Source: Methylorubrum extorquens
GTDB lineage: Bacteria; Pseudomonadota; Alphaproteobacteria; Rhizobiales; Beijerinckiaceae
NCBI RefSeq assembly: GCF_024169925.1
Contig: NZ_JALJXF010000001.1
Span: 2,114,001-2,178,000, forward strand
DNA: 64,000 bases
Direction: 5' to 3'
The notes under the pieces: model-generated
Told to the model about the DNA's origin: nothing
Database searches by the model: none
The model's input: only the letters and a program-made list of their open reading frames with translations
Position numbers and translations under genes: made by a program
In this document: piece by piece, positions 1-64,000 of the stretch
Layout: every line of letters begins with the position of its first letter
Position numbering within the stretch: position 1 is the stretch's first letter

Positions 1-2083
1 AGTAGTTGTTGCCCGTCACATTGACGACGTTCGCCCGGAGCGTAAGCGGATGGTCCTGGAACACGGTGGCGTAGCGCAGACCGAGATCGAGCGTCGCCCA
101 GTCGGGGATCTTCTGGCTGTTGGCGAGATCGTAGTACTGCGCCGAGGTGTAGATCACCCGGCCGCTCAGGCTCAGGCCCGGCAGCAGGTCGTACTCGCCG
201 TAGAGGTTGAGCTGAACGTCCGGGACGCCGACGGCGACGCGCCCGACATTGGCCGGGTTCTGCGAGCGCACCTGCACGCCGTCGAGCAGGCTGACGCCGC
301 CGAGCAGGCGCAGGCCCGGCGCCGGCTCGCCGAAGACCGTCAGCTCGACGCCGCTGTTGCGCTGGCGCCCATCGACCGAGAATAGCTGGGTGGCCGTGTC
401 GAGGAAGCCGAAGGGCTGCTCGATCTCGAAGGCGGCAAAGCCGACGCCGACGGTGCCGAAATCGTACTTGGCGCCGACCTCGGTCTGCCGCGACACGGCG
501 GCCGGAAAGGCTTCGTTGGCGTTGCGCGCGGCGATCGGCGGGGCCGGCGAGGTCAGTCCCTCAATGTAGTTGGCGTAGAGGGAGAGCCGCTCCAACGGCT
601 TCACCACGAGGCCGAGGCCCGGCGAGAAGGCGCCGCTCTCGCTCGCGCCGGTGCGGAAACCGGTGGTCTGGTTGTAGGCGTTCACGTCGAGGCTCTGCCA
701 GCGTCCCCCGACGGTGAGCAGGATCCGGTCGTCGAGGATCGACATCGTGTCGGCGATGGCGATGCTGCGGTTGATGCGGCTCGAGGTGCGCGGCGTCGCG
801 TTCGACAGGCCGACGGTCGAGCGCGGGGCGACGTAGACCGGATCGTAGAGGTTCGACACGATCGTCGCCCCGACGACCTGCGCCGTCGGCTGGGCGAGGT
901 CCTGCCAGAAGCCGACCGCGGCGAGGCCGAAGCTATGCTTGACCGGCCCCGTCTCGAACGTGCCGCGCAGGCCGGCCTCCGCGGTCTGGTTGACGATGAG
1001 GAACGGCAGGTAGCTGATCGGGTCGCGGTAGTCGCCGCGGGTGTTGAAGATCGTCAGGACGCCGCCGAAATATTCCTGCCGGAAGTTGGAGCGCCCGTAG
1101 GCGCCGTACAGCGTCAGGTCCGGCGTCAGGTCGTACTCGACCCGGGTGGCGAGTTGCCGGTTGGCGCTGTCGCGGAATTCCCAGGGCTGGTGCTGGTTCA
1201 GGGTGAGGTCGGGCGCCCGGGGGATGCGCACCCCCGCCGCCACGTTGCGGTTGCGCAGGGGCGACTGGAAGTCGAGCTCCTGGTAGCCGAGATCGAGGCT
1301 CGCCCGCAGGCGCTCGCCGCGGTAGTCGAGCGCGAGCGCGGCGACGCCGAAATGGATGGACTGGTTGTCGATCGGCGTGCGGCCGTTGTTGACGGCGCCG
1401 TTGAAGCGGATGCCCCACTCCTTCGCCTCGCCGAACCGGCGGCTGACGTCGATCGCCTTGTAGATCTGGGCGTCGTTGCCGTAGCCCAGCGTGACGCGGG
1501 TCAGCGGCTCCTCCCCGGCGCGCTTCGGGATCAGGTTGATGATGCCGCCGATATTGCCGAAGGGGGGAACGCCGGAGAGCAGGGTCGAGGGGCCGCGCAG
1601 CACCTCCACGCGCTCGATCGGTTCGATGGCAGGGTTGAACGCGTCGGCGACGCCGAACAGGCCGTTGAAGGCAATGTCCTGCGCGAAGACGGGGAAGCCG
1701 CGCACGAAGAAGCCGAGGATGCCGGAGAAGGCCGGCACGTTGGTGCGGATCGACGGGTCGTTGTTGACCACGTCCTGGACGTTGCGCGCCTGCTGGTCGC
1801 GGATAAGCTTCTCGGTATAGCTGGTCGAGCTGAACGGCTGGTCGAAGACGTTGCGGTTGCCCAGCAGGCCGAGCCGCGAGCCGGAGCCGACCACGCCGCC
1901 GGGATAGGCGGGCGGGGGCGGGCCGACGACGGCATTGCGGTTCGCCGGCACGGGTTTGCCGCCGCTGCTGCCCGCGACGGAGATCTCCTCGATCCGCACC
2001 TCCTCCTGCGCGGCCGCGCCGGAGACGCAGCCGGCCGCCACCACCACAGCGAGACAGAGGCCGAGCCGCCGGTCCTGCCCCAT
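1..2083 (-). CDS. TonB-dependent siderophore receptor (3' end beyond window)
   Basis: Reading leftwards from the ATG at 2083 gives an open frame of at least 694 codons that leaves the window still open. A hydrophobic signal peptide (about residues 1-26, ending in AAAQE) precedes a TonB-dependent plug domain with the typical 'ERVEVLRGPSTLLSG' and 'GGIINLIPKR' segments, followed by an aromatic-rich beta-barrel. The family imports ferric siderophores through the outer membrane using TonB energy. The last barrel strands and the terminal aromatic residue are not visible. No STN domain is present, so unlike the receptor at 47311 it probably does not signal to a sigma factor. The dyad at 2279-2294 suggests control by iron. 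Ligand unknown. Confidence 0.93.
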   Translation of the reverse strand, partial: MGQDRRLGLCLAVVVAAGCVSGAAAQEEVRIEEISVAGSSGGKPVPANRNAVVGPPPPAYPGGVVGSGSRLGLLGNRNVFDQPFSSTSYTEKLIRDQQARNVQDVVNNDPSIRTNVPAFSGILGFFVRGFPVFAQDIAFNGLFGVADAFNPAIEPIERVEVLRGPSTLLSGVPPFGNIGGIINLIPKRAGEEPLTRVTLGYGNDAQIYKAIDVSRRFGEAKEWGIRFNGAVNNGRTPIDNQSIHFGVAALALDYRGERLRASLDLGYQELDFQSPLRNRNVAAGVRIPRAPDLTLNQHQPWEFRDSANRQLATRVEYDLTPDLTLYGAYGRSNFRQEYFGGVLTIFNTRGDYRDPISYLPFLIVNQTAEAGLRGTFETGPVKHSFGLAAVGFWQDLAQPTAQVVGATIVSNLYDPVYVAPRSTVGLSNATPRTSSRINRSIAIADTMSILDDRILLTVGGRWQSLDVNAYNQTTGFRTGASESGAFSPGLGLVVKPLERLSLYANYIEGLTSPAPPIAARNANEAFPAAVSRQTEVGAKYDFGTVGVGFAAFEIEQPFGFLDTATQLFSVDGRQRNSGVELTVFGEPAPGLRLLGGVSLLDGVQVRSQNPANVGRVAVGVPDVQLNLYGEYDLLPGLSLSGRVIYTSAQYYDLANSQKIPDWATLDLGLRYATVFQDHPLTLRANVVNVTGNNY

Positions 2084-2448
2084 GGATGCGTATCCGGGAT
2101 GCGCGTGTCCAGGGTACGACATGAGCATGCAACTCCTGAAGAGGCGAGGGGCGCAGGCGTCCCGCCGCAACGGCCTTCCTCGAGCGTCAGTCGGCCAGTC
2201 CAGCCCAAGGCGCAACTCCGATCCTTCTTAAAATATATCATGTGTTTGCAGCTGTTGCGGCGCCGCTACACGATTTAGCTAGAATACTTCTAAGAAAGAC
2301 ATGGATTTATCAAGTCGTTCGACAATCGAGTCTGTCCTGGCAAGGTTTTTGTGGGTCTGGCCTGGCCGCTGCACCGATAGAACATCAGCCGGCTCGGGAC
2401 CGTAAGCTGCTCGGGCTGCGCACTACCGGACCGAGGCCGGACTCTGAC
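2084..2448. other. Divergent promoter region of receptor and coiled-coil gene
   Basis: I see no gene here. The stretch 2220-2310 is conspicuously AT-rich for this chromosome and includes an Irr/ICE-like dyad at 2279-2294. It probably holds the receptor promoter (leftward) and the promoter of the hypothetical gene starting at 2449. Confidence 0.5.
2279..2294. promoter_or_regulatory. Candidate Irr (ICE-type) iron-control dyad
   Basis: The bases TAGAA-TAC-TTCTA form a perfect 5+5 dyad with a 3-base spacer, close to the Irr-box consensus TTTAGAA-N3-TTCTAAA of alphaproteobacteria. It lies about 200 bases upstream of a siderophore receptor start, in an AT-rich gap. The match is by eye and the distance is somewhat long. 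Confidence 0.4.
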
Positions 2449-3024
2449 ATGACCGACGCACACGACAACGCAATCGAGGAAGCCAAGCGACTCGCCAGGG
2501 CCGAACTCGACGAATACCGGGAGCGCCGCCGCCGTGAGCGGGAGGCCCGCACCAAGGCTAATGAGACGGCAGAGGACGAGATTGCCCGCACCATCCTCCA
2601 GCGCCGAGAAGCCGAGGCCCGACAGGCGGAGACGAGCGCCGCGCAGGCCCGCTTCATGGAGGAACACCGCGCAAAGGTCGAGGCGATGCGCGCCGCCGAG
2701 CGGGCCGGAAGAGCATCCGGCGACTTCCGCCTCGGCCCAGCCGCACCACCGCCAGCCCGTCGCGTCGCCCAGTTGCTGCGCCAGCGCCTCGGCAACGAAT
2801 TCGACTCGATCATCGCGGGCATCAAGGCGTGCGATTGGCGATCCTTCCAGAGCGAGGTGGGTCGCGTTCTTGTAGACGAGGAGTGCGAGCGCAAGCATCG
2901 TGAGCAGCAGGCTCGGGAAGCCGCCATGGCGGAGGCCGCACGGACCTTGCCGGAGCCGGAGGACGCCGCCGAAGCCGAGATCCTAGCTCGGCACGGTTTC
3001 GCGCCGCAGAGCCGAACCGCCTAG
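2449..3024 (+). CDS. Hypothetical charged coiled-coil protein
   Basis: A 191-residue protein if started at the ATG at 2449. An in-frame extension upstream to 2242 is open but lies in the AT-rich intergenic stretch and lacks the same composition, so I prefer 2449. Residues about 8-90 are rich in Glu, Arg and Ala with heptad-like spacing, suggesting a long coiled coil. A more globular segment follows (QLLRQRLGNEFDSIIAGI), then a second charged helix. There is no signal peptide or membrane segment. I do not recognise the family. The gene is monocistronic, followed by 236 bases without a gene before the tRNA terminator. Confidence 0.6.
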   Translation: MTDAHDNAIEEAKRLARAELDEYRERRRREREARTKANETAEDEIARTILQRREAEARQAETSAAQARFMEEHRAKVEAMRAAERAGRASGDFRLGPAAPPPARRVAQLLRQRLGNEFDSIIAGIKACDWRSFQSEVGRVLVDEECERKHREQQAREAAMAEAARTLPEPEDAAEAEILARHGFAPQSRTA

Positions 3025-3211
3025 CTCGGCGCCTGGGTTCACTAAATCAACAGGAGGCATCAGGACGGCGGCAGAGCGCTGCGGGCATCTTGGATGGCTG
3101 CGGCACATCAGCGGGCGCTGGCGAGCTTCCCGTTGAATTTGGCTGGCTGGCACGTTCACGCTTGCCATGCGCTTAGCAGCCGCCATTTCTGGTAAGCAGC
3201 CCCAGAAATGC

Positions 3212-3241
3212 AAAAGGGGCTAGATACTATCTCACCCCTTA
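3212..3241 (-). terminator. Rho-independent terminator of the tRNA pair
   Basis: On the minus strand a GGGG/CCCC-based stem with an inner GAGAT/ATCTA arm and a 3-base loop is followed by TTTT. It lies 20 bases beyond the 3' end of tRNA-Arg. Confidence 0.6.
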
Positions 3242-3260
3242 TTCCAGCTTATGAAGTTAA

Positions 3261-3337
3261 TGGCGCGCCCGAAAGGATTCGAACCTCTGACCCCCAGATT
3301 CGTAGTCTGGTGCTCTATCCAGCTGAGCTACGGGCGC
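3261..3337 (-). tRNA. tRNA-Arg (anticodon ACG)
   Basis: A 77-base cloverleaf on the minus strand. The acceptor stem GCGCCCG pairs with CGGGCGC, and discriminator G is followed by an encoded CCA (3261-3263). The D-loop has AGCTGGATAGAGC, the anticodon loop is CTACGAA (anticodon ACG) and the T-arm is GGTTCGAATCC. It lies 45 bases downstream of tRNA-Pro on the same strand and probably shares its transcript. Confidence 0.96.
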
Positions 3338-3382
3338 CTTTTTTACTTCCTGACACCCTTGAAGGGTGCTCCTCTTCTTTCT

Positions 3383-3459
3383 TGGTCGGAGTGGCAGGAT
3401 TTGAACCTGCGACCCCCACGTCCCGAACGTGGTGCGCTACCAGACTGCGCTACACTCCG
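3383..3459 (-). tRNA. tRNA-Pro (anticodon CGG)
   Basis: A 77-base cloverleaf on the minus strand. The acceptor stem CGGAGTG pairs with CACTCCG, with discriminator A and an encoded CCA. The anticodon loop is TTCGGGA (anticodon CGG) on a CCACG/CGTGG stem, and the T-arm is GGTTCAAATCC. It is the promoter-proximal member of the two-tRNA unit. Confidence 0.96.
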
Positions 3460-4002
3460 ATGCCGGCCCCCGAGGGCCGACGAGCGGGCTTATAGCCGGC
3501 ACTTTTCGTGGTCGCAAGCGGGTTGGGGCGCTTCGTGGCTGTTCTTGCGCGGCAAGGGCGGTTTTTCGCGCTCAAGACCTGGTTTTTTTGATAGTAAGCT
3601 GCTGACAAATATAGGAATTTAAAAATTATCATTTTGCGCGGCCGCATCGCGGCATAGCGGGGTGGTGCCCTGACGCGTCCTTCGCGAGACGGTTCCCTGT
3701 CGCGCCTGGGCGCCAGGGCGGGAACGGCCGGCATCTGAGCGACCACGTGACACCCTGTTGGTTGGCCCTGCAGTGACCAGTGACGGGCGCATCGCCCTTG
3801 TGACGGGGTTTACCGGCTTGGTGGGGGGCGAAGAGCGTCCGTGTCTCGACTTGCAGCTGGCCAGCGCCTCGGGCGACTCGCTCCGCTGCCAGGGCACGGT
3901 CGAGATGATCCGTCGAACAGGCGGCTCCCTCCTTCGAATTGTGATCTGAAACGCAAAAGGGCGGCACACCGGTGCCGCCCTTGATCAGACCTGCCTCGAA
4001 AA
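3460..4002. other. Gene-free interval
   Basis: About 540 bases between the tRNA pair and rpoH. An AT-rich patch at 3595-3640 may hold the tRNA promoter. A 63-codon plus-strand frame at 3758-3949 has no ribosome site or recognisable product, so I leave it out. The rpoH terminator sits at the right end. Confidence 0.6.
3954..3984 (-). terminator. Rho-independent terminator of rpoH
   Basis: An 11-base perfect inverted repeat (AAGGGCGGCAC and its complement) with a 4-base loop. On the minus strand it is followed by a short T run. It lies 18 bases past the rpoH stop. Confidence 0.75.
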
Positions 4003-4875
4003 TCAGGCGTAGACGCTGCTCGGTGCCTGCGGGAACCTCTCGGCGAGCGCCCGACGCAGCTTCTCCAGGGCACGGTTCTCGATCTGCCGGACGCGCTCCT
4101 TCGAAATGCCGAGGCGGTGACCCAGCGCTTCCAGGGTCGCCTGATCCTCGGCGAGGCGCCGTTCCCGCAGAATCCGCAACTCGCGCTCAGAGAGCACCGT
4201 CAGGGCCTGTCGCAGCCAGACCAACCGTCGCTCGCCATCGACCAGGGCCGAGACCGTTTCGTCGGGCAGGGCAGCGTTGTCGACCAGAAAGTCCATGCGC
4301 TCGGAGGACGCTTCGCTCTCCTCGCCGACGGGCGCATTCAGCGACATGTCGGGTCCCGACAGGCGCGCATCCATCAGCGCCACGTCCTCGCGTGAGACGC
4401 CGATGGCGGTCGCGATCCGTCCGTGGATCTCGGAGCCGACCTGCTCCTCGGTCGATTGCATCAGCCGGGCGCGCAGGCGGCGCAGGTTGAAGAAGAGCGC
4501 CTTCTGCGCGGAACTCGTTCCGCCGCGCACGATCGACCAGTTGCGCAGGATGTAATCCTGGATCGAGGCGCGGATCCACCATGTGGCGTAGGTGGAGAAG
4601 CGGACTTCGCGTTCCGGCTCGAACCGGGCCGCCGCCTCCATCAGGCCGACATGGCCCTCCTGCACGAGATCGGCCATCGGCAGGCCGTAATGGCGGAACC
4701 GGCCGGCGAGCGCGATCACAAGACGCATATGCGCGGAGATCAGACGGTGCAGGGCGCGCTCGTCGCGTGCTTCCTTCCAGGCCACCGCCAGCCCACGCTC
4801 TTCGTCCCTCGCAAGGAACGGCGCCTCCATCGCTGTTCGAATGAACTGACGCCGCATCCCCGCGATTTCTGCCAT
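4003..4875 (-). CDS. rpoH: RNA polymerase sigma-32 factor RpoH
   Basis: A 290-residue sigma-70-family factor that directs RNA polymerase to heat-shock promoters. Region 2 contains 'DLVQEGHVGLMEAAARFE' and the aromatic 'YATWWIRASIQDYI' used in promoter melting. The RpoH-box signature 'KALFFNLRRLRA' follows at about residue 125. Region 4.2 ends the protein with a helix-turn-helix 'LGISKERVRQIENRA'. Length matches the family. The start at 4875 gives MAEIAGMRRQF, and Met7 is an alternative. The gene stands alone, with its own terminator downstream. Alphaproteobacteria often carry several rpoH copies, so this may be one paralogue. Confidence 0.95.
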   Translation of the reverse strand: MAEIAGMRRQFIRTAMEAPFLARDEERGLAVAWKEARDERALHRLISAHMRLVIALAGRFRHYGLPMADLVQEGHVGLMEAAARFEPEREVRFSTYATWWIRASIQDYILRNWSIVRGGTSSAQKALFFNLRRLRARLMQSTEEQVGSEIHGRIATAIGVSREDVALMDARLSGPDMSLNAPVGEESEASSERMDFLVDNAALPDETVSALVDGERRLVWLRQALTVLSERELRILRERRLAEDQATLEALGHRLGISKERVRQIENRALEKLRRALAERFPQAPSSVYA

Positions 4876-5075
4876 CCCCGCCTCTCTCGTTCGAGCATTC
4901 TTGGTTCGAGCGTTTCAGATCGGCTCGCATCGGTCCCGTCGGTCAGCGAAACGCCGGACCCGACCATGGGGCAAGCCATCCGTGGCAGAGGCACAACACA
5001 TCCATGCGACGCTTGTTCCCTGCGGGCGCATGGCGTTGGAGACGAAAGGATCAAGAGCTGTACGGTCGCCGCATG

Positions 5076-5106
5076 AAAAAAGGGCCCGGCATGGCGCCGA
5101 GCCCTC
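5076..5106 (-). terminator. Rho-independent terminator of carD
   Basis: On the minus strand a GC-rich stem (AGGGCTCGGC paired with GCCGGGCCC) is followed by six Ts. It lies about 55 bases past the carD stop. Confidence 0.75.
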
Positions 5107-5158
5107 TGGTTCGTACGTACGAATCGTGCAGCGGTCTGATTCGCTGCGCGAGCCCGTC

Positions 5159-5749
5159 TCAGGCGGCTTCTTCCTGTACGTCGTCCTCGCCCTCGGCATC
5201 GGCTTCCGCATCGGCCTTGGCGCGGCGCGGCGATTTCGCGAGGCTCTGCTCGATCAGCTTGAGCGCTTCGGTCTCAGTGATCTTGTTCACCGAGGAGATC
5301 TCGCGCACGACGCGGTCCAGGGCGGCCTCGTAGAGCTGACGCTCGCTGTAGGACTGCTCGGGCTGGGCCTCGGAGCGGTAGAGGTCGCGTACCACCTCGG
5401 TGACCGAGATGAGGTCGCCGGAATTGATCTTGGCCTCGTATTCCTGGGCGCGGCGCGACCACATCGTGCGCTTGATGCGGGCGCGGCCGGTCAGCACGTC
5501 GAGGGCCTTCTTGACGAGTTCCGGCTCGGCGAGCTTGCGCATGCCGACACTGTTGGCCTTCGCGGTGGGGACGCGCAGGACCATCTTGTCCTTTTCGAAC
5601 GAGACGACGAACAGCTCGAGCTTGTAGCCCGCGATCTCCTGCTCTTCGATCGCGGTGATCCGCCCGACGCCGTGCGCCGGATACACGACCGCCTCGCCGG
5701 TCTTGAAGCCTTGGCGGCCTGCTACCGTCGTCTTCTTGGCTGTGGTCAT
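5159..5749 (-). CDS. carD: CarD family transcriptional regulator
   Basis: A 196-residue protein whose N-terminal RNA-polymerase-interacting domain (residues about 10-70) carries the family hallmark 'GEAVVYPAHGVGRI'. The helical DNA-binding domain follows, including 'WSRRAQEYEAKINSGDL' and the tail 'KITETEALKLIEQSL'. CarD binds the RNA polymerase beta subunit and stabilises open promoter complexes, typically at rRNA and housekeeping promoters. The start at 5749 (MTTAKKTTVAGRQG) is chosen because the open extension upstream has no family similarity. The C-terminus is acidic (ADAEADAEGEDD), as in many alphaproteobacterial CarD proteins. Single gene with its own terminator. Confidence 0.94.
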   Translation of the reverse strand: MTTAKKTTVAGRQGFKTGEAVVYPAHGVGRITAIEEQEIAGYKLELFVVSFEKDKMVLRVPTAKANSVGMRKLAEPELVKKALDVLTGRARIKRTMWSRRAQEYEAKINSGDLISVTEVVRDLYRSEAQPEQSYSERQLYEAALDRVVREISSVNKITETEALKLIEQSLAKSPRRAKADAEADAEGEDDVQEEAA

Positions 5750-6269
5750 GCGGAATGAGCCTCCACTGTCATCCACGCGGGGCGCGTCCACGCCCGCACG
5801 CTCGTCACCTCCGGGGCGGGACACCCGGCGCATGCCTCTGTCCGGCGGCGCACCATTGAGGCGCTGGCCGGTTCCCGGGCTCTCGCGTTGCTCACACCAC
5901 ACGAAGGCACCCGCCGGGAGCGAGATGCTTCCGGCGGTCGATCGCAGCCAACCTCTTTTCCAGGAAGACGGAACTCGCTTTGAAGGCGATCAGGAGGGGG
6001 CGCATCGAGCGTGAGCGACGGCGAGCCCTCATGTAACACGAACGGGCCGGCGAATCAAAGGATTGCCGGCGCGCGGGCGCATCTCCGCATGGGAGGATCG
6101 AAGGTTTTGCACGGATCGAAAAGAGCGGCGCCGGGGCTTCCGGCGGATCTTTCGAGGGAGGCCGTGGTGCGTTCGGATGATCGCCCCGGATGAACCGGCT
6201 GCGACGAGAGGCCGCCGCGTTTCCCGAGCCTGTGCCGCCGCGCTGCCGGTTAGCGCAGGGCGGAGGGGC
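5750..6269. other. Gene-free interval between carD and fdxA
   Basis: About 520 bases. Short frames exist on both strands, but none has a ribosome site or a recognisable product. It should contain the carD promoter at its left end and the 3' untranslated region of fdxA at its right. Confidence 0.55.
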
Positions 6270-6608
6270 TCAGTCGCCGGAGCCGGGATTGGGCGAGAAA
6301 TGCGCCTCCAGCTTGCCACCCACGCCATCCCACTGCTTGGCGTCGGAAGGGGCGTCCTTCTTCTGGGTGATGTTGGGCCAGGTCTTGGCGTAGTCGGCGT
6401 TGAGCTTCAGCCAGCCCTCCAGATCGCCCTCGGTGTCGGGCTTGATCGCCTCGGCGGGGCATTCCGGTTCGCAGACGCCGCAATCGATGCATTCGTCGGG
6501 ATGGATGACGAGCATGTTCTCGCCCTCGTAGAAGCAATCCACGGGGCACACCTCGACGCAGTCCATGTACTTGCACTTGATGCAGTTGTCGGTGACGACG
6601 TAGGTCAT
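6270..6608 (-). CDS. fdxA: 7Fe ferredoxin FdxA
   Basis: A 112-residue ferredoxin of the [3Fe-4S][4Fe-4S] type, a cytoplasmic low-potential electron carrier. Cysteines 9, 12, 17, 21 and 25 in '[17 protein letters not shown]' and 40, 43, 46 and 50 in '[12 protein letters not shown]' supply the two clusters. The C-terminal extension to '[11 protein letters not shown]' is typical of the alphaproteobacterial form. The start at 6608 (MTYVVTDNC) matches the family N-terminus exactly. The gene is transcribed in the same direction as carD but separated from it by 520 bases. Confidence 0.96.
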
Positions 6609-7089
6609 AGGCCGTTCGGTCCTTAAAATCCGCTTGCCTGGATGGGGGCTTGCCTGGGCCGGGGCGGGCGCGCTCCTCACCGGCTCGTCACCCGCTCGCG
6701 GATGCGATCCCCTCGTGCGGCGGTTTCAAGCGTTCCGGGCGCCGCCGCCGCCCGATTTGGAAGCGCTCTAGCCCTTGGCCGATGGGCTGACAAGCGCGCC
6801 TTGCCGCCCGCCCTCCCCTGCGCGGCGCGAAGGGTTTTCCGGCAACGCCTCCGCCCCCGTCCCCGATCCGGTGCGATCCCGCCTGTCGGCCGGAATTCGA
6901 AGTCGAGGTTCGGTGTTTAGATCTGCGTAGTCTTAGTCATTGGTTAATTTTACTGTCTTTGGCAATCGAGCTTGTCCGGAAAGCAACCTTGGCCGCACTC
7001 TGTACGTCGAATGGCATGCCACGCTGAGGTCCGCACGGGACTCGCAGGCGCCCCGAAATCGTATCGAAGTCGCGTTCCGAGGTTGTTCC
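6609..7089. other. Divergent intergenic region
   Basis: About 480 bases separating fdxA (leftward) from the exported repeat protein (rightward). The last 180 bases are more AT-rich and probably hold the rightward promoter. I see no RNA gene or coding frame that I can support. Confidence 0.5.
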
Positions 7090-7701
7090 ATGGCCACTCC
7101 CCTGCCCCGCTCGAGCCTGTTCCCTTCTCTTGCCGTCGCCGCCGTCTCGGCGGTCGTCATGGCCGCGCCCGCGCAGGCCGGGGACGGCTGCGTCAGCGCC
7201 GAGTGCTACCGCCGCGTCGTGACGCCGCCGGTCTACGACACCGTCGCAGAGCGGGTGCTGGTCCAGCCGCCGCGCACCGTCTACCGCACCACGCCGCCGA
7301 TCTACGACACGGTGTCCGAGCGGGTGCTGATCGCGCCCGGAGCGCGCCGTTGGGAGACGCGCACCGATGCCTACGGCCAACTCGTCGGTTGCTGGGTGAC
7401 CACGCCACCGCGCTACGCCGTGCAGACCCGCCGCGTGCTGGTGCGGCCGCCGGAGGCGATCCCCCACACTCTGCCGCCGGTCTACACCACCACGCAGCGC
7501 CGGGTGCTGGTGCAGCCCGCTCGCGCCGCCTGGGTGCCCGCGGGCGGCCCCGATTTCGGTGCCGGTCCCGGTTATGGACCTGGTTATGGTCCCCTTGGGG
7601 TCGGCTCGATCCCGGACGCCCTCGGCATCGCCGGCGCCTCCTCTGCGGATGTGGCGGTGGGCCTCGGCTTCTCTCAGGGCAGCATCTACGACGGGTATTG
7701 A
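7090..7701 (+). CDS. Exported protein with repeated 'YDT.ERVLV' motifs
   Basis: A 203-residue protein. A signal peptide (residues about 1-30, ending APAQAGD) is followed by a Cys pair (CVSAEC). Four imperfect repeats of about 30 residues follow, built on 'PPVYDTVAERVLVQPP', 'PPIYDTVSERVLIAPG', 'PPRYAVQTRRVLVRPP' and 'PPVYTTTQRRVLVQPA', and the C-terminus is Gly/Tyr-rich (GPGYGPGYGPLG). The start at 7090 is chosen because it gives the signal peptide and the upstream extension does not. The Pro-Tyr repeat style resembles small envelope proteins of Rhizobiales. Function unknown; periplasmic or surface location inferred. Confidence 0.82.
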   Translation: MATPLPRSSLFPSLAVAAVSAVVMAAPAQAGDGCVSAECYRRVVTPPVYDTVAERVLVQPPRTVYRTTPPIYDTVSERVLIAPGARRWETRTDAYGQLVGCWVTTPPRYAVQTRRVLVRPPEAIPHTLPPVYTTTQRRVLVQPARAAWVPAGGPDFGAGPGYGPGYGPLGVGSIPDALGIAGASSADVAVGLGFSQGSIYDGY

Positions 7702-7793
7702 GGCCCGCTGCCGCGTCGGTCTCGGTCGCCGGCCTTGATTCAGGGCTGAACCGCCGTAGCTCCCTTCCCGACATAAAACGGGAGGAGCGGACC

Positions 7794-8792
7794 ATGGCGG
7801 CGTTCAGAGCCTGGGTGATCGAGAAGGGCGAGGCCGGCCAGAGCCTCGCCCTGCGCGACTTCGACGAGGCCGACCTGATGGACGGCGACGTCACCGTGCG
7901 GGTCACCCATTCGGGCCTGAACTACAAGGACGGGCTCGCCATGACCGGCCGGATGCCGGTGGTGCGCCGCTTCCCCATGATCCCCGGCATCGACTTCGCC
8001 GGCACCGTCGAGGCCTCGGCGCATCCAGACTACCGGGCCGGCGACGCCGTGGTGCTCACCGGCTGGGGCGTCGGCGAGACGCATCTCGGGGGGCTCGCCG
8101 AGCGCGCCCGGGTGCGTGGCGACTGGCTGGTGCCGCTGCCCGAAGGCCTGAGCCCGGCCGAGGCCATGGCGATCGGCACCGCGGGCTACACGGCGATGCT
8201 CTCGGTTCTCGCCCTGGAGCGGCACGGACTGACCCCCGAGGCCGGGCCGGCGCTGGTGACGGGGGCCTCCGGCGGCGTCGGTTCGGTGGCGGTGGCGCTC
8301 CTGAAGCGCGCCGGCTGGCACGTCATCGCCGCGACCGGCCGGGGCGGCGAGGCCGATTACCTGAGAGGTCTCGGCGCGGCCGAAATCCTGGAGCGCGAGG
8401 CGCTCGCGGGCGAGCCGCGCCCCCTGGCCAAGGAGCGCTGGGCCGCAGGCATCGACGCGGTCGGCGGCCGGGTGCTCGCCAACGCCCTATCAATGACGAA
8501 GGGCGGCGGTGCCATTGCCGCCTGCGGCAATGCCGGGGGCATGGACCTGCCGAGTTCGGTCGCGCCCTTCATCCTGCGCGGAGTCTCCCTGCTCGGCATC
8601 AACAGCGTGACGACGCCGCAAGGGCCCCGCCGCGAGGCCTGGGCACGGCTCGCGCGCGACCTCGACCGGGATCGGCTTAAAGTCATGACGCGGACGGTCT
8701 CCCTGGAGGAGGTGGGCGGCCTCGCCGAAACCCTGCTCGACGGTCAGGTGCGGGGCCGCACCGTCGTCACGATCGGTGGAACCGCGGCTTAG
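7794..8792 (+). CDS. Acrylyl-CoA reductase-like (AcuI/YhdH) NADPH oxidoreductase
   Basis: A 332-residue zinc-free medium-chain dehydrogenase of the YhdH/AcuI type. The N-terminal GroES-like domain has 'HSGLNYKDGLAMTG' and 'PGIDFAGTV', and the Rossmann domain has 'VTGASGGVGSVAVALLKR'. The family reduces acrylyl-CoA to propionyl-CoA with NADPH; in methylotrophs this step could feed or drain propionyl-CoA, which is inference. A strong ribosome site (GGGAGGAG) precedes the ATG at 7794, and the open extension further upstream has no similarity. It ends 20 bases before the Gre-family gene. Confidence 0.9.
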   Translation: MAAFRAWVIEKGEAGQSLALRDFDEADLMDGDVTVRVTHSGLNYKDGLAMTGRMPVVRRFPMIPGIDFAGTVEASAHPDYRAGDAVVLTGWGVGETHLGGLAERARVRGDWLVPLPEGLSPAEAMAIGTAGYTAMLSVLALERHGLTPEAGPALVTGASGGVGSVAVALLKRAGWHVIAATGRGGEADYLRGLGAAEILEREALAGEPRPLAKERWAAGIDAVGGRVLANALSMTKGGGAIAACGNAGGMDLPSSVAPFILRGVSLLGINSVTTPQGPRREAWARLARDLDRDRLKVMTRTVSLEEVGGLAETLLDGQVRGRTVVTIGGTAA

Positions 8793-8812
8793 GCTTGGGC
8801 ATTGCATATCTT

Positions 8813-9277
8813 ATGAGCAGAGCATTCGTCCGTGAGCCGGAAGGTGGCGAGGCCTTCGAGGATCTTCCCGATCGGCCCATCTCCTCCCACACCAACTATG
8901 TGACGCCCGAGGGCCTCGCACAGATCGACGCCGAGGTGGCGCGCTTGGAGGCGGAGCTGTCCAGCCTCTCGCCGCAGCAGGACAAGGCCGACCACAGCCG
9001 TGTCTCGCGCGATCTGCGCTATTGGACCGCGCGGAAGAACTCGGCCGAGCCGGTCGAGGCGTTCGAGGGCGAGACCGTGCGCTTCGGCGCAACGGTGACC
9101 GTGCTGCGCGAGGACGAGACCCGGCAGACGTTTCGGATCGTCGGCGAGGACGAGGCCGACCCGTCGGCCGGCTCGATCTCCTACGTCGCGCCGCTGGCTC
9201 GCGCGCTGACCGGCAAGGGGGTCGGCGACACCGTGACGGTGAACGACCACGAGTTCGAGATCGCCGAGATCCGCTGA
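8813..9277 (+). CDS. GreA/GreB-family transcription factor
   Basis: A 154-residue protein with a short N-terminal helical segment (YVTPEGLAQIDAEVARLEAEL) and the Gre C-terminal FKBP-like domain ('GATVTVLREDE', 'ISYVAPLARALTGKGVGDTV'). Gre factors bind in the RNA polymerase secondary channel and rescue backtracked complexes. The short coiled coil also fits the nucleoside-diphosphate-kinase-regulator (Rnk-like) branch, so I give no symbol. The ATG at 8813 (MSRAFVREPE) is preferred over a TTG six codons earlier. It is probably cotranscribed with the reductase 20 bases upstream. Confidence 0.88.
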   Translation: MSRAFVREPEGGEAFEDLPDRPISSHTNYVTPEGLAQIDAEVARLEAELSSLSPQQDKADHSRVSRDLRYWTARKNSAEPVEAFEGETVRFGATVTVLREDETRQTFRIVGEDEADPSAGSISYVAPLARALTGKGVGDTVTVNDHEFEIAEIR

Positions 9278-9289
9278 CCAAAAAAGTCA

Positions 9290-9400
9290 GGGGTTTCGAA
9301 AGGGCGAGCCGTTTCGCGGTTCCAGGGCGGAGCCCTGGGGGAGGAACGTTGGGGCGCTGCCCCAACACCCCGCCAAAGGGATGATCCGTTTGGAATCCCG
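9290..9400. repeat. Intergenic palindromic repeat cluster
   Basis: Two nested hairpins (CCAGGGCGGAGCCCTGG and TTGGGGCGCTGCCCCAA) are followed by CGCCAAAGGGATGATCC, a word that recurs at 42200-42216 after a Gly/Pro-rich tract. It lies between convergent genes (gre factor and prs) and may also act as a bidirectional terminator. Confidence 0.6.
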
Positions 9401-9408
9401 GACCTGGA

Positions 9409-10353
9409 TCAGGTGAACAGGCTCGACACGCTCGATTCCGTCGCCGTGCGCCCGATCGCCTCGCCGAGCAGCGGCGCGATCGAGATCACGCGGATGTTGC
9501 GGGCGAGCTTCACCGCCTGCGTCGGCAGGATCGAGTCGGTGATGACGAGTTCCTTCATCCGCGAGGCGGCGATGCGCGAGACCGCCCCGCCCGACAGCAC
9601 CCCGTGGGTGATGTAGGCCGAGACCTCCTTGGCGCCCGCGTTGAGCAGGGCCTCGGCCGCGTTCACCAGCGTGCCGCCGGAATCGACGATGTCGTCCACG
9701 AGGATGCAGGACTGGCCCTCGACGTCGCCGATGATGTTCATCACCTCCGACTCGCCCGCCCGCTCGCGTCGCTTGTCGACGATGGCCAGCGACGCGTCGA
9801 TGCGCTTGGCGAGCGCGCGCGCACGCACCACGCCGCCGACGTCGGGCGAGACCACCATGCGCTCGCCCGGGGCGAGACGCTCCTTGATGTCGCGCACCAT
9901 CACGGGCGCCGCGAACAGGTTGTCGGTGGGGATGTCGAAGAAGCCCTGGATCTGTCCGGCGTGGAGATCGAGCGTCAACACCCGGTCGGCGCCGGCCTCG
10001 GTGATGAGGTTGCAGACGAGCTTGGCCGAGATCGGCGTGCGGCCCGAGGTGCGCCGATCCTGCCGGGCATAGCCGAAATAGGGGATCACCGCCGTGATGC
10101 GCCGTGCCGAGGACCGACGCGCCGCGTCGATCATGATCAGCAGCTCCATCAGGTGGTCGTTGGCCGGGAACGAGGTCGACTGGACGATGAACACGTCCTC
10201 GCCGCGCACGTTCTCCTGCAGCTCGACGAAGATCTCCATGTCGGCGAAGCGCCGGACCATGCAGTTCGCGAGCGGCAATTCGAGGTAGCCGGCGATCGCT
10301 TCCGCCAGCGGACGGCTCGCGTTGCCGGCGATGATCTTGATGGACGACGTCAT
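9409..10353 (-). CDS. prs: Ribose-phosphate pyrophosphokinase
   Basis: A 314-residue PRPP synthetase that makes 5-phosphoribosyl pyrophosphate from ribose 5-phosphate and ATP for purine, pyrimidine, His and Trp synthesis. Visible motifs: '[18 protein letters not shown]' near the N-terminus, the ATP-binding '[11 protein letters not shown]', the flexible loop '[14 protein letters not shown]', and the PRPP-binding '[13 protein letters not shown]'. The start at 10353 ([12 protein letters not shown]) matches the family length. PRPP is also the expected substrate of the phosphoribosyltransferases encoded at 60306 and 62278 in this window. Confidence 0.97.
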
Positions 10354-10522
10354 GCCGGGCGTCTCTCGGCTCACACTGCAAGTCATTCGCGGGACGCGAC
10401 GCGAAACGATTACGTCCGAGACCGCACAAGCATCCGGCCGCGCGGCTCATACCAGTAGGGCCCAGCCCTCACAATGGCTTCGATAGAAGGACTTCAAGGC
10501 GCGAAGCCCCGCCCCGCCCCCC

Positions 10523-10750
10523 TCACGGTTCCAGCAGGCGGTGCAGGTGGACGATGAAGTAGCGGGTCTGCGCGTTGTCGACGGTGGCCTGCGCCTTCGA
10601 GCGCCACGCGGTCTGGGCCGAGGCGTAGTCGGGAAAGACGCCGACGATGTCGAGATCCTTCACGTCGCGGAAGCGCACGCCCGAGACATCTTCCAGCTCG
10701 CCGCCGAACACGAGGTGGAGCTTCTGGTCCGAGTCGATCGTCGTGGTCAC
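10523..10750 (-). CDS. DUF4170 domain protein
   Basis: A 75-residue protein matching a small alphaproteobacterial family (DUF4170) by its layout: a beta start (KLHLVFGGELEDVSG), 'FPDYASAQTAWRSKAQATVDNA' and the C-terminal 'RYFIVHLHRLL'. No signal peptide. It lies between xseA and prs on the same strand with short gaps. Function unknown. Confidence 0.85.
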   Translation of the reverse strand: MTTTIDSDQKLHLVFGGELEDVSGVRFRDVKDLDIVGVFPDYASAQTAWRSKAQATVDNAQTRYFIVHLHRLLEP

Positions 10751-10892
10751 GCGTCTCTCCTGCGGGATTCTGAGGCCCGCCGGTGAGGCAGGAGCCGTGC
10801 CGCTCGGTCGCAGAGCCGGCCGGGCCGGTCAAGGTGCGTGCCGCGCAAGGAGGGGGTGACCCCGGGGCGGGACAGCGTCCGGCCGCGAACGG

Positions 10893-12461
10893 TCAGAACA
10901 GCGATCCTTGCCGCGCGGGGGGCTGCGGTGCGGCTTCCGCGGCCTTCGGAGTGGACTCGGACGTCGTCCGGCGGGGCGCGCGCTTCGGGCGCGGTGAGGG
11001 CGGGGCGTCGGCAAGGGGGCGCGCAACGGGGTCGTCGGGAGCATCCTCGGGGCGCGCAAAAATCGCGCCGTCGGCGAACTGCAGTTGGAACCGCGCAGCG
11101 TGGGCGGCGGCCGCGGCCGAGCGCACCGGCAGGCCGTCGGCGTCGCGCACGAGTGCGTAGCCGCGGGCAAGCACGGCCTTGTAGCTCAGCGCCCCGAGCA
11201 GGCCGGTGAGCGCGTCGAGCCGGTCGCGGCGGCGCTCGACGATGCGGGTCATGGCGGTGCGCGGGCGGTGGTCGATGGCGGAGAGTTGTGCCCGCGCCTC
11301 GGCCAGCGCGATCGCCGGGGAGCGCCGGGTGAGGCGGTCGGCGAGGCGGTTCAGGCGCTCGCGGGAATCGCGGGCGTTGGCGGCGAGCGCCGGCCGCAGC
11401 CGCGCGTCGGCGAGGTCGAGGCGTTGGCGCTTGACGGCGAGGAAGGCGTCGGCGCCGGGGATCGCCCGCACCAGCGCCCGGAAATCCGCCCGCTCGCGCT
11501 CGATCCGCCGCAGCATCGTGCCCGCCTGCCGGGCGCCGAGTTCGTGAACCTGGGCGCTGAGTTCGGCCCGCACCGGCACCGCCATCTCGGCGGCGCCCGT
11601 GGGCGTCGGGGCGCGGCGGTCGGAGGCGAAGTCGATCAGCGTCGTGTCGGTCTCGTGGCCGACGGCGGAGATCAGGGGAATCTCGGACTCGGCGGCGGCG
11701 CGCACCACCGCCTCCTCGTTGAAGGCCCAGAGATCCTCGATCGAGCCGCCGCCGCGGGCGACGATCAGCACGTCCGGCCGCGGGATCGGGCCATCGGGCG
11801 CGAGCGCGTTGAAGCCGCGGATGGCGGCGGCGATCTCGTCCGCCGCCCCCTCCCCCTGCACCCGCACCGGCCAGACCAGCACGGGGCGGGGAAAGCGGTC
11901 CTCCAGCCGGTGGAGGATGTCGCGGATCACCGCGCCGGTCGGCGAGGTGACGACGCCGATCACCCGCGGCAGGAACGGGATCGGCCGCTTCCGGTCCGCC
12001 TCGAACAGCCCCTCGGCGGCGAGCAGGCGCTTGCGCTCCTCCAGCAGCGCCATCCAGGCGCCGATGCCGGCGGGCTCCATCGAGTCGATGACGATCTGGT
12101 ACGAGGACTTTCCGGCAAAGGTTGTGATCTTGCCGGTGGCGACGACCTCGAGCCCCTCCTTGGGCTTCTGGCGCAGCCGCCCGAGCACGCCCTTCCACAC
12201 CACCGCGTCGATCTTCGCCGAGCCGTCTTTCAGCGAGAAGTAGGCGTGGCCCGAGCCGTGCGGCCCGCGATAGCCGGTGATCTCGCCGCGCAGGCGCACA
12301 TGCCCGAAGGCGTCCTCCAGGGTGCGCTTGAGGGCGGCGGCGAGATCGCCGACCGACCATTCGGGGGCGTTGGCCTGGAGCAACGCCGAGGGCGCCGGCT
12401 CTCCCGGCGGCGGCACGGCGGCGGCAGAGGTCGCAGGACGTGGCGGGGGCACGAGCGGCAT
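10893..12461 (-). CDS. xseA: Exodeoxyribonuclease VII large subunit
   Basis: A 522-residue protein. A Pro/Ala-rich lead is followed by the OB-fold domain ('[19 protein letters not shown]', 'GHAYFSLKD') and the catalytic domain with '[11 protein letters not shown]', '[16 protein letters not shown]' and '[17 protein letters not shown]'. A long helical region and a Lys/Arg/Pro-rich tail ending QGSLF complete it. With XseB it forms ExoVII, which degrades single-stranded DNA. The small-subunit gene xseB is not adjacent. The C-terminal charged tail is longer than in E. coli. Confidence 0.96.
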
Positions 12462-12536
12462 GGGGCCGGACGCTAGGGAACGGGCCGGGTGAGGTAAAGG
12501 CCGACCGCGCGATCGGCTGGGGAACGGCGTCTGGGT

Positions 12537-13133
12537 GTGGCGCCGGAGCCGCGTTCCGTATCCCCGACCCGCCGCCCCGTTCGAGCGACGGCATCGGAGG
12601 CATTAAAGCGTAACGATGAGGCACAACCGCATCGCTTGAAGATCCTGGCTCGCCCTTGGCGGCAAAAAGTCCCTCTCGGCCACGCCTTCCACACCCTGGT
12701 GGAGCGGCTACTCGACCACGACGTGCCGCTCTGCCTCATCAAGTTTCCCCGCTTCGCGCAGGACCCCGACGATCTCTACGACACGCTACGCCCGTTCCTG
12801 CCGCCGGACCTCGACCGGGCCGGATGCGGTCGGGCGCTCGCCAGCGTGGCGGATGCGGAGAAGATCCGGATGAGCCGCGAATTGCGGCCGGAGGAGAACT
12901 CCGGCGCCCTGCCCTCTATCGAGGAGGTGGAGCGTATCACCCAGAAGCGGCAGGTCGCTTCGTTACGTCAGCGGCTGGAGCGGGTCGAGAGTCTGTCGCG
13001 GCCGTTCCGGCTCGGCGGCCGGGCCTGGGCGAAGGGCGCGCACGCCCTGCACGAGACGGCGTTTCGGATGCGGCGGGCGCTCAAGGGTGAGATGCCGCGC
13101 CGGTCGGACGGCGGCCGATCAGGTGCGCGATGA
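12537..13133 (+). CDS. Hypothetical protein, start uncertain, possibly truncated
   Basis: A 198-codon open frame beginning with GTG; no in-frame ATG precedes the conserved-looking core. The middle ('[29 protein letters not shown]') resembles the C-terminal part of sulfotransferase-type folds, where a short strand is followed by the residue-counting helix. A charged helical tail follows. It may therefore be the remnant of a longer gene. It is divergent from xseA and overlaps nothing. Low certainty on function and on the start. Confidence 0.45.
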
Positions 13134-13145
13134 AGGCGCCCGGCG

Positions 13146-13370
13146 TCAGATCAGGCGCGTGAGGATCAGCGCCGCTGTCACGGCCGGGGCGGCAGCGGCC
13201 GCCATGGCCCAGGGCCAGACCGGCGCGAGCCGTGAGCGGCGGTTGTCGTTGGCGGCCCGTGGCGCAGAGCGACGCTTCACCACGTAGTGCGACAGCCGAA
13301 CGATGGGCTGCTCGCGGGGCGTGCGGGCTGGGGGGGCGATCGAGTGGCGACAGATCGGCATGGCACTCAT
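13146..13370 (-). CDS. Small membrane protein with 'RAANDNR' motif
   Basis: A 74-residue protein. The basic N-terminal half includes 'RSAPRAANDNRR', a motif I know from many short alphaproteobacterial proteins. It ends in one hydrophobic helix (residues about 51-72), predicting a tail-anchored inner-membrane protein. Convergent with the hypothetical gene ending at 13133. Function unknown. Confidence 0.6.
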   Translation of the reverse strand: MSAMPICRHSIAPPARTPREQPIVRLSHYVVKRRSAPRAANDNRRSRLAPVWPWAMAAAAAPAVTAALILTRLI

Positions 13371-13447
13371 CAACAGGTGAGCCCGGCCAACCGTTCCGTC
13401 CGGCGCACGGGATAAAACGATCCCGGCGGAGGGCTGCGCCGACGCGC

Positions 13448-14197
13448 TCACCACAGCGAGAATTCGGTGGCGAAATCCGTGGTCCGCAGCGGGCATGCCG
13501 GCGTGGGGCAGGGTTCGGCCGGGACGGTCGCGAGCACTCCGTCCGCCCCCGCCTCGAAGCGCAGGCGCACCGCTGGGTCGTCCTCCTTGGCGTAGGCGAG
13601 CCGCACCTCGAAGCGCACCGCGTCGAAGGTCTTGCGGTCGGCGTAGATGATCACGTCGCGGGAGACGGATTCGCCCGGGTTGAGGTCGGAGGGCTCGCTC
13701 GGGAGCGGCGTCGCGCCGGAAAACAGCAGCCCCTGGCGCAGGATCGGCGTCCCGTCGCTCTCGCGCACGTAATCGCGGGCGGCATCGACGTTCGCCGTGC
13801 CGGAGAGCGAAGCCCGGAAGGCGGCCTCCCGCGCCGCCATCCCAGCTGCCGTGTCGTCGCCCGGCTCGGAGAAGCGGGTGCGGATGCCGACCACGGTGTA
13901 GGTCAGTCCGAGCACGCGCACGCCCGCTTGGCCGACATTGGTGCGGGTCACGGTCGAGCGGATCGCCACCCGGTCGCCGCGCTCGCCGACCCGGGCCAGA
14001 TCGGTCTTTACCGAGACCGAGGGCGGGGCGAGCCCCGGCTTGATCCGCGCCTCGTAGACGAAGGTGTAGACGCCCCAGGCCCCTGCCCCGAGGATCGCCA
14101 GCGTCTGCACCAGGGTGTTGGCGCCTTCCAGGCCCAGCCCGCGCCGTTTTCGGCCCGGCCCCTCGTGACGGTCTGGCTGACGATCGTGCGGCGCCAT
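13448..14197 (-). CDS. Hypothetical membrane-anchored protein
   Basis: A 249-residue protein. A basic N-terminus (about 22 residues) is followed by a single membrane helix (residues about 26-46, [20 protein letters not shown]), then a soluble domain of beta strands with no metal or catalytic motif that I recognise. A short Cys pair (PCPTPACP) occurs near the end. The topology predicts a periplasmic domain. It is divergent from purD, with 83 bases between starts. Function unknown. Confidence 0.75.
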
Positions 14198-14280
14198 GCG
14201 GCGGGGTCTCCCTTGCGTTGCCGGGGCAAACGCGAAACGCCCTTTCCCCGGCCCAAAATTTTTTGGATAGGGTTCTTCCC

Positions 14281-15576
14281 ATGACCGAGCCCTTCTCCAT
14301 CCTGCTCATCGGCTCCGGCGGGCGCGAGCACGCGCTGGCCTGGGCCATCGCGAAATCGCCGCTCTGCACGCGGCTGTTCATCGCCCCTGGCAATCCGGGG
14401 ACGGCGCAGCACGGGGAGAACCGGCCGGACCTCGCGGTGTCCGATCACGCTGCCGTCGTCGCGTTCTGCCGGGCGGAAGGGGTCGGGCTGGTGGTGGTGG
14501 GGCCGGAGGCGCCGCTGGTCGCCGGGCTCGTCGACGACCTTCAGGCCGCCGGCATCCCCGCCTTCGGGCCGACGAAGGCCGCCGCACAGCTCGAAGGCTC
14601 GAAGGGCTTCACCAAGGATCTGTGCGCCGAGCACGACATCCCCACCGCCGCCTTCGCACGCTTCACCGATCTCGAACCGGCTTTGGCCTATCTCCGCACG
14701 CGCGGTGCGCCGATCGTGGTCAAGGCCGACGGGCTCGCCGCCGGCAAGGGCGTGACCGTGGCCGAGACGCTGCCCGAGGCCGAGGCCGCCGTGCGGGCGA
14801 TCCTCGACGGCAGCGAGGGCGGGGCGCTCGTCATCGAAGAGTGCCTGTTCGGCGAGGAGGCGAGCTTCTTCGCACTCTGCGACGGGACCCGTGCGGTGCC
14901 GATCGGGACGGCGCAGGACCACAAGCGCGTCCATGACGGCGACCTCGGCCCCAATACGGGGGGGATGGGCGCCTATTCCCCCGCTTCCATCGTCACGCCG
15001 GAGATCACCGAGACGGTGATGGCGCGGATCATCGCGCCGACGCTGGCCGGCATGGCCGCCCGCGGCACGCCGTTCGCCGGCATCCTCTATGCCGGGCTGA
15101 TGCTGACGGCGGAGGGCCCCAAGCTCATCGAGTACAACACCCGCTTCGGCGATCCCGAGGCGCAGGTGCTGATGCCGCGCCTGACCGGCGACCTCGTGCC
15201 GGCGCTGCTGGCGGCGGCCAAGGGCGACCTCTCCGGCGTCGCCATCGGTTTTGACGCCGCCCGCGCCGCGCTCACCGTGGTGATGGCGGCGCAAGGCTAT
15301 CCCGGCGCGGTGACCCGCGGCACCGAGATCCGCGGCGCCGAGGCGGCTCTCGATGAGGGGGTTCTGGTGTTCCAGGCCGGCACCCGCCGCGACGGCGACC
15401 GGCTGCTCGCCGATGGCGGCCGGGTGCTCGCGGTCACGGCGCTCGGCGCCAGCGTGCGCGAGGCGAAGGAGCGCGCCTACGCGGCGGTGAAGCGTATCGA
15501 CTGGCCGGATGGGTTCTTCCGCAGCGACATCGGCGCCCGGGAGGTCGCCCGCGAAGCGGCCGCCTCGGGCACGTAA
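14281..15576 (+). CDS. purD: Phosphoribosylamine-glycine ligase
   Basis: A 431-residue ATP-grasp enzyme of purine synthesis (phosphoribosylamine + glycine + ATP to GAR). Motifs: N-terminal '[16 protein letters not shown]', '[14 protein letters not shown]', 'SKGFTKDLC', ATP-grasp '[18 protein letters not shown]', and '[11 protein letters not shown]' with the metal-binding '[11 protein letters not shown]'. The ATG at 14281 gives the canonical start. The stop overlaps the tadA start by one base (TAATG), indicating translational coupling. Confidence 0.97.
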
Positions 15577-16019
15577 TGCCCGGTTTCCTCGACCTAGCCT
15601 TCACCGCCGCCCGCGAGGCCGCGGCTCTGGGCGAGGTGCCGGTCGGCGCGGCCGTGGTGCGGGACGGAACCGTGCTCGCGGTCGCGGGCAACCGGCCGCG
15701 CACGCTGTGCGACCCCACGGCCCATGCCGAGATCCTGGCGATCCGCGCCGCCTGCGCCGCGCTGCGCGACGAGCGGCTGACGGGCTGCGACCTCTACGTG
15801 ACCCTGGAGCCCTGCCCGATGTGCGCGGGCGCGATCGCCTTCGCCCGCATCCGCCGCCTCTACTACGCCGCCTCCGACCCCAAGGGCGGCGGCGTCGAGC
15901 ACGGGCCCCGCGTGTTCAACCAGCCGACCTGCCACCACGCGCCGGAGGTCTATTCCGGCTTTCGCGAGGGCGAGGCGGCGGGCCTCCTCAGGGGCTTCTT
16001 TTCGGAAAGGCGGGGGTGA
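15576..16019 (+). CDS. tadA: tRNA-specific adenosine deaminase TadA
   Basis: A 147-residue zinc deaminase. His50-Ala-Glu52 ('TAHAEILAIR') and Cys80/Cys83 ('EPCPMCAGAI') form the zinc and proton-shuttle site. TadA converts A34 to inosine in the tRNA-Arg(ACG) anticodon. The cognate tRNA-Arg(ACG) gene is in this same window at 3261-3337. It is coupled to purD by a one-base overlap. A guanine-deaminase-like role is less likely given the length and the C-terminal 'FRGF/FFSER'-type tail. Confidence 0.93.
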   Translation: MPGFLDLAFTAAREAAALGEVPVGAAVVRDGTVLAVAGNRPRTLCDPTAHAEILAIRAACAALRDERLTGCDLYVTLEPCPMCAGAIAFARIRRLYYAASDPKGGGVEHGPRVFNQPTCHHAPEVYSGFREGEAAGLLRGFFSERRG

Positions 16020-16091
16020 GCGGGAGGCGAACCGCGGCGGCGCGCGGCGCGTTCGGCTCACGTCCCGCGATGCCGCACGGAGCTCCGTCCC

Positions 16092-16793
16092 ATGGTCCCG
16101 ACCTACCAGCGCGCCCTGATCGTCGGTGCCGGCCCCGGTCTGAGCGCCTCGCTGGCGCGCCTGTTCACGGCCGAGGGGCTGAAGGTCGGGCTTGCCGCGC
16201 GAAATGTCGAAAAGCTGAGCGATCTCGCCGCGGAGACGGGGGCCGTGGTCCATGCCTGCGATGCCACCGATCCGGGGCAGGTCGAGGCGCTGTTCCCCCG
16301 GCTCGAACCGGCGCTGGGCGGTGCGCCGGACGTGGTGGTCTACAACGCCAGCGGCCGGCTGCGCGGCGCCACCGTCGATCTCGATCCGCAGGCGGTGGCC
16401 CGCGCGCTCGCGGTCTCGGCCTATGGCGGCTTCCTCGTGGCCCAGGCCGCCGCCCGGCGGATGCTGCCCCACCGCCACGGCGCGATCCTGTTCACCGGCG
16501 CCTCTGCGAGCGTGAAGGGTTTTGCGGGCTCCGCCCCTTTCGCCATGGGCAAGTTCGCCCTGCGCGGCCTCGCCCAGAGCCTTGCCCGCGAGTGGCAACC
16601 CCAGGGCATTCATGTGTCCCATGTCGTGATCGACGGCGCCATCCGCTCCGCCGCCCGGCCCGATCCGGGGGATCGCCCCGACGCGACCCTCGACCCGGAT
16701 GCGATCGCGAAAGGCTACCTCGCCCTCCTGCGCCAGGATCGCAGCGCCTGGACCGACGAGATCGCCCTGCGGCCGTGGGTCGAGTGCTTTTGA
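16092..16793 (+). CDS. SDR-family protein with Phe in place of the catalytic Tyr
   Basis: A 233-residue short-chain dehydrogenase fold. The nucleotide-binding 'VGAGPGLSASLA' (Gly12, 14, 16), 'CDATD', 'VYNAS' and 'FTGASAS' are all present. The classical YxxxK reads F150-AMG-K154, so the proton-donating Tyr is missing and the Lys retained. A distinct SDR subgroup with 'FAMGKFALRGLAQ' exists, so this is probably a lineage property and not damage. It starts 72 bases after tadA and ends 4 bases from the convergent hydrolase stop. Confidence 0.88.
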   Translation: MVPTYQRALIVGAGPGLSASLARLFTAEGLKVGLAARNVEKLSDLAAETGAVVHACDATDPGQVEALFPRLEPALGGAPDVVVYNASGRLRGATVDLDPQAVARALAVSAYGGFLVAQAAARRMLPHRHGAILFTGASASVKGFAGSAPFAMGKFALRGLAQSLAREWQPQGIHVSHVVIDGAIRSAARPDPGDRPDATLDPDAIAKGYLALLRQDRSAWTDEIALRPWVECF

Positions 16794-16797
16794 GGCG

Positions 16798-17715
16798 TTA
16801 GGCCGCGAGAAAGCGCGTTAACGCCCGCAGCGTCAGCTCCGGCGCTTCCTCGGCCATGAAGTGGCCGGAGGGGATCTGCGCGCCCTGAGCCTTTGGCGCA
16901 AAGGTCCGCTGCCAGGCCGCCAGCGCGGTCTCGGCTTTGTTCCGGTCGAGATAGGCTTCGCTCGCGAGCACGAGCACCGGCATCGCCAGGGTCCGGCCCG
17001 CGGCGAGGTCGGCGCGGTCGGCGGCGCGGTCCGGCCCGTCGGCGCCGCCGGCCCGGTAATCCTCGCACATCGCGTGGATGCGCTCGGGGACGTTCCAGGC
17101 CTGCCGGTAGAGGGTGAGCGCACGGGCGTCGAACGCGCTCAGATCGTGCGCGGCGGTCCAATCGCGCAGCAGCCCCTCGAAATAGCCGTCCGGATCGCGG
17201 CGGATCGTGTCCTCCGGTTCCGGGGCGGGGCGCGACAGGAACGGCCAGTGCGGATTCGCTTCGGGGTTCGCCTCGATGCGGGCCCACTGCACTTCGGTCG
17301 GCACGATGTCGAGCAGCGCGAGCCGTTCGATCCGGCCGGGTTCGTCCAGCGCCAGCCGGTAGCCGACGCGGGCGCCGCGATCATGACCGGCCAGCGCGAA
17401 GCGGACGTGGCCGAGCCGCTCCATCACCGCGACGATCTCCGCCCCGAGCCGCCGCTTGGCGTAGGCGTTCTCTCCGCTCCCCGAATCCGGCGCGGCCGAC
17501 CAGCCGTAGCCCTTCAGGTCGAGGGCGATGACGCGGTGCGTCTCGGCGAGTGCCGGCGCCAGCCGGTGCCACATCGCGTGGCTCTGCGGAAAGCCGTGCA
17601 GCAGCAGGAGCGGCGGCGCCGTCTCTGGCCCCCCGGCCCGGCCGAACCAGCGGCCCGCCGGCCCCTCGATCCAGAGCGGCGCGAAGCCGGGAAACAGGTC
17701 GTCGCCCTCGGCCAT
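16798..17715 (-). CDS. Haloacetate (fluoroacetate) dehalogenase-like alpha/beta hydrolase
   Basis: A 305-residue alpha/beta hydrolase. The oxyanion segment 'LLLHGFPQSHAMWH' is followed by the nucleophile turn 'AGHDRGARVGYRLAL' with Asp112, and 'SGHFMAEEAPE' carries the catalytic His near the C-terminus. Arg113 and Arg116 correspond to the carboxylate-binding arginines of fluoroacetate dehalogenase. His156-Trp157 ('NPHWPF') matches its halide-stabilising pair, and a Tyr in 'LTLYRQAW' could be the third halide ligand. A dehalogenating reaction is thus a real possibility, although epoxide hydrolases share the fold. Start at 17715 chosen on alignment to the family. Confidence 0.85.
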   Translation of the reverse strand: MAEGDDLFPGFAPLWIEGPAGRWFGRAGGPETAPPLLLLHGFPQSHAMWHRLAPALAETHRVIALDLKGYGWSAAPDSGSGENAYAKRRLGAEIVAVMERLGHVRFALAGHDRGARVGYRLALDEPGRIERLALLDIVPTEVQWARIEANPEANPHWPFLSRPAPEPEDTIRRDPDGYFEGLLRDWTAAHDLSAFDARALTLYRQAWNVPERIHAMCEDYRAGGADGPDRAADRADLAAGRTLAMPVLVLASEAYLDRNKAETALAAWQRTFAPKAQGAQIPSGHFMAEEAPELTLRALTRFLAA

Positions 17716-18071
17716 CCGCTGTCCTTCCCCTCCGACGTTTCGTGCCTGCGGACAACGGCCCGGCGGGGCGAAGGCTCCGGAGTTCCCGAGCGGACGGTCG
17801 CTCGGGGGGACAGTGTCAGCAAGCCCGCGCGGCGCCTGAGCGACGTCCAAATCCGCTATCCCGAAGGGATCAAACGGATTTGGTATGAGACAGCATTGTT
17901 GCAACCGTGCGGGATTCTCGTCGGCCTATGCCATTCGGGCGGCCGTCACAGGTCTCGTCTGCACTTGGCACGACAGAGTTTGGTCGGAAATTTGGGCAGA
18001 ATGATCAAGTCGTGGGCATGAGGAAATATTTACATTTGCCATCGAAGCTTCGGCTTGCCTTCGGTAGTGCC
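17716..18071. other. Intergenic region with a palindromic repeat
   Basis: About 355 bases between divergent genes. It holds the inverted repeat at 17847-17883 and an AT-richer stretch (17960-18060) likely to contain the promoter of the GGDEF-EAL gene. An in-frame start at 18018 would lengthen that protein by 18 residues. Nothing else seen. Confidence 0.55.
17847..17883. repeat. Palindromic intergenic repeat
   Basis: CCAAATCCG (17847-17855) and its exact complement CGGATTTGG (17875-17883) flank a core containing CCCGAAGGGATCAAA. The core shares the words 'GGGAT' and 'AAACGGAT' with the complement of the 9290-9400 repeat, suggesting one dispersed family. Confidence 0.55.
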
Positions 18072-20174
18072 ATGACCCTGAACGACCTCGAAGAACTCGC
18101 GCGAATCGCCTTCGACTGGCTCTGGGCCACCGATGCCGAGGATTGCTTCAGCTACGTCTCCCCGGGCGCCGAGCGTCTGCTGGGCCGGCCTCCGGCGGAC
18201 CTGATCGGGCTCGCGCGGTCGGCCCTGGTCTGCGAGGGGGAGGGTGCGAGCCTTGCCGTCTACCGCGAGACGATCGCCGCCCGCCGCCCGTTTCGCGACT
18301 TCACCTACGTCTACCGCCATCCCGACGGCACGCCGCGCTGGTTCGAGATCAGCGGCCGCCCGCATTTCTCGCTCGAGGGCGATTTCCTCGGCTATCGCGG
18401 CGTCGGCAGCGACGTCACCGAGCAGCAACGGACCCGGCGCACCCTGGTCGAGACGCATGCCGAACTCAGCGAGCAGAACCGGCGCTTCGACGCGGCGCTG
18501 GAGAACATGACGCATGGCCTGTGCATGTTCGATGCGGAGCAGCGGCTCCTGGTGTGGAACCGGCGCTACTTGGAGATCTTCGGCCTGCCCGACGACGCGG
18601 TCCATGTCGGCATGGGCCAGCGCGCCATCATCGAGATGCTGGTGGCGCTCGGGCGCTACAAGCGCGGCGCCACGGTCGATGCGATCAGCGAGGGCACCCG
18701 CACCTCGCTCAGCGCAGACGGGTCGAAATCGGTTTTGCGCGAACTCGCCGACGGGCGGGTCATCGCCGTGACCCACCGGCCCATGGCCGAGGGCGGCGGC
18801 TGGGTGGCGACCTTCGAGGATATCACCGAGCGGCGGCGCAACGAGGCGCGCATCATCCACATGGCCCGCCACGACGGGCTCACCGACCTGCCCAACCGCA
18901 CTCGCCTGCGCGAGATCGGCGCCGAATCGCTCGCGGCCCTGCGCACCGACGCGGAGGCGCCGCTCGCGGTCCTCTGCCTCGACCTCGACCGGTTCAAACC
19001 GGTCAACGACAGCTTCGGCCACGCGGTGGGCGATGCCCTGCTGCGGGCGGTGGCCGAGCGCCTGCGCGGGCATGTGCGCAGCCACGACGTCGTGGCCCGG
19101 CTCGGCGGCGACGAATTCGCGGTCCTCTCCCGCGTCGAGGATGCCGTCGGGGCCGCGACCCTGGCCGAGCGCCTGATCGAGGTCGTGGCCGCGCCCTACG
19201 CCCTCGACGGGATCACCGTCGAGATCGGGATGAGCGTCGGCATCGCCCTGGCCGAGGGCGACGTCCCGCACGACATCGAGCGCCTCCTCAAGGAGGCCGA
19301 CCTCGCCCTCTACGAGGCGAAGACCGAGGGGCGCGGCACCGTCCGCCTGTTCGAACCACAGATGGACGAGACCCTGCGCGAGCGGCTCTGCCTCGAACGC
19401 GAGCTGCGCGAGGCGCTCGTGCAGGACCGCTTCGAACTGCATTATCAGCCGCTCGTGGACCTGTCCGACAACCGCATCACCGGCATGGAGGCACTGGTCC
19501 GCTGGCACCATCCCGAGCGCGGGCTCGTGAGCCCGACGGTGTTCATCCCGCTGGCCGAGGAGACCGGCCTGATCGTGCCGATCGGCGAGTGGGTGCTGCG
19601 CCAAGCCTGCCGCGACGCCGTGGCATGGCCGGGCGAGATCAGTGTGGCGGTCAACGTCTCGCCGCTGCAACTGCGCCACCGCGGCTTCGTCCAGAGCGTG
19701 CTCGGCGCACTTGGCGCCAGCGGCCTCAAGGCGAGCCGGCTCGAACTGGAGATCACCGAGAGCGTGCTGCTCGAAGACACCGAGGCGAACCTCGAAACGC
19801 TCCATACCCTGCGCCGGCTCGGCGTGCGCATCTCCATGGACGATTTCGGAACCGGCTACTCCTCGATCAGCTACCTGCGCCGTTTCCCCTTCGACAAGAT
19901 CAAGATCGACCGCTCCTTCGTGCGCGACTGCGCTGCCCAATCGGAGGCCGGCGCGATCATCCGCGCCATCGTCAGCCTGGGGGCGAGCCTCGGCATCACC
20001 ACGCTGGTCGAGGGCGTCGAGACCGAGCCGCAACTCGCCACGATCCGGGCGGAGGGCGCGCAGGAGGTGCAGGGCTACCTGTTCAGCCCGCCCCTCCCGC
20101 TCCACGAGATCGCCGTGTTGCTCGACGCCGGGACCGCGGCCGAGGGCCGGCCCGCGCCGACGCTGGCGGCCTGA
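18072..20174 (+). CDS. PAS-GGDEF-EAL cyclic-di-GMP signalling protein
   Basis: A 700-residue bifunctional-looking c-di-GMP protein. Two N-terminal PAS domains lie at residues about 1-120 ('[25 protein letters not shown]') and about 135-255 ('[25 protein letters not shown]'). The GGDEF domain has an intact '[10 protein letters not shown]' near residue 342. The EAL domain has '[13 protein letters not shown]', '[11 protein letters not shown]', '[10 protein letters not shown]' and 'KIDRSFV', all intact. It could make and degrade c-di-GMP in response to a PAS-sensed signal. There are no membrane helices, so it is cytosolic. The start could be 18018 instead. Confidence 0.95.
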
Positions 20175-20489
20175 GGAATTTTCGGAAAGGGGTTCTGTTC
20201 GGACGCTTTCGAGCGCCTGGGGGATATGCTCCGGGTGCCTTCAGGCGTCGCAGCACCGCCCCTCCCCTCCCTGCTGCGTCCCTCCGGACGCATCGTCCGG
20301 GCGCCATCCTCCGCACCTCGTGGGCCGGCCGAGCGCGGTGGAGCCGGGCGGTTTTCCGGAACGCTTCGCCTCCGCAACCGATTTCAATGCCATCGACGGA
20401 ACGATTCCGGCAGCTTGGCAATTTCTCAGCCAGGACAGACTTCGAAGACACTGCAAGACACCGTCTGAGACGGGCGTCAGGAGGATACC
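20175..20489. other. Gene-free interval
   Basis: About 315 bases with no supported gene between the GGDEF-EAL gene and the small membrane gene. It probably contains the promoter of the latter. Confidence 0.5.
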
Positions 20490-20666
20490 ATGATCGGTTG
20501 GGCTGTTACCTTTCTCGTCGTCGCTCTGATCGCCGCGCTGCTCGGCTTCGGCGGCATCGCCGGCACCGCCATGGAGGCGGCCAAGATCGTGTTCTTCGTC
20601 GCGATCGCGCTGTTCCTGATCTCGGCGGTGATGGGCGCGGTGCGCGGCCGCTCGCCGCGACTGTGA
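20490..20666 (+). CDS. DUF1328 (YtjA-type) small membrane protein
   Basis: A 58-residue protein with two membrane helices: about 2-24, '[21 protein letters not shown]', and about 30-52, joined by '[12 protein letters not shown]'. The pattern '[22 protein letters not shown]' is the DUF1328/YtjA signature. A ribosome site (AGGAGGA) sits just before the ATG at 20490, and a strong terminator follows the stop by 27 bases, so this is a monocistronic gene. Members are often stress-induced; exact role unknown. Confidence 0.9.
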
Positions 20667-20692
20667 CCGACTTGAACCGCACGGTTCGATGA

Positions 20693-20726
20693 AAGGGCGG
20701 CCCGCGAGGGCCGCCTTTTCCTTTTG
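20693..20726 (+). terminator. Rho-independent terminator
   Basis: A 10-base GC stem (AAGGGCGGCC and its near-complement GGGCCGCCTT) with a 5-base loop, followed by TTTCCTTTT. It terminates the DUF1328 gene and lies 30 bases before rluB. Confidence 0.8.
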
Positions 20727-20756
20727 TGCAACCCGCTGCTCTGATAAGGGGCGCGG

Positions 20757-22796
20757 ATGACCGACATTCCAGACCCCTCCCCGGCCGTGCCCGCGGATCA
20801 GCCCGTGAATCCGCCCGCCGTGCCCGAGGGCGAGCGCATCGCCAAGGCCATCGCCCGCGCCGGCATCGCCTCCCGCCGCGACGCGGAGGCCCTGATCGAG
20901 GCCGGCCGCGTCACCCTCAACGGCAAGGTTCTGACCTCGCCGGCGATCAACGTGACCGATTCCGACCGGATCACGGTGGACGACGAGCCCCTGCCCGCCC
21001 GCGAGCGGACCCGGCTGTGGCTGCTGCACAAGCCGCGCGGCGTCGTCACCACCGCTCGCGACCCGGAAGGGCGCCCGACGGTCTTCGACGGCCTGCCCGA
21101 GGAACTGCCGCGGGTCGTCGCCATCGGCCGGCTCGACATCAACACCGAAGGGCTGCTGCTGCTCACCAACGACGGCGGGCTCGCCAAGGTCATCGCCCAT
21201 CCCGATACCGGCTGGCTGCGCCGCTACCGGGTGCGCGCCTTCGGTGACGTGACCCAGCCCGATCTCGACAAGCTGAAGAAGGGCCTGACCGTCGACGGCA
21301 TGGAGTACGGCCCGATCGAGGCGACCCTCGACCGGGCGCAGGGCGACAACGTCTGGCTGACGCTCGGCCTGCGCGAAGGCAAGAACCGCGAGGTCAAGCG
21401 CATCCTGGAGCATCTCGGCCTGTCGGTGAACCGGCTGATCCGGCTCTCGTTCGGACCCTTCCAGCTCGGCGACCTCGAAGTCGGTCTCGTCGAGGAGATC
21501 CGCACCAAGGTTCTGAAGGAGCAGCTCGGAAAGAACCTCGCCGAGCAGGCCGGCGTCGATTTCGAGAGCCCGGTGCGCGAGACGATCGCCCCCTTCGGCA
21601 GCCCGAAGAAGGCGACGCGTGCCGCGCAGCCCGCGGCGCCCGCGGGACGGGGCCGTCAGGGCGCGCGCGACGAGGGCTCGTCGGAGGCCCGCTCGGGCTC
21701 TCGCGGCGGGTCGTCCGGCCGTCCGCCGCGTGATCCCGCCCGCCCTGCCGCACCCCGCGCCGGTGCGCGCCCGGCACCGCGCCCGCCCTCTCCGACCGTG
21801 TGGCGCGCCGACGAAGAGACGCGGCCCCGTGCCTCGAAGGTGCCGCGCCGGGGCATGGACCCCAAGACCGCCCGCGCGGCGGCGGCCGAGCGCGGCCGCG
21901 AGCGGGTCGGAGCGATCCAGGCGGCCGGCGAGCGCCGGGTGCTGGTGGAGCGGCTTCAGCCTTCGCCCGAGACCCCTGCGCCCGAGCCGCACCGCCGGGT
22001 CCGCTTTCGCAGCGAGGAGGAGCGCTCCGCCCCCCGCGACAGGGCGCGCGAAGACGGGCCGCGCCAGGATCGTCCGCGCCAGGATCGTCCGCGCCAGGAT
22101 CGTCCGCGCGAGGACCGGCCGCGGGAGGATAGACCCCGCAGCGAGGGGCCGCGCGAGAACCGCACCCGCGACGAGCGGCCGGGCCGGGACGAGTTCCGCC
22201 GCGGCGCCCCCGCGGGCGATGCCCGGCCTCGCCGCCGTGAGGACGGGGAGGCCGCACCGGCCGAGCGGCGTGGCCCGCCCCGCGAGCGCCCGTCCGACTT
22301 CGAGGGACGCCCGCCGCGCGAGCGGAGCGAGGGCCGGCCTCAACGTGATTTCCATGAGCGCGGCGAGGGCGCACCCCGCCGCGAGCGCCCGAGCGAAGGG
22401 CGCCCGCCCGAGCGGCGCGGCCCCCCGCGCGACCGGCCCCGTGCTGCCGAGGGCGAGCGTCCGGCCCGGCCGCCGCGCGGCGCTGAGGCGTCCGATCGTC
22501 CCGCCTTCCGCAAGGGCCCCGGCAAGGGCCCCGGTGGTGGTGCGGGCAAGAGCTTCGGCGGCAAGCCCGGCTTCAAGGGCGGCGACCGCGACGGCGCCAG
22601 GGGCGATTTCAAGGGCGGAGCGAAAGGTGGCCCGCGGGGCGACTTCAAGCCCGGTGGCGGCGGCCGGCCCGGTGGGCGCCTGGGCGGACGTCCCGGCGGC
22701 AAGCCCGGCGGTGCCCCCGGCGGACGTCCCGGTGGCGGCAAGCCGGGCCCGCGTGGGGGTGGACGCCCGAGCCGTCCGCCGCGCGGTGACGCGTAG
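20757..22796 (+). CDS. rluB: RluB-type pseudouridine synthase with long disordered tail
   Basis: A 679-residue protein; ordinary RluB is about 250-300. An S4 RNA-binding domain spans residues about 25-70 ('KAIARAGIASRRDAEALIEAG'). The catalytic domain follows, with Asp127 in 'GRLDINTEGLLLLTNDG', plus 'LREGKNREVKRIL'. The family isomerises a uridine near position 2605 of 23S rRNA. From about residue 280 to the end, some 400 residues are Arg/Pro/Gly/Asp/Glu-rich. They include perfect tandem 'RQDRP' units (22060-22130), many 'RPPRER/RDRP' units, and a final Gly-Lys-Pro section. The tail stays in frame with no stop, so it is probably expressed. It may bind RNA or phase-separate; that is inference. 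Confidence 0.92.
   Translation: MTDIPDPSPAVPADQPVNPPAVPEGERIAKAIARAGIASRRDAEALIEAGRVTLNGKVLTSPAINVTDSDRITVDDEPLPARERTRLWLLHKPRGVVTTARDPEGRPTVFDGLPEELPRVVAIGRLDINTEGLLLLTNDGGLAKVIAHPDTGWLRRYRVRAFGDVTQPDLDKLKKGLTVDGMEYGPIEATLDRAQGDNVWLTLGLREGKNREVKRILEHLGLSVNRLIRLSFGPFQLGDLEVGLVEEIRTKVLKEQLGKNLAEQAGVDFESPVRETIAPFGSPKKATRAAQPAAPAGRGRQGARDEGSSEARSGSRGGSSGRPPRDPARPAAPRAGARPAPRPPSPTVWRADEETRPRASKVPRRGMDPKTARAAAAERGRERVGAIQAAGERRVLVERLQPSPETPAPEPHRRVRFRSEEERSAPRDRAREDGPRQDRPRQDRPRQDRPREDRPREDRPRSEGPRENRTRDERPGRDEFRRGAPAGDARPRRREDGEAAPAERRGPPRERPSDFEGRPPRERSEGRPQRDFHERGEGAPRRERPSEGRPPERRGPPRDRPRAAEGERPARPPRGAEASDRPAFRKGPGKGPGGGAGKSFGGKPGFKGGDRDGARGDFKGGAKGGPRGDFKPGGGGRPGGRLGGRPGGKPGGAPGGRPGGGKPGPRGGGRPSRPPRGDA
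22060..22135 (+). repeat. Tandem 15-base coding repeats in rluB tail
   Basis: Three identical copies of CGCCAGGATCGTCCG are followed by two diverged copies ending GAGGATAGACCC. They encode Arg-Gln/Glu-Asp-Arg-Pro pentapeptides. This is in-frame repeat expansion inside a disordered coding region. Confidence 0.85.
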
Positions 22797-22806
22797 GGTT
22801 TGAAGC

Positions 22807-23361
22807 GTGCGGATCGTCGGCGGCGAATGGCGCGGGCGCAGGCTGGCCGGGCCGAAGGCGGAGGGGATCCGCCCGACCTCCGACCGCCTGCGCGAAGCCC
22901 TGTTCAACGTGCTCGCCCACGCCTACGACGATGCGGTCGAGGACGCGGTGGTGCTCGACCTGTTCGCGGGCACCGGCGCCCTCGGCTTCGAGGCGCTCTC
23001 CCGCGGCGCGGCCCGTGCGCTCTTCGTGGACGAGGGGCGCCAGGCCGGCGCGCTGATCCGCGAAGGCATCGCCGGGTTCGGCTGCGGCACCCGCGCCCGG
23101 CTGATCCAGCGCGACGCGACCCGGCTCGGCCCCGCCTCCGACGGGCCGGCGACGCTCGTCTTCTGCGATCCGCCCTACCGGAAGAACCTCGCGCCCGCCG
23201 CGCTCGCCGCGGCTTTGGCCGGCGGCTGGCTGAGCCCCGGCGCGCTCGTCCTGGTCGAGGAGGCCGCCGAGGCCGGGCCGGTTCTGCCACCGGGTTTCGC
23301 CGAGTTGGAGCGGCGCGGCTACGGCGAGACGGCGGTGACGTTCGGTCGCTTCGAGGGGTGA
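22807..23361 (+). CDS. rsmD: 16S rRNA (guanine966-N2)-methyltransferase RsmD
   Basis: A 184-residue SAM methyltransferase. The family N-terminus 'MRIVGGEWRGRRL' begins at a GTG (22807). The SAM site is 'VLDLFAGTGALGFEALSRGA' and the catalytic motif reads 'CDPPY'. It modifies G966 of 16S rRNA during 30S assembly. The start lies 11 bases after rluB, so the two rRNA-modification genes are probably cotranscribed. Confidence 0.94.
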   Translation: MRIVGGEWRGRRLAGPKAEGIRPTSDRLREALFNVLAHAYDDAVEDAVVLDLFAGTGALGFEALSRGAARALFVDEGRQAGALIREGIAGFGCGTRARLIQRDATRLGPASDGPATLVFCDPPYRKNLAPAALAAALAGGWLSPGALVLVEEAAEAGPVLPPGFAELERRGYGETAVTFGRFEG

Positions 23362-23433
23362 GCGCGTCGCCCGCGCCGTGAGGTTGCCCTATCTCGCTTG
23401 GGCCATGCCCGTCCGCGAAGGAGGCCCGCGCCC

Positions 23434-24375
23434 ATGCCGCCTGTCCTGCCGTCCGTCTCGCCGCTCTCCCGCCGAACCCTGCTGCAGGGCGCCGCCGTCC
23501 TCGCCGGAGCGGGGCTCGCGCCCGTCGCACCGCGCCCGGCCCGCGCCGCCGACACCCTGATCACCCGGCCGATCCCCTCCTCCGGCGAGCAGTTGCCGGC
23601 GATGGGCATCGGCACCTCGCGCCGCTACGAGGTGGCGCCGACGCCCGAGGCGACCGCGCACTTGCGCGAGGCGGTCGAGCGCTTCGTCGCGCTCGGCGGC
23701 CGCGTCATCGACACCGCCCCGAGCTACGGCACCGCGGAAGACGTCCTCGGCATCATCCTCCAGGGCCTGCGCGAAAAGATCTTCCTCGCCACCAAGGTCG
23801 CGGCCCGCGGCCGGGAAGCGGCCCAGGCTGAGACGGAGCGCTCGTTCCAGCGCCTGCGCACGGACAGGATTGATCTCATCGCCGTGCACAACCTCATCGA
23901 CACGGAGACCAACCTCGCCGTCCTGCGCGACCTGAAGGAGAAGGGCCGCATCCGCTACGTCGGCGTCACGGTCTGGCGCGATGAGCAGTTTCCCGAGCTT
24001 GAGACGGTGATGAAGCGGGAAAAACTCGACTTCGTGCAGGTGAACTACGCCCTCGACAGCCGGCTCGCGGCCGAGCGCATCCTGCCGCTGGCCGTCGAGC
24101 GCGGCGTGGCGGTGATGGTCAACGTGCCCTTTGGCCGCGACCGCCTGTTCAAGGCGGTGAAGGACAAGCCCCTGCCCGATTTCGCGACCGCGTTCGGCTG
24201 CAAGAGCTGGGCGCAGTTCTTCCTCAAATACGTGCTCGCCCACGAGGCCGTGACTTGCCCGATCCCGGGCATGGCCAAGGCGAGTTACGTCGAGGACAAC
24301 CTCGCCGCCGCGACCGGGCGGCTGCCGGATGCCGCCGAGCGGCGCAAGATGGAGGCCTTCATCGATGCGGTCTGA
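23434..24375 (+). CDS. Aldo/keto reductase with Tat-type signal
   Basis: A 313-residue TIM-barrel oxidoreductase. The N-terminus carries 'SRRTLLQGAAVLAGAGLAP', a twin-arginine signal ending near 'ARAAD', predicting export in folded, cofactor-loaded form. The catalytic set is present: Asp in 'VIDTAPSYG', Tyr of the same segment, Lys in 'FLATKVA' and His in 'AVHNLID'. A GAAGGAGG ribosome site precedes the ATG at 23434. Its stop overlaps the next gene by 11 bases. Substrate unknown; a periplasmic NAD(P)H-dependent enzyme would be unusual. Confidence 0.88.
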   Translation: MPPVLPSVSPLSRRTLLQGAAVLAGAGLAPVAPRPARAADTLITRPIPSSGEQLPAMGIGTSRRYEVAPTPEATAHLREAVERFVALGGRVIDTAPSYGTAEDVLGIILQGLREKIFLATKVAARGREAAQAETERSFQRLRTDRIDLIAVHNLIDTETNLAVLRDLKEKGRIRYVGVTVWRDEQFPELETVMKREKLDFVQVNYALDSRLAAERILPLAVERGVAVMVNVPFGRDRLFKAVKDKPLPDFATAFGCKSWAQFFLKYVLAHEAVTCPIPGMAKASYVEDNLAAATGRLPDAAERRKMEAFIDAV

Positions 24376-25102
24376 TGTTTTTGGGATTTCTCTGGGTCGG
24401 CGCGTGGCGCTGACGCTCCTCGCCGGCTCGTTCCTGCTCCCCGCGCTCCCCGCTTTCGCGCAGTCCGAAACGACAAAAAGAATCGGGATCATCGGGGCGG
24501 GCAATATTGGCGGCACGCTGGGCCGGCTCTGGATCAAGGCGGGCTACGAGGTGTTCTTCGCCTCCCGCCACCCGGAGGAACTGAAGCCGATCGTGGAGGA
24601 GCTCGGGCCCAAGGCGCGGGCCGGCACCCCGGCCGAAGCGATCGCCTTCGGCAACGCCGTGCTGATCGCGGTGCCCTACAAGGCCTATCCGGACCTGGGC
24701 AAGGACAACGCCGCCGCGCTCAAGAACAAAGTGGTGATCGATGCCGGCAACGCGGTGAAGGCCCGCGACGGGGCGGTCGCCGACGAGGTGGAGCGCGACG
24801 GCATCGGTACGGTCTCGGCCAAGTACCTTGCGGGTGCTCGCGTGGTGCGGGCCTTCAATGCGGCCAACTACAAGATCTTCCAGAAGAATGCCGGCCGGCC
24901 CGAGCCGCGCATGGCGGTGCCGATCGCCGGCAACGATCCGAAGGCGCTGGAGACCGCCCGCACCCTGGTCTCGGATGCCGGCTTCGACCCCGTCGTGGTC
25001 GGCGAACTCAAGGCGGCGGACACCTTCGCCATGGGCTCGCCCGGCTTCGGCCATGACCTCTCGGCGCCGGAGCTGAAGCAGAAGCTCGGGGTGAAGCCTT
25101 GA
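24365..25102 (+). CDS. Exported-looking NADP-binding (F420-reductase-like) protein
   Basis: A 245-residue Rossmann protein of the NADPH-dependent F420 reductase/NADP-oxidoreductase-coenzyme family: 'RIGIIGAGNIGGTLGRLWIKAGYEV', 'FASRHPEEL' and 'KVVIDAGNAV'. Before the Rossmann fold lies an apparent Sec signal (residues about 1-34, with 'LTLLAGSFLLPALPAFAQSE'). The start at 24365 overlaps the previous stop, and its own stop is shared with the TTG start of the transporter (TTGA), so all three genes look coupled. Signal peptides are not the norm for this family. Confidence 0.82.
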   Translation: MRSDVFGISLGRRVALTLLAGSFLLPALPAFAQSETTKRIGIIGAGNIGGTLGRLWIKAGYEVFFASRHPEELKPIVEELGPKARAGTPAEAIAFGNAVLIAVPYKAYPDLGKDNAAALKNKVVIDAGNAVKARDGAVADEVERDGIGTVSAKYLAGARVVRAFNAANYKIFQKNAGRPEPRMAVPIAGNDPKALETARTLVSDAGFDPVVVGELKAADTFAMGSPGFGHDLSAPELKQKLGVKP

Positions 25103-26448
25103 GCGAGGCTCGAGGCGTTTCCTCGGGCTCCCCGCTCTCCGACCGCCTCGCCCGCCTCGTCGACGTGAGGCCGGGCGAGGGCCCGGCGCTCGCATGGTCC
25201 TGGGCCTACATCTTCGCCCTGCTCGCGAGCTACTACGTGCTGCGCCCGATCCGCGACCAGATGGGCGTGGCGGGCGGCTTGGAAAACCTGCCCTGGCTGT
25301 TCCTGGCGACGCTCGTCGGCATGCTGGCGCTGAACCTGCCTTTCGCGTGGCTGGTCAAGCGCCTGCCGCGGGCGCGCTTCGTGCCCCTCACCTACCGCTT
25401 CTTCATCCTCAACATCCTGATCTTTGCCGCGCTCATCGCGGTGGCGGAGGGCGAGACGGCGGTCTGGGTGGGCCGGGCCTTTTTCGTCTGGCTCTCGGTC
25501 TTCAACCTGTTCGTGGTCTCGATCTTCTGGGCCACGGTGGTGGACGTGTTCTCGACAGAACAGGGCAAGCGCCTGTTCGGCTTCATCGCCGCGGGCGCCA
25601 CGCTCGGCGCCATCTGCGGCTCGGCGGTGACGGCGACGCTGGCGCGCGACGTGCCGACCTGGGCGCTGCTGCTGGCCGCCGCAGTGCTCCTGGAGGCGGC
25701 GGTGTTCGCCATGCGGGGGCTCGCCCGCCTGATCGGGCGCCTCCACGAGGTGCCGGAGGATTCGCGTGCGGGCGAGGTCATCGGCGGCGACATCTGGGCC
25801 GGCGTCCGGCGCACTGTCGCTTCGCCCTACCTCCTGAACATCGCGGGGTTCCTGGCGCTGTTCTCGATCACCGCGACCTTCCTGTATTTCGAGCAGGCGG
25901 CGGTGGCCAAGAACAACTTCCCCAGCCGGGGGGCGCAGACGGCCTTCTTCGCCAATGTTGATCTCGCCGTGAACGCCCTGACGCTCGGCGTGCAGCTCTT
26001 CCTCACCGGGCGCATCACGCGCTGGCTCGGGGTCGGCGTGACGCTCGCGCTGCTGCCGGCGGCGAGCGTCATCGGGTTTGCCGCGCTCGCGCTCTCGCCG
26101 AGCGTCGCCTCGGTGGTGGTGATCTACGTGCTGCGGCGCGCGGGCAACTTCGCCATCGCCCGGCCGGTGCGCGAGGTGCTGTTCACGGTGGTGCCGCGCG
26201 AGGACCGCTACAAGGCGAAAAGCTTCATCGACACGGTGGTCTACCGCCTCGGCGATCAGGTCGGCGCGTGGTCCTATACGGGCCTCGCCGCGCTGGGCTT
26301 CGGCGGCCACGCCGCGGCGGTGGTTGCGGTGCCGCTCTCGGCGGCGTGGCTCCTCAACGCGCTGTGGCTCGGTCGGGCGCAGGCGCGGCGGCAAAAGGCG
26401 GCGGAAACGGACGACAAATCGGCACCGATGCCAACAGGCGCGGGCTGA
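25099..26448 (+). CDS. ATP/ADP-translocase-like (NTT-type) membrane transporter
   Basis: A 449-residue polytopic membrane protein with about 11-12 hydrophobic helices. Segments 'SYYVLRPIRDQMGV', 'FNLFVVSIFWATVVDVFSTEQGKRLFGFIAAGATLGAICGS' (read in two parts) and 'RPVREVLFTVVPREDRYKAKSFIDT' are characteristic of the bacterial MFS branch related to nucleotide translocases (COG3202-like). Substrates of the free-living members are largely unknown. It starts with TTG at 25099, overlapping the upstream stop as TTGA, which argues for coupled expression with two exported oxidoreductases. Confidence 0.85.
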   Translation: MSEARGVSSGSPLSDRLARLVDVRPGEGPALAWSWAYIFALLASYYVLRPIRDQMGVAGGLENLPWLFLATLVGMLALNLPFAWLVKRLPRARFVPLTYRFFILNILIFAALIAVAEGETAVWVGRAFFVWLSVFNLFVVSIFWATVVDVFSTEQGKRLFGFIAAGATLGAICGSAVTATLARDVPTWALLLAAAVLLEAAVFAMRGLARLIGRLHEVPEDSRAGEVIGGDIWAGVRRTVASPYLLNIAGFLALFSITATFLYFEQAAVAKNNFPSRGAQTAFFANVDLAVNALTLGVQLFLTGRITRWLGVGVTLALLPAASVIGFAALALSPSVASVVVIYVLRRAGNFAIARPVREVLFTVVPREDRYKAKSFIDTVVYRLGDQVGAWSYTGLAALGFGGHAAAVVAVPLSAAWLLNALWLGRAQARRQKAAETDDKSAPMPTGAG

Positions 26449-26667
26449 GGCGGCTTGTTGCAAAGGTTATTTTCACACTAATCCTGTTTCCGCCCGGCGG
26501 ATGAGACGAGCGCGCCGGTCGTGGAAAGACCGTCATGCGGCATCGCAGCACGCGTGTGTTTCCGGCAATCATCGGACATAGAATAGAAACAGTGATCGTG
26601 CGGTATCGGCCGGGTCAACGCCCGTGCCGCAGCTCCGGCAGGCTCACCGGACATCCACCGGAGACCC

Positions 26668-29600
26668 ATGGGACTCGTCCAGTACGCCCTCAAGTTCCGC
26701 ATCACGACCTACGTCCTCGCCGTGCTGATGATGCTCGGCGGCGTCAGCGCCATCGTCGTGACCCCGAAGGACGTGCTGCCGGCGGTCGATATCCCCGTCG
26801 TCGTCGTGGTCTGGACCTATACGGGCCTGTCCGCGCCGGAGATGGAGAAGCGGATCACGACCTATTCCGAGTTCGGAATCTCCAACAACGTCAACAACAT
26901 CGCCCGGATGGAATCGACGAGCCTGCAAGGCACGTCGGTGATGAAGATCTATTTCGACCAGAGCGTCAGCATAGATCTCGCTATCGCCCAGGTCGTCTCC
27001 TCCACGAATTCGATCCGCGCGCTGATGCCGCCGGGCGTGCAGCCGCCCGTCATCGTGCGCTTCTCCGCCTCCTCGGTGCCGGTGATCCAGCTCGCGCTGA
27101 CCTCGGCCAAGGACAGCCTCAACAAGGTCTACGACTACGCCCAGTACCGCATCCGCCAGCGCCTGACGCAGGTGCCGGGCTCGACCCTGCCCTCCCCGTT
27201 CGGCGGCGCCCCGCGCCAAGTCATGGTCGATCTCGACCTGCACGCGCTCCAGGCGCTCGGGATGACGCCGCTGGAGGTCACCAACGCCGTCACCTCGCAG
27301 AACCTGACGATCCCCTCGGGCCTCGCCAAGATCGGCGAGCAGCAATACCCGGTGCAGATGAACGCGACGCCGGACGCGATCGCGGCCTTGAACGAGATCC
27401 CGATCAAGGTGGTCAACGGCCAGCCGGTGCTGGTGCGCGACGTGGCCTATGTCCGCGACGGCGGTCCGCCGCAGGTCAACGTCGTGCGGGCGGACGGGCA
27501 AGCCTCGGTGCTGATGCGTGTTCTGAAGAACGGCACCGCCTCGACGCTGGATGTCGTCAACAACGTCAAGGCGGCGCTTCCCGACATCCGCGCGGCGGCC
27601 CCCGAGGGCATGGAGATCAAGCCGCTCTTCGATCAGTCGGTCTTCGTCTCGAACGCGATCGAGGGCGTGTGGCACGAAGCCGTCATCGCCGCGGCGCTGA
27701 CGGGCCTGACCATCCTGCTGTTCCTCGGCTCGTGGCGCTCGACCCTGATCGTGCTCGTCTCGATCCCGCTCTGCCTCATGACCTCGCTGGCCCTGCTCGC
27801 CGCGCTCGGCCACACCATCAACGTGATGACGCTGGGCGGGCTGGCGCTCGCGGTCGGCATCCTCGTCGATGACGTGACGGTGGCGATCGAGAACACCTAC
27901 CGCCTGTTCGAGGAGGGCAAGCCGTTCCGCAACGCCGTGGTCGAGGGGGCGGCGGGCATCGCCAAGCCGGCGCTGATCTCAACGCTGTCGATCTGCGCCG
28001 CCTTCGTCTCGGTCTTCGCCCTCACCGACACCCCGAAATACCTGTTCACGCCCCAGGCGCTCGCGGTCGTGTTCGCGATGCTGACCTCCTACCTCCTTAC
28101 CCGCACCCTGGTGCCGGTGATGATCGACGTGCTGGTGGCGCGCGAATACATCCAGCACCATGGCGGCGAGGGCGAGGCCCCGCGCTGCGGCCGGATCGAG
28201 CGGGCGCTTGTCTGGTTGCTCTCCCCCGTCTTCCGGCTGGCCGGCGCCTTCCGCCGCGGTTTCGAGGCGCGGTTCGAGCGGTTCCACCGCGGCTATGTCG
28301 GGCTGCTGCATGCGGTCCTGCGCCACCCGGTCGCAACGGTGACCGGCGTCGTCCTGCTGTTTGCCGGCACCGGCGGGCTCTTCGTCTTCACGGGGCAGGA
28401 CTACTTCCCGCAGGTCGAATCGAGCCAGATGACGATGCATCTGCGCACCCGGCCGGGGATGCGCATCGAGACCGCCGAGCAAGTCTTCGCCGAGGTCGAA
28501 AAGGTGGTGCGCGAAGTCATCTCCGAGGATGAGATCGACCAGATCCTCGACAATATCGGGCTGCCCTCGAACAACTACAACTTCGCCTTCTCCGACGGCT
28601 CCTTCGTCTCCTACAACGACGGGCAGATGCTGATCGACCTGAAGGACGAGCACGGCTCCATCGCCGAGTACCAGCGCCGCCTGCGTGAGACCCTGCGCGA
28701 GCGCTTCCCCGACATGATCGTCTATTTCCAGCCGTCCGACATCATCACGCAGATCCTCAATTTCGGCGTGATCGCGCAGATCGACGTGCAGGTCTCGGGC
28801 CGCAACACGGTCAAGGATCTGGAGGCCGCCCGGCGCATCGAGGCGCGGCTGAAGGAAACGCCCGGCCTCGTCGACGTGCACCTGCACCAGATCGTCGATC
28901 AGCCGCAATTCTTCGTCGATGTCGACCGGCGGCTCGCCTCCGAACTCGGCCTGACGCAGAGCCAAGTGGCCCAGAGCCTCAACGTGTCGCTCTCGGGCTC
29001 CTTCCAGGTGAACCCGAACTTCTGGACCGACCCGAAGACCGGCATCCCCTACCAGCTCTGGGTCCAGACCCCGGAATACCGCAACGCCTCGCTCACCGCG
29101 CTGCAGAACACCCCGCTCTTCGCCCGTGCCAATGCCGGCAGTGGGCCCGGCGCGCTGACGCTGCTGTCGAGCATCAGTACGATCACCCGCCAGCCGACGC
29201 AGACGGTGATCAACCACGTCAACACGCAGCCGACCTTCAACGTCTACGCGGCGGTGCAGGACCGCGACCTCGGCGCGGTCGCCCGCGACATCGACCGGAT
29301 CGTCGCCGAGGAGCAGAAGACCCTGCCGGCCCCCGACAAGATCAGCGTGCGCGGGCAGATCGAGAACATGCGCGCCGCCTTCTTCCGGCTCGGGATCGGG
29401 CTCGGCATCGCGGTCATCGCGGTCTACCTCCTGATGGCGGTGAATTATCAGAGCTGGGGCGACCCCTTCGTGGTGCTGGCCGCCCTGCCGATCGCCTTCT
29501 GCGGTATCGTCGCGAGCCTGTTCATCACCGGCACCACCTTCTCAATTCCCTCCCTGTTCGGGGCGATCATGTCGGTGGGCATCGCCTCCGCCAACTCGAT

Positions 29601-29898
29601 CCTGCTCGTCACCTTCGCCAAGGAACACCGGGAGGCGACGGGCTGTTCGGCCCGCGAGGCGGCCATCGTCGCGGGCGAGACGCGGCTGCGGCCGGTGCTG
29701 ATGACCGCGAGCGCGATGTTTCTCGGGCTGGTGCCCATGGCGCTCGGCACCGGCGAGGGCGGCGAGCAGAACGCGGCCCTGGCCCGCGCGGTGATGGGCG
29801 GCATCGCCCTCGGCACGCCCTCGACCCTGCTGTTCGTGCCGTTCCTCTACAGCCTGCTCCGGCGGGGCGAGGCCAAGCCGCTCGAGGATTATGTCTGA
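26668..29898 (+). CDS. RND efflux permease
   Basis: A 1076-residue inner-membrane resistance-nodulation-division transporter. TM1 lies at the N-terminus ('FRITTYVLAVLMMLGGVSAIVVTP'), and large periplasmic loops follow TM1 and TM7. The proton-relay Asp pair is in 'VGILVDDVTVAIENT', and a C-terminal helix cluster completes it. Drug or metabolite is exported by proton antiport. GGAG precedes the ATG at 26668. The gene comes before its adaptor, whereas most hydrophobe/amphiphile systems have the adaptor first. The last 8 bases overlap the adaptor start. No outer-membrane channel gene is adjacent. Confidence 0.94.
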   Translation: MGLVQYALKFRITTYVLAVLMMLGGVSAIVVTPKDVLPAVDIPVVVVVWTYTGLSAPEMEKRITTYSEFGISNNVNNIARMESTSLQGTSVMKIYFDQSVSIDLAIAQVVSSTNSIRALMPPGVQPPVIVRFSASSVPVIQLALTSAKDSLNKVYDYAQYRIRQRLTQVPGSTLPSPFGGAPRQVMVDLDLHALQALGMTPLEVTNAVTSQNLTIPSGLAKIGEQQYPVQMNATPDAIAALNEIPIKVVNGQPVLVRDVAYVRDGGPPQVNVVRADGQASVLMRVLKNGTASTLDVVNNVKAALPDIRAAAPEGMEIKPLFDQSVFVSNAIEGVWHEAVIAAALTGLTILLFLGSWRSTLIVLVSIPLCLMTSLALLAALGHTINVMTLGGLALAVGILVDDVTVAIENTYRLFEEGKPFRNAVVEGAAGIAKPALISTLSICAAFVSVFALTDTPKYLFTPQALAVVFAMLTSYLLTRTLVPVMIDVLVAREYIQHHGGEGEAPRCGRIERALVWLLSPVFRLAGAFRRGFEARFERFHRGYVGLLHAVLRHPVATVTGVVLLFAGTGGLFVFTGQDYFPQVESSQMTMHLRTRPGMRIETAEQVFAEVEKVVREVISEDEIDQILDNIGLPSNNYNFAFSDGSFVSYNDGQMLIDLKDEHGSIAEYQRRLRETLRERFPDMIVYFQPSDIITQILNFGVIAQIDVQVSGRNTVKDLEAARRIEARLKETPGLVDVHLHQIVDQPQFFVDVDRRLASELGLTQSQVAQSLNVSLSGSFQVNPNFWTDPKTGIPYQLWVQTPEYRNASLTALQNTPLFARANAGSGPGALTLLSSISTITRQPTQTVINHVNTQPTFNVYAAVQDRDLGAVARDIDRIVAEEQKTLPAPDKISVRGQIENMRAAFFRLGIGLGIAVIAVYLLMAVNYQSWGDPFVVLAALPIAFCGIVASLFITGTTFSIPSLFGAIMSVGIASANSILLVTFAKEHREATGCSAREAAIVAGETRLRPVLMTASAMFLGLVPMALGTGEGGEQNAALARAVMGGIALGTPSTLLFVPFLYSLLRRGEAKPLEDYV

Positions 29899-31204
29899 TG
29901 CCCGTCCGATCCGACCGGAGGATTCGCCCGTGACCGATGGCGAGGACAAAAAAATCCCGCCGCCGCCGGGCAAGGGCGGCTTCGCGCTGGCCGGGCTGAT
30001 CGCCTTGGGTCTGCTGGCTTACGGCGGCTACGGCCATTGGCAGCGGGCGGCCCGGGCCGAGTCGACGCGGGCCCGGCAGATGGAGTTCGTGCCGAAAGTC
30101 CGCACCGAGGAGGCCAAACGTCTCGACGGGCCGATCGAGCTGACCCTGCCGGGTCAGACCGAGCCCTTCGCCACCGCGCGGATCTATCCCCGCGCCACCG
30201 GCTACATCGCCGAGCGCCATGTTGATCTCGGCTCGCGGGTGAAGAAGGGCGACGTGCTCCTGCGCATCGCCGCCCCCGATCTCGACCAGCAGCTCGCCCA
30301 GGCCGAGGCGCAGCTCGGCCAGTTGGAGGCGCAGCTCCTGCGGGCTCGGGCCATGGTCGATCAGGCCAAGGCCAACGCGAACCTTGCCCAGGCCACCAAT
30401 TCGCGCACCTCGACGCTCGCCGGCCAGGGCTGGGCCTCGAAGCAGAACGCCGACAACACCCAGGCCGGCGTTCTGGCGCAGCAGGCGAACCTCGCCTCGG
30501 CGGAGGCCGACGTGAAGGTGGCCCAGGCCAACATCAAGGCGCAGCAGGCGACCGTGGGGCGGCTCAAGGCGCTCACCGGGTTCGAGGTCGTCACCGCGCC
30601 CTTCGATGGCGTGGTGACGACCCGCAACGTCGATGTCGGCGACCTCGTCCAGGCGGATGCGGGCTCGGGCACGCCGCTCCTGTCGATGGACCGGGACGAC
30701 GTGCTGCGCATCTCGGTCAACGTGCCGCAGAATGCGGCGGTCGGCGTGCAGCCCGGCGTCAAAGCCCAGATCAAGGTCCCGCAGATGCCCGACCGCAGCT
30801 TCTCCGGCGTGGTCGAGCGCAGCTCGGTGGCGCTGCTCGCTTCCTCGCGCACCCTGACGACGCAGGTCGATGTGCCGAACCCCGACCGCACCCTGCGGCC
30901 CGGCCTCTACGTCTACGTGACCCTGGCGATCCCCCGCACCGGCGGCGCCACGGTGGCGGTGCCGGCCGAAGCCCTGGTGTTCAACCAGTCCGGCACCCGC
31001 GTGGCGGTGGCCCGCGAGGACGATCGCGTGAATTGGGTCGAGGTCCACGTCGCCCGCGACAAGGGCACGGTAGTCGAGGTGGACAAGGGCCTCTCGGGCG
31101 GCGAGCGCCTCGTGCTGAGCCCCCCGGCCGATCTCAAGGACGGCGGCCGCATCGCGCCGCAGGCGCCGAAATCGGACAAGCCGATGCAAGCTGCGCAGCG
31201 CTGA
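29891..31204 (+). CDS. RND efflux periplasmic adaptor (membrane fusion protein)
   Basis: A 437-residue adaptor. A cytoplasmic Pro-rich lead and an N-terminal membrane anchor (residues about 30-48, 'FALAGLIALGLLAYGGYG') are followed by the lipoyl half-motif 'GYIAERHVDLGSRVKKGDVL'. An alpha-hairpin rich in Gln/Ala, the second lipoyl half 'VTAPFDGVVTTRNVDVGDLV' and beta-barrel/MP domains complete it. It links the permease at 26668 to a TolC-like channel encoded elsewhere. The 8-base overlap with the permease gene indicates one operon. Confidence 0.93.
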   Translation: MSDARPIRPEDSPVTDGEDKKIPPPPGKGGFALAGLIALGLLAYGGYGHWQRAARAESTRARQMEFVPKVRTEEAKRLDGPIELTLPGQTEPFATARIYPRATGYIAERHVDLGSRVKKGDVLLRIAAPDLDQQLAQAEAQLGQLEAQLLRARAMVDQAKANANLAQATNSRTSTLAGQGWASKQNADNTQAGVLAQQANLASAEADVKVAQANIKAQQATVGRLKALTGFEVVTAPFDGVVTTRNVDVGDLVQADAGSGTPLLSMDRDDVLRISVNVPQNAAVGVQPGVKAQIKVPQMPDRSFSGVVERSSVALLASSRTLTTQVDVPNPDRTLRPGLYVYVTLAIPRTGGATVAVPAEALVFNQSGTRVAVAREDDRVNWVEVHVARDKGTVVEVDKGLSGGERLVLSPPADLKDGGRIAPQAPKSDKPMQAAQR

Positions 31205-31227
31205 GGGTTTCGCGCAGCGCTGATCCC

Positions 31228-31345
31228 ATCCTCGCCCACATCCTGAGATGCGCAGCGAAGCGAAGCCTCGAAGGATCCTCCAGTTGCCGCGCGGGATCCG
31301 GAGGATCGGTCCTTCGAGGCCGCTTCGCGGCGCCTCAGGATGAGG
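31228..31345. repeat. Large imperfect inverted repeat
   Basis: The left arm at about 31239-31281 (begins CATCCTGAG, ends GGATCCTCC) is imperfectly complementary to the right arm at about 31300-31344 (begins GGAGGATC, ends CTCAGGATG). Only a short loop separates them. It lies between the RND adaptor and the isochorismatase-like gene. It resembles a widespread intergenic repeat type of Rhizobiales and would fold into a long hairpin in RNA. Confidence 0.75.
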
Positions 31346-31463
31346 GAGGTGGAGGGTATCGACAGGCTCCGGCCGGCCCGTTGGACCTTTCAGCAGGTTG
31401 CGCAGGCGGCCCCGCTCGGCTCACATCCCGCCCGGAAACGCATCCCACGAGAAGGGCCCGCCC

Positions 31464-32063
31464 ATGACCGACCTCAAGACCCTGCGCAGCCTGTCCGGCC
31501 TGCCGCCGGAGCCCGCTTCCCTGTCGGGGTCGGCGCTGGTGATGATCGATTTGCAGAACACCTACCGCGAGGGCGTGATGCGGCTGGAGGGCGTCGAGCC
31601 GGCGATACGCGAGGCGCAGGCGCTGCTGGAGCGGGCACGCAACGCCGGTATCCCGGTCTTTCATGTGCGCCACGATGCAGGACCCGGCTCGCCCTACGAC
31701 GTCACCGCCGCCATCGGCCAGATCAGCGACGAGGTCGCCCCGCGCGACGGCGAGCCCGTCATCACCAAGGCCTATCCGAGTTCCTTCGTCGGCACCGACC
31801 TTCAGGCGCAGTTGGAGGCAGCCGGCGTGAAGGACGTGATCCTGGCCGGCTTCATGACGCATATGTGCGTGAATTCGACCGCGCGCGGCGCCTTCAACCT
31901 CGGCTTCCGCCCGACCGTGGTGGCCTCGGCGACCGCCACCCGCGCCCTGCCGGGGCCGGACGGCGCGACCGTCCCGGCGGCGGCGGTGCAGGCGGCAAGC
32001 CTCGCCGCGCTCGGCGACCTGTTCGCGGTGGTGGCGCCGGATGCGGCGGCGATCCGCGGGTGA
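31464..32063 (+). CDS. Isochorismatase-family cysteine hydrolase
   Basis: A 199-residue hydrolase with the triad Asp29 ('VMIDLQN'), Lys102 ('ITKAYPSSF') and Cys135 ('GFMTHMCVNST'). The family contains nicotinamidases, ureidoacrylate/N-carbamoyl amidohydrolases and true isochorismatases; the sequence alone does not decide among them. Start at 31464 chosen for family length. It is monocistronic, with the inverted repeat upstream and a convergent small gene 4 bases downstream. Confidence 0.9.
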   Translation: MTDLKTLRSLSGLPPEPASLSGSALVMIDLQNTYREGVMRLEGVEPAIREAQALLERARNAGIPVFHVRHDAGPGSPYDVTAAIGQISDEVAPRDGEPVITKAYPSSFVGTDLQAQLEAAGVKDVILAGFMTHMCVNSTARGAFNLGFRPTVVASATATRALPGPDGATVPAAAVQAASLAALGDLFAVVAPDAAAIRG

Positions 32064-32067
32064 GCGA

Positions 32068-32289
32068 TCAGGCCGCGCGGGACTGCGCGGCCTCTTCCAC
32101 CGCCTGCCCGCCGAACACGCGCTGGTACAGCGCGGCGGGGCTGTGGCTGCGGCCTTCCGAATCGACGATGCGGACGTCGTTCATGCCGGAGGTGGTCAGC
32201 GACAGGCCCTGCTCCAGGGCGCTCAGCAGGGAGCCGTGCTGCCAGGAATAGACGCGCGAAGCGGTGCCGGCGCTGACGGTGAAACTCAC
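32068..32289 (-). CDS. Small hypothetical protein
   Basis: A 73-residue protein without signal or membrane segment. It has a beta-rich first half ('SRVYSWQHGSLLSALEQGL', 'DVRIVDSEGRSHSPAALYQRVF') and an Ala/Glu tail. Its last codons fall in a perfect GC hairpin (32070-32093, AGGCCGCGC and complement) between convergent stops, which may act as a two-way terminator. Codon usage fits the neighbours. Not recognised. Confidence 0.6.
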   Translation of the reverse strand: MSFTVSAGTASRVYSWQHGSLLSALEQGLSLTTSGMNDVRIVDSEGRSHSPAALYQRVFGGQAVEEAAQSRAA

Positions 32290-32604
32290 GGTGCGACTTT
32301 CCCAATCTTGAGACCGGCTGGCGACGGTGCCGCCGGATGTGATGAATGAAGAGGCAGCCCGGATCCGGGTTCCTAAAACTTGAACTTTAATAGTGGCTCT
32401 TGGTTGACGAAGTCTTTGCGGAACCTGCCCCTTTCGGTGGCGGAACCGCGGGCGCCCGATGGCGGTATGATGGCAGCGGCGCCATTCGCGTCTCGCAGGG
32501 TGCCCGCCCGGTCCGCCGCATTGCCGGGGTGCGCCGGGCTCCTCAAGACGAGGGCAGGTGGCCTCTTAGGCGCCGTTTCCCGACAGCCACAGCGGAGTGA
32601 TTCC
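32290..32604. other. Gene-free divergent interval
   Basis: About 315 bases between the small gene (leftward) and the aldo/keto reductase (rightward). A short AT-rich patch at 32370-32400 may be a promoter. Nothing else supported. Confidence 0.5.
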
Positions 32605-33639
32605 ATGGAATACCGGCAGTTCGGACGCTCGGGCCTCAAGGTGCCGGTGCTCAGCCTCGGCACCGCCACCTTCGGCGGCACCGACGCGTTCTTCCAAAAC
32701 TGGGGCAGCACCGGCGTGGCCGAGGCGAGCCGCCTGATCGATCTCTGCCTCGATGCGGGCGTCAACTTCCTCGACACCGCCGATCTGTATTCGAGCGGTG
32801 ACTCGGAAAAGATCCTCGGAGAGGCGATCAAGGGCCGCCGCGACCGGCTCCTGATCTCGACCAAGGCGACCTTCCGGGTCGGCGAGGACGTCAACGCCGT
32901 CGGCTCGTCGCGTCACCACCTGATCCGCGCCTGCGAAGCGAGTCTGAAGCGGCTCCAGACCGACCATATCGACGTCTACTTCATGCACGGCTTCGATGCG
33001 CTGACGCCCGTCGAGGAGACCCTGCGGGCGCTCGACGACCTCACCCGCTCGGGCAAGATCGGCTATATCGGCGCCTCGAACTTCTCCGGCTGGCAACTGA
33101 TGAAGGCGCTGGCGACCTCGGAGCGGTACGGGCTTGCCCGCTACGTCGTCTATCAGGGCTACTACTCGCTGATCGGCCGCCATTACGAGTGGGAGCTGAT
33201 GCCCCTCGGCCTCGACCAGGGCGTCGGCCTGATGGTGTGGAGCCCGCTCGGCTGGGGCCGGCTCACCGGCAAGATCCGGCGGGGGCAGGCGGCCTCGGGC
33301 GGGCGGTTGTCCACGTCGGGCGGCGCCGAGGGCGGTCCCACCGTCTCCGACGATTACCTCTACGACGTCGTCGATGCCCTCGACGCGGTCGCCGCCGAGA
33401 CCGGCAAGACGGTGCCGCAGGTGGCGCTGAACTGGCTGCTCAGCCGCCCGACCGTGTGCAACATCGTCATCGGCGCCCGCAACGAGGAGCAGTTGAAGCA
33501 GAATCTCGGTGCGGTGGGCTGGTCGCTGACGCCCGACCAGATCGCTCGCCTCGACGCGGCAAGCCGGGAAAACCCGATCTACCCCTACTGGCACCAGACC
33601 GGCTTCGACGAGCGCAACCCCAAGCCGACGGCTTGGTGA
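32605..33639 (+). CDS. Aldo/keto reductase (YajO/general stress protein 69-like)
   Basis: A 344-residue cytosolic NADPH aldo/keto reductase. N-terminal 'MEYRQFGRSGLKVPVLSLGTATFGG' is typical. Catalytic residues: Asp/Tyr in 'FLDTADLYSSGDSE', Lys in 'LISTKATF' and His in 'YFMHGFD'. The C-terminal cofactor-binding segment is 'IVIGARNEEQL'. Unlike the reductase at 23434 it has no export signal. The physiological substrate is not evident. Single gene. Confidence 0.92.
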   Translation: MEYRQFGRSGLKVPVLSLGTATFGGTDAFFQNWGSTGVAEASRLIDLCLDAGVNFLDTADLYSSGDSEKILGEAIKGRRDRLLISTKATFRVGEDVNAVGSSRHHLIRACEASLKRLQTDHIDVYFMHGFDALTPVEETLRALDDLTRSGKIGYIGASNFSGWQLMKALATSERYGLARYVVYQGYYSLIGRHYEWELMPLGLDQGVGLMVWSPLGWGRLTGKIRRGQAASGGRLSTSGGAEGGPTVSDDYLYDVVDALDAVAAETGKTVPQVALNWLLSRPTVCNIVIGARNEEQLKQNLGAVGWSLTPDQIARLDAASRENPIYPYWHQTGFDERNPKPTAW

Positions 33640-33663
33640 GCCGGGGCGGCCCGGCGAACCCTT

Positions 33664-33882
33664 CTACATGCTGATCTCGGGCCCGTGCTTGTCGCCGTCG
33701 TCCGGCAGCGGCCCGGCTTCGCCCTGCCAGGGCAAGCTCTGCCACGGCGGCTGGCCGGCGCGGGCCTCGTATTCTTCCAGCGGCAGGGTGGTCTCGCCAC
33801 CCTCCGCGTCTTGCACCCGGACGTGACTCGGGCGCGGCTGCTTCGGCGGGCAAAGGAAGAGGCCCTTGAACGAGGTCGCCAT
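33664..33882 (-). CDS. Small hypothetical protein
   Basis: A 72-residue hydrophilic protein ('MATSFKGLFLCPPKQPRPSHVRV', then an acidic middle and 'PPWQSLPWQGEAGPLPDDGD'). It starts two bases after the stop of the gene at 33885, so it is the last gene of a small leftward operon. No recognised domain. Confidence 0.6.
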   Translation of the reverse strand: MATSFKGLFLCPPKQPRPSHVRVQDAEGGETTLPLEEYEARAGQPPWQSLPWQGEAGPLPDDGDKHGPEISM

Positions 33883-33884
33883 CG

Positions 33885-34121
33885 TCAAAGACCCTCCGGC
33901 GTCTCGGCCGGGGGCGTGCGATGCGCGTGTGCGGGACGGGTGCGCAGGTAGCCCTTGAAGCGCAGATACTCGGCGACGATCTCGCAGATCGCCCGGTCCC
34001 GCGGCAGGCGCTCGACCGCGCAATGCTCGTCCAGCGCCGCCACGACCTCCGGCGGGAAGGTCAGGATGCCGGCGAGCTTCGGTTCGTGCGCCGGATTGGT
34101 CTGGTGTTCGGTCTCGCTCAC
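33885..34121 (-). CDS. Small hypothetical protein, possible DNA-binding
   Basis: A 78-residue protein. Its centre, 'LAGILTFPPEVVAALDEHCAVERLPRDRAICEIVAEYL', has the beta-strand/two-helix pattern of ribbon-helix-helix proteins, but I cannot place it in a family. It is the middle gene of three on this strand, 14 bases after the 34136 gene. Confidence 0.6.
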   Translation of the reverse strand: MSETEHQTNPAHEPKLAGILTFPPEVVAALDEHCAVERLPRDRAICEIVAEYLRFKGYLRTRPAHAHRTPPAETPEGL

Positions 34122-34135
34122 GGTCTGTCCCCTCT

Positions 34136-34423
34136 CTACACGCCCGATCCGACCGGCGGTGCGCCCTGCTCCGGCGTGGGGATCACGCCGAGTCCGTCGG
34201 CATCGCCGGGTCGGGTGGCTCCGAGCCGCCGCAGCAGCGCTTCATAGGTCTGCACCGCCGGGGAGTCCGATTGAACCTCACGGGTGTCGGAGAGGAGCCG
34301 CCGCACGTCCTCGACGAACAGGTCGCGCGCCTGCCCTCCCCCGGGGCTCGCCTCGAACAGGCGGCCGAGCGCCAGCTCGAACACGCCCATGAGAAGGCCG
34401 AGCCGCTCGGTGTCGTCCGCCAT
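34136..34423 (-). CDS. Small helical hypothetical protein
   Basis: A 95-residue, mostly alpha-helical acidic protein ('GLLMGVFELALGRLFEASP', 'RDLFVEDVRRLLSDTREV', 'VQTYEALLRRLG') with a Pro/Gly-rich C-terminus. It is the first gene of a three-gene leftward operon of small unknown proteins. No recognised domain. Confidence 0.6.
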   Translation of the reverse strand: MADDTERLGLLMGVFELALGRLFEASPGGGQARDLFVEDVRRLLSDTREVQSDSPAVQTYEALLRRLGATRPGDADGLGVIPTPEQGAPPVGSGV

Positions 34424-34569
34424 CGCGCTCCTCCGGATGCCGTCCCGGCCGCGTCCGCGGCCTGTCCGAAGACGGGAACGCCCGTGAGGCGCCCCGCGGT
34501 TCCGCCCCTGATAGCGCCGGGGATAATCCAACCCCCGCCACTGCGCCGCATGGGAAGACCCGCTCCGCC

Positions 34570-34660
34570 GCTCTACGTCTTGTTCCTGCATCGGCTTTTT
34601 CGCGAAGCCGGCAGCCCGCTCGCGGGCCGGTGCTTCCGAACAGGGATATGCTCCCGCCCA
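34570..34660. repeat. Dispersed intergenic repeat, copy 1
   Basis: The words TTGTTCCTGCATCGGCTTTTTC, GCGAAGCCGGC and a following 'TGCTTC...GATATGCTC' occur in the same order as at 41095-41175 with scattered changes. I recognise the pattern as a common non-coding repeat of Methylobacterium-like genomes. Confidence 0.55.
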
Positions 34661-34714
34661 GGGATACCGGAGCCGTTCGGGAAGGTTGCCTCGTCATCAA
34701 ACCCCGAGCCGCTC

Positions 34715-35869
34715 GTGTCGCCCCATTCGCTCCTTTCCCTCGCGCGGCCTCCCGCAGCACCCCGAGCCGGGGCGTGCGACGCGGCTGCTGATGCGCAGGG
34801 TGGCTTTCCGGCGCAGGCCATCGCCCGGCTGCGTCGGGCCGGGCATCTCGCCGCGCCCCTGCCCGCGGCGCTGGGCGGCGCCGGATTGTGCGAGCCCGCC
34901 CGTGTGGACGCGCTGCGGGCCCTGCTGACGGAGATCGGCCGCGACGACCTCGCGGTCGGGCGGCTCTACGAGGGCCACGTCAACGCGCTGGCCCTGGTGC
35001 TGCGCTACGCCGACGCTGCCGTCGCCGAGCGGCTCGCCCGCGACGCGGCGGAGGGGCAGCTCTTCGGCGTCTGGAACACCGAACCGGCGGAGGGGGGCCT
35101 CGTCCTCGACGGGGCGGACGGCCTCGACGGCGTGAAGACCTACGCCTCGGGGGCGGGCTTCGTCACCCGCCCGCTCGTGACGGCGCGGATCGCCGACGGG
35201 CGCCGGCTGATGCTGGTGCTGCGCCTCGAGCCCGGCGAACGGGCCGACCTGTCGGATTGGCGCGTCCACGGCATGCGCACGACGGCGACCGGGACCGTCG
35301 ATTTCTCCGGGCTCGGCCTGCGCGACGGCGAGGTGATCGGCGCGCCGGACGACTATTGGCGCCAGCCCTTCTTCTTCGCTGGGGCGTGGCGCTTCCTCGC
35401 GGTCCAGCTCGGCGGGATCGAGGCGGTGTTGGAGACGCACCGGTCGCATCTGTCCGCCACCGGCCGGGCGGGGGACCCGCACCAGCAGGCCCGGTTCGGG
35501 CAGGCCATGGTCGCGGCGGAGACGAGCCGCCTGCTCGTCGCCCGCGCCGCCCGCCTCGCCGTCGCGGAAGCCGGCCAGCCGGAACGGGTCATCGCCTACG
35601 TCAACCTCGCCCGCGCCGCCGTCGAGCAGGCGGGCCTCGACGTGATCACCCTGGCCCAGCGCTCCATCGGGCTGGCAGGTTTCCTCGAGAGCCACCCCCT
35701 GGAGCGCCTGATGCGCGATCTCGCGACCTATCTGCGCCAGCCGGCTCCGGATTTCGCCCTGACCGGCATGGCCGCCCACGCGCTGGCGGCCGACGAGCCG
35801 CTCCACGCCCTGTGGCCCGACGAGGCCGCTCCCCGCGCCGTGGAGAGTGTGGCGGAGATCGTGGGATGA
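34715..35869 (+). CDS. Acyl-CoA dehydrogenase-like protein
   Basis: A 384-residue protein from a GTG start at 34715; the frame is open further upstream, so the start is uncertain. Layout follows acyl-CoA dehydrogenases: an alpha N-terminal domain ('LRRAGHLAAPLPAALGGAGL'), a beta middle domain with 'FGVWNTEPAEGGLVL' and 'KTYASGAGFVTRPLV', and a helical C-terminal domain ('YVNLARAAVEQAGLDVITLAQRSIG'). The strict catalytic Glu is not obvious to me. It is the first gene of a run joined by ATGA overlaps. Substrate unknown. Confidence 0.82.
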   Translation: MSPHSLLSLARPPAAPRAGACDAAADAQGGFPAQAIARLRRAGHLAAPLPAALGGAGLCEPARVDALRALLTEIGRDDLAVGRLYEGHVNALALVLRYADAAVAERLARDAAEGQLFGVWNTEPAEGGLVLDGADGLDGVKTYASGAGFVTRPLVTARIADGRRLMLVLRLEPGERADLSDWRVHGMRTTATGTVDFSGLGLRDGEVIGAPDDYWRQPFFFAGAWRFLAVQLGGIEAVLETHRSHLSATGRAGDPHQQARFGQAMVAAETSRLLVARAARLAVAEAGQPERVIAYVNLARAAVEQAGLDVITLAQRSIGLAGFLESHPLERLMRDLATYLRQPAPDFALTGMAAHALAADEPLHALWPDEAAPRAVESVAEIVG

Positions 35870-36462
35870 GCGGCCGACGGACGGAGACGCTGCCGGAACG
35901 TTACTTCTCGGAGATCTACGCCTCCGATCCCGATCCCTGGGGCTTCACCTCCAGCGCCTACGAGGCGGAGAAATACGCCGCGACGCTCCAGGCCCTGCCG
36001 CGGGCGCGCTACGACCGGGCCCTGGAGGTCGGCTGTTCCATCGGCGTCTTCACCCGGGCACTCGCCCCCCGCTGCGGAACCCTGACCGCCCTCGACGTCG
36101 CGCAGGCGGCGCTCGACGCTGCGCAGGCGCGTTGCGCGGAATACCCGCAGGTCGGCTTCGTCCGCGGCGCGGTGCCCGAGGTCTGGCCGGAGGGCCGGTT
36201 CGACCTCATCGTGTTCGGCGAGGTGCTCTACTTCCTCAGCCTGGAGGATCTCACCCGCCTCGTCGCGCGGGTGGAGGCGAGCCTGGAGCCGGGGGGCGAC
36301 TGCGTCCTCGTGCACTGGCTCGGCGAGACCGATTACCCTCTCTCCGGCGACGCGGCGGCGGAGGGCTTCATCACCGGCATGGCGCCGTTCTGTCGGGTGC
36401 TGCCCGGCGCGCGCAAAGATGCCTACCGCCTCGACGTGCTGCGCCGGGCGGACAGGCCATGA
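35866..36462 (+). CDS. NodS-like SAM-dependent methyltransferase
   Basis: A 198-residue class I methyltransferase. N-terminal 'YFSEIYASDPDPWGFTSSAYEAEKY' and SAM motif 'ALEVGCSIGVFTRALAP' match the NodS family, whose founder N-methylates the chitooligosaccharide precursor of Nod factors. No other nod genes are nearby, so a different amine substrate is likely. It starts inside the acyl-CoA dehydrogenase stop (ATGA) and its own stop overlaps the next start. Confidence 0.87.
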   Translation: MSGRRTETLPERYFSEIYASDPDPWGFTSSAYEAEKYAATLQALPRARYDRALEVGCSIGVFTRALAPRCGTLTALDVAQAALDAAQARCAEYPQVGFVRGAVPEVWPEGRFDLIVFGEVLYFLSLEDLTRLVARVEASLEPGGDCVLVHWLGETDYPLSGDAAAEGFITGMAPFCRVLPGARKDAYRLDVLRRADRP

Positions 36463-37184
36463 CGAACGCGACGACGGCCCGTGCGGAAAAGGCCGTCCCG
36501 CGCCACCCGCTCTGGGTGCGCCTGACCCATTGGGTGAACACCGGCGCCTTCCTGGCGCTCCTCGTCAGCGGCTTTGCTATCCTGCTCGCCCTGCCCCGGC
36601 TGTTCTGGGGCGAGACCGGCGCCAACGATGCCCCGGCCTGGATCGTCCTGCCGCTGCCGGTGAACCTCGAACAGACCGGCTGGGGCCGCAACCTCCACTT
36701 CCTCGCCGCCTGGATCTTCGTGCTCAACGGTGCGCTCTATGGGCTCCTCGCCCTGGCGAGCGGGCGCCTCCTGCGCCGTCTGACCCCCGACCGCGACCAG
36801 CTCCACCCCCGGCACATCGCCGCCGACATCCGCGCGCATCTGCGGCTCACCGGCTCGGGGGGCGCGGGAGCCGGCCGCTACAACGTGCTGCAAAAGCTCG
36901 CCTATCTCGCCGTCATCCTCGTGCTGGCGCCGGTGATGCTGCTCTCGGGGATGACCATGTCACCCGGCGTCACCGCGGCCTATCCGGAGCTGTTCACCCT
37001 GTTCGGCGGCCGGCAATCGGCGCGCACGATCCACTTCCTGTCGGCGGCCGGGCTCGTCGGCTTCCTCCTCATCCACGTCTGGCAGGTGCTCGCCAACGGG
37101 CCGCTCGACCTGATGCGGGGCATGATCACCCGGCGCTCCGCCTGGCCGAAATCCGAGTTGACGCCAGAGGAGGACCCGCGATGA
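36459..37184 (+). CDS. Cytochrome b561/b6-type membrane protein
   Basis: A 241-residue protein with four to five membrane helices and several His residues placed in helices ('VRLTHWVNTG', 'GRNLHFLAAWIFVLNG', 'TIHFLSAAGLVGFLLIHVWQ'), suited to bind two b hemes. In this context it is the likely membrane electron partner of the molybdoenzyme encoded next, as YedZ is for YedY, although the fold here is the NapC/cytochrome-b561 type. ATGA overlaps join it to both neighbours. Confidence 0.88.
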   Translation: MTNATTARAEKAVPRHPLWVRLTHWVNTGAFLALLVSGFAILLALPRLFWGETGANDAPAWIVLPLPVNLEQTGWGRNLHFLAAWIFVLNGALYGLLALASGRLLRRLTPDRDQLHPRHIAADIRAHLRLTGSGGAGAGRYNVLQKLAYLAVILVLAPVMLLSGMTMSPGVTAAYPELFTLFGGRQSARTIHFLSAAGLVGFLLIHVWQVLANGPLDLMRGMITRRSAWPKSELTPEEDPR

Positions 37185-37924
37185 GCGATCTGACCCGCCG
37201 CCGGCTGATGCTCGGCTCCTCGGTGCTCGGGCTCGGCGGCTTCCTCGGCGGCTGCGAGCTGATCGAGAACGGCCCGCGCCGGCCGGGCCTCTACGGGTTG
37301 AGCGACACCCTGACGCTCGCCACCCAGCGCTTCCTCCTGCGCGACCAGCCGCTGGTGCGGGAGTTCGGGCCGGAGGCGATCTCGGCGGTGTTTCCCACCA
37401 TCAACACCACCGACCCGGACAACCCCGATTACCGCCGTTCGAAGGCGAACGGGTTCTCCGACTGGCGCCTGCCGGTGAGCGGCCTCGTGGAGCGGCCCGC
37501 CGCCTTCACGCTGGCCGAACTGAGGGCGATGCCGGCCCGCACGCAGGTGACGCTGCATAGTTGCGAGCAGGGCTGGTCGGCCATCGGCGGCTGGACCGGG
37601 GTGCCGCTCGCGCATGTTCTGGCGAGCGTCGGGCTGAAGCGCGAGGCGCGCTTCATCGTGATCCGCAGCGTGGACGGCTGGTGGGACACCTACGACCTGT
37701 TCGACGCCCTGCACCCGCAGACGATCCTGGCCTACGGCATGAACGGCGGCGACCTGCCCGTGGCCCACGGCGCGCCGGTCCGCCTGCGGGTCGAGCGCCA
37801 GCTCGGCTACAAGTCGCTGAAATACCTCGCCAGCATCGACGCCACCGACCGGGTGGACGGCCTCGGCCAGGGCCGGGGCAGCATGGTCTCGGAGATGGGG
37901 TTTTCCTGGTACGCGGGGATCTGA
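37181..37924 (+). CDS. Molybdopterin-dependent oxidoreductase (sulfite oxidase/YedY-like)
   Basis: A 247-residue protein of the sulfite-oxidase fold. The N-terminus has both a twin-arginine motif ('TRRRLMLGSSVLGLGG') and a lipobox ending at Cys25 ('FLGGC'), so it is predicted to be a Tat-exported lipoprotein. Cys128 in 'TLHSCEQGWSAIGGW' is the expected molybdenum ligand. The C-terminal dimerisation domain is missing, as in YedY/MsrP. Electrons probably come from the cytochrome b encoded just upstream. Substrate unknown (sulfoxides are reduced by MsrP). Confidence 0.9.
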   Translation: MSDLTRRRLMLGSSVLGLGGFLGGCELIENGPRRPGLYGLSDTLTLATQRFLLRDQPLVREFGPEAISAVFPTINTTDPDNPDYRRSKANGFSDWRLPVSGLVERPAAFTLAELRAMPARTQVTLHSCEQGWSAIGGWTGVPLAHVLASVGLKREARFIVIRSVDGWWDTYDLFDALHPQTILAYGMNGGDLPVAHGAPVRLRVERQLGYKSLKYLASIDATDRVDGLGQGRGSMVSEMGFSWYAGI

Positions 37925-37949
37925 GCCGGCCTCCGAGCAATCCGCTGGA

Positions 37950-38150
37950 AACCCCTCTCCCCGCACGCGGGGAGAGGACCGCGACGACCCTGTCGTCGGC
38001 GCGGTGAGCCCGGAGGGCGAGGGTGAGGGGGCGCCTCCGGGTGTGCATCCTCCGGTACCGCCCCCTCACCCTCGGCTGCCGCCTCACTTCATGCCCCGGC
38101 AAGGGGGCATGACGCCCTCTCCCCGCGTGCGGGGAGAGGGAATGCGCGTA
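37950..38150. repeat. Paired hairpin intergenic repeat
   Basis: CCTCTCCCCGCACGCGGGGAGAGG (in two halves) at the left is repeated as CCCTCTCCCCGCGTGCGGGG at the right end. Between them are complementary GAGGGTGAGGGGGCG and CCCCCTCACCCTC tracts. The whole forms a long cruciform between convergent operons and could act as a two-way terminator. It is of a type common in Rhizobiales genomes. Confidence 0.75.
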
Positions 38151-38159
38151 AAAAACCTC

Positions 38160-38933
38160 TCAACCGATCAGCGGCGTGCACACCGTCCGCCCCTGCCCTG
38201 GCAGCGGCACCACCGCGACCTCGACCCCGTAGAGCAGGCGGAGATGCTCCGGCGTCACCGTCTCCGAAGGCGGGCCCAGCGCGACGAGGCGCCCGCCATG
38301 CAGCAGCGCGACCCGGTCGGCGCAGAGGAAGGCGTGGCCGGGGTCATGCGTCGAGAGCACCACGGCGATGCCGCTCTGCGACAGGCGCCGCACCTGGGCC
38401 AGCACCCGTGCCTGGTTACCGAAATCGAGGCTGGCCGTCGGCTCGTCCATCACCAGGAGCCGCGGCTCGCCGGCCAAGGCGCGGGCGATCAGCGCGAGCT
38501 GACGCTCCCCGCCGCTGATCTCGGTGTAGATCCGCTCGCCCAAGTGGCCGATGCCGAGGGTGAGAAGCGCCCGCTCGGCTGCCGCGTGGTCGGCCGGGCC
38601 GGGGCTGGCGAAGGCGGGAAGCCGGCTCGCGCGGCCCATCAGCACCACCTCGCGGACGGTGAAGGGGAAGAAGGCGGCGTGCGCCTGCGGCACGTAGGCG
38701 ATTTTCTTCGCGATTTCGCGACGCGGCAGGGTGGCGAGGTCGATGCCGTCGAGCAGCACGCGGCCGGCGAGCGGGCGCAGCAGCCCGAGCATCGTCTTGA
38801 ACAGCGTGGTCTTGCCGCCGCCGTTCGGCCCGAGCAGGCAGAGCGCCTCGTTGCCCTGAAGCGTCAGGCTGACGCCGGAGCCGACCGCGCGGGCGCCGTA
38901 GCCGAAGGCGAGGTCTCGGATCTCCAGGATCAT
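38160..38933 (-). CDS. ABC transporter ATPase, iron-siderophore (FecE) type
   Basis: A 257-residue ATPase with Walker A 'LLGPNGGGKTTLFK', Q-loop 'YVPQAHAAFFPFTV', signature 'ISGGERQLALIARAL', Walker B 'LLVMDEPTASLD' and switch His in 'LSTHDPGHAF'. It powers import by the permease encoded immediately upstream. The ATG at 38933 overlaps the permease stop by four bases (ATGA). It is the last gene of a three-gene operon that also encodes the binding protein. Confidence 0.95.
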   Translation of the reverse strand: MILEIRDLAFGYGARAVGSGVSLTLQGNEALCLLGPNGGGKTTLFKTMLGLLRPLAGRVLLDGIDLATLPRREIAKKIAYVPQAHAAFFPFTVREVVLMGRASRLPAFASPGPADHAAAERALLTLGIGHLGERIYTEISGGERQLALIARALAGEPRLLVMDEPTASLDFGNQARVLAQVRRLSQSGIAVVLSTHDPGHAFLCADRVALLHGGRLVALGPPSETVTPEHLRLLYGVEVAVVPLPGQGRTVCTPLIG

Positions 38934-39982
38934 GCCCAGCCCCGCTTTCCCGCGGCCAGCAACCATAGGAAGAACGGCGCCCCGACGAGCGCCGTGAGGA
39001 TGCCGAGCGGCACCTCGATGGTCGCCACCGTGCGGGCCAGGAGATCGACCGCGGTGAGGTACCCCGCCCCGAGCAGCATCGAGGCCGGCAGCAGGCGGCG
39101 GAAATCCGGCCCGACCAGCAGGCGGGCGACGTGCGGCACGATCAGCCCGATCCAGCCGATCACTCCCGTCACCGAGACCGCGGCGGCGGTCACCAGCGTC
39201 GCGCCCGCCACCAGGAGCGGGCGCAGCCGGCGTGTCTCCAGCCCGAGGGCGCGGGCCTCCTCGTCGCCGAGGCTCATCAGGTTCACGCGCCAGCGCAGCA
39301 GCACCAGGGGCGCGAGGCCGAGGGCCATCGCCGGCAGGATCGCGGCGATGTCGCCGGAGGTGACCGAGGCGAGACTGCCGAGGAGCCAGAAGGTGATGGC
39401 GGGGAGCTGGTTGTAGGGGTCGGCGAGCACCTTGAGCAGCGAGATCCCGGCCCCGAGCAGGGCACCCACGGCGACGCCCGCGAGCACGAGGGTGAGCACC
39501 GGATCGTGCCGGCGCACCGCCAGCCCGACGGCGTAGACGGCGCCGACCGCGGCGAGCCCGCCGACGAAGGCGAGCCCCTGGATCGCCGCCACCGGCAGGG
39601 CCAACACGATGCCGAGCACCGCGCCGAGGCTCGCCCCGGCCGAAACCCCGAGGATGTCCGGCGAGACGAGGGGATTGCGAAACAGCCCCTGATAGGTCGC
39701 CCCCGCCGCCGCGAGCCCGGCCCCGACCACGAGCGCCCCGAACACCCGCGGCAGGCGCACGTTCAGCACCACGGTCTGCGCGGCGGGATCGAGGGAGGTT
39801 GCCTGGCCGAAGAGCTTGGCGACGAGCACCCCGAAAACGTCGGCGAGCGGCACCGGGTAGCGGCCGATGCCGAGGGAGACGAGCACGAGGAGGATCAGAG
39901 CGAGCGGCGCCAGGGCCGCCAGTGGGAGGAATCGCCGCCGTGCGGATGGCGTCGATGCGGCGGGGCTCGCGGCCTCGCTCAC
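38930..39982 (-). CDS. FecCD-family ABC transporter permease
   Basis: A 350-residue type II importer permease with about ten membrane helices. It has the family segments 'RLPRVFGALVVGAGLAAAGATYQGLFRNPLVSPDILGVSAGAS' (read in pieces), 'FWLLGSL' and the C-terminal 'GLIVPHVARLLVGPDFRRLLP' coupling helix. Such permeases carry ferric siderophores, heme, cobalamin or molybdate. Both ends overlap neighbouring genes by four bases. Confidence 0.95.
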   Translation of the reverse strand: MSEAASPAASTPSARRRFLPLAALAPLALILLVLVSLGIGRYPVPLADVFGVLVAKLFGQATSLDPAAQTVVLNVRLPRVFGALVVGAGLAAAGATYQGLFRNPLVSPDILGVSAGASLGAVLGIVLALPVAAIQGLAFVGGLAAVGAVYAVGLAVRRHDPVLTLVLAGVAVGALLGAGISLLKVLADPYNQLPAITFWLLGSLASVTSGDIAAILPAMALGLAPLVLLRWRVNLMSLGDEEARALGLETRRLRPLLVAGATLVTAAAVSVTGVIGWIGLIVPHVARLLVGPDFRRLLPASMLLGAGYLTAVDLLARTVATIEVPLGILTALVGAPFFLWLLAAGKRGWA

Positions 39983-41028
39983 CGGGTCGGCCCCGGTCCG
40001 GCGGCGTCGCGCAGGAGGCGGTCGAGCTGCTCGGGCGTGAGCTCGACCCGGTAGAAGCGCTTGTAGAAGTCGCGCACGGCGTCGCCGAGCGTCTGCGGGA
40101 ATTGCTCCGGGAAGAACAGGCCGGCGAGCCAGCGCAGGCCGATCAGGCGGTTGACCCCGGGCGGGGCATCGACCCAGCCGAAGGGCAGCGTCGGCACCGC
40201 GTGGACGCGGCCCTCGCGCACCGCCTTCAGCCCGTTCCAGAGCGGATCGGCGGCGGCGAGCTTGGGAAAATCGGGATCGAGGGCGATGATCACGTCCGGA
40301 TTCCAGACCAGCACCTGCTCGGGCGAGACCGCGGCGAGCCCGCCGGCTCCGGCGCCGGCCACGTTGCGCCCGCCCGCCGCCTCGATGATCTCGGTGTTGA
40401 TCGAGCCGGACAGGCCCGTCTCCAACCCGCGGGGGCCGCGGCCGTAATAGACCCGCGGGCGCTTGTCTTCCGGCACCGCGGCCACCGCTGCGGCCACCCC
40501 CTTCAGGATTTTTTCGGACTCGCCGGCGAGCGTTTCGCCTTCTTCCGGTGCGCCGATCAAGGCCCCGAGGGTGCGGTAGGTCTCGGGCGTCGCCTTGAAG
40601 CTCCCATCGAGCAGCACGTAGGGAATGCCGGTCTGCGCCTGCACCCGGTCGGCCAGGGAGGCGTAGGTCGCCGCCGTGCTGCCGACATCGACGATGAGGT
40701 CGGGCTTGAGCGCCAGCACCGTCTCGACATTGGCGCTGCCGCCCCGCCCCGTCAGCCGCCCGGTGGCGGGCAGGTCGCGCAGCGCGGGGCTAAGGAATTC
40801 GCGCTCCTCCGGGCTCGGCGCCCGCGGCCAGCCGATCATCCGGTCGGGCGCCAGGGTGGAGAGCAGCACCGCCGCGGGCGGGCCGGCGGCGAGCACCCGG
40901 AGCGCTCGATCCGGCACCTCGACCCGGCGCCCGGCGGCGTCGGTGAAGGGCCGGGCCGCCGCGAGGCAGGACCACAACAGGGCCGGCCACAGGAGGGCGA
41001 GCGCGAGAAGGCAGCGGAGCAACGGCAT
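39979..41028 (-). CDS. Periplasmic binding protein, iron-siderophore (FecB) type
   Basis: A 349-residue class III binding protein. A signal peptide (residues about 1-25) precedes 'FTDAAGRRVEVPDRALRVLAAGPPAAVLL', the interlobe helix, and the C-lobe motifs 'TEIIEAAGGRNVA' and 'VSPEQVLVWNPDVIIA'. It delivers ligand to the FecCD permease. The C-terminal 'NRLIGLRWLAGLFFPEQFP' is typical of the group that includes both siderophore and molybdate/tungstate binders, so the ligand is open. It is the first gene of the operon. Confidence 0.92.
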   Translation of the reverse strand: MPLLRCLLALALLWPALLWSCLAAARPFTDAAGRRVEVPDRALRVLAAGPPAAVLLSTLAPDRMIGWPRAPSPEEREFLSPALRDLPATGRLTGRGGSANVETVLALKPDLIVDVGSTAATYASLADRVQAQTGIPYVLLDGSFKATPETYRTLGALIGAPEEGETLAGESEKILKGVAAAVAAVPEDKRPRVYYGRGPRGLETGLSGSINTEIIEAAGGRNVAGAGAGGLAAVSPEQVLVWNPDVIIALDPDFPKLAAADPLWNGLKAVREGRVHAVPTLPFGWVDAPPGVNRLIGLRWLAGLFFPEQFPQTLGDAVRDFYKRFYRVELTPEQLDRLLRDAAGPGPTR

Positions 41029-41094
41029 CGGGGAAGGGCGTCTCCCGTGATCGGACGCGAGAGCGTCGACCTGGATATCGGAACCAGGGCGATG

Positions 41095-41175
41095 CTCTCG
41101 CTCCTTGTTTTTGCATCGCCTCTTTCCGAAAGCCGGCGGCCACCTTTCGGGACGATGCTCTCCCTATAGCGGCTT
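41095..41175. repeat. Dispersed intergenic repeat, copy 2
   Basis: TTGTTTTTGCATCGCC, TTTCCGAAAGCCGGCGG and 'TTTCGGGACGATGCTC' parallel the copy at 34570-34660. It lies between divergent genes. A second GATGCTCTCGC word occurs just upstream at 41090. Confidence 0.55.
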
Positions 41176-41285
41176 CCGCCCCGGTTGGCGCCGCGCCCGA
41201 ACCGCGCCGCCTCTTACCGGGTTGGCCAGAGTGCCGGCATCCGCACGGATCTCTGTCCCGACATCGCGCGAGGATCCCTGAACCC

Positions 41286-42152
41286 ATGCCCGATCCGGCC
41301 GTCAGCCATCACCACATCGACCTCCGCGGTCTGCGCCTGCACGTCGCCGAGGCGGGGCCGGCGGACGGCGCGCCGACGATCCTGCTGCACGGCTTTCCCG
41401 AATTCTGGTTCGGCTGGCGGCACCAGATCGAACCGCTCGCGGGAAGCGGCCTGCGCCTCCTCATCCCCGATCAGCGCGGCTACGGCCTCAGCGACCGGCC
41501 CAGGGGCATCGCCGCCTACCACCTCGACCGGCTCGCCGAGGACGTGATCGCGCTCGCCGATGCCTGCGGGCTCGCGCGGTTCAACCTCGTCGGGCACGAT
41601 TGGGGCGGGCTCGTCGCGTTCTGGGTCGCGAGCTTCCACCCCGAGCGGGTCGAGCGGCTCGCTGCGCTGAACGCCTTCCATCCGGGCGTGTTCGGCCCCT
41701 ATCTCCGGCGCCATCCGGGGCAGGCCCTGCGCAGCGCCTATGCCGGCTTCTTCCAGCTTCCCCTGCTGCCCGAGCGACTGCTGACGGCGCGGGAGGGGCG
41801 CCTCCTGCGGGCGCTGATGCGCCGGTCGAGCGAGCCCGGCACTTTCCCCGAGGCCGACCTCGACGTCTACGCGCGCGAATGGCTGCGCCCCGGCGCGATC
41901 ACCGCGATGCTGAACTGGTATCGGGCGCTCGCTCAACTGCCCCGCGAGCGGCACCCGCCGAAGGTCACGGCGCCGACCCTGATCCTGTGGGGCGAGCGCG
42001 ATCAGGCGCTCCAGACCGGCCTCGCCGAGGCGAGCCTGCACCTGTGCGAGCGAGGCCGCCTGCAGCGTTTTCCGCGAGCGACCCATTGGGTGCAGCATGA
42101 CGCGCCGGAGGCGGTCAACGCGGCGTTGATCGACTTCCTGCGGCAGCCGTAA
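41286..42152 (+). CDS. Epoxide-hydrolase-like alpha/beta hydrolase
   Basis: A 288-residue alpha/beta hydrolase. The oxyanion motif 'LHGFPEFWFGWRHQ' and the nucleophile turn 'LVGHDWGGLVAFW' (Asp105-Trp106) are diagnostic of epoxide hydrolases and related dehalogenases. The late acid lies near 'LILWGERDQAL' and the catalytic His in 'RATHWVQHDAPE'. It differs from the hydrolase at 16798, which has Arg pairs and a His-Trp pocket. Single gene between repeats. Confidence 0.88.
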   Translation: MPDPAVSHHHIDLRGLRLHVAEAGPADGAPTILLHGFPEFWFGWRHQIEPLAGSGLRLLIPDQRGYGLSDRPRGIAAYHLDRLAEDVIALADACGLARFNLVGHDWGGLVAFWVASFHPERVERLAALNAFHPGVFGPYLRRHPGQALRSAYAGFFQLPLLPERLLTAREGRLLRALMRRSSEPGTFPEADLDVYAREWLRPGAITAMLNWYRALAQLPRERHPPKVTAPTLILWGERDQALQTGLAEASLHLCERGRLQRFPRATHWVQHDAPEAVNAALIDFLRQP

Positions 42153-42179
42153 GACGGGTCACCTCAGAGGAATGCCGAG

Positions 42180-42240
42180 GCTCTGCCCCGGCATCCCGCC
42201 AAAGGGATGATCCCTCTGGAAACCCGCGCTGGCGGGAGCC
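42180..42240. repeat. Intergenic repeat related to 9290-9400
   Basis: A CTCTGCCCCGGCATCCCGCCAAAGGGATGATCC-type block (here in pieces) shares CGCCAAAGGGATGATCC with the copy near 9372. A short CCCGC...GCGGG hairpin follows. It lies between convergent genes. Confidence 0.6.
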
Positions 42241-42242
42241 GA

Positions 42243-43355
42243 TCAGCGGCCGCTCATGCCGGCGCCGCCCTCGGTGCCGCCGCGCGAACCGGACTGCATC
42301 CCGCCGCGCTGCTCGCTGCCGCGGTTGCCGCCCGTGTTGCCCATGCCGCCGCCCTGCTCGGAGGCGTTGCGGGCGCCGCCGCGCTCGGAGGCGTTGCGGA
42401 CGCCGCCGCGCTCGTTCCCCTCGCCGCGCATGCCGACATTGCGCGTGCCCTCGCCGCCGCGGCCCTGCTCCATCGAGCGACCGCCGCGCTCAGCCCCGCG
42501 GGCCTGCTCGGAGTTGCGCATCTCGTTGCGCTCGGCTCCGCGGGTCTCGCTGCTGCGGCTGCGCAGATCGGTGCGGGTCTCCGACCCACGGACCTCGTTG
42601 CGCTCGCGGAAGCCCGCATTGACCGTTCCGCCGCGCCGCTCGGTGGTCGAGACGGTGGTGGAGAGGCGGCGGTACTCGGGCGAGCCGTACACGACGCGCT
42701 GGCCGCGGATCGTCACAAAGCGGCGCGTCTCGCCGACGCTGACGAGGCGGCGATATTCCGGCGAGCCGTAGATCACGCGCTGACCGCGGATGACGACATA
42801 GCGGCGCGGGCCGGTGCTGCGGCGCTCGGTGACGATCAGGCGGCGATACTCGGGCGAACCGTACACGATCCGCCGGCCGCCGATGAACACGTAGCGGCCC
42901 TCGCGGCGAGTGCCGCCATCGACGGTGGTGGAGCGCACATCGGTGCGGCTGCTGACATGGGTGCGGTCGTGCGTGCGACCCTGGATCCGGTCGCTCCGCT
43001 CGGCGCGCGCGTTGCTGCGGACGGTGTCGCTCCGCTCGGCTCTGTCGCGGCCGGTTCGGTCGCTCGCGCCGCGCTCCGAACCACGCTCGCCGCGCGCCAT
43101 GTCGCCGCGATCCGCTCCGCCCCGGCCGGCCTCGCCCCCGTCCCGATCGCCCCGGGCGGCGCTGCGCTCACCGCCCTTGGCGCCCATGCCGCCGCGCTCG
43201 CTGCCCGACATCCCGGTTTGTCCGCCGGACGGCCCAGCGGATTGCTCGGCACCGGCCCGCATCCCGCCGCGCTCGGACCCACCGGTCGCGGCGCTTTGAG
43301 CGTAGACCGACGTGCTCATCAGCAGAGCAGCAAGACCCATCGCAATCGTCTTCAT
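42243..43355 (-). CDS. Exported Arg/Gly/Ser-rich protein with SPEYRRL repeats
   Basis: A 370-residue protein. A signal peptide (residues about 1-20, ending SVYAQ) is followed by a long low-complexity section of Gly, Arg, Ser, Glu ('RGGMGAKGGERS', 'ERSDTVRSNARAERSD'). Next come three near-identical units of about 30 residues, each built as 'RYVVIRGQRVIYGSPEYRRL'. A second low-complexity tail with 'GGARNASE' repeats ends the protein. An opposite-strand frame of similar length exists, but this strand has the signal peptide and the protein-level repeats. Extracytoplasmic; function unknown. Confidence 0.8.
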   Translation of the reverse strand: MKTIAMGLAALLMSTSVYAQSAATGGSERGGMRAGAEQSAGPSGGQTGMSGSERGGMGAKGGERSAARGDRDGGEAGRGGADRGDMARGERGSERGASDRTGRDRAERSDTVRSNARAERSDRIQGRTHDRTHVSSRTDVRSTTVDGGTRREGRYVFIGGRRIVYGSPEYRRLIVTERRSTGPRRYVVIRGQRVIYGSPEYRRLVSVGETRRFVTIRGQRVVYGSPEYRRLSTTVSTTERRGGTVNAGFRERNEVRGSETRTDLRSRSSETRGAERNEMRNSEQARGAERGGRSMEQGRGGEGTRNVGMRGEGNERGGVRNASERGGARNASEQGGGMGNTGGNRGSEQRGGMQSGSRGGTEGGAGMSGR

Positions 43356-43687
43356 GGCGTAACCTCCGAGGCTTAAGACGGCTCGAAACGTCGCAAGTGT
43401 CGAAAGGGTTCTGCGAAAAATTGAGAATCAGAAAAAGTCTGATGGGTCGAGGGTGGATTGATTTATCTGAACAAGCTTGGCTGTTTCGCGAGGGTGCTGT
43501 CTTGCCTGTTCTATGAGGTTGATCTGACCGGCTGGCTTTGGCCCTGGCCGATTGAGAGGATCAGCTAGGGCCGGAGGAGTTGGTAATGAAGCGAGGTCAG
43601 ACATCTCTCGCAGAGTCGATTTCCGCGAGGCTTTGACCCGTCTTCTGCTCGTCGCACAAGGCTACACAAGAACGCACATGCGCACGG
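43356..43687. other. Gene-free boundary interval
   Basis: About 330 bases, noticeably richer in A and T than the sequence to its left. No coding frame that I can support. It probably contains the promoter of the exported repeat protein at its left end. It also marks the change from core-like sequence to the iron cassette. Confidence 0.5.
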
Positions 43688-45175
43688 TCAATTTCTCCGT
43701 ACTTTGTAGCCAACGCAAAAACACGCTAATCCGATCGCGGCCATCGGGCCGCCGAATCCATAGATTATGTGTTCCGTTCTGCTGACAGCAAAGAAGTCGA
43801 CGACTGGGATCATCAGGTAGAGCAGACCCGTCACATAGATCGCAGTTCGCCAAGCTGGCCCGCGCTGGAGAACGACGGACAGAAGTAAGAGCAGGATCCA
43901 GGCGCCGAAGAAAATCCGTACCTCCGAAGTCGCGCGATCGGCGAGGTCGAGCGGGAGCAGACGATTGGCGACGAAGAAGGCCGCAATCGCGAACGGAAGG
44001 CCGACGATGACGCCGATGTTGAGATGGCGGACGATCTGTACGGTTCTGGATGGACCCCGATCTCGCGAGGGTGCACGCGCGTTCGTCCAGAGGATCAAAC
44101 CCGACGCGATCATGGCCGCTCCCATGAATCCGCACAAGGCATAGAGACTTCGCAGGAGGGGGGCTGCGAAGTCTGCGGTATGCAGCCCGTTCAGTACGAA
44201 ATAGGTCTGTGCGGCAGGCTGCGGATGCGCCGACTCCGCGAGCACGGCTCCGCTCACGCCATCGAAGGCGATCTGCGGATGGCGATGCGCCAGCCCACGC
44301 GGTTGTTCCATCAGGATCGTGACCGTGGCGTTGGCGTCCCGCGGCTTATCGATGACGAGATGCTCGGGCTTCGAACTCGAACGCTGACGGGCAGCCGCGA
44401 TCATTGGGGCGATCGGAGCGAGTTCGGCTGGGCGATCCGTGGCAGGCCGTGCCGGCATCGCCGTGAGGCCGAGATCGACAGCGAAGCGCGGCACATCCCC
44501 GCGATAGGCCGCGACCACGCCCCAGGGCATCATGGTCAGGGAGAGAAGTACGAGTCCGCTATAGGCGATGACGAGGTGATAGGGCAGCGCCAGGACGCCG
44601 AACACGTTGTGCGCATCGAGCCAGGCCCGGCGGCCGCCCTTTCGGGGCCGGAAGGTGAAGAAGTCCGCCAGGATCCGGCGATGGGTGACGACGCCGCTGA
44701 TGAGAGCGACGATCAGGATCGTCGTGGCGCTGCCGACGATCCAGCGTCCCCAGAGCGGGGGCATGTGCAGTTCGTAGTGGAAACGGTAGAGGAACTCGCC
44801 CCCCAACGTCTCGCGCACCGGGACCGGGATGCCGGTGGTCGAGTCGAGAATCAGGCTCTCGCGCGTCCCGCCCTTCCCACGCCATTGCAGGCCGATCGTG
44901 CTGTCCGAGGCGTTTGGCAGCCGGACGAACCATTGCTTGGCCTCGGGTGCGTGCAGGCGAAACGCGGCAATGGCCAGCTCGGCGGCGGAGCCCGGATCGA
45001 CTGGCGCCTGCACCCGTATTTCGGGGCGCATCCAGTGGGAGATCTCGGCCTTGTAGTAGCTCGCCGTGCCGGTGACGAAGACGGCATACATCAGCCAGCC
45101 AATCACGAGACCGGACCACGTATGCAGCCACGCCATCGACTGTCGGAAGCTGCGTCTCATACGCCCGGCGCCCAT
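43688..45175 (-). CDS. PepSY-associated TM helix (iron-regulated) membrane protein
   Basis: A 495-residue inner-membrane protein. N-terminal 'WLHTWSGLVIGWLMYAVFVTGTASYYKAEI' is the PepSY-TM family opening; a periplasmic PepSY region and three to four further membrane helices with His residues follow. Such proteins accompany TonB receptors and are thought to reduce ferric-siderophore iron at the membrane. GGAG lies about nine bases before the ATG at 45175, so I prefer it to the ATG at 45160. It is divergent from the ECF sigma gene, sharing a 300-base promoter region. Confidence 0.9.
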   Translation of the reverse strand: MGAGRMRRSFRQSMAWLHTWSGLVIGWLMYAVFVTGTASYYKAEISHWMRPEIRVQAPVDPGSAAELAIAAFRLHAPEAKQWFVRLPNASDSTIGLQWRGKGGTRESLILDSTTGIPVPVRETLGGEFLYRFHYELHMPPLWGRWIVGSATTILIVALISGVVTHRRILADFFTFRPRKGGRRAWLDAHNVFGVLALPYHLVIAYSGLVLLSLTMMPWGVVAAYRGDVPRFAVDLGLTAMPARPATDRPAELAPIAPMIAAARQRSSSKPEHLVIDKPRDANATVTILMEQPRGLAHRHPQIAFDGVSGAVLAESAHPQPAAQTYFVLNGLHTADFAAPLLRSLYALCGFMGAAMIASGLILWTNARAPSRDRGPSRTVQIVRHLNIGVIVGLPFAIAAFFVANRLLPLDLADRATSEVRIFFGAWILLLLLSVVLQRGPAWRTAIYVTGLLYLMIPVVDFFAVSRTEHIIYGFGGPMAAIGLACFCVGYKVRRN

Positions 45176-45394
45176 CTTGATCCGCTCCGGCCGAAAGCCG
45201 GAGTCGAGGAATAAGACGCGTGACCCGCCCGGACGGCCACCAGCCGCCGCAGCTCTGTGGCCGGGATGTGACAGCCCCTTTCGAAAAGCCGACGAGCAAG
45301 CAGAACAGCCTCAGGAACGTCAGGCGTCTTTCGGCAACGGAGTCAGCGGCATGGCCGTAAAATCGATGTTCGACGGCACTCAACGACAGCGGAG

Positions 45395-45411
45395 TTTAAA
45401 ACAGATCTAAG
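45395..45411. promoter_or_regulatory. Weak Irr-box-like site
   Basis: TTTAAAA-CAG-ATCTAAG matches most positions of the Irr-box consensus (TTTAGAA-N3-TTCTAAA) with three changes. It lies between the PepSY gene and the sigma factor gene. Weak on its own; compare the better dyad at 2279. Confidence 0.25.
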
Positions 45412-45481
45412 TTATTGATGTTGAATGCAAACCGGCGATCTGCGCTTCGTCTCCTATCTTGATTGTCGGGAGAGCGCCGTC

Positions 45482-46042
45482 ATGCCCGCATCTGGCGCGC
45501 AGGCCGAAGATCGTGCGTTTGGGTCCAATGCCGATCAATCGCTGGACCAGCTGCTGCGCCGTTACTACGGCGAACTGAATGCGCTGGCCTTCGCTCGGCT
45601 GCGCAACCGTGACGCGGCTGCCGATCTGGTTCAGGATGCGATCGTTCGCTTCCTCGCGGCCGGCCGGAACGGAGGGCATGACTTCGGGCGGTTCGAAAGC
45701 CCTCGCTATTTTCTTCGAGCGATCGTCGCCAATCTCGCCATCGACGCGGCGCGGCGGAATCGACGGCGCGGGCTTCCGGTTCCGCTCGAAGATATAATGG
45801 ACATCGCCGATCAGGCCCCGCTCGCGGACCGTGCCGTCGCCGCGCGCCAGGAATACGCGCTGCTGCGGGCAGCTTTGGACGGTATGCCCGCGCGCTGGCA
45901 GCAGGCGCTCCTGCTCAACCGTATCGAGGGATGGAGCCACGCCCGGATCGGGCAGCATCTCGGCATCTCCTCGACCATGGTAGGCAAGGACATCCTCGCC
46001 GCGCTCCGGCGCTGTCTTGGAGCGCTCGCGTCGTCCAGCTGA
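45482..46042 (+). CDS. FecI-like ECF RNA polymerase sigma factor
   Basis: A 186-residue extracytoplasmic-function sigma factor. Region 2 reads 'LLRRYYGELNALAFARLRNRDAAADLVQDAIVRFL' (in pieces) and region 4 'WQQALLLNRIEGWSHARIGQHLGISSTMVGKDI'. The start at 45482 has GGGAGA in a suitable position; an open extension to 45425 also exists. By analogy with FecI it is held by the FecR-like protein and freed when the receptor at 47311 binds ligand, then transcribes the receptor gene. Confidence 0.93.
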   Translation: MPASGAQAEDRAFGSNADQSLDQLLRRYYGELNALAFARLRNRDAAADLVQDAIVRFLAAGRNGGHDFGRFESPRYFLRAIVANLAIDAARRNRRRGLPVPLEDIMDIADQAPLADRAVAARQEYALLRAALDGMPARWQQALLLNRIEGWSHARIGQHLGISSTMVGKDILAALRRCLGALASSS

Positions 46043-46135
46043 TGCCGGCTGCCTGCAGCCATTGCAATCGACGGTGTTCGCAGGCGCGGGGCGGTCGTCT
46101 ACTGCCTGTGACGTAGCTTCTGTCCCGGCCTCTCC

Positions 46136-47134
46136 ATGACCTCGCATGCATCGGACGACGCAGCCACACCCGATGACATCCTCGATCCGCTCACGGAGCA
46201 GGCCCTCGAATGGCAGGTGCGCCTGCATTCGGGTGAAGATCGTGCAGCGGTTGAGCGAGCCTTCGAGCTTTGGAAGAACGCGGATCCGTCTCATCGCCAA
46301 GCCGCCGACCGGGCGGCCGAGCTTTGGCGTCTGCTCGGTGGCGCTTTGCCCAGGCGCGGGCGCGGCCCGCCCAAAAGCGCGATCGTCCTCCTGATCTGCG
46401 CCCTCGCCACCGGCGGGCTCCTCGCGGGCGGCGCCTTCGGGCCGCCCCGTTCCTGGCTTGCCGACGCACGTACTTCCGTCGGCGAGCGGCGGGAGATGGC
46501 GCTCTCCGATGGCACGCAGGTCGATCTCGACAGCGGCACGAGCTTCGACATCACGTTCACGGCCGACCGGCGGCAGCTGCGACTGTATACGGGGCGCATC
46601 CACGTGGCCGTGCAGCCGGACAAGACGCGCCCCTTCGAAGTGATCGCGGACGGCGGCAGTGCACGCGCCCTCGGAACAGCCTTCGACGTCGATCGCGAGG
46701 GAGGACGCACCAGTGTCCTCGTCACCGAGAGCGTCGTCCGGGTGCGGGCTATGGCCGAGCAGGACGCTGAGGCGGTCGACCTCCTCGCCGGCCAGGAGGT
46801 GAGCTACGCGGAAGAGAAGATCGGCCAGATCCGGCAGGTCGATCTGCGTGCTCGGACCGCGTGGCGGCAGGGGCATCTGGTCTTCGATGGCCAGCCCCTC
46901 GGCGAGGTTGCGACGGTGCTGACCCGCTATCGCCGCGGCCGCATCCTGGTGACGGACCGGAGCCTGGAGGCACTGCGCCTCACCGGCACCTTCTCGACGG
47001 CCGACAGCGACAGAATGCTCGATGCCATCGAGGTCGCCTTGCCGGTCCGGATCCTCCGGTTGCCGCTCCTGACGCTGATCCGCCCGGATCCGGCCCGCAT
47101 CGGGAAGGCAGGAGCGGGACGATCCATTCCGTGA
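46136..47134 (+). CDS. FecR-family anti-sigma regulator
   Basis: A 332-residue single-pass membrane protein. The N-terminal cytoplasmic DUF4880-type domain ('EQALEWQVRLHSGEDRAAVERAFELW') binds the sigma factor. One membrane helix lies at residues about 81-100 ('AIVLLICALATGGLLAGGAF'). The periplasmic FecR domain has 'RREMALSDGTQVDLDSGTSF' and a C-terminal STN-like part. It relays the signal from the receptor's STN domain. Spacing to the sigma gene is 93 bases. Confidence 0.93.
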   Translation: MTSHASDDAATPDDILDPLTEQALEWQVRLHSGEDRAAVERAFELWKNADPSHRQAADRAAELWRLLGGALPRRGRGPPKSAIVLLICALATGGLLAGGAFGPPRSWLADARTSVGERREMALSDGTQVDLDSGTSFDITFTADRRQLRLYTGRIHVAVQPDKTRPFEVIADGGSARALGTAFDVDREGGRTSVLVTESVVRVRAMAEQDAEAVDLLAGQEVSYAEEKIGQIRQVDLRARTAWRQGHLVFDGQPLGEVATVLTRYRRGRILVTDRSLEALRLTGTFSTADSDRMLDAIEVALPVRILRLPLLTLIRPDPARIGKAGAGRSIP

Positions 47135-47310
47135 TTGCCGGGCACCCCATTCTTCACTTCGGGCGATCCCCGTCGAGATCCGGCTTCCCGCGCAATGATA
47201 GGAAAATGTGATCGGTCCGGTGGGCATTCGGAGCGAGCCGTCGTCCTGGATGAAGAGACCGCCCACACGCCGGTCCCTCATCAGACCATCGTGCACGAAG
47301 CCCCGGCATC

Positions 47311-49779
47311 ATGATTCCTCGGCAAGAGCCTCGCCCTATCTCCCGCCCGTACGCGTCCTGGCCCCTCGCGATCCTGTTGCTCACTGGCGCAGCCGAAGCC
47401 AAAACGGTCCGCGTTCCGCAGGCTGGTCCGGTGGATGCGGGACGAGCAGCGATCTGGTTCGACATATCCGCCGGCGCGCTCTCTGCCGCCCTCCCGGCTT
47501 GGGAAAGCGCTACCGGACTCAGGCTCGTGGCTGCGACAGAGGCGCTGAAGGCCCCCCGGACCCAAGGGGTTCATGGCTTCTACGAGCCCGAAGCGGCCCT
47601 CGCCCAAATCCTGGCCGGGACGAGCCTCGTCCACCGCTTCACGGATGAGGAGACGGTCGCGATCTACCGGGCGGACTGGAGTGCCGCCCCAGGCGCCGCG
47701 GCCGCGGAAGTTGTTCTGGACCAGCTCTCCGTCGAGGGCGAAGCATCGGGGGAACGCGCCAACGGCCCCGTGCGTGGGTACGTGGCGCGGGTCAGCGCTT
47801 CGGGGACGAAAACCGACACACCCATCATCGAGACACCCCAGACGGTGAATGTCGTCGGCGCCCGCCAGATCCAGGACGAAGGAGCGACGTCGCTCGCTCA
47901 GGCGCTCGCCTACACGCCGGGCATCGCCAGCCAAGCCGTTGGCGGCTTTGCCAGGACCTCCGACGGCTTCACGATCCGCGGCTTCCCCGTGGAGACGGGC
48001 AATCAAGGCCTGTTGCGCGACGGATTGAAGCTTCAGTCGGGCGTCTACGACGGAACACAGGAGCCCTACGGGCTGGAGCGCCTCGAAGTGCTCAAGGGCG
48101 CCGCCTCGATCCTGTACGGCCAGCTCTCACCGGGCGGCATCGTCAACGCCGTGAGCAAACACCCGCTCCAGACGCCCTACAATGAGCTTAATGTCACCAT
48201 CGGACAATATAACCGGAAGGAGGTATCGGGCGACTTCACCGGTCCGCTCACGCCCGACGGGGAGTGGTCCTACCGGTTGACCGGTCTATTCCGCGACAGT
48301 GACAGTTATCTTGCCTTCACGCCGGACGACAAGCGTTACATCGCTCCTGCGATCACTTGGCGTCCATCGAGCGCCACCTCCGTCACATTGCTTGGCTATT
48401 ATCAGGAGATCAACACACGTTTCCAGCCCCCGCTCTCGGCGGTCGGCGTGCTGCTCCCGAACGGATCCCTCCCACGATTCGCAGTGAATCGATTCTACGG
48501 CGAACCGAGCTTTGATCGCTTCGATGCCCGCTCCGGGGCGATCGGCTACCAAGTCGACCATGCCTTCTCGGACAACGTGAGGCTGCGTCACGCCCTACGC
48601 TACTACCAGTCCGGCGTCGACTGGGACTACATCCTGCCGACTTCACTCCTGGCTAATCGGCAGGTCGCGACCCGCGGTGTCAGCTTGCGCAACGAGAATG
48701 CCACAGGTATCGCCTCCGATACCTCGCTAGAGACAAAATTCGTTTTCGGTGAGACCAGCCATACCCTGCTGGCCGGTATTGATTACTACCACAGCTTCCT
48801 CAACTCTGAGCGCTTTTCCGGCACCGCGAGCAACCTCAACGTCTACGCACCAGTCTACGGGGTCGGCAGTCCCGTCATCAACTACGCGCGCAACAACGGC
48901 TCGAAGAGCACGCTCGATCAGGTCGGTCTCTACGTCCAAGACCAGATCAAGTTTGATCGCTTCGTGCTCCTCCTCGGCGGCCGGCAGGATTTTGCCAGCA
49001 CGCAAGTGCTGACCTACCGCACCGCCGCTCAGCTCGCGCAGACCGACAGCGCCTTCAGCGGGCGACTCGGGCTGCTCTATCTCGGCGATCAAGGGCTGGC
49101 GCCCTACGTCTCTTATAGTCAATCCTTCCAAACCTTCGCCCTCACGGATCGGAACGGTAACCCGTTCCAGCCGACGACGGGCGAGCAGTACGAGGGTGGG
49201 CTGCGCTGGGATATTCCAGGGGCCAACACTCTCGTCAGTGCCGCCGTCTATCAGATCGATCAGCAGAACGCGCTGGTGGCGGATCCCGTTAGCCCCGCTT
49301 TTAGTATTCAGACGGGCCGCGTCCGCTCACAAGGCTTCGAGACGGAAGTACGGACGAATTATGGACCGCTTCAGGCTGTGGCGTCCTATTCCTATACAGA
49401 CGCACGGCAAGTGCGCACCACCGATCCGGCGGCCCTGAACCAACGAATTGATCTCGTCCCCTACCATCAAGCGGCCGTCTTCGGCACCTATGACATGGGC
49501 CTGTTCGGAATCGCCGGGCTGCGGCTCGGTGGCGGCGTGCGCTATGTCGGAAGTGCCAACATCTCGGGCGGGGTCAGCTTCGATACCCGCGCCGCAACTC
49601 TGTTCGACCTCGTGGGAACCTACGATTTCGGCGTTGCGGATCCGACCCTGAACGGTTGGCGCGCTCAGTTAAACCTTCGAAACATCCTCGATCACGCGTA
49701 TGTCACCTGCGTGACCGCAAATGGCTGCCGCTACAGCGAACCATTGAATGTCTTCGGCACGATCTCGTATCGATGGTAA
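47311..49779 (+). CDS. FecA-like TonB-dependent receptor with STN signalling domain
   Basis: An 822-residue outer-membrane receptor. A signal peptide ending near residue 33 is followed by an STN/secretin domain (about residues 50-115, 'FDISAGALSAALPAWESATGLRL') that contacts the FecR-like protein. The plug domain has 'IIETPQTVNVVGARQIQDEGA' and 'ERLEVLKGAASILYGQLSPGGIVN' in pieces, and a 22-strand barrel ends in the expected aromatic ('ISYRW'). It imports a ferric siderophore and signals its presence to the sigma factor at 45482. A terminator follows at 49812. Confidence 0.95.
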   Translation: MIPRQEPRPISRPYASWPLAILLLTGAAEAKTVRVPQAGPVDAGRAAIWFDISAGALSAALPAWESATGLRLVAATEALKAPRTQGVHGFYEPEAALAQILAGTSLVHRFTDEETVAIYRADWSAAPGAAAAEVVLDQLSVEGEASGERANGPVRGYVARVSASGTKTDTPIIETPQTVNVVGARQIQDEGATSLAQALAYTPGIASQAVGGFARTSDGFTIRGFPVETGNQGLLRDGLKLQSGVYDGTQEPYGLERLEVLKGAASILYGQLSPGGIVNAVSKHPLQTPYNELNVTIGQYNRKEVSGDFTGPLTPDGEWSYRLTGLFRDSDSYLAFTPDDKRYIAPAITWRPSSATSVTLLGYYQEINTRFQPPLSAVGVLLPNGSLPRFAVNRFYGEPSFDRFDARSGAIGYQVDHAFSDNVRLRHALRYYQSGVDWDYILPTSLLANRQVATRGVSLRNENATGIASDTSLETKFVFGETSHTLLAGIDYYHSFLNSERFSGTASNLNVYAPVYGVGSPVINYARNNGSKSTLDQVGLYVQDQIKFDRFVLLLGGRQDFASTQVLTYRTAAQLAQTDSAFSGRLGLLYLGDQGLAPYVSYSQSFQTFALTDRNGNPFQPTTGEQYEGGLRWDIPGANTLVSAAVYQIDQQNALVADPVSPAFSIQTGRVRSQGFETEVRTNYGPLQAVASYSYTDARQVRTTDPAALNQRIDLVPYHQAAVFGTYDMGLFGIAGLRLGGGVRYVGSANISGGVSFDTRAATLFDLVGTYDFGVADPTLNGWRAQLNLRNILDHAYVTCVTANGCRYSEPLNVFGTISYRW

Positions 49780-49811
49780 TGCACCGGCAGAGACTAAAAA
49801 GACTTTTATTG

Positions 49812-49854
49812 CGCCGGACTTTTGGTGTTTACCTAAAGTCCGGCGAGTTGTTTT
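49812..49854 (+). terminator. Rho-independent terminator of the receptor gene
   Basis: An 11-base perfect inverted repeat (CGCCGGACTTT at 49812-49822, complement at 49835-49845) is followed by AGTTGTTTT. It lies 33 bases after the receptor stop. Confidence 0.8.
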
Positions 49855-49999
49855 CAGTAATTGCAAATATTTTTATGAAATTTCTCCCTGCCTGGCACCC
49901 TGCACCTGTTTCGTTCAATAGCGCGCAAACCGCAGTAATCGGATTGCAGGCCGAAAGGGAATGTGCCCTCCCGATGTCCTAATGTCTCTGGTGTTCATT

Positions 50000-50212
50000 T
50001 CATCCAGCCTTTCGAAGTTGGATGTCTGGTCCCGGCTGGTGGAGCGGGTCTGACCTGAATCTGCCTGGGTCGGCAGACCATGCCTTGCAGATGGCTTCAT
50101 AGGGAGTGAGGCCCCGCAGGGTCTTCAGGCGGCGGCCAAAGTTGTAGGCGCTGACGAAGTCGGCCAGATGGGCACGAAGCTGTGCGTGGCGATCGTAATG
50201 ATAGCGCTTGTC
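50000..50212 (-). pseudogene. IS481-type transposase, C-terminal remnant
   Basis: Reading leftwards, about 65 codons encode the tail of a DDE transposase: 'LRAHLADFVSAYNFGRRLKTLRGLTPYEAICKAW' followed by 'PLHQPG'. I know this tail from IS481-family enzymes. The catalytic core is absent. At about 50212 it abuts an oppositely oriented IS3-type fragment, so this is a broken copy. Confidence 0.75.
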
Positions 50213-50671
50213 GCGAGGCGCGATGTGCTGGCCGAGGGCGTATCGTGCGGGCTGCGCCGCATCGAGCGGATCATGCGCGCGAACGCCTTGCGGGCGCGGC
50301 CGCAAGGCGGGGGGGGGCTGCCGAAGGACGAGGGTGAGCGGGCTGCCGCTTCGCCCGATCTCTTGGAGCGGCGGTTCGCGGCTGATGCCCCGAACCGGAA
50401 ATGGATCGCCGACTTCGCGTCTATCTGGACCGCAGAGGGCTGGCTCGACGTCGCTGCCTTCATCGACCTGTTCTCCCGCCGTGTCGTGGGCTGGTCGATG
50501 CAGGCCAGCATGACGGCGCAACGCGTCACGGATGCGCTCGTCATGGCGATCTGGCGCAGGGGCAAGCCGGATGCCTTGCTGCATCACTCGGATCAGGGTT
50601 CGCACTACACAAGCGAAGCCTGCCAGCGCCTGATGGCTGAGCACGGCGTGACTTGCTCGATGAAACGCGCA
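50213..50671 (+). pseudogene. IS3-type transposase OrfB, internal fragment
   Basis: About 140 codons of an integrase-core transposase: 'LRRIERIMRANALRARPQ', 'NRKWIADFASIWTAEGWLDVAAFIDLFSRRVVGWSM', and 'HHSDQGSHYTSEACQRLM', shown in pieces. The first two catalytic Asp residues are present (IADFAS, FIDLFS). The similarity ends just before the segment that should hold the catalytic Glu, and the N-terminus is missing as well. It is cut on the left by an IS481-type remnant and on the right by an integrase remnant. Confidence 0.8.
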
Positions 50672-50865
50672 TTCCATTCGACGTCTTTCACATCCCGACG
50701 ATGCCGCGCCTCCTTGCGGTCACGGGTGCCGAGCGATGTGAAAATTATGCTGCGGCCGATGGCAGCCACGCAGTCGTTAGGGACGCGTCGCCGGTAATGC
50801 CAGACACCGCCTCGGTCCTGAAGGTGGTGGTTTTTCGGCACCTCGTCGATGCACCTGTGTAGCAC
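50660..50865 (-). pseudogene. DUF6538-type integrase, N-terminal remnant
   Basis: Reading leftwards from the ATG at 50865, about 68 codons match the N-terminal domain of a phage-type integrase: 'HHLQDRGGVWHYRRRVPNDC', 'FTSLGTRDRKEARHRRDVKD'. The frame then runs into IS3-type sequence, so the catalytic domain is lost. It is a different integrase from the intact one at 51033, whose N-terminus is only loosely similar. Confidence 0.75.
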
Positions 50866-50909
50866 GTTTGTGCATCACTGTCGGGCGCTAAGGTGCTGAT
50901 CTTAAAAAG

Positions 50910-50946
50910 CCACCGGTTCCCCAGTGAATTGGGGGGAACCTGGTGG
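50910..50946. repeat. Inverted repeat upstream of integrase
   Basis: CCACCGGTTCCCC (50910-50922) and GGGGAACCTGGTGG (50933-50946) are complementary apart from one bulged base, with a 10-base spacer. It lies 90-120 bases before the integrase start. It could be an operator, an excisionase/integrase arm site or an old IS end. Confidence 0.6.
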
Positions 50947-51032
50947 AGCTGAGGGGAGCCTTACCCAAGGATCGGTTAACCCCTTCTACAACAACGAAGT
51001 CATTGTCCTTGCGTCCGTTTTGGGGGCGAGGC

Positions 51033-52520
51033 ATGGGTCTTAACCGGGTCTATTCCCTGGGCGAGTACCCTATGCCGCGCCGCGCCTCCGTCGATCGAGC
51101 CTACCTTGAGCAGCATGGCAGGCATTGGCGTGTCAGCGTGAACGTGCCTGCCGCAGTCAAGGACATCATCGGGCGACCGAAGCTTCGACACGATCTCGGC
51201 ACCGATTCCCTGCGGACCGCCAATCTTCTGAAAGGTCCCTACATCGCCCGCTTCAAGGCCCAGATCCAAGAGGCCCTCACCACGGTCGGTCGTCAGAAGC
51301 AGTCGACGACCCGGGAGGCGATGGAACTGGCGAAGTGGGCCCGGGAGGCCAAGGAGCGCAACACCTCGCGGGAGGACTGGGACGAGTACCATCAGATCAT
51401 CTCGGAACGGACCGTCGAGATCCGGACACGGAACGCCATGCCCGTCGAACTGCCTGCGATCGATGATGACGGCCCCGGGCTCGGATGGATCAACAAGCCG
51501 GAGGATGTCGCGGAGGCCCGGCGCTTCGGGCGCATTGCCTATCAGGCCGGGACTCCGTTCGCCGAGTTCCATGAGGAGTATTTGAAGGGATCCCAGGTCG
51601 CGGCCCGGACGAAGGCCGATGACGAACGATCTCTTCGGCTTCTCCTACAATGGCTCCAGAATGAGAATGTTGACCCAGAGATCGAGCGCATCACCCCTCT
51701 GCGCGCGCACGCCTTCGCAAAAAGATTGCCCACGCTCGCCGACGTCGCACCGGCGACATGCAACAAGTACCTGTCGCGGCTATCCTCGTTCTGGGCTTAC
51801 CTGGCAACCGTGACCGAGGTCGCCGCCTCGAATCCCTGGGTCGGCGTCGCTCTTCGGAAAACAGGCCCGAAGTCCGGCGAGGAAGAGCGTCCATTCACAG
51901 ACACTGAGGTCGCCAAGTTGCTGCTTGGGCCCGCCTCCCCCCACATGCTCGACCTCATGTACATCGGTGCACTGACCGGGGCGCGTCTCGACGCGATCGT
52001 AGACCTCAAGGTCCAGGACACCGCCAACCGCGTCATCCTGTTCCAGGCGCGCAAGACGGAGACGCACGCCCGCTACGTGCCGATCCACCCTCTTCTGGAA
52101 CCTGTCATCGCCAAGCGTTGCCAGGGCAAGGCTCCCGAGGACGACCTGTTTCCCGAGTGGCCGCCGGTGAGGAAGGTCGGCTCCATGCGCGAGCGCCCCT
52201 TCAAGGCTTCCAACCATTTCACCGATTACAGGCGTCTCGTCGGCGTGGACGAGGTCGTGGCAGGGAAGCGACGCGCCCGCGTGAACTTCCACAGCTTCCG
52301 GCGTTGGTTCATCTCGCGGGCCGAGCAGGCCGGGGTTGCGACCGCGATGATCTCCGCCATCGTCGGCCACAAGCACGGTTCGATCACACTGGACGTGTAC
52401 AGCGAAGGGACGACGATGCAGCGAGCCCGAAGGGCGGTCGCCAAAGTGAAGCTCCCTCCCCTCGACGGCAGTCCGATCCGTGAGATCCAGACAGTCCGCG
52501 CGCGAGTGCGGTCAGCATAA
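51033..52520 (+). CDS. Tyrosine recombinase (island integrase)
   Basis: A 495-residue site-specific recombinase. The N-terminal domain (about residues 14-80, 'EQHGRHWRVSVNVPAAVKDIIG') resembles DUF6538. A SAM-like core-binding domain ('FHEEYLKGSQVAARTKADDERSLRLL') and the catalytic domain follow. Catalytic residues are all visible: Arg in 'LTGARLDAIVDL', His-x-x-Arg in 'FHSFRRWFI', His in 'VGHKHGSI' and the nucleophile Tyr in 'LDVYSEG'. The ATG at 51033 follows GGGGGCGAGG; 51072 (MPRRASVDR) is an alternative. It probably mobilised the Ter island to its right. Confidence 0.92.
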   Translation: MGLNRVYSLGEYPMPRRASVDRAYLEQHGRHWRVSVNVPAAVKDIIGRPKLRHDLGTDSLRTANLLKGPYIARFKAQIQEALTTVGRQKQSTTREAMELAKWAREAKERNTSREDWDEYHQIISERTVEIRTRNAMPVELPAIDDDGPGLGWINKPEDVAEARRFGRIAYQAGTPFAEFHEEYLKGSQVAARTKADDERSLRLLLQWLQNENVDPEIERITPLRAHAFAKRLPTLADVAPATCNKYLSRLSSFWAYLATVTEVAASNPWVGVALRKTGPKSGEEERPFTDTEVAKLLLGPASPHMLDLMYIGALTGARLDAIVDLKVQDTANRVILFQARKTETHARYVPIHPLLEPVIAKRCQGKAPEDDLFPEWPPVRKVGSMRERPFKASNHFTDYRRLVGVDEVVAGKRRARVNFHSFRRWFISRAEQAGVATAMISAIVGHKHGSITLDVYSEGTTMQRARRAVAKVKLPPLDGSPIREIQTVRARVRSA

Positions 52521-52566
52521 GTCGGACCTCTGCCTCGTCCGCTGTTCTTTGCTGCTCAGGACATGA

Positions 52567-53682
52567 CTACGCCGAGGCCCGGCTGGCTTCCGGAGATCCG
52601 ATCTTTCGTTCGACGGCTTCCGATAGGCCCAGACCGGCATTTCGAGCGGAGTCTCCGCGATTGGCAACGACGCTGTGGATGAAGGCGATCACGATGACAG
52701 CACCACCATAGGCAGAGATCAGCCACTCCGGCACGTGCGTCACGGCGGCGATGAACATGAAGGCGGACAAGCCTCCAATCGCCCAGAACGCGCCCGGCTC
52801 CAAGTAGCGGTACTCTGCCAGCGACTTGGTGTCGAAGAACAGAAGCGTCAGTGAGCGTACGAAAACCGCACCGACGCCAAGCCCCACAGCCACGACGAGA
52901 ATGTTGTTCGTGATGGCGAAGGCGGCGATCACGCCATCGAACGACATGCTGGCATCGAAAATTTCCAGGTAAAGGAACATGCCGAGGCCGCCTGTCGCCA
53001 GGGCCTGTCCGCCAGTGGCACCCGACCTCTCCTGCATACGAAGGTCGATTGCCTCAAGGCCTTCCTTGATGAGGTCGACGGTGATGTGTGTCCCGATGCC
53101 GGCCATCGCGGCAACGAAGAACGCGACCCCCTTCCCCTCGGGCATCAGGTAGGCAGTGAAGCCGGCCGCCACGCCCGTGATCAGAATCTGAATGCCTTCC
53201 AGATGGCCGAGATGGCCCAGCACGGACTCGACCCCTGGGAGCCAATTCCCCTCGCGCTCGGAGTCGATGAAGAATTTCAGGAAGATCATCATCAGGAACG
53301 CGCCGCCGAAGCCCGATACGATCGCGTGACTGGAGATCAGGATCTGCGCGAACCGTCCCGGATCGGCGTAGGCCAAGCGCGAGGCCTCTGACAGGGAAAG
53401 GCCACCGAGCCAGCTGACGATCTGGATGGGTAGATAGAAGCGCATCCCGAAGACAGCGATGAAGATGCCGACCGTGATGAAAGCCTGCCGCCAGAACGGT
53501 GACATCCGCTCCATCACCTTGGCGTTGACGATGGCGTTATCAAAACTGACAGCCAATTCCATGATGGCCAGGACCATCGCCAAGGGTAAGAGTGCCACGC
53601 CTCCTTCCGCGAAAGCGAGGGCAACGAACATCAGGGCCGACAGCCCGATGGCGTACCGGAAATACTTCAAATTCGCGGCCAC
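52567..53682 (-). CDS. DUF475 (TerC-like) integral membrane protein
   Basis: A 371-residue protein with about nine membrane helices. 'LAIMELAVSFDNAIVNAKVM' and 'YLEIFDASMSFDGVIAAFAIT' each carry the acidic 'SFDN/SFDG' motif seen in TerC-family proteins, which are proposed metal transporters or membrane anchors of Ter complexes. It is the last gene of the leftward ter operon, 88 bases after the previous gene, and is convergent with the integrase (46-base gap). Confidence 0.92.
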   Translation of the reverse strand: MAANLKYFRYAIGLSALMFVALAFAEGGVALLPLAMVLAIMELAVSFDNAIVNAKVMERMSPFWRQAFITVGIFIAVFGMRFYLPIQIVSWLGGLSLSEASRLAYADPGRFAQILISSHAIVSGFGGAFLMMIFLKFFIDSEREGNWLPGVESVLGHLGHLEGIQILITGVAAGFTAYLMPEGKGVAFFVAAMAGIGTHITVDLIKEGLEAIDLRMQERSGATGGQALATGGLGMFLYLEIFDASMSFDGVIAAFAITNNILVVAVGLGVGAVFVRSLTLLFFDTKSLAEYRYLEPGAFWAIGGLSAFMFIAAVTHVPEWLISAYGGAVIVIAFIHSVVANRGDSARNAGLGLSEAVERKIGSPEASRASA

Positions 53683-53770
53683 GACGGCCTCCGCATGTTA
53701 CTGGTTCGGCGCATGCCGGGGCAGCTTAAGATTTTACTCGGCCCCGATTTGGTTACGCTTGCGCCTGCCG

Positions 53771-54403
53771 TTACGGGGGCGGCCTGTAAGCGATCATTCG
53801 GCCGGAGGCATCGAGGTCGACATAGGCCCGAGCGCCGCGTCGACCCTGGACGCGAAAGACCATGGCATCCCGCCGGACATCGTCGAGCTTGAGTTCGTTG
53901 CCGACCGCGTCGACGAACGTTTCCTCGCGACCTCCAACATCACGGATGCCATGGGCGTCCATGAAAGCAAGGTTGTCTCGTTCGAGGGCGAACGCGCGTA
54001 CCCGCCTTCCTCGCTGCGCCAAGCCGACGAGAAGCCCGATCACGGCCGAAGCCGCATGGACCAAGAGGGCGATACCGAGGAGCCCTCCAGCACCCGAATT
54101 CGGCCGTCCCGGCTGTGGCTGGCCCAGGACGGCGACCAGGATCACACAGAGGGTCAAGCTTCCCGCCGCAGCGAGCATCGCACCGATTACGCGGAGGACC
54201 GATGGCGAGTGGTGCCCCCTCGATAAATTCCACGCTGCGTAGCCAGACCCTCCGGCCACCGCCACGAAGGCGATGACCGGCAGGATCCATTCCTTGCCCT
54301 TACGGTAGATGTCGCGCCCTGCGCTCCAGCCGAAGCCAGCGGCTGCCGAACCTGCTGCGATCGCCGCGAGGCTACGCAGCGCTCCTGGAGAAGACGCGGC
54401 CAC
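53771..54403 (-). CDS. Ter-associated four-helix membrane protein
   Basis: A 210-residue protein if started at the GTG at 54403, which falls 10 bases after the TerD stop; the frame is open through the TerD gene, but that part is only a shadow. A signal-like N-terminus is followed by helices at about residues 30-50, 65-85 and 95-120 ('VLRVIGAMLAAAGSLTLCVILVA', 'GIALLVHAASAVIGLLVGLA'). A soluble C-terminal domain (about 80 residues, 'DAVGNELKLDDVRRDAMVFRVQGRRG') ends it. No family recognised. Placement within the ter operon suggests a membrane partner of TerD/TerB. Confidence 0.75.
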   Translation of the reverse strand: MAASSPGALRSLAAIAAGSAAAGFGWSAGRDIYRKGKEWILPVIAFVAVAGGSGYAAWNLSRGHHSPSVLRVIGAMLAAAGSLTLCVILVAVLGQPQPGRPNSGAGGLLGIALLVHAASAVIGLLVGLAQRGRRVRAFALERDNLAFMDAHGIRDVGGREETFVDAVGNELKLDDVRRDAMVFRVQGRRGARAYVDLDASGRMIAYRPPP

Positions 54404-54413
54404 CGTTCGGCTC

Positions 54414-54989
54414 TCAGGCGTTGATGCCGTAGGACCGGGCAAGGTCCCCGAGGCCGCCCGCGAACCCTTGTCCGACAGCCTTGAACTTCCACTCGCCGTT
54501 GTGGCGATAAACCTCGCCGAACACCATCGCGGTCTCGGTCGAGGCGTCTTCCGATAGATCGTACTTGGCGAGTTCCGCGCCCCCGGCTTGGTTGACCACG
54601 CGGATGTAGGCGTTTTGCACCTGCCCGAAATTTTGGCTTCTCTCTTTCGCTTCATGGATCGTCACGGCAAACACGAGGCGCGTAATCGCTTCGGGAACCT
54701 TGGCAAGATCGATCTTCACGACTTCGTCGTCGCCGTCGCCCTGCCCCGTCGTGTTGTCGCCCATATGCTCGACTGAACCATCGGCAGACTTCTTGTTGTT
54801 GTAGAAGATGAACGCCGCGTCACCGGCACACTTCCCGTCGGCTCCGAGCAGGAACACGGAGGCATCCAGGTCGAAGGGCTTGCCGTCCGAGACGCGGTTA
54901 TCCCACCCGAGGCCAGCGAGAATGGCAGCGAGGCCGGGGGCTTCCTTGGAGAGCGAGACGGTGCCCCCCTTGCTCAGGTTCACAGGCAT
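54414..54989 (-). CDS. terD: TerD family protein
   Basis: A 191-residue canonical TerD: '[20 protein letters not shown]', 'LGWDNR...[11 protein letters not shown]', the calcium-binding segment '[19 protein letters not shown]', '[17 protein letters not shown]' and the tail '[17 protein letters not shown]'. TerD proteins bind calcium and are core parts of tellurite, phage and stress resistance systems. It is the second of two tandem paralogues (97 bases apart), whose sequences match over the full length but differ at many positions. Confidence 0.95.
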
Positions 54990-55086
54990 GGTGCGATCCC
55001 TTCTTGGGTCGTGCGTCGGATGACTGGTGGGACGGGGGCGGACTGGGGCGCGCTCCAGAAGAGCGCGATGGTGGCAAAACCGGCAA

Positions 55087-55665
55087 TCAGCCGACGTTGA
55101 TGCCGTACTGGGTTGCCATGGCCTTCAGGCCACCCGCGTAGCCTTGTCCGATTGCCTTGAACTTCCACTCGCCGCCGTGGCGATAGATTTCGCCGAACAC
55201 CATCGCGGTCTCCGTCGAATAGTCTTCGCCGAGATCGTAGCGGGCAATCTCGCGCCCGGTGTCCTCGTTGACCACACGAATGAACGCGTTCTGGACCTGA
55301 CCGAAATTCTGGCCTCGCTCGCTCGCCTCATGGATCGTCACGGTGACTGCAAGCCTCTGCACATCGGAGCCGACCTTGCCGAGAACGACGCTGATCTTCT
55401 CGTCGTCCCCGTCACCCTCGCCGGTGCGGTTGTCCCCGTGGTGCTTCACCGACCCGTCGGCCGATTCCTTGTTGTTGTAGAAAATGAACCCTGCGTCATT
55501 CGAACACCGGCCGGCATCGCTGAGCATGAAGAGCGAAGCGTCGAGGTCGAAATCCTTCCCATCCGTCTTGCGATTATCCCAGCCAAGCCCGATTAGGATC
55601 TTGGAAAGATTTGGTTCTTCCTTGGACAGGCTGACATTGCCGCCCTTGCTGAGGCTCACGGCCAT
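55087..55665 (-). CDS. terD: TerD family protein (paralogue)
   Basis: A 192-residue TerD domain protein, colinear with the one at 54414: '[20 protein letters not shown]', '[11 protein letters not shown]', the acidic calcium motif '[12 protein letters not shown]', '[16 protein letters not shown]' and '[21 protein letters not shown]'. In the Enterobacteria systems the equivalent pair is TerD and TerE. It is encoded between terB and the second paralogue in the leftward operon. Confidence 0.95.
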
Positions 55666-55800
55666 CTTGATCCCCTTTTCTCGTGAATTGCTGGGAGCGC
55701 CCTCGGAGCGCCCGTCGTTGACAGGACCCGATCGTGGCCCTGGACCCGGAACGATACTCTGGTGAGGAGACGCCTCCTCCAGGGTCCCCTCTTCACCCTT

Positions 55801-56256
55801 TCAAAGTTCGAAGTCGGCCGGCGACAGGCCAAGCTCATGGCAGGCTTTACGCACCACGTCCTTCTCCTTGGCGTCGAAGGTGCCGTCCGCACCGCCGACC
55901 ATGATGCCGATACGGATCAGCTGGCGGGCCGCGGCTGGGTCATTGCGAAGTGCCCCGACGTACTTCATCGCCTCTGCGAGACCGATTTCGGCGTCGAAGT
56001 CATACTTGCCCTTCAGCTCATCGAAGAGCGGCTGCACGGTGTCCCATTTGAAAGCCTTCAAAGCCTCCAGGTTCTGGAACACGCCATAAAGCTTGCGCTT
56101 CTCGTCCTGGTCGATAGTTCCGTCCGCCGCGGCGATGGCCACCCCGATGGCGACTGCGCCCTGCATGAACTTTCGATTATTGAAGCGGGCGATTTCGCCC
56201 TTGAGCGCAGACGATGCTGCCTCGCCTTGTGCCTTGATCCAATTCAGTGCGCTCAT
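55801..56256 (-). CDS. terB: TerB family tellurite-resistance protein
   Basis: A 151-residue all-helical protein with the duplicated acidic turns of TerB, 'AIAAADGTIDQDEKRKL' and 'MVGGADGTFDAKEKDVV', which bind metal ions. TerB links TerC-type membrane proteins to cytosolic TerD proteins. It ends 135 bases before the first TerD gene; that gap contains a GGAGACGCCTCC-type hairpin. Confidence 0.94.
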   Translation of the reverse strand: MSALNWIKAQGEAASSALKGEIARFNNRKFMQGAVAIGVAIAAADGTIDQDEKRKLYGVFQNLEALKAFKWDTVQPLFDELKGKYDFDAEIGLAEAMKYVGALRNDPAAARQLIRIGIMVGGADGTFDAKEKDVVRKACHELGLSPADFEL

Positions 56257-56321
56257 CGTTCCGCTATCCCTCGAAACGTTGCGTGTGTCCGCCGCGAAAA
56301 CTTGTCAGGCGGCGAGTTAAT

Positions 56322-57548
56322 TCAGTTCTTCGAACCCGCTTTCCAGCGTAGCCCCCAGCCATAAGCGGTATCCATGTCGTCGTGCCCTCGGAAGTACGCG
56401 ACCTCCCGGGAGATCCGCATCCGGCCTGCGTCGTTCTCGATCAACGCCACGGCGCACATGCGTTTGGCGTTCGATCCCTCTTCCATACGAACTTCGACGG
56501 GGCCTTCGCCCGGGACCCGCACGGTCACCACACCGTCGGTGCGAGCCCAGTTGGGCACGCCGTCGTAGATGAAAGCGAAAACGAGCAGGCGCTGGATGTT
56601 GGTGAAGTACCGGCCGTTCACCCGCATCCACTCGCCGTCGACGGAAGCGCCGGAGCGGTCGTCGGAATCGAGGGCCACGAATGGCTCCCGGTCGAGCCGG
56701 CCGAAACTGTTCCCCAGCGCCTGGACGCAACCGATCGATCCGTCGGTCAACTCGTAGAGGCAACCGAGATCCAGGTCGATCCCGCCACCACCGCGCTGGA
56801 GCAGCCCGGAAAGTCCGCCGGTCTTTGCCCTGCTCCAATTGAGGTTGACCGTCACATCTCCGTAGTCCGACCGCTTCTCCAACGAAACGGTCGGACGTTC
56901 CTTGGTCAAGCTGACCTTGGAAAGATTGATCGGCTTCGGTGTCGGTGGCGAGACGGGTGCAGGGGCGACAGGTTGCGGCTTGGGTGCCGGCGGCGGAGAT
57001 GCAACTGCGGCATCCTCCACGTCGACGCCGTAGGCACTCGCAAGAGAGGCAAGGCCGCTGGCAAAACCCTGTCCGACCGCCTTGAACTTCCAGCCTGCGT
57101 CCCGGCGGTAGAGTTCGCCGAGAACCAACGCGGTCTCGCCGTTGGAGGCCGGAGGTGGAATGAATGCGACAGCATCGCCTTGTGCCGATTGAACGGAGAT
57201 GCGGAGGCCTGCGATCTTTCCGAAATGCATCCCGGTTTCCCGGGCACCGTGTATCGTCCCGCTGAATGCCACCCGCTGAACGCGATCCGGGAGTAGCGCC
57301 GTCTTGATGTGGAAGACGGAAGCGTCACGGTCGGGCACATGGCCGGGTACGCGCTCGAAGCGAACGGCGCCATCGCCTTTCTGGCCATAGAAAATCATGT
57401 CCGCGTCACCCGACACGCGCCCGTCCGCGCCAAGCAGGAAGGCGGCTGCGTCGATTTCGTCGAGACCCGGTGTCGAAGCCCATTCCACGACAACCATGAG
57501 GTCGCCGCTGGGCACAGGGGCGTTCCCGCCCATCGTGAGAGTGGTCAT
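56322..57548 (-). CDS. TerA-like protein with two TerD-type domains
   Basis: A 408-residue protein. The first TerD-like domain (residues about 1-180) begins 'TLTMGGNAPVPSGDLMVVVEW' and ends '[24 protein letters not shown]'. A Pro/Ala-rich linker (about 186-215) follows. The second domain begins 'VSLEKRSDYGDVTVNLNW' and ends 'AYGWGLRWKAGS'. This layout is that of TerA. The acidic calcium motif of canonical TerD is replaced by 'QKGDGAVRFERVPG' in domain 1. Start at 57548 follows AGGAAGAG. Encoded 28 bases after the variant TerD gene. Confidence 0.9.
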   Translation of the reverse strand: MTTLTMGGNAPVPSGDLMVVVEWASTPGLDEIDAAAFLLGADGRVSGDADMIFYGQKGDGAVRFERVPGHVPDRDASVFHIKTALLPDRVQRVAFSGTIHGARETGMHFGKIAGLRISVQSAQGDAVAFIPPPASNGETALVLGELYRRDAGWKFKAVGQGFASGLASLASAYGVDVEDAAVASPPPAPKPQPVAPAPVSPPTPKPINLSKVSLTKERPTVSLEKRSDYGDVTVNLNWSRAKTGGLSGLLQRGGGGIDLDLGCLYELTDGSIGCVQALGNSFGRLDREPFVALDSDDRSGASVDGEWMRVNGRYFTNIQRLLVFAFIYDGVPNWARTDGVVTVRVPGEGPVEVRMEEGSNAKRMCAVALIENDAGRMRISREVAYFRGHDDMDTAYGWGLRWKAGSKN

Positions 57549-57576
57549 GTCGGCGCTCTTCCTGAGGGGACCCGGC

Positions 57577-58164
57577 TCAGAGACATTCCCGGGCAGGCCC
57601 GACAAGATCGGCCGCCGTACGTCCGTGTGCGGACCGGCCTATCGCCTGCATGTCCCACGAGCTGCCGGCCCTACGGAGGACGGCCATGACGACGCCGGTG
57701 TGGCGCCCCTTCTCCGCCAGAGTGAAGCGAGCGAGCTCCCTGCCATTGGATTGGTCCACGACCCGGCAGAAGGCGTTGTCGACCTCATCGAAGGTCTGGC
57801 CGCGAAAGGAGTTCACGGTCAGAACGAGGGCGTCGATCTCCGCAGGTAGGCGCGTGGTGTCGATATCGATCACCTCATCGTCGCCATCGCCGTCGCCCGT
57901 CAGATTGTCGCCATTGTGGTGGATCGCGCCACCAAGGATGTCGAGGCGGCCAAAATAGGCGGTATCGACATGGCGCCCGCCTGCGAAGGCTAGGCAAGAG
58001 GCATCCAAGTCGATGGAATCGCTGCCGCCGCCGCCAAAAAGCTTGCCTAGGAACCCGCCACCTTTCTTCGCGGGATCCCACCCGAGGCCCATACTGATCC
58101 TTGCGAGACTTGGAGCTTGCTTGGTGAGCGAGATCGAACTGCCCTTGGTCAACGAAACGGCCAT
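57577..58164 (-). CDS. Variant TerD family protein (TerX/TerZ-like)
   Basis: A 195-residue TerD-domain protein and first gene of the leftward operon. N-terminal 'MAVSLTKGSSISLTKQAPSL' and the calcium motif 'TGDGDGDDEVIDIDT' are conserved. A Gly-rich insert ('KKGGGFLGKLFGGGGSDS', about residues 35-52) replaces the usual short loop, and the C-terminus reads 'RAGSSWDMQAIGRSAHGRT' in place of the 'WKFKAVGQG' tail. This form resembles TerX/TerZ-type members that act as distinct subunits. Confidence 0.88.
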   Translation of the reverse strand: MAVSLTKGSSISLTKQAPSLARISMGLGWDPAKKGGGFLGKLFGGGGSDSIDLDASCLAFAGGRHVDTAYFGRLDILGGAIHHNGDNLTGDGDGDDEVIDIDTTRLPAEIDALVLTVNSFRGQTFDEVDNAFCRVVDQSNGRELARFTLAEKGRHTGVVMAVLRRAGSSWDMQAIGRSAHGRTAADLVGPARECL

Positions 58165-58496
58165 CGCGCCCCAACCCCGATACGGCTCAGGGATCGCTAC
58201 CCACGGCCGCTTGCGGGCGAAACCTACTTGGTTGTATTGTCCTGTCAAGCTGCTTACTGGCGTTGTTTTTCTAAATTCACACAAGCACTGCGATGTTTTA
58301 ATGATCATTTGATAGGCGCATCGACCCAATTGTCAAAACGACACCAGGAGCCCGATTGCAAAAATGCATCTATTTAATGAATTTGATCGCTGCTACGCGC
58401 GAGCATTGCTTCTTGATGTAACGATATGGCATCGCGTTGCTGGTCGTGGGGCATCAAACGCGGCGATGGATCACTTTCGTCGCCTGAGGGCGTAGC
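58165..58496. promoter_or_regulatory. Divergent promoter region of the two ter operons
   Basis: About 330 bases with no gene, markedly AT-rich (notably 58225-58320 and 58350-58440). It lies between the first genes of the leftward TerD/TerA operon and the rightward protease/metabolite operon, so it should hold both promoters. I could not identify a defined operator. Confidence 0.6.
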
Positions 58497-59621
58497 ATGG
58501 GCACGAGCCTCATTATCGGCCAGAACCGTCCTATCGCGGCCCCCCGCGTCCAGTTCGAGGCAATAGGCCTCCCATCAGGCTTCGCTCTGGCAGCGATCCC
58601 GCAGGGCCCGTCGCCAGCTCTGCCTTGGCATCTTGGCTCGCCACCACGTCATTATCTGCTGGATTTCGGCGCTGGACGTCGTGAGGTCGATCTGGAAGCG
58701 CTCGGAAGCGGCACGGACAGCGTTCTGCTCGTTGTGTACGCGGTGCGTGGCGTGCGAACGTTATCTGCTGCCGCCGAAGCTCGGTTCACCGTCGACGGAT
58801 CCGTTCTGACGCCTGCGGCCGATGTCGGGCGCCTTACCGAGATCGTCTTTGCCCGCCTGTATCGGCATGGGGGTGGCTGGAAGCTGCGAGCACTCTCCGA
58901 AGGCACCTCGCGCGGGCTTGCCTACCTGGGGCGGCTCCATGGCGTCATCATCGACGACGATGGCGAGCCGGTGCCGCTTCCGCCAGTTCCACCCCCATCC
59001 GACGAGAGGTCTGCCGGAGCCCCCGCCTGGACCGGTACCGGCTTTCTCGTAGCTCCGGGGCTGATGATCACCAATGCTCATGTCGTCGAAGGCGCGCGCA
59101 CTCTCGTAGCCGCGGGGTTCGAGGGGCGCACGTCGGCGGAGCCTGTCATCATCGATGCCAATTGCGACCTCGCGCTGGTGCGCCTGCAGGCCGATGTCGC
59201 TGGCACACCCTTGCCGTTCCGGACCGGTCACGGTCCATCTCTTGGCGAGACGGCGATCACCTTGGGCTATCCACTCGCCGGTTTCCTGGGGTCGGGTCCG
59301 CAGGTCGCGAATGGATCGGTATCCGGGCTCCTCGGTCCATCGGAGGATGCGCGGATCCTGCAGATCACGACGCCAATCCAAGGTGGGTCGAGCGGGGGGC
59401 CTGTCCTCGACACCCGAGGCCGCGTCATCGGCGTCGTAACGGCTTCGCTCCAAGGAGCGCAGAACGTGAACTTCGCTGTACGGGGCTGCCTCGCCCAGGC
59501 CCTCGTCGAGGCAGCCGGCCTCAGCGCTTTGTTGGCGAACGACGACCGGCCGGAGGCTGATGTGGCGGGAGTCGCCCGTATCGCACGCGGTGCCGTGTGG
59601 CGATTGGAGGCGAGACGGTGA
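58497..59621 (+). CDS. TerD-like domain fused to trypsin-like serine protease
   Basis: A 374-residue protein. Residues 1-150 follow the TerD layout in degenerate form: 'YLLDFGAGRREVDLEALG', then 'IVFARLYRHGGGWKLRALSEG', closely matching the canonical tail '[15 protein letters not shown]'. The acidic calcium motif is absent. A Pro-rich linker (157-172) leads to a chymotrypsin-fold protease (about 178-345) with the complete triad His195 ('ITNAHVVEG'), Asp224 ('NCDLALVRL') and Ser299 ('GGSSGGPVLD'). There is no signal peptide, so it is predicted to be cytosolic. First gene of the rightward operon. Confidence 0.9.
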   Translation: MGTSLIIGQNRPIAAPRVQFEAIGLPSGFALAAIPQGPSPALPWHLGSPPRHYLLDFGAGRREVDLEALGSGTDSVLLVVYAVRGVRTLSAAAEARFTVDGSVLTPAADVGRLTEIVFARLYRHGGGWKLRALSEGTSRGLAYLGRLHGVIIDDDGEPVPLPPVPPPSDERSAGAPAWTGTGFLVAPGLMITNAHVVEGARTLVAAGFEGRTSAEPVIIDANCDLALVRLQADVAGTPLPFRTGHGPSLGETAITLGYPLAGFLGSGPQVANGSVSGLLGPSEDARILQITTPIQGGSSGGPVLDTRGRVIGVVTASLQGAQNVNFAVRGCLAQALVEAAGLSALLANDDRPEADVAGVARIARGAVWRLEARR

Positions 59622-59746
59622 CGGTCATAACCCGTACCGCAATTTTCGAGGGGACGCCCTTCCAGATGCCGTTTGGCACCGCACACGTGGCGGAAGCGGA
59701 GCCTGCCGCTTGCGTACGGCCGGACGACAGAGTGGACGCCTCATGA
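59618..59746 (+). CDS. Putative 42-residue microprotein, coupled at both ends
   Basis: An open frame of 42 codons plus stop exactly fills the gap between the protease and the DUF1523-like gene. Its GTG overlaps the protease stop (GTGA at 59618) and its TGA overlaps the next ATG (ATGA at 59743). The product, about 'TVITRTAIFEGTPFQMPFG' then an Ala/Glu/Asp-rich tail, has no membrane segment. The double four-base overlap is the pattern of translationally coupled operon genes and argues that it is real. No homology known to me. Confidence 0.55.
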   Translation: MTVITRTAIFEGTPFQMPFGTAHVAEAEPAACVRPDDRVDAS

Positions 59747-60309
59747 AAATTCAAGGTCCCCGAAGCAAGGTCCGCCGCCGCATCGCTCTCGCTGCGGCGA
59801 CCGTGATCATCATGGCCCCTATAGGGCTTGCGTTAGACTTTTACCTGCCGTCCCATCGCCTCGTTCGGGTGCTGAACTCGGACGTTTATCTGCAAGGGCG
59901 TGGCAAGAAGGATCGAACGACGGGGGTCTACCAGATCTTCACCGAAGATCCGGATACACGGCGACAGCACGTATACCACAACGAGGATACCGGCTGGGGC
60001 TTTCCATTCTACTTCAAGTTCAACTCTGCTGATGTCCAGTCGACCGCAGCGTCAATCGCCTCCGACGCATCACAGGACGGCAACTACGCCCTCGTTACGT
60101 CCTATGGCTGGCGGGTGAACCTGCTTTCGATGTTTCCCAATGTCACGGCTATCCGCCGCGTCCCGCGTGGCTACGTGCCGGTGCCCTGGTTCAACATCGC
60201 ATTCTTTACAATCCTCGCTGCCGTGATCGCTTGGCTCGCCTACCTGTACCGCCGCTGGCGCCACCTGCGGATCGCGCCGCCGGAAGCCGTTCGCAGGATC
60301 CCCCAATGA
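59743..60309 (+). CDS. DUF1523-like membrane protein
   Basis: A 188-residue protein with two membrane helices, about residues 11-30 ('RIALAAATVIIMAPIGLALDFYL') and about 150-170 ('WFNIAFFTILAAVIAWLAYLY'). A periplasmic domain between them begins 'LPSHRLVRVLNSDVYLQ', as in the DUF1523 family, and includes 'YQIFTEDP' and 'VYHNEDTGWGFPFYFKFNSAD'. Start at 59743 overlaps the microORF stop, and its stop overlaps the next ATG. Role in the Ter system unknown; it could connect envelope state to the cytosolic module. Confidence 0.82.
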   Translation: MKIQGPRSKVRRRIALAAATVIIMAPIGLALDFYLPSHRLVRVLNSDVYLQGRGKKDRTTGVYQIFTEDPDTRRQHVYHNEDTGWGFPFYFKFNSADVQSTAASIASDASQDGNYALVTSYGWRVNLLSMFPNVTAIRRVPRGYVPVPWFNIAFFTILAAVIAWLAYLYRRWRHLRIAPPEAVRRIPQ

Positions 60310-61466
60310 TCGAGGTCGCCATCGAGCAGCCCACCACGGATTTCCGCGTCGACTTCCATGCGGACCTGCCCACGGGGCGCATTGCGGTTGAAGTCCATGC
60401 CTCGGATGTCCCGCCCGAGGATCTTTTCGGCTTCGCCCAACGGCGGAATCCGAAGCGAGCGTTCCTCTTCGTGTCATGCGTACTGGGCCGTCATATCCCA
60501 GTTGCCCCCTCCGTCATGCGGTCGACCTTTGCAGGCTTAGCGGCGAAGGTCTCCTTCGACCTTCCCGGACCCGTGTTGGTGATGGGGATGGCCGAGACCG
60601 CCATCGGCTTGGGTGCCGGCGTGCACAGGGAGTGGTGTCGTCTCACCGGGCGGGACGATGCGGTCTATCTCCCTAGCACGCGACACCCGCTCGGCGGTCC
60701 GATCCTCGCCCGGTTCTCCGAGGACCACAGTCACGCGACGTCCCACCTCGTGCACCAACCCGTTGCCGAGACCCTGCGCGACATGGTTGCCAAAGCGCGG
60801 TCCCTCATCCTCGTGGATGACGAAATCACCACCGGCCGGACGCTTTCCAACCTGCGGGCGTCACTCAACGAAGCGGGCCTCGGAAGCATCCGCAGGGTCG
60901 TGCTCGCCACCATCACGGACTGGTCCGGCGGTAAGGCCGGCGAAGATTGGGGGGAGCGGGTCGACATCGCGAGCCTGCTTTCGGGACGCTTTACTTGGAC
61001 GCCATGCGCCGGTGCATCCGTCCCGTGCATGCCCCACGTCGACGTGACGGCGTCCGGTACCTTCCCTTTGAACCCAAGCCGTGATTGGGGGCGGTTGGGG
61101 ATCCACCGTCATCCCGACGTCGCGGCCGTCCCCGACTTGAAGTCCGGCGGCCGCATCCTCGTACTGGGAACGAGTGAGCATGTCTGGCGCCCCTTCCTCA
61201 TAGCCGAGGCGCTGGAAGCGGCAGGGTGTCATGTCCGTTTCTCGGCCGTGACGCGTTCGCCCATTGCCCTTGGCCATGCCATCGGCTCGGCCCTGTGTTT
61301 TCGGGACTCGTACGGCATCGGGATCCCGAACTTCGCCTACAACGTCGATCCGGCCGCGTACGACCACATCTTGCTTTGCACCGAAACTGCCGCGGGCTGT
61401 GTCGATCCGGTATTCGTGCGCGCTCTCGGCCCTGCCCTCACCATCCTGTCCGAGGCCGCCTCGTGA
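60306..61466 (+). CDS. Ter-operon phosphoribosyltransferase with TRSP domain
   Basis: A 386-residue protein. The PRTase domain (residues about 30-215) has the PRPP-binding motif 'ILVDDEITTGRTL' (168-180) and a conserved 'EDHSHATSHLVHQP' segment. The C-terminal TRSP domain (about 270-386) has 'RILVLGTSEHVWRPFLIAEAL', 'FSAVTRSPI' and 'FAYNVDPAAYDHILLCTET'. PRTase-TRSP proteins are a hallmark of the Ter-linked pathway predicted to assemble a nucleoside-like compound. Coupled by ATGA to the gene before and GTGA to the HAD gene after. Confidence 0.9.
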   Translation: MIEVAIEQPTTDFRVDFHADLPTGRIAVEVHASDVPPEDLFGFAQRRNPKRAFLFVSCVLGRHIPVAPSVMRSTFAGLAAKVSFDLPGPVLVMGMAETAIGLGAGVHREWCRLTGRDDAVYLPSTRHPLGGPILARFSEDHSHATSHLVHQPVAETLRDMVAKARSLILVDDEITTGRTLSNLRASLNEAGLGSIRRVVLATITDWSGGKAGEDWGERVDIASLLSGRFTWTPCAGASVPCMPHVDVTASGTFPLNPSRDWGRLGIHRHPDVAAVPDLKSGGRILVLGTSEHVWRPFLIAEALEAAGCHVRFSAVTRSPIALGHAIGSALCFRDSYGIGIPNFAYNVDPAAYDHILLCTETAAGCVDPVFVRALGPALTILSEAAS

Positions 61467-62263
61467 TCCGCCCCCTCGTTCTCGTGGATCTCGACGACAC
61501 GCTGTTCCAATCGGGACGGAAATGCCCGTCCGCGGAGGCTGGGCATCTTACGTTGACCGCGGAAGCGTCCAACGGGCGACACTCCTACGCGACGCGCGCT
61601 CAATCCAATCTCTTCATGTGGCTCAGCGAGACGACCGAGCTCGTTCCAGTCACGGCGCGAGGAAGCGAGGCGTTCACGCGGGTCAGGCTTCCATTTCCGC
61701 ATGGTGCCGTTCTCGCGAATGGCGCTGTCGTGCTGTTGCCGGGCGGGCAGGTGGACACCGCATGGCGTGCCGAAATCGCGCGAGGGCTTGCCGCCGCAAG
61801 AAGGGACTTGGATTTCCTCCTCGACCGCGGGCGGCAAATCGCTCTCGAAACCGGACTAGAGCTCCGCTCGTGGATCGTCGAAGAGGACGGGATCGGAGCC
61901 TACACCGTCTTCAAGGACAACGCCGACGAGAACGGAAATGGGCTCGCCGCACTCGCCGATGCGCTAGCCGCCCCGGCGGGGTGGACCCTCCACCGCAACG
62001 GCAACAACATGGCCTACATCCCGGCCTGCATCTCCAAGCGCTTGGCGTGCGAACGCCTCGTGGATGACGCGCGCCGTTCGGATCCAGGGCGGTTGATTGT
62101 CGGGATCGGCGACTCGATCTCGGATTTCGGTTTCATGGCACTCTGCGACCTGATGGCGACGCCTTCTCGTGGCCAGTTGGCCGACCTGCTGGCCGGCATC
62201 TTCGTGGAACAGGATCCAGCTTCTCGGCAGGCTGGGCGGCCGCCCCTCGATAACCCGACGTAG
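61463..62263 (+). CDS. HAD-superfamily phosphatase of the Ter biosynthetic module
   Basis: A 266-residue HAD hydrolase starting with GTG inside the PRTase stop. Motif I is 'LVDLDDTLFQSG' (Asp9 nucleophile, Asp11 acid), motif II Thr in 'VPVTARGSEAF', and motif IV 'IVGIGDSISDFGFM'. A C2-type cap containing 'GNNMAYIPACISK' suggests a sugar- or nucleotide-phosphate substrate. In this context it would remove a phosphate from the product of the phosphoribosyltransferases. Confidence 0.9.
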   Translation: MIRPLVLVDLDDTLFQSGRKCPSAEAGHLTLTAEASNGRHSYATRAQSNLFMWLSETTELVPVTARGSEAFTRVRLPFPHGAVLANGAVVLLPGGQVDTAWRAEIARGLAAARRDLDFLLDRGRQIALETGLELRSWIVEEDGIGAYTVFKDNADENGNGLAALADALAAPAGWTLHRNGNNMAYIPACISKRLACERLVDDARRSDPGRLIVGIGDSISDFGFMALCDLMATPSRGQLADLLAGIFVEQDPASRQAGRPPLDNPT

Positions 62264-62277
62264 GAAGCGGTGACGCA

Positions 62278-63381
62278 ATGAACGCCCGCAACGTCGTTGC
62301 CGCGCATGCCGCCGGATTCCACGGTAGCTACGCCCCGCTCGATGTCGAGTTTCTGCTCAGACCGATTGCGATCACGCCTGTCGGCATCGCGGAGAAGGAG
62401 CGGCTCATTCAGTCCGGGCAGCGGCACTACTCGGAGATGCTCAGCGCGGAGACAGCCCCCTCACCCGCCTACGCCGCACTCTACCACTCCGCTCTCGATG
62501 CCGGTGCGCGACGCTTCGGCCGAGACACGGCCGCGCTTGCACTCACCTTGTTCCAGGGAGCGGGGCGGCCCGTGACGCTGGTCAGCCTCGTGCGGGCGGG
62601 CGTCCCCCTCGGTGTCCTCCTGCGACGCGCGCTCGTCGAACTCGGAGCCGACGTGGCTCACTTCGGCATCTCGATCGTGCGCGATAGAGGCATCGACGCG
62701 GTCGCCCTCGACCATGTCCTCGCCCGCCGACCGGCCGATGGTCTCGTCTTCGTCGATGGGTGGACGGGCAAGGGAGCCATTGCGAGCGAACTTGCGGCGA
62801 GCCTTGCCGGGTATCCCATCCTCTCCCCGCGGCTCGTGACCCTAGCCGACGCGGCCGGACGGGCATGGTTGTCGGCCTCGGGGGAGGACTGGCTCATCCC
62901 ATCCGGCATCCTCGGAGCTACGGTTTCTGGCCTGACCAGCCGAACCGTGCTCAATGACGCCCTTGTGGGGCCCGGTCAGTTTCACGCCTGCGCCGTGCAA
63001 TCGCATCTTGCCGAACACGATGTCTCCCGCACCTTCGTCGATACGGTATGGCCCCACGTCCAGGTTGCCCTCGGCACGGTTGGGCCGGCGAAGTGGACGG
63101 ATGCAGATAGGTTCGCGGCGCGATCCGCCGCCGAGGAAGCCGTCGCCTCGGTCGTCGCCAGGTTCGGGGTCATGGACCGCAACCGGATCAAGCCGGGCAT
63201 CGCCGAGGCGACGCGGGCGGTCCTGCGGCGCGTTCCCGAGCGCGTCCTGATCACCGATCCCGGCGAGCCGGATCTCGCTCCCCTGGTGGCCCTTACAAGC
63301 TCATCCGGCGTCACACTCGACGTGCTTGGTCCTGCCCTCGGCCCCTACAGGGCGATCACCTTGATCCGGAAGGTCGACTGA
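62278..63381 (+). CDS. StiP-type phosphoribosyltransferase/PELOTA-like protein
   Basis: A 367-residue protein of the family once called cysteine protease StiP and later reassigned as a PRTase. 'LVSLVRAGVPLGVLLRRAL' (about 102-120) and the PRPP-loop-like 'LVFVDGWTGKGAIASELA' (about 156-173) support the PRTase assignment. The C-terminal part ('RVLITDPGEPDLAPLVALTSSSGVTLDVLG', in pieces) resembles a PELOTA-type RNA-binding fold. It starts 14 bases after the HAD gene and ends one base before the next ATG. Confidence 0.85.
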   Translation: MNARNVVAAHAAGFHGSYAPLDVEFLLRPIAITPVGIAEKERLIQSGQRHYSEMLSAETAPSPAYAALYHSALDAGARRFGRDTAALALTLFQGAGRPVTLVSLVRAGVPLGVLLRRALVELGADVAHFGISIVRDRGIDAVALDHVLARRPADGLVFVDGWTGKGAIASELAASLAGYPILSPRLVTLADAAGRAWLSASGEDWLIPSGILGATVSGLTSRTVLNDALVGPGQFHACAVQSHLAEHDVSRTFVDTVWPHVQVALGTVGPAKWTDADRFAARSAAEEAVASVVARFGVMDRNRIKPGIAEATRAVLRRVPERVLITDPGEPDLAPLVALTSSSGVTLDVLGPALGPYRAITLIRKVD

Positions 63382-63382
63382 C

Positions 63383-64000
63383 ATGGCCCCCGACGCACCA
63401 ACGTTGCGCCAGGTCCACCCCTACGCACTCGGGGCGACCCTCTACGTACCGATGATTCATGCAAACGCGGCCGACGTCGCCCTCGGCCGAAAGTTGCCGG
63501 GGCTTCGCTCGGTGGTTCTCTGTCTTGAGGATGCCGTCGCAGACAATGACGTTGCTGAGGGGCTCCTCCGCCTCTCGAAGCTTTTGTCGGACCTTCGGAA
63601 TTCAGAACGCAATCATGTGGCTACCCCGCTCGTGTTCGTGCGACCGCGCAACCTTGAAATGGCCTTTGCCCTCGCCGGACTACCCGGCATCGAGTCCTTG
63701 GACGGTTTCGTCTGCCCAAAGGTCAGACCTGGGCAGGTCAAGGCTTGGGCAACCGTGGTTTCAGGAACTACGCTGCGGCTGATGCCGACCCTTGAAACCG
63801 CGGAGATCCTCGACCCCGTCGCGGTGCGCGACCTGCGCGACGAACTGACTGCGGACGCCGCTGGACGGATCCTGGCTCTGAGGGTGGGGGGGAACGACCT
63901 CATGGCTTGCCTCGGGCTGCGCCGTAGCCGCGGTCGGACCGTCTATGACGGCCCGCTGCGGAGCGTGCTCGCCAATCTGGTGAACCTGATGGTCCCGGCG
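63383..64000 (+). CDS. HpcH/HpaI aldolase/citrate lyase (CitE-like) protein, partial
   Basis: At least 206 residues of a TIM-barrel lyase, running off the window. Visible: 'VVLCLEDAVADND' near the N-terminus (metal/CoA region of CitE-like enzymes), 'RPRNLEM' with substrate Arg, 'DGFVCPKV', 'LMPTLETAE' with the metal-binding Glu and 'ALRVGGNDLM'. Such an aldolase accompanies PRTase-TRSP, HAD and StiP genes in other Ter operons. An ATP-grasp ligase, usually part of the set, would be expected just beyond the right edge. Confidence 0.88.
   Translation, partial: MAPDAPTLRQVHPYALGATLYVPMIHANAADVALGRKLPGLRSVVLCLEDAVADNDVAEGLLRLSKLLSDLRNSERNHVATPLVFVRPRNLEMAFALAGLPGIESLDGFVCPKVRPGQVKAWATVVSGTTLRLMPTLETAEILDPVAVRDLRDELTADAAGRILALRVGGNDLMACLGLRRSRGRTVYDGPLRSVLANLVNLMVPA

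Follow-up and report, generated by a model that had tools for sequence, protein, structure and literature searches.

The window analyzed here, a 64,000-nucleotide stretch of the Methylorubrum extorquens genome, carries two divergent ter operons on a well-supported, horizontally acquired integrative genomic island of 20,033 bp in tRNA-Ala(CGC). The element occupies 50937–70969, i.e. 7 kb of it continues past the window end. Its features within the window, and those directly to its left, are as follows (coordinates, strand, description).

50000..50865, no strand: mobile-gene remnants, outside the element (Pfam matches)
50937..50957, plus: left attachment repeat, 21 bp, with an exact copy at 70970–70990 (L005:6970-6990)
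51072..52520, plus: tyrosine recombinase (integrase), intact, at the left end of the element (PF00589 3.9e-8)
52567..53682, minus: DUF475/TerC-superfamily membrane protein (PF04332 5.3e-82 and PF03741 8.6e-14 in one protein)
about 53771..54400, minus: membrane-protein-like gene, no Pfam family, start uncertain (tblastn matches in three other ter loci)
54414..54989, minus: TerD-family protein (PF02342 5e-85; 66% to IncHI2 TerE)
55087..55665, minus: TerD-family protein (PF02342 1.9e-85; 65% to IncHI2 TerD)
55801..56256, minus: TerB (PF05099 2.7e-21; 38% to IncHI2 TerB)
56322..57548, minus: TerA, with TerD domain (PF02342 8.8e-35; 44% to IncHI2 TerA)
57577..58164, minus: TerZ-like protein, the third of the TerD family (PF02342 1.4e-43; 52% to IncHI2 TerZ)
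58165..58496, no strand: divergent intergenic region, 332 bp, site of an ATP-grasp gene in several related loci
58497..59621, plus: DegS/HtrA-like serine protease preceded, in one protein, by a degenerate TerD-like domain (Trypsin_2 2.8e-24, TerD 26.0 bits)
59597..59746, plus: micro-ORF, 49 aa, GTG start (open frame)
59743..60309, plus: DUF1523 protein (PF07509 3.9e-38)
60306..61466, plus: phosphoribosyltransferase PRTase_2-TRSP (PF15609 5.4e-56, PF12500 1.2e-16)
61463..62263, plus: predicted HAD-like phosphatase (DLDDTLF motif; start codon at 61463 inferred)
62278..63381, plus: StiP-PELOTA (PF11202 1.2e-92, PF15608 8.9e-23)
63383..64000 in the window, gene end 64411, plus: CitE-like C-C bond lyase (PF15617 4.7e-54; 4.3e-89 for the whole gene)

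Horizontal acquisition, proposed in the initial annotation, follows from an att repeat in tRNA-Ala together with an integrase, foreign composition, sporadic distribution, and, in a related species, a copy of one half at another location. The right copy of the repeat spans the 3′ end of tRNA-Ala(CGC), 7 kb beyond the window, and 0 of 100 shuffles gave a match at ≤3 mismatches. GC content is 63.6% in the island vs ~70% in its surroundings. The recombinase is intact, as had been read from the sequence; its open frame begins at 50943, and the first likely ATG is at 51072. The same 17-bp att core lies beside the integrase gene in 8 of 29 relatives' loci, including the four nearest, and was not found within the stretch fetched for the other 21. 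One integrase relative from a locus in which the core was not found, in G020, has an internal stop. Three broken mobile genes described along with the recombinase are present at 50000–50865, namely an IS3-type transposase (rve, 2.3e-24), a further rve fragment whose match is weak (E 0.0028, under its cut-off), and an N-terminal piece of another integrase (DUF6538, 5.4e-17), but they lie left of the att repeat. An IS630-type transposase adjoins the lyase gene, after it.

In none of the other genus members searched was StiP found. The related species G017 carries the int-to-terA half at a different place, truncated, with 92.9% identity over 5.9 kb. No near-identical copies of the ter block were found on plasmids, and a search of viral contigs gave one match, weak and partial. 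Three findings named in the initial annotation would speak against an island, namely presence of the block at the same place in every relative, a lack of att repeats, and a composition like that of the core genome; each was looked for, and none was made. The proposed comparison of relatives yielded no strictly empty site: none could be shown among the 29 relatives whose tRNA-Ala flank was compared, and in 28 of them the DNA beyond ∼71 bp from tRNA-Ala is unrelated to the element's right end. The distance from a left-flank block (40200–43400) to tRNA-Ala is 27.6 kb here, 27.0 kb in G026, 41.2 kb in G075, and 130.0 kb in G017, and because it varies, the gap is best described as a variable region, neither empty nor full. 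Of the other eight genomes compared, G008 and G069 have the block and tRNA-Ala on different contigs, G015 has a piece of the block on another contig, and G009, G018, G007, G006, and G025 give weak matches to the block only.

The ter set is of the known divergent kind, a variant with a fusion protease and DUF1523 and with no Ter ATP-grasp found. Several TerD-family proteins accompany TerA and TerB, next to a TerC-superfamily membrane protein and a PRTase_2-TRSP/StiP-PELOTA/CitE-like lyase operon. Pfam matches bear out the two divergent operons of the initial annotation for three TerD-type genes, TerA-like, TerB, DUF475/TerC, the protease fusion, DUF1523, PRTase-TRSP, StiP, and lyase, while two further entries needed amendment and one gene was missing. 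The HAD gene was matched neither by Pfam (at E 1) nor by NCBIfam (at 0.001), but it encodes a DLDDTLF motif, which we take to be of the HAD type, and its product is 35% and 46.7% identical to those of the same-place genes in IncHI2 and in locus L042, respectively. Compared with 14 related loci, the micro-ORF, listed as an operon member, matched nothing convincingly (best E 0.062), and it is probably not a gene. The membrane-protein-like gene had not been included, though it is matched in L042 (34%), L043 (39%), and L237 (95%) by tblastn. DUF1523 occurs in 6 of 10 alphaproteobacterial loci that were found by other genes. The DUF475/TerC protein had no BLASTP match to IncHI2 TerC at 1e-4. Between the operons, one promoter-like site was found vs 0.5 expected, and inverted repeats amounted to a single 73% palindrome.

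In IncHI2 and Pseudomonas, and in some loci of Alphaproteobacteria, an ATP-grasp gene comes first in the second operon; here, the TerD-HtrA fusion and DUF1523 stand in that place. No Ter ATP-grasp (PF15632) was found in the ter locus or the whole genome by family search and tblastn, so the set is not complete, as it had appeared to be. Extending the search past 64 kb, as had been suggested, brought none to light in the whole element either: four Ter ATP-grasp proteins gave a best tblastn E of 0.55, whereas the positive controls (L042 and L154) reached 1e-47 or better. A family match at 304 kb (38 bits, over the cut-off) was not counted, being 28% identical to Ter ATP-grasp over 117 residues, and a second match (24 bits) lies inside a 1220-residue frame. 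Since 13 of 14 control genomes were positive as well, the family search is not specific by itself.

The missing gene could mean a non-working pathway. On such a reading the island is a decaying passenger, its second operon giving no finished product and its persistence owed to integration rather than to benefit. The IS630-type transposase beside the lyase gene and the truncated copy in G017 fit this as well, but the remaining ter frames are open over their full length, and two TerD proteins in G017 are 98–99% identical to the island's, vs 92.9% for the DNA stretch. The lack is also common: 9 of 11 module-bearing genomes checked, including this one (8 of the 10 others), are without a strong Ter ATP-grasp match. 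We therefore regard ATP-grasp as usual but not constant and do not treat it as defining, and consider decay unlikely.

The fusion protein has a DegS-like protease domain with an intact serine-protease triad set in the Deg fold. It has no PDZ match (Pfam at 0.001), and we therefore call the protease HtrA-like without filing it as HtrA; neither a signal peptide nor a membrane anchor was seen on by-eye inspection. Its TerD match (26.0 bits, cut-off 25.3) covers the C-terminal part only, and among the matches listed for the predicted model there was no TerD fold, DegS-like and similar proteases filling the list. In TerD, two acidic motifs are the presumed metal-binding sites, and the TerD-like part of the fusion lacks both. 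An N-terminal region alignable with this part is shared by 22 of 23 retrieved relatives aligned, P0003 being mostly without it, and precomputed Pfam assigns TerD to 16 of the 23. Retrieval scored the 8000 candidates with most words in common, and the alignment (A1) comprised the window protein, P0001-P0019, and P0021-P0024, leaving out P0020 (a fragment) and P0025-P0109. A scan of genome contigs confirmed 216 loci, and among the 80 best of them only L042 and L043 had any other ter gene in the stretch; the other 78 were dropped, and most of these match nothing but the protease domain (in L110 the match starts at residue 86).

The fusion is the first or second gene of its operon in 5 of 6 loci carrying it, and this position, together with the conserved N-terminal region, points to a dedicated role. 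Both observations count against a simpler account, in which the ter genes protect against tellurite or metals and against envelope stress, while the protease serves general quality control and simply rides in the operon. That account draws on the common HtrA type of the protease domain and on P. citronellolis SJTE-3, whose terC together with terD confers tellurite resistance on E. coli (PMC8779313) and whose plasmid also bears a TerD-protease fusion; we judge it improbable, about on a par with decay. The fusion is an optional part of the module, since it occurs in 1 of 10 loci found by biosynthetic genes alone (L149/L156 of G167, a weak StiP match with a stop, was left out of locus counts). 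Nor is it unique, being present on Pseudomonas megaplasmids and already tabulated in 2008 (PMC2605481), although a proteolytic arm outside the classical set, as first proposed, does hold against IncHI2.

The module could also be an abortive-infection or phage-defense system with the protease as effector. Work by Whelan in 1995, listed among the references of PMC9933665, reportedly linked phage inhibition to ter on R478, and a passage of PMC8115787 likewise ties non-Klebsiella ter to phage inhibition. Trypsin-like domains occur in other defense models (RT-Protease_XI, Avs1b), and the element also bears a ThsB-like TIR gene (ThsB1 model of Thoeris, 2.5e-129) adjacent to a gene for a DUF2235/Tle1-like lipase, with no ThsA effector among the scanned neighbor genes. 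Of the six ter proteins submitted to PADLOC, however, only the fusion matched, and its matches are confined to the protease domain; we rate defense the least probable of the explanations considered.

How Ter proteins protect cells from tellurite, colicins, and phages is, to our knowledge, a question that has stood for decades; Ter function is termed unclear in a passage of PMC8115787. The best overall explanation, held with middling confidence, is a tRNA-Ala island whose variant Ter system works through a Ter-docked protease. TerD, TerZ, TerA, and TerB, together with DUF475 and the small membrane-protein-like product, would assemble into a membrane-associated stress complex that binds metal. 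The fusion protein would be cytosolic, its TerD-like domain without acidic motifs serving as a docking part and not as a metal sensor, and under envelope or metal stress the Ter complex may recruit or switch on the DegS-like protease. The PRTase, HAD-like, StiP-PELOTA, and lyase proteins of the second operon would make a nucleoside-like product, with the ATP-grasp step either absent here or performed by another enzyme. More generally, and tentatively, TerD-HtrA fusions on mobile islands and megaplasmids might give Ter systems a proteolytic output of their own in the cytosol: the DegS-like enzyme would be switched by docking on metal-loaded TerD/TerZ proteins and not by PDZ domains or membrane peptides, with DUF1523 a further partner in Alphaproteobacteria; we consider this broader proposal rather unlikely. 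If true, Ter stress sensing would act by cleaving a target protein, besides metabolite production. Present in Methylobacterium-like bacteria as well as on Pseudomonas megaplasmids, and encoded beside the rest of the system, a protease that physically carries a TerD-like domain offers a testable handle on Ter through its partner and its substrate.

Compared with DegS/HtrA proteases, the fusion differs in its N-terminal TerD-like domain and in the lack of a PDZ match and of a visible signal peptide or anchor. At the locus level, a two-operon organization is described for Klebsiella in part of PMC8115787. The enteric IncHI2 locus (E. fergusonii pEF01, L252) has divergent terE-D-C-B-A-Z and PRTase/HAD-like/StiP/lyase operons in identical order, with nine proteins 35–66% identical to the island's. 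Its second operon starts with ATP-grasp and later includes DUF4236, TerW, VWA, phosphatase, and kinase genes, whereas the TerD-protease and DUF1523 take their place in the island; the island also has DUF475 where IncHI2 has TerC, with the DUF475 gene standing last in its operon, and the IS630 transposase follows the lyase.

IncP-2-like Pseudomonas megaplasmids (P. citronellolis pRBL16 and P. juntendi pHNGDW697-1) share the TerD-trypsin fusion, PRTase, HAD-like, StiP, lyase, and TerZ/A/B/D/D genes, but all of them run in one direction in a single block, which also contains ATP-grasp, a second HAD, and TerC; neither DUF1523 nor DUF475 was found in these ter loci. In L042 of Chenggangzhangella methanolivorans, a run of twelve genes that begins with the membrane-protein-like gene and ends with the lyase keeps the same order and orientation at 34–67% identity. 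DUF475 was not found in this 21-kb stretch, and an ATP-grasp gene lies between TerZ and the protease. The same gene order with the ATP-grasp ligase in Chenggangzhangella and without it in the island provides a natural comparison.

A 21-base repeat bounds the element: the copy at 50937-50957 recurs exactly at 70970-70990, spanning the 3' end of tRNA-Ala(CGC), and the two enclose 20,033 bp. When up to three mismatches were allowed, the repeat search gave one match within the window and none in 100 shuffles. The recombinase gene points inward from the left repeat. GC content is 63.6% in the element, compared with 70.3% at 1-43000 of the window and 69.4% to the right of the tRNA, and GC3 ranges over 70.4-79.7% in 16 element genes, compared with 89.6-94.0% in three flanking genes. 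That this is a real, well-bounded tRNA-Ala island is close to certain. Because GC is likewise low (63.7%) at 43001-50936, left of the element, the element lies inside a larger variable region, and that stretch may itself have entered this hot spot in an earlier insertion. Between the conserved flank and the att repeat it holds TonB-receptor and PepSY genes and, judged by eye, a sigma-factor-like and a FecR-like frame.

Profile searches bore out the genes listed in the initial annotation apart from the HAD-like gene, which has no family match; the list had overlooked a membrane-protein-like gene, and its micro-ORF is not conserved. Reading beyond 64 kb, past the end of the window (G000:C1:2114001-2178000), added the following features, in window coordinates:

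ending at 64411: lyase gene
after the lyase gene: transposase with DDE_3 and HTH matches, presumably IS630-type
after the transposase: KfrA_N protein
after the KfrA_N gene: two genes assigned to no family
68178-70645 (L005:4178-6645, past the window): DUF2235/Tle1-like lipase gene, after the two family-less genes, then TIR gene
70974-71049, minus strand: tRNA-Ala(CGC), beyond the TIR gene

At E 1e-30, 32 of 111 genus genomes, the source genome among them, encode relatives of the integrase. Across 29 of these relatives' loci, scanned with flanks of no more than 1.5 kb, the 17-bp repeat core is present unchanged in 8, including the four nearest relatives (76, 70, 56 and 53% identity), and absent from 21; hence the more distant ones may attach elsewhere.

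The tRNA-Ala flank was matched in 59/59 genus genomes, weakly in G081. We compared the site in 29 relatives, over stretches with flanks of at most 1.5 kb (less in two); in 28, the DNA more than ~71 bp left of the tRNA is unrelated to the right end of the element. The exception, G015, is another species and carries 2.9 kb of that end at 93.8% identity at the same tRNA-Ala site (L126, 1727-4657), including the TIR gene and, in two overlapping frames, a lipase; this shared stretch holds no ter genes. TerD was found in 4 of 111 genus genomes. StiP was found in the source genome only among 61 searched (the others being 36 of the genus and 24 of the order), and in 8 of 298 family genomes (seven over the cut-off), with the source genome alone from its genus. 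G017, one of the four genomes with TerD, has a truncated copy of the int-to-terA half of the island (L237, 7071-12951; 5.9 kb at 92.9% identity) that spans a broken version of the integrase gene, DUF475, the membrane-protein-like gene, the two TerD genes, TerB, TerA and the last 24 residues of TerZ, and lies ~1.5 Mb or more from its own tRNA-Ala. The integrase and the ter genes have thus moved as a unit.

The TIR protein matches ThsB1 in PADLOC over nearly its full length (2.5e-129), and the lipase (2.7e-62) follows closely, as if in one operon; the frames as listed overlap, and a likelier ATG leaves a gap of ~18 bp. None of five plasmid TIR relatives has an annotated DUF2235 neighbour; one, H50, adjoins a 'phospholipase D-like domain-containing anti-phage protein'. 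Six lipase relatives were inspected (one record without annotation): one adjoins a Mov34/MPN gene and another a nucleotidyltransferase and a SLATT gene, all of which are partners in CBASS. DUF2235 was not found among the Thoeris/ThsB literature matches listed. A TIR signal paired with a lipase effector is a possible candidate defense system.

The second ter operon contains a fusion of a degenerate TerD-like domain to a DegS/HtrA-like serine protease, also found in S. kostiense, two Pseudomonas megaplasmids and G689; in S. kostiense and both megaplasmids it directly follows an ATP-grasp gene. In G689, TerB, DUF1523 and the fusion lie on one strand and PRTase, HAD-like and StiP genes on the other (L197, 6788-11511), a rearranged version of the island's ter set. 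On plasmids, tblastn with the fusion, which also picks up generic HtrA proteases, matched 303 records, of which only 8 align with 80% or more of the query at a single place. Across 15 loci with biosynthetic genes (the island and 14 others, four of which had been found through the fusion itself), DUF1523 occurs in 8, the fusion in 6 and ATP-grasp in 5 (tblastn E 1e-4); in the other ten, which StiP or PRTase_2 alone had brought up and of which three are short stretches, the counts are 6, 1 and 1. Of 385 genomes sampled across the class, 5 have PRTase_2 above the cut-off and 39 have a match at E 0.001. Among the DUF1523 literature matches listed, no title concerned ter.

In P. citronellolis SJTE-3, a plasmid of which carries the fusion locus, terC with terD (or terE) is described as the minimal tellurite-resistance pair among terZABCDE, and the tests described concern these genes (PMC8779313). 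Transfer of the IncP-2-like pTTS12 is described as raising tellurite resistance (PMC9537497), ter is linked by the authors to envelope stress in Klebsiella (PMC9933665), and predicted tellurium-resistance genes are reported to go up during CRISPR immunity in Serratia (PMC8754663). A dedicated protease arm of the Ter system is tentatively plausible; a cytosolic protease gated by docking on metal-loaded TerD/TerZ proteins would be a rather doubtful reading, and phage defense by the ter genes seems unlikely.

No Ter ATP-grasp gene turned up in the element, where the best E from four queries was 0.55, nor, within the reach of the searches, anywhere in the genome. A strong ATP-grasp_Ter match occurs in only 2 of 11 module-bearing genomes (G170 and G140, the latter with match and module on different contigs), so its absence is common in these Alphaproteobacteria and is not proof of decay. 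In Chenggangzhangella methanolivorans (L042), the island's order is kept, at 34-67% identity, over the twelve genes that run from the membrane-protein-like gene as far as the lyase. There, an ATP-grasp gene (PF15632, 6.7e-37) separates TerZ from the fusion, and L042:8518-8943, between TerZ and this ATP-grasp gene, encodes a small protein with a Y1/IS200-like transposase domain (1.6e-7).

The IncHI2 plasmid locus shares the island's gene order except for the position of TerC/DUF475: in both, the genes for TerE/D, TerB, TerA and TerZ lie together on one strand, opposite those for PRTase, HAD-like protein, StiP and lyase. Nine proteins match at 35-66% identity. Its second operon is headed by an ATP-grasp gene, whereas the island, in which none was found, has the TerD-trypsin fusion and DUF1523 there. 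Together with this collinearity, the two-operon layout described for Klebsiella ter (PMC8115787) and StiP matches in 2,568 of 72,556 plasmid records indicate that this kind of system is already known; the island's Ter system is a variant form of it.
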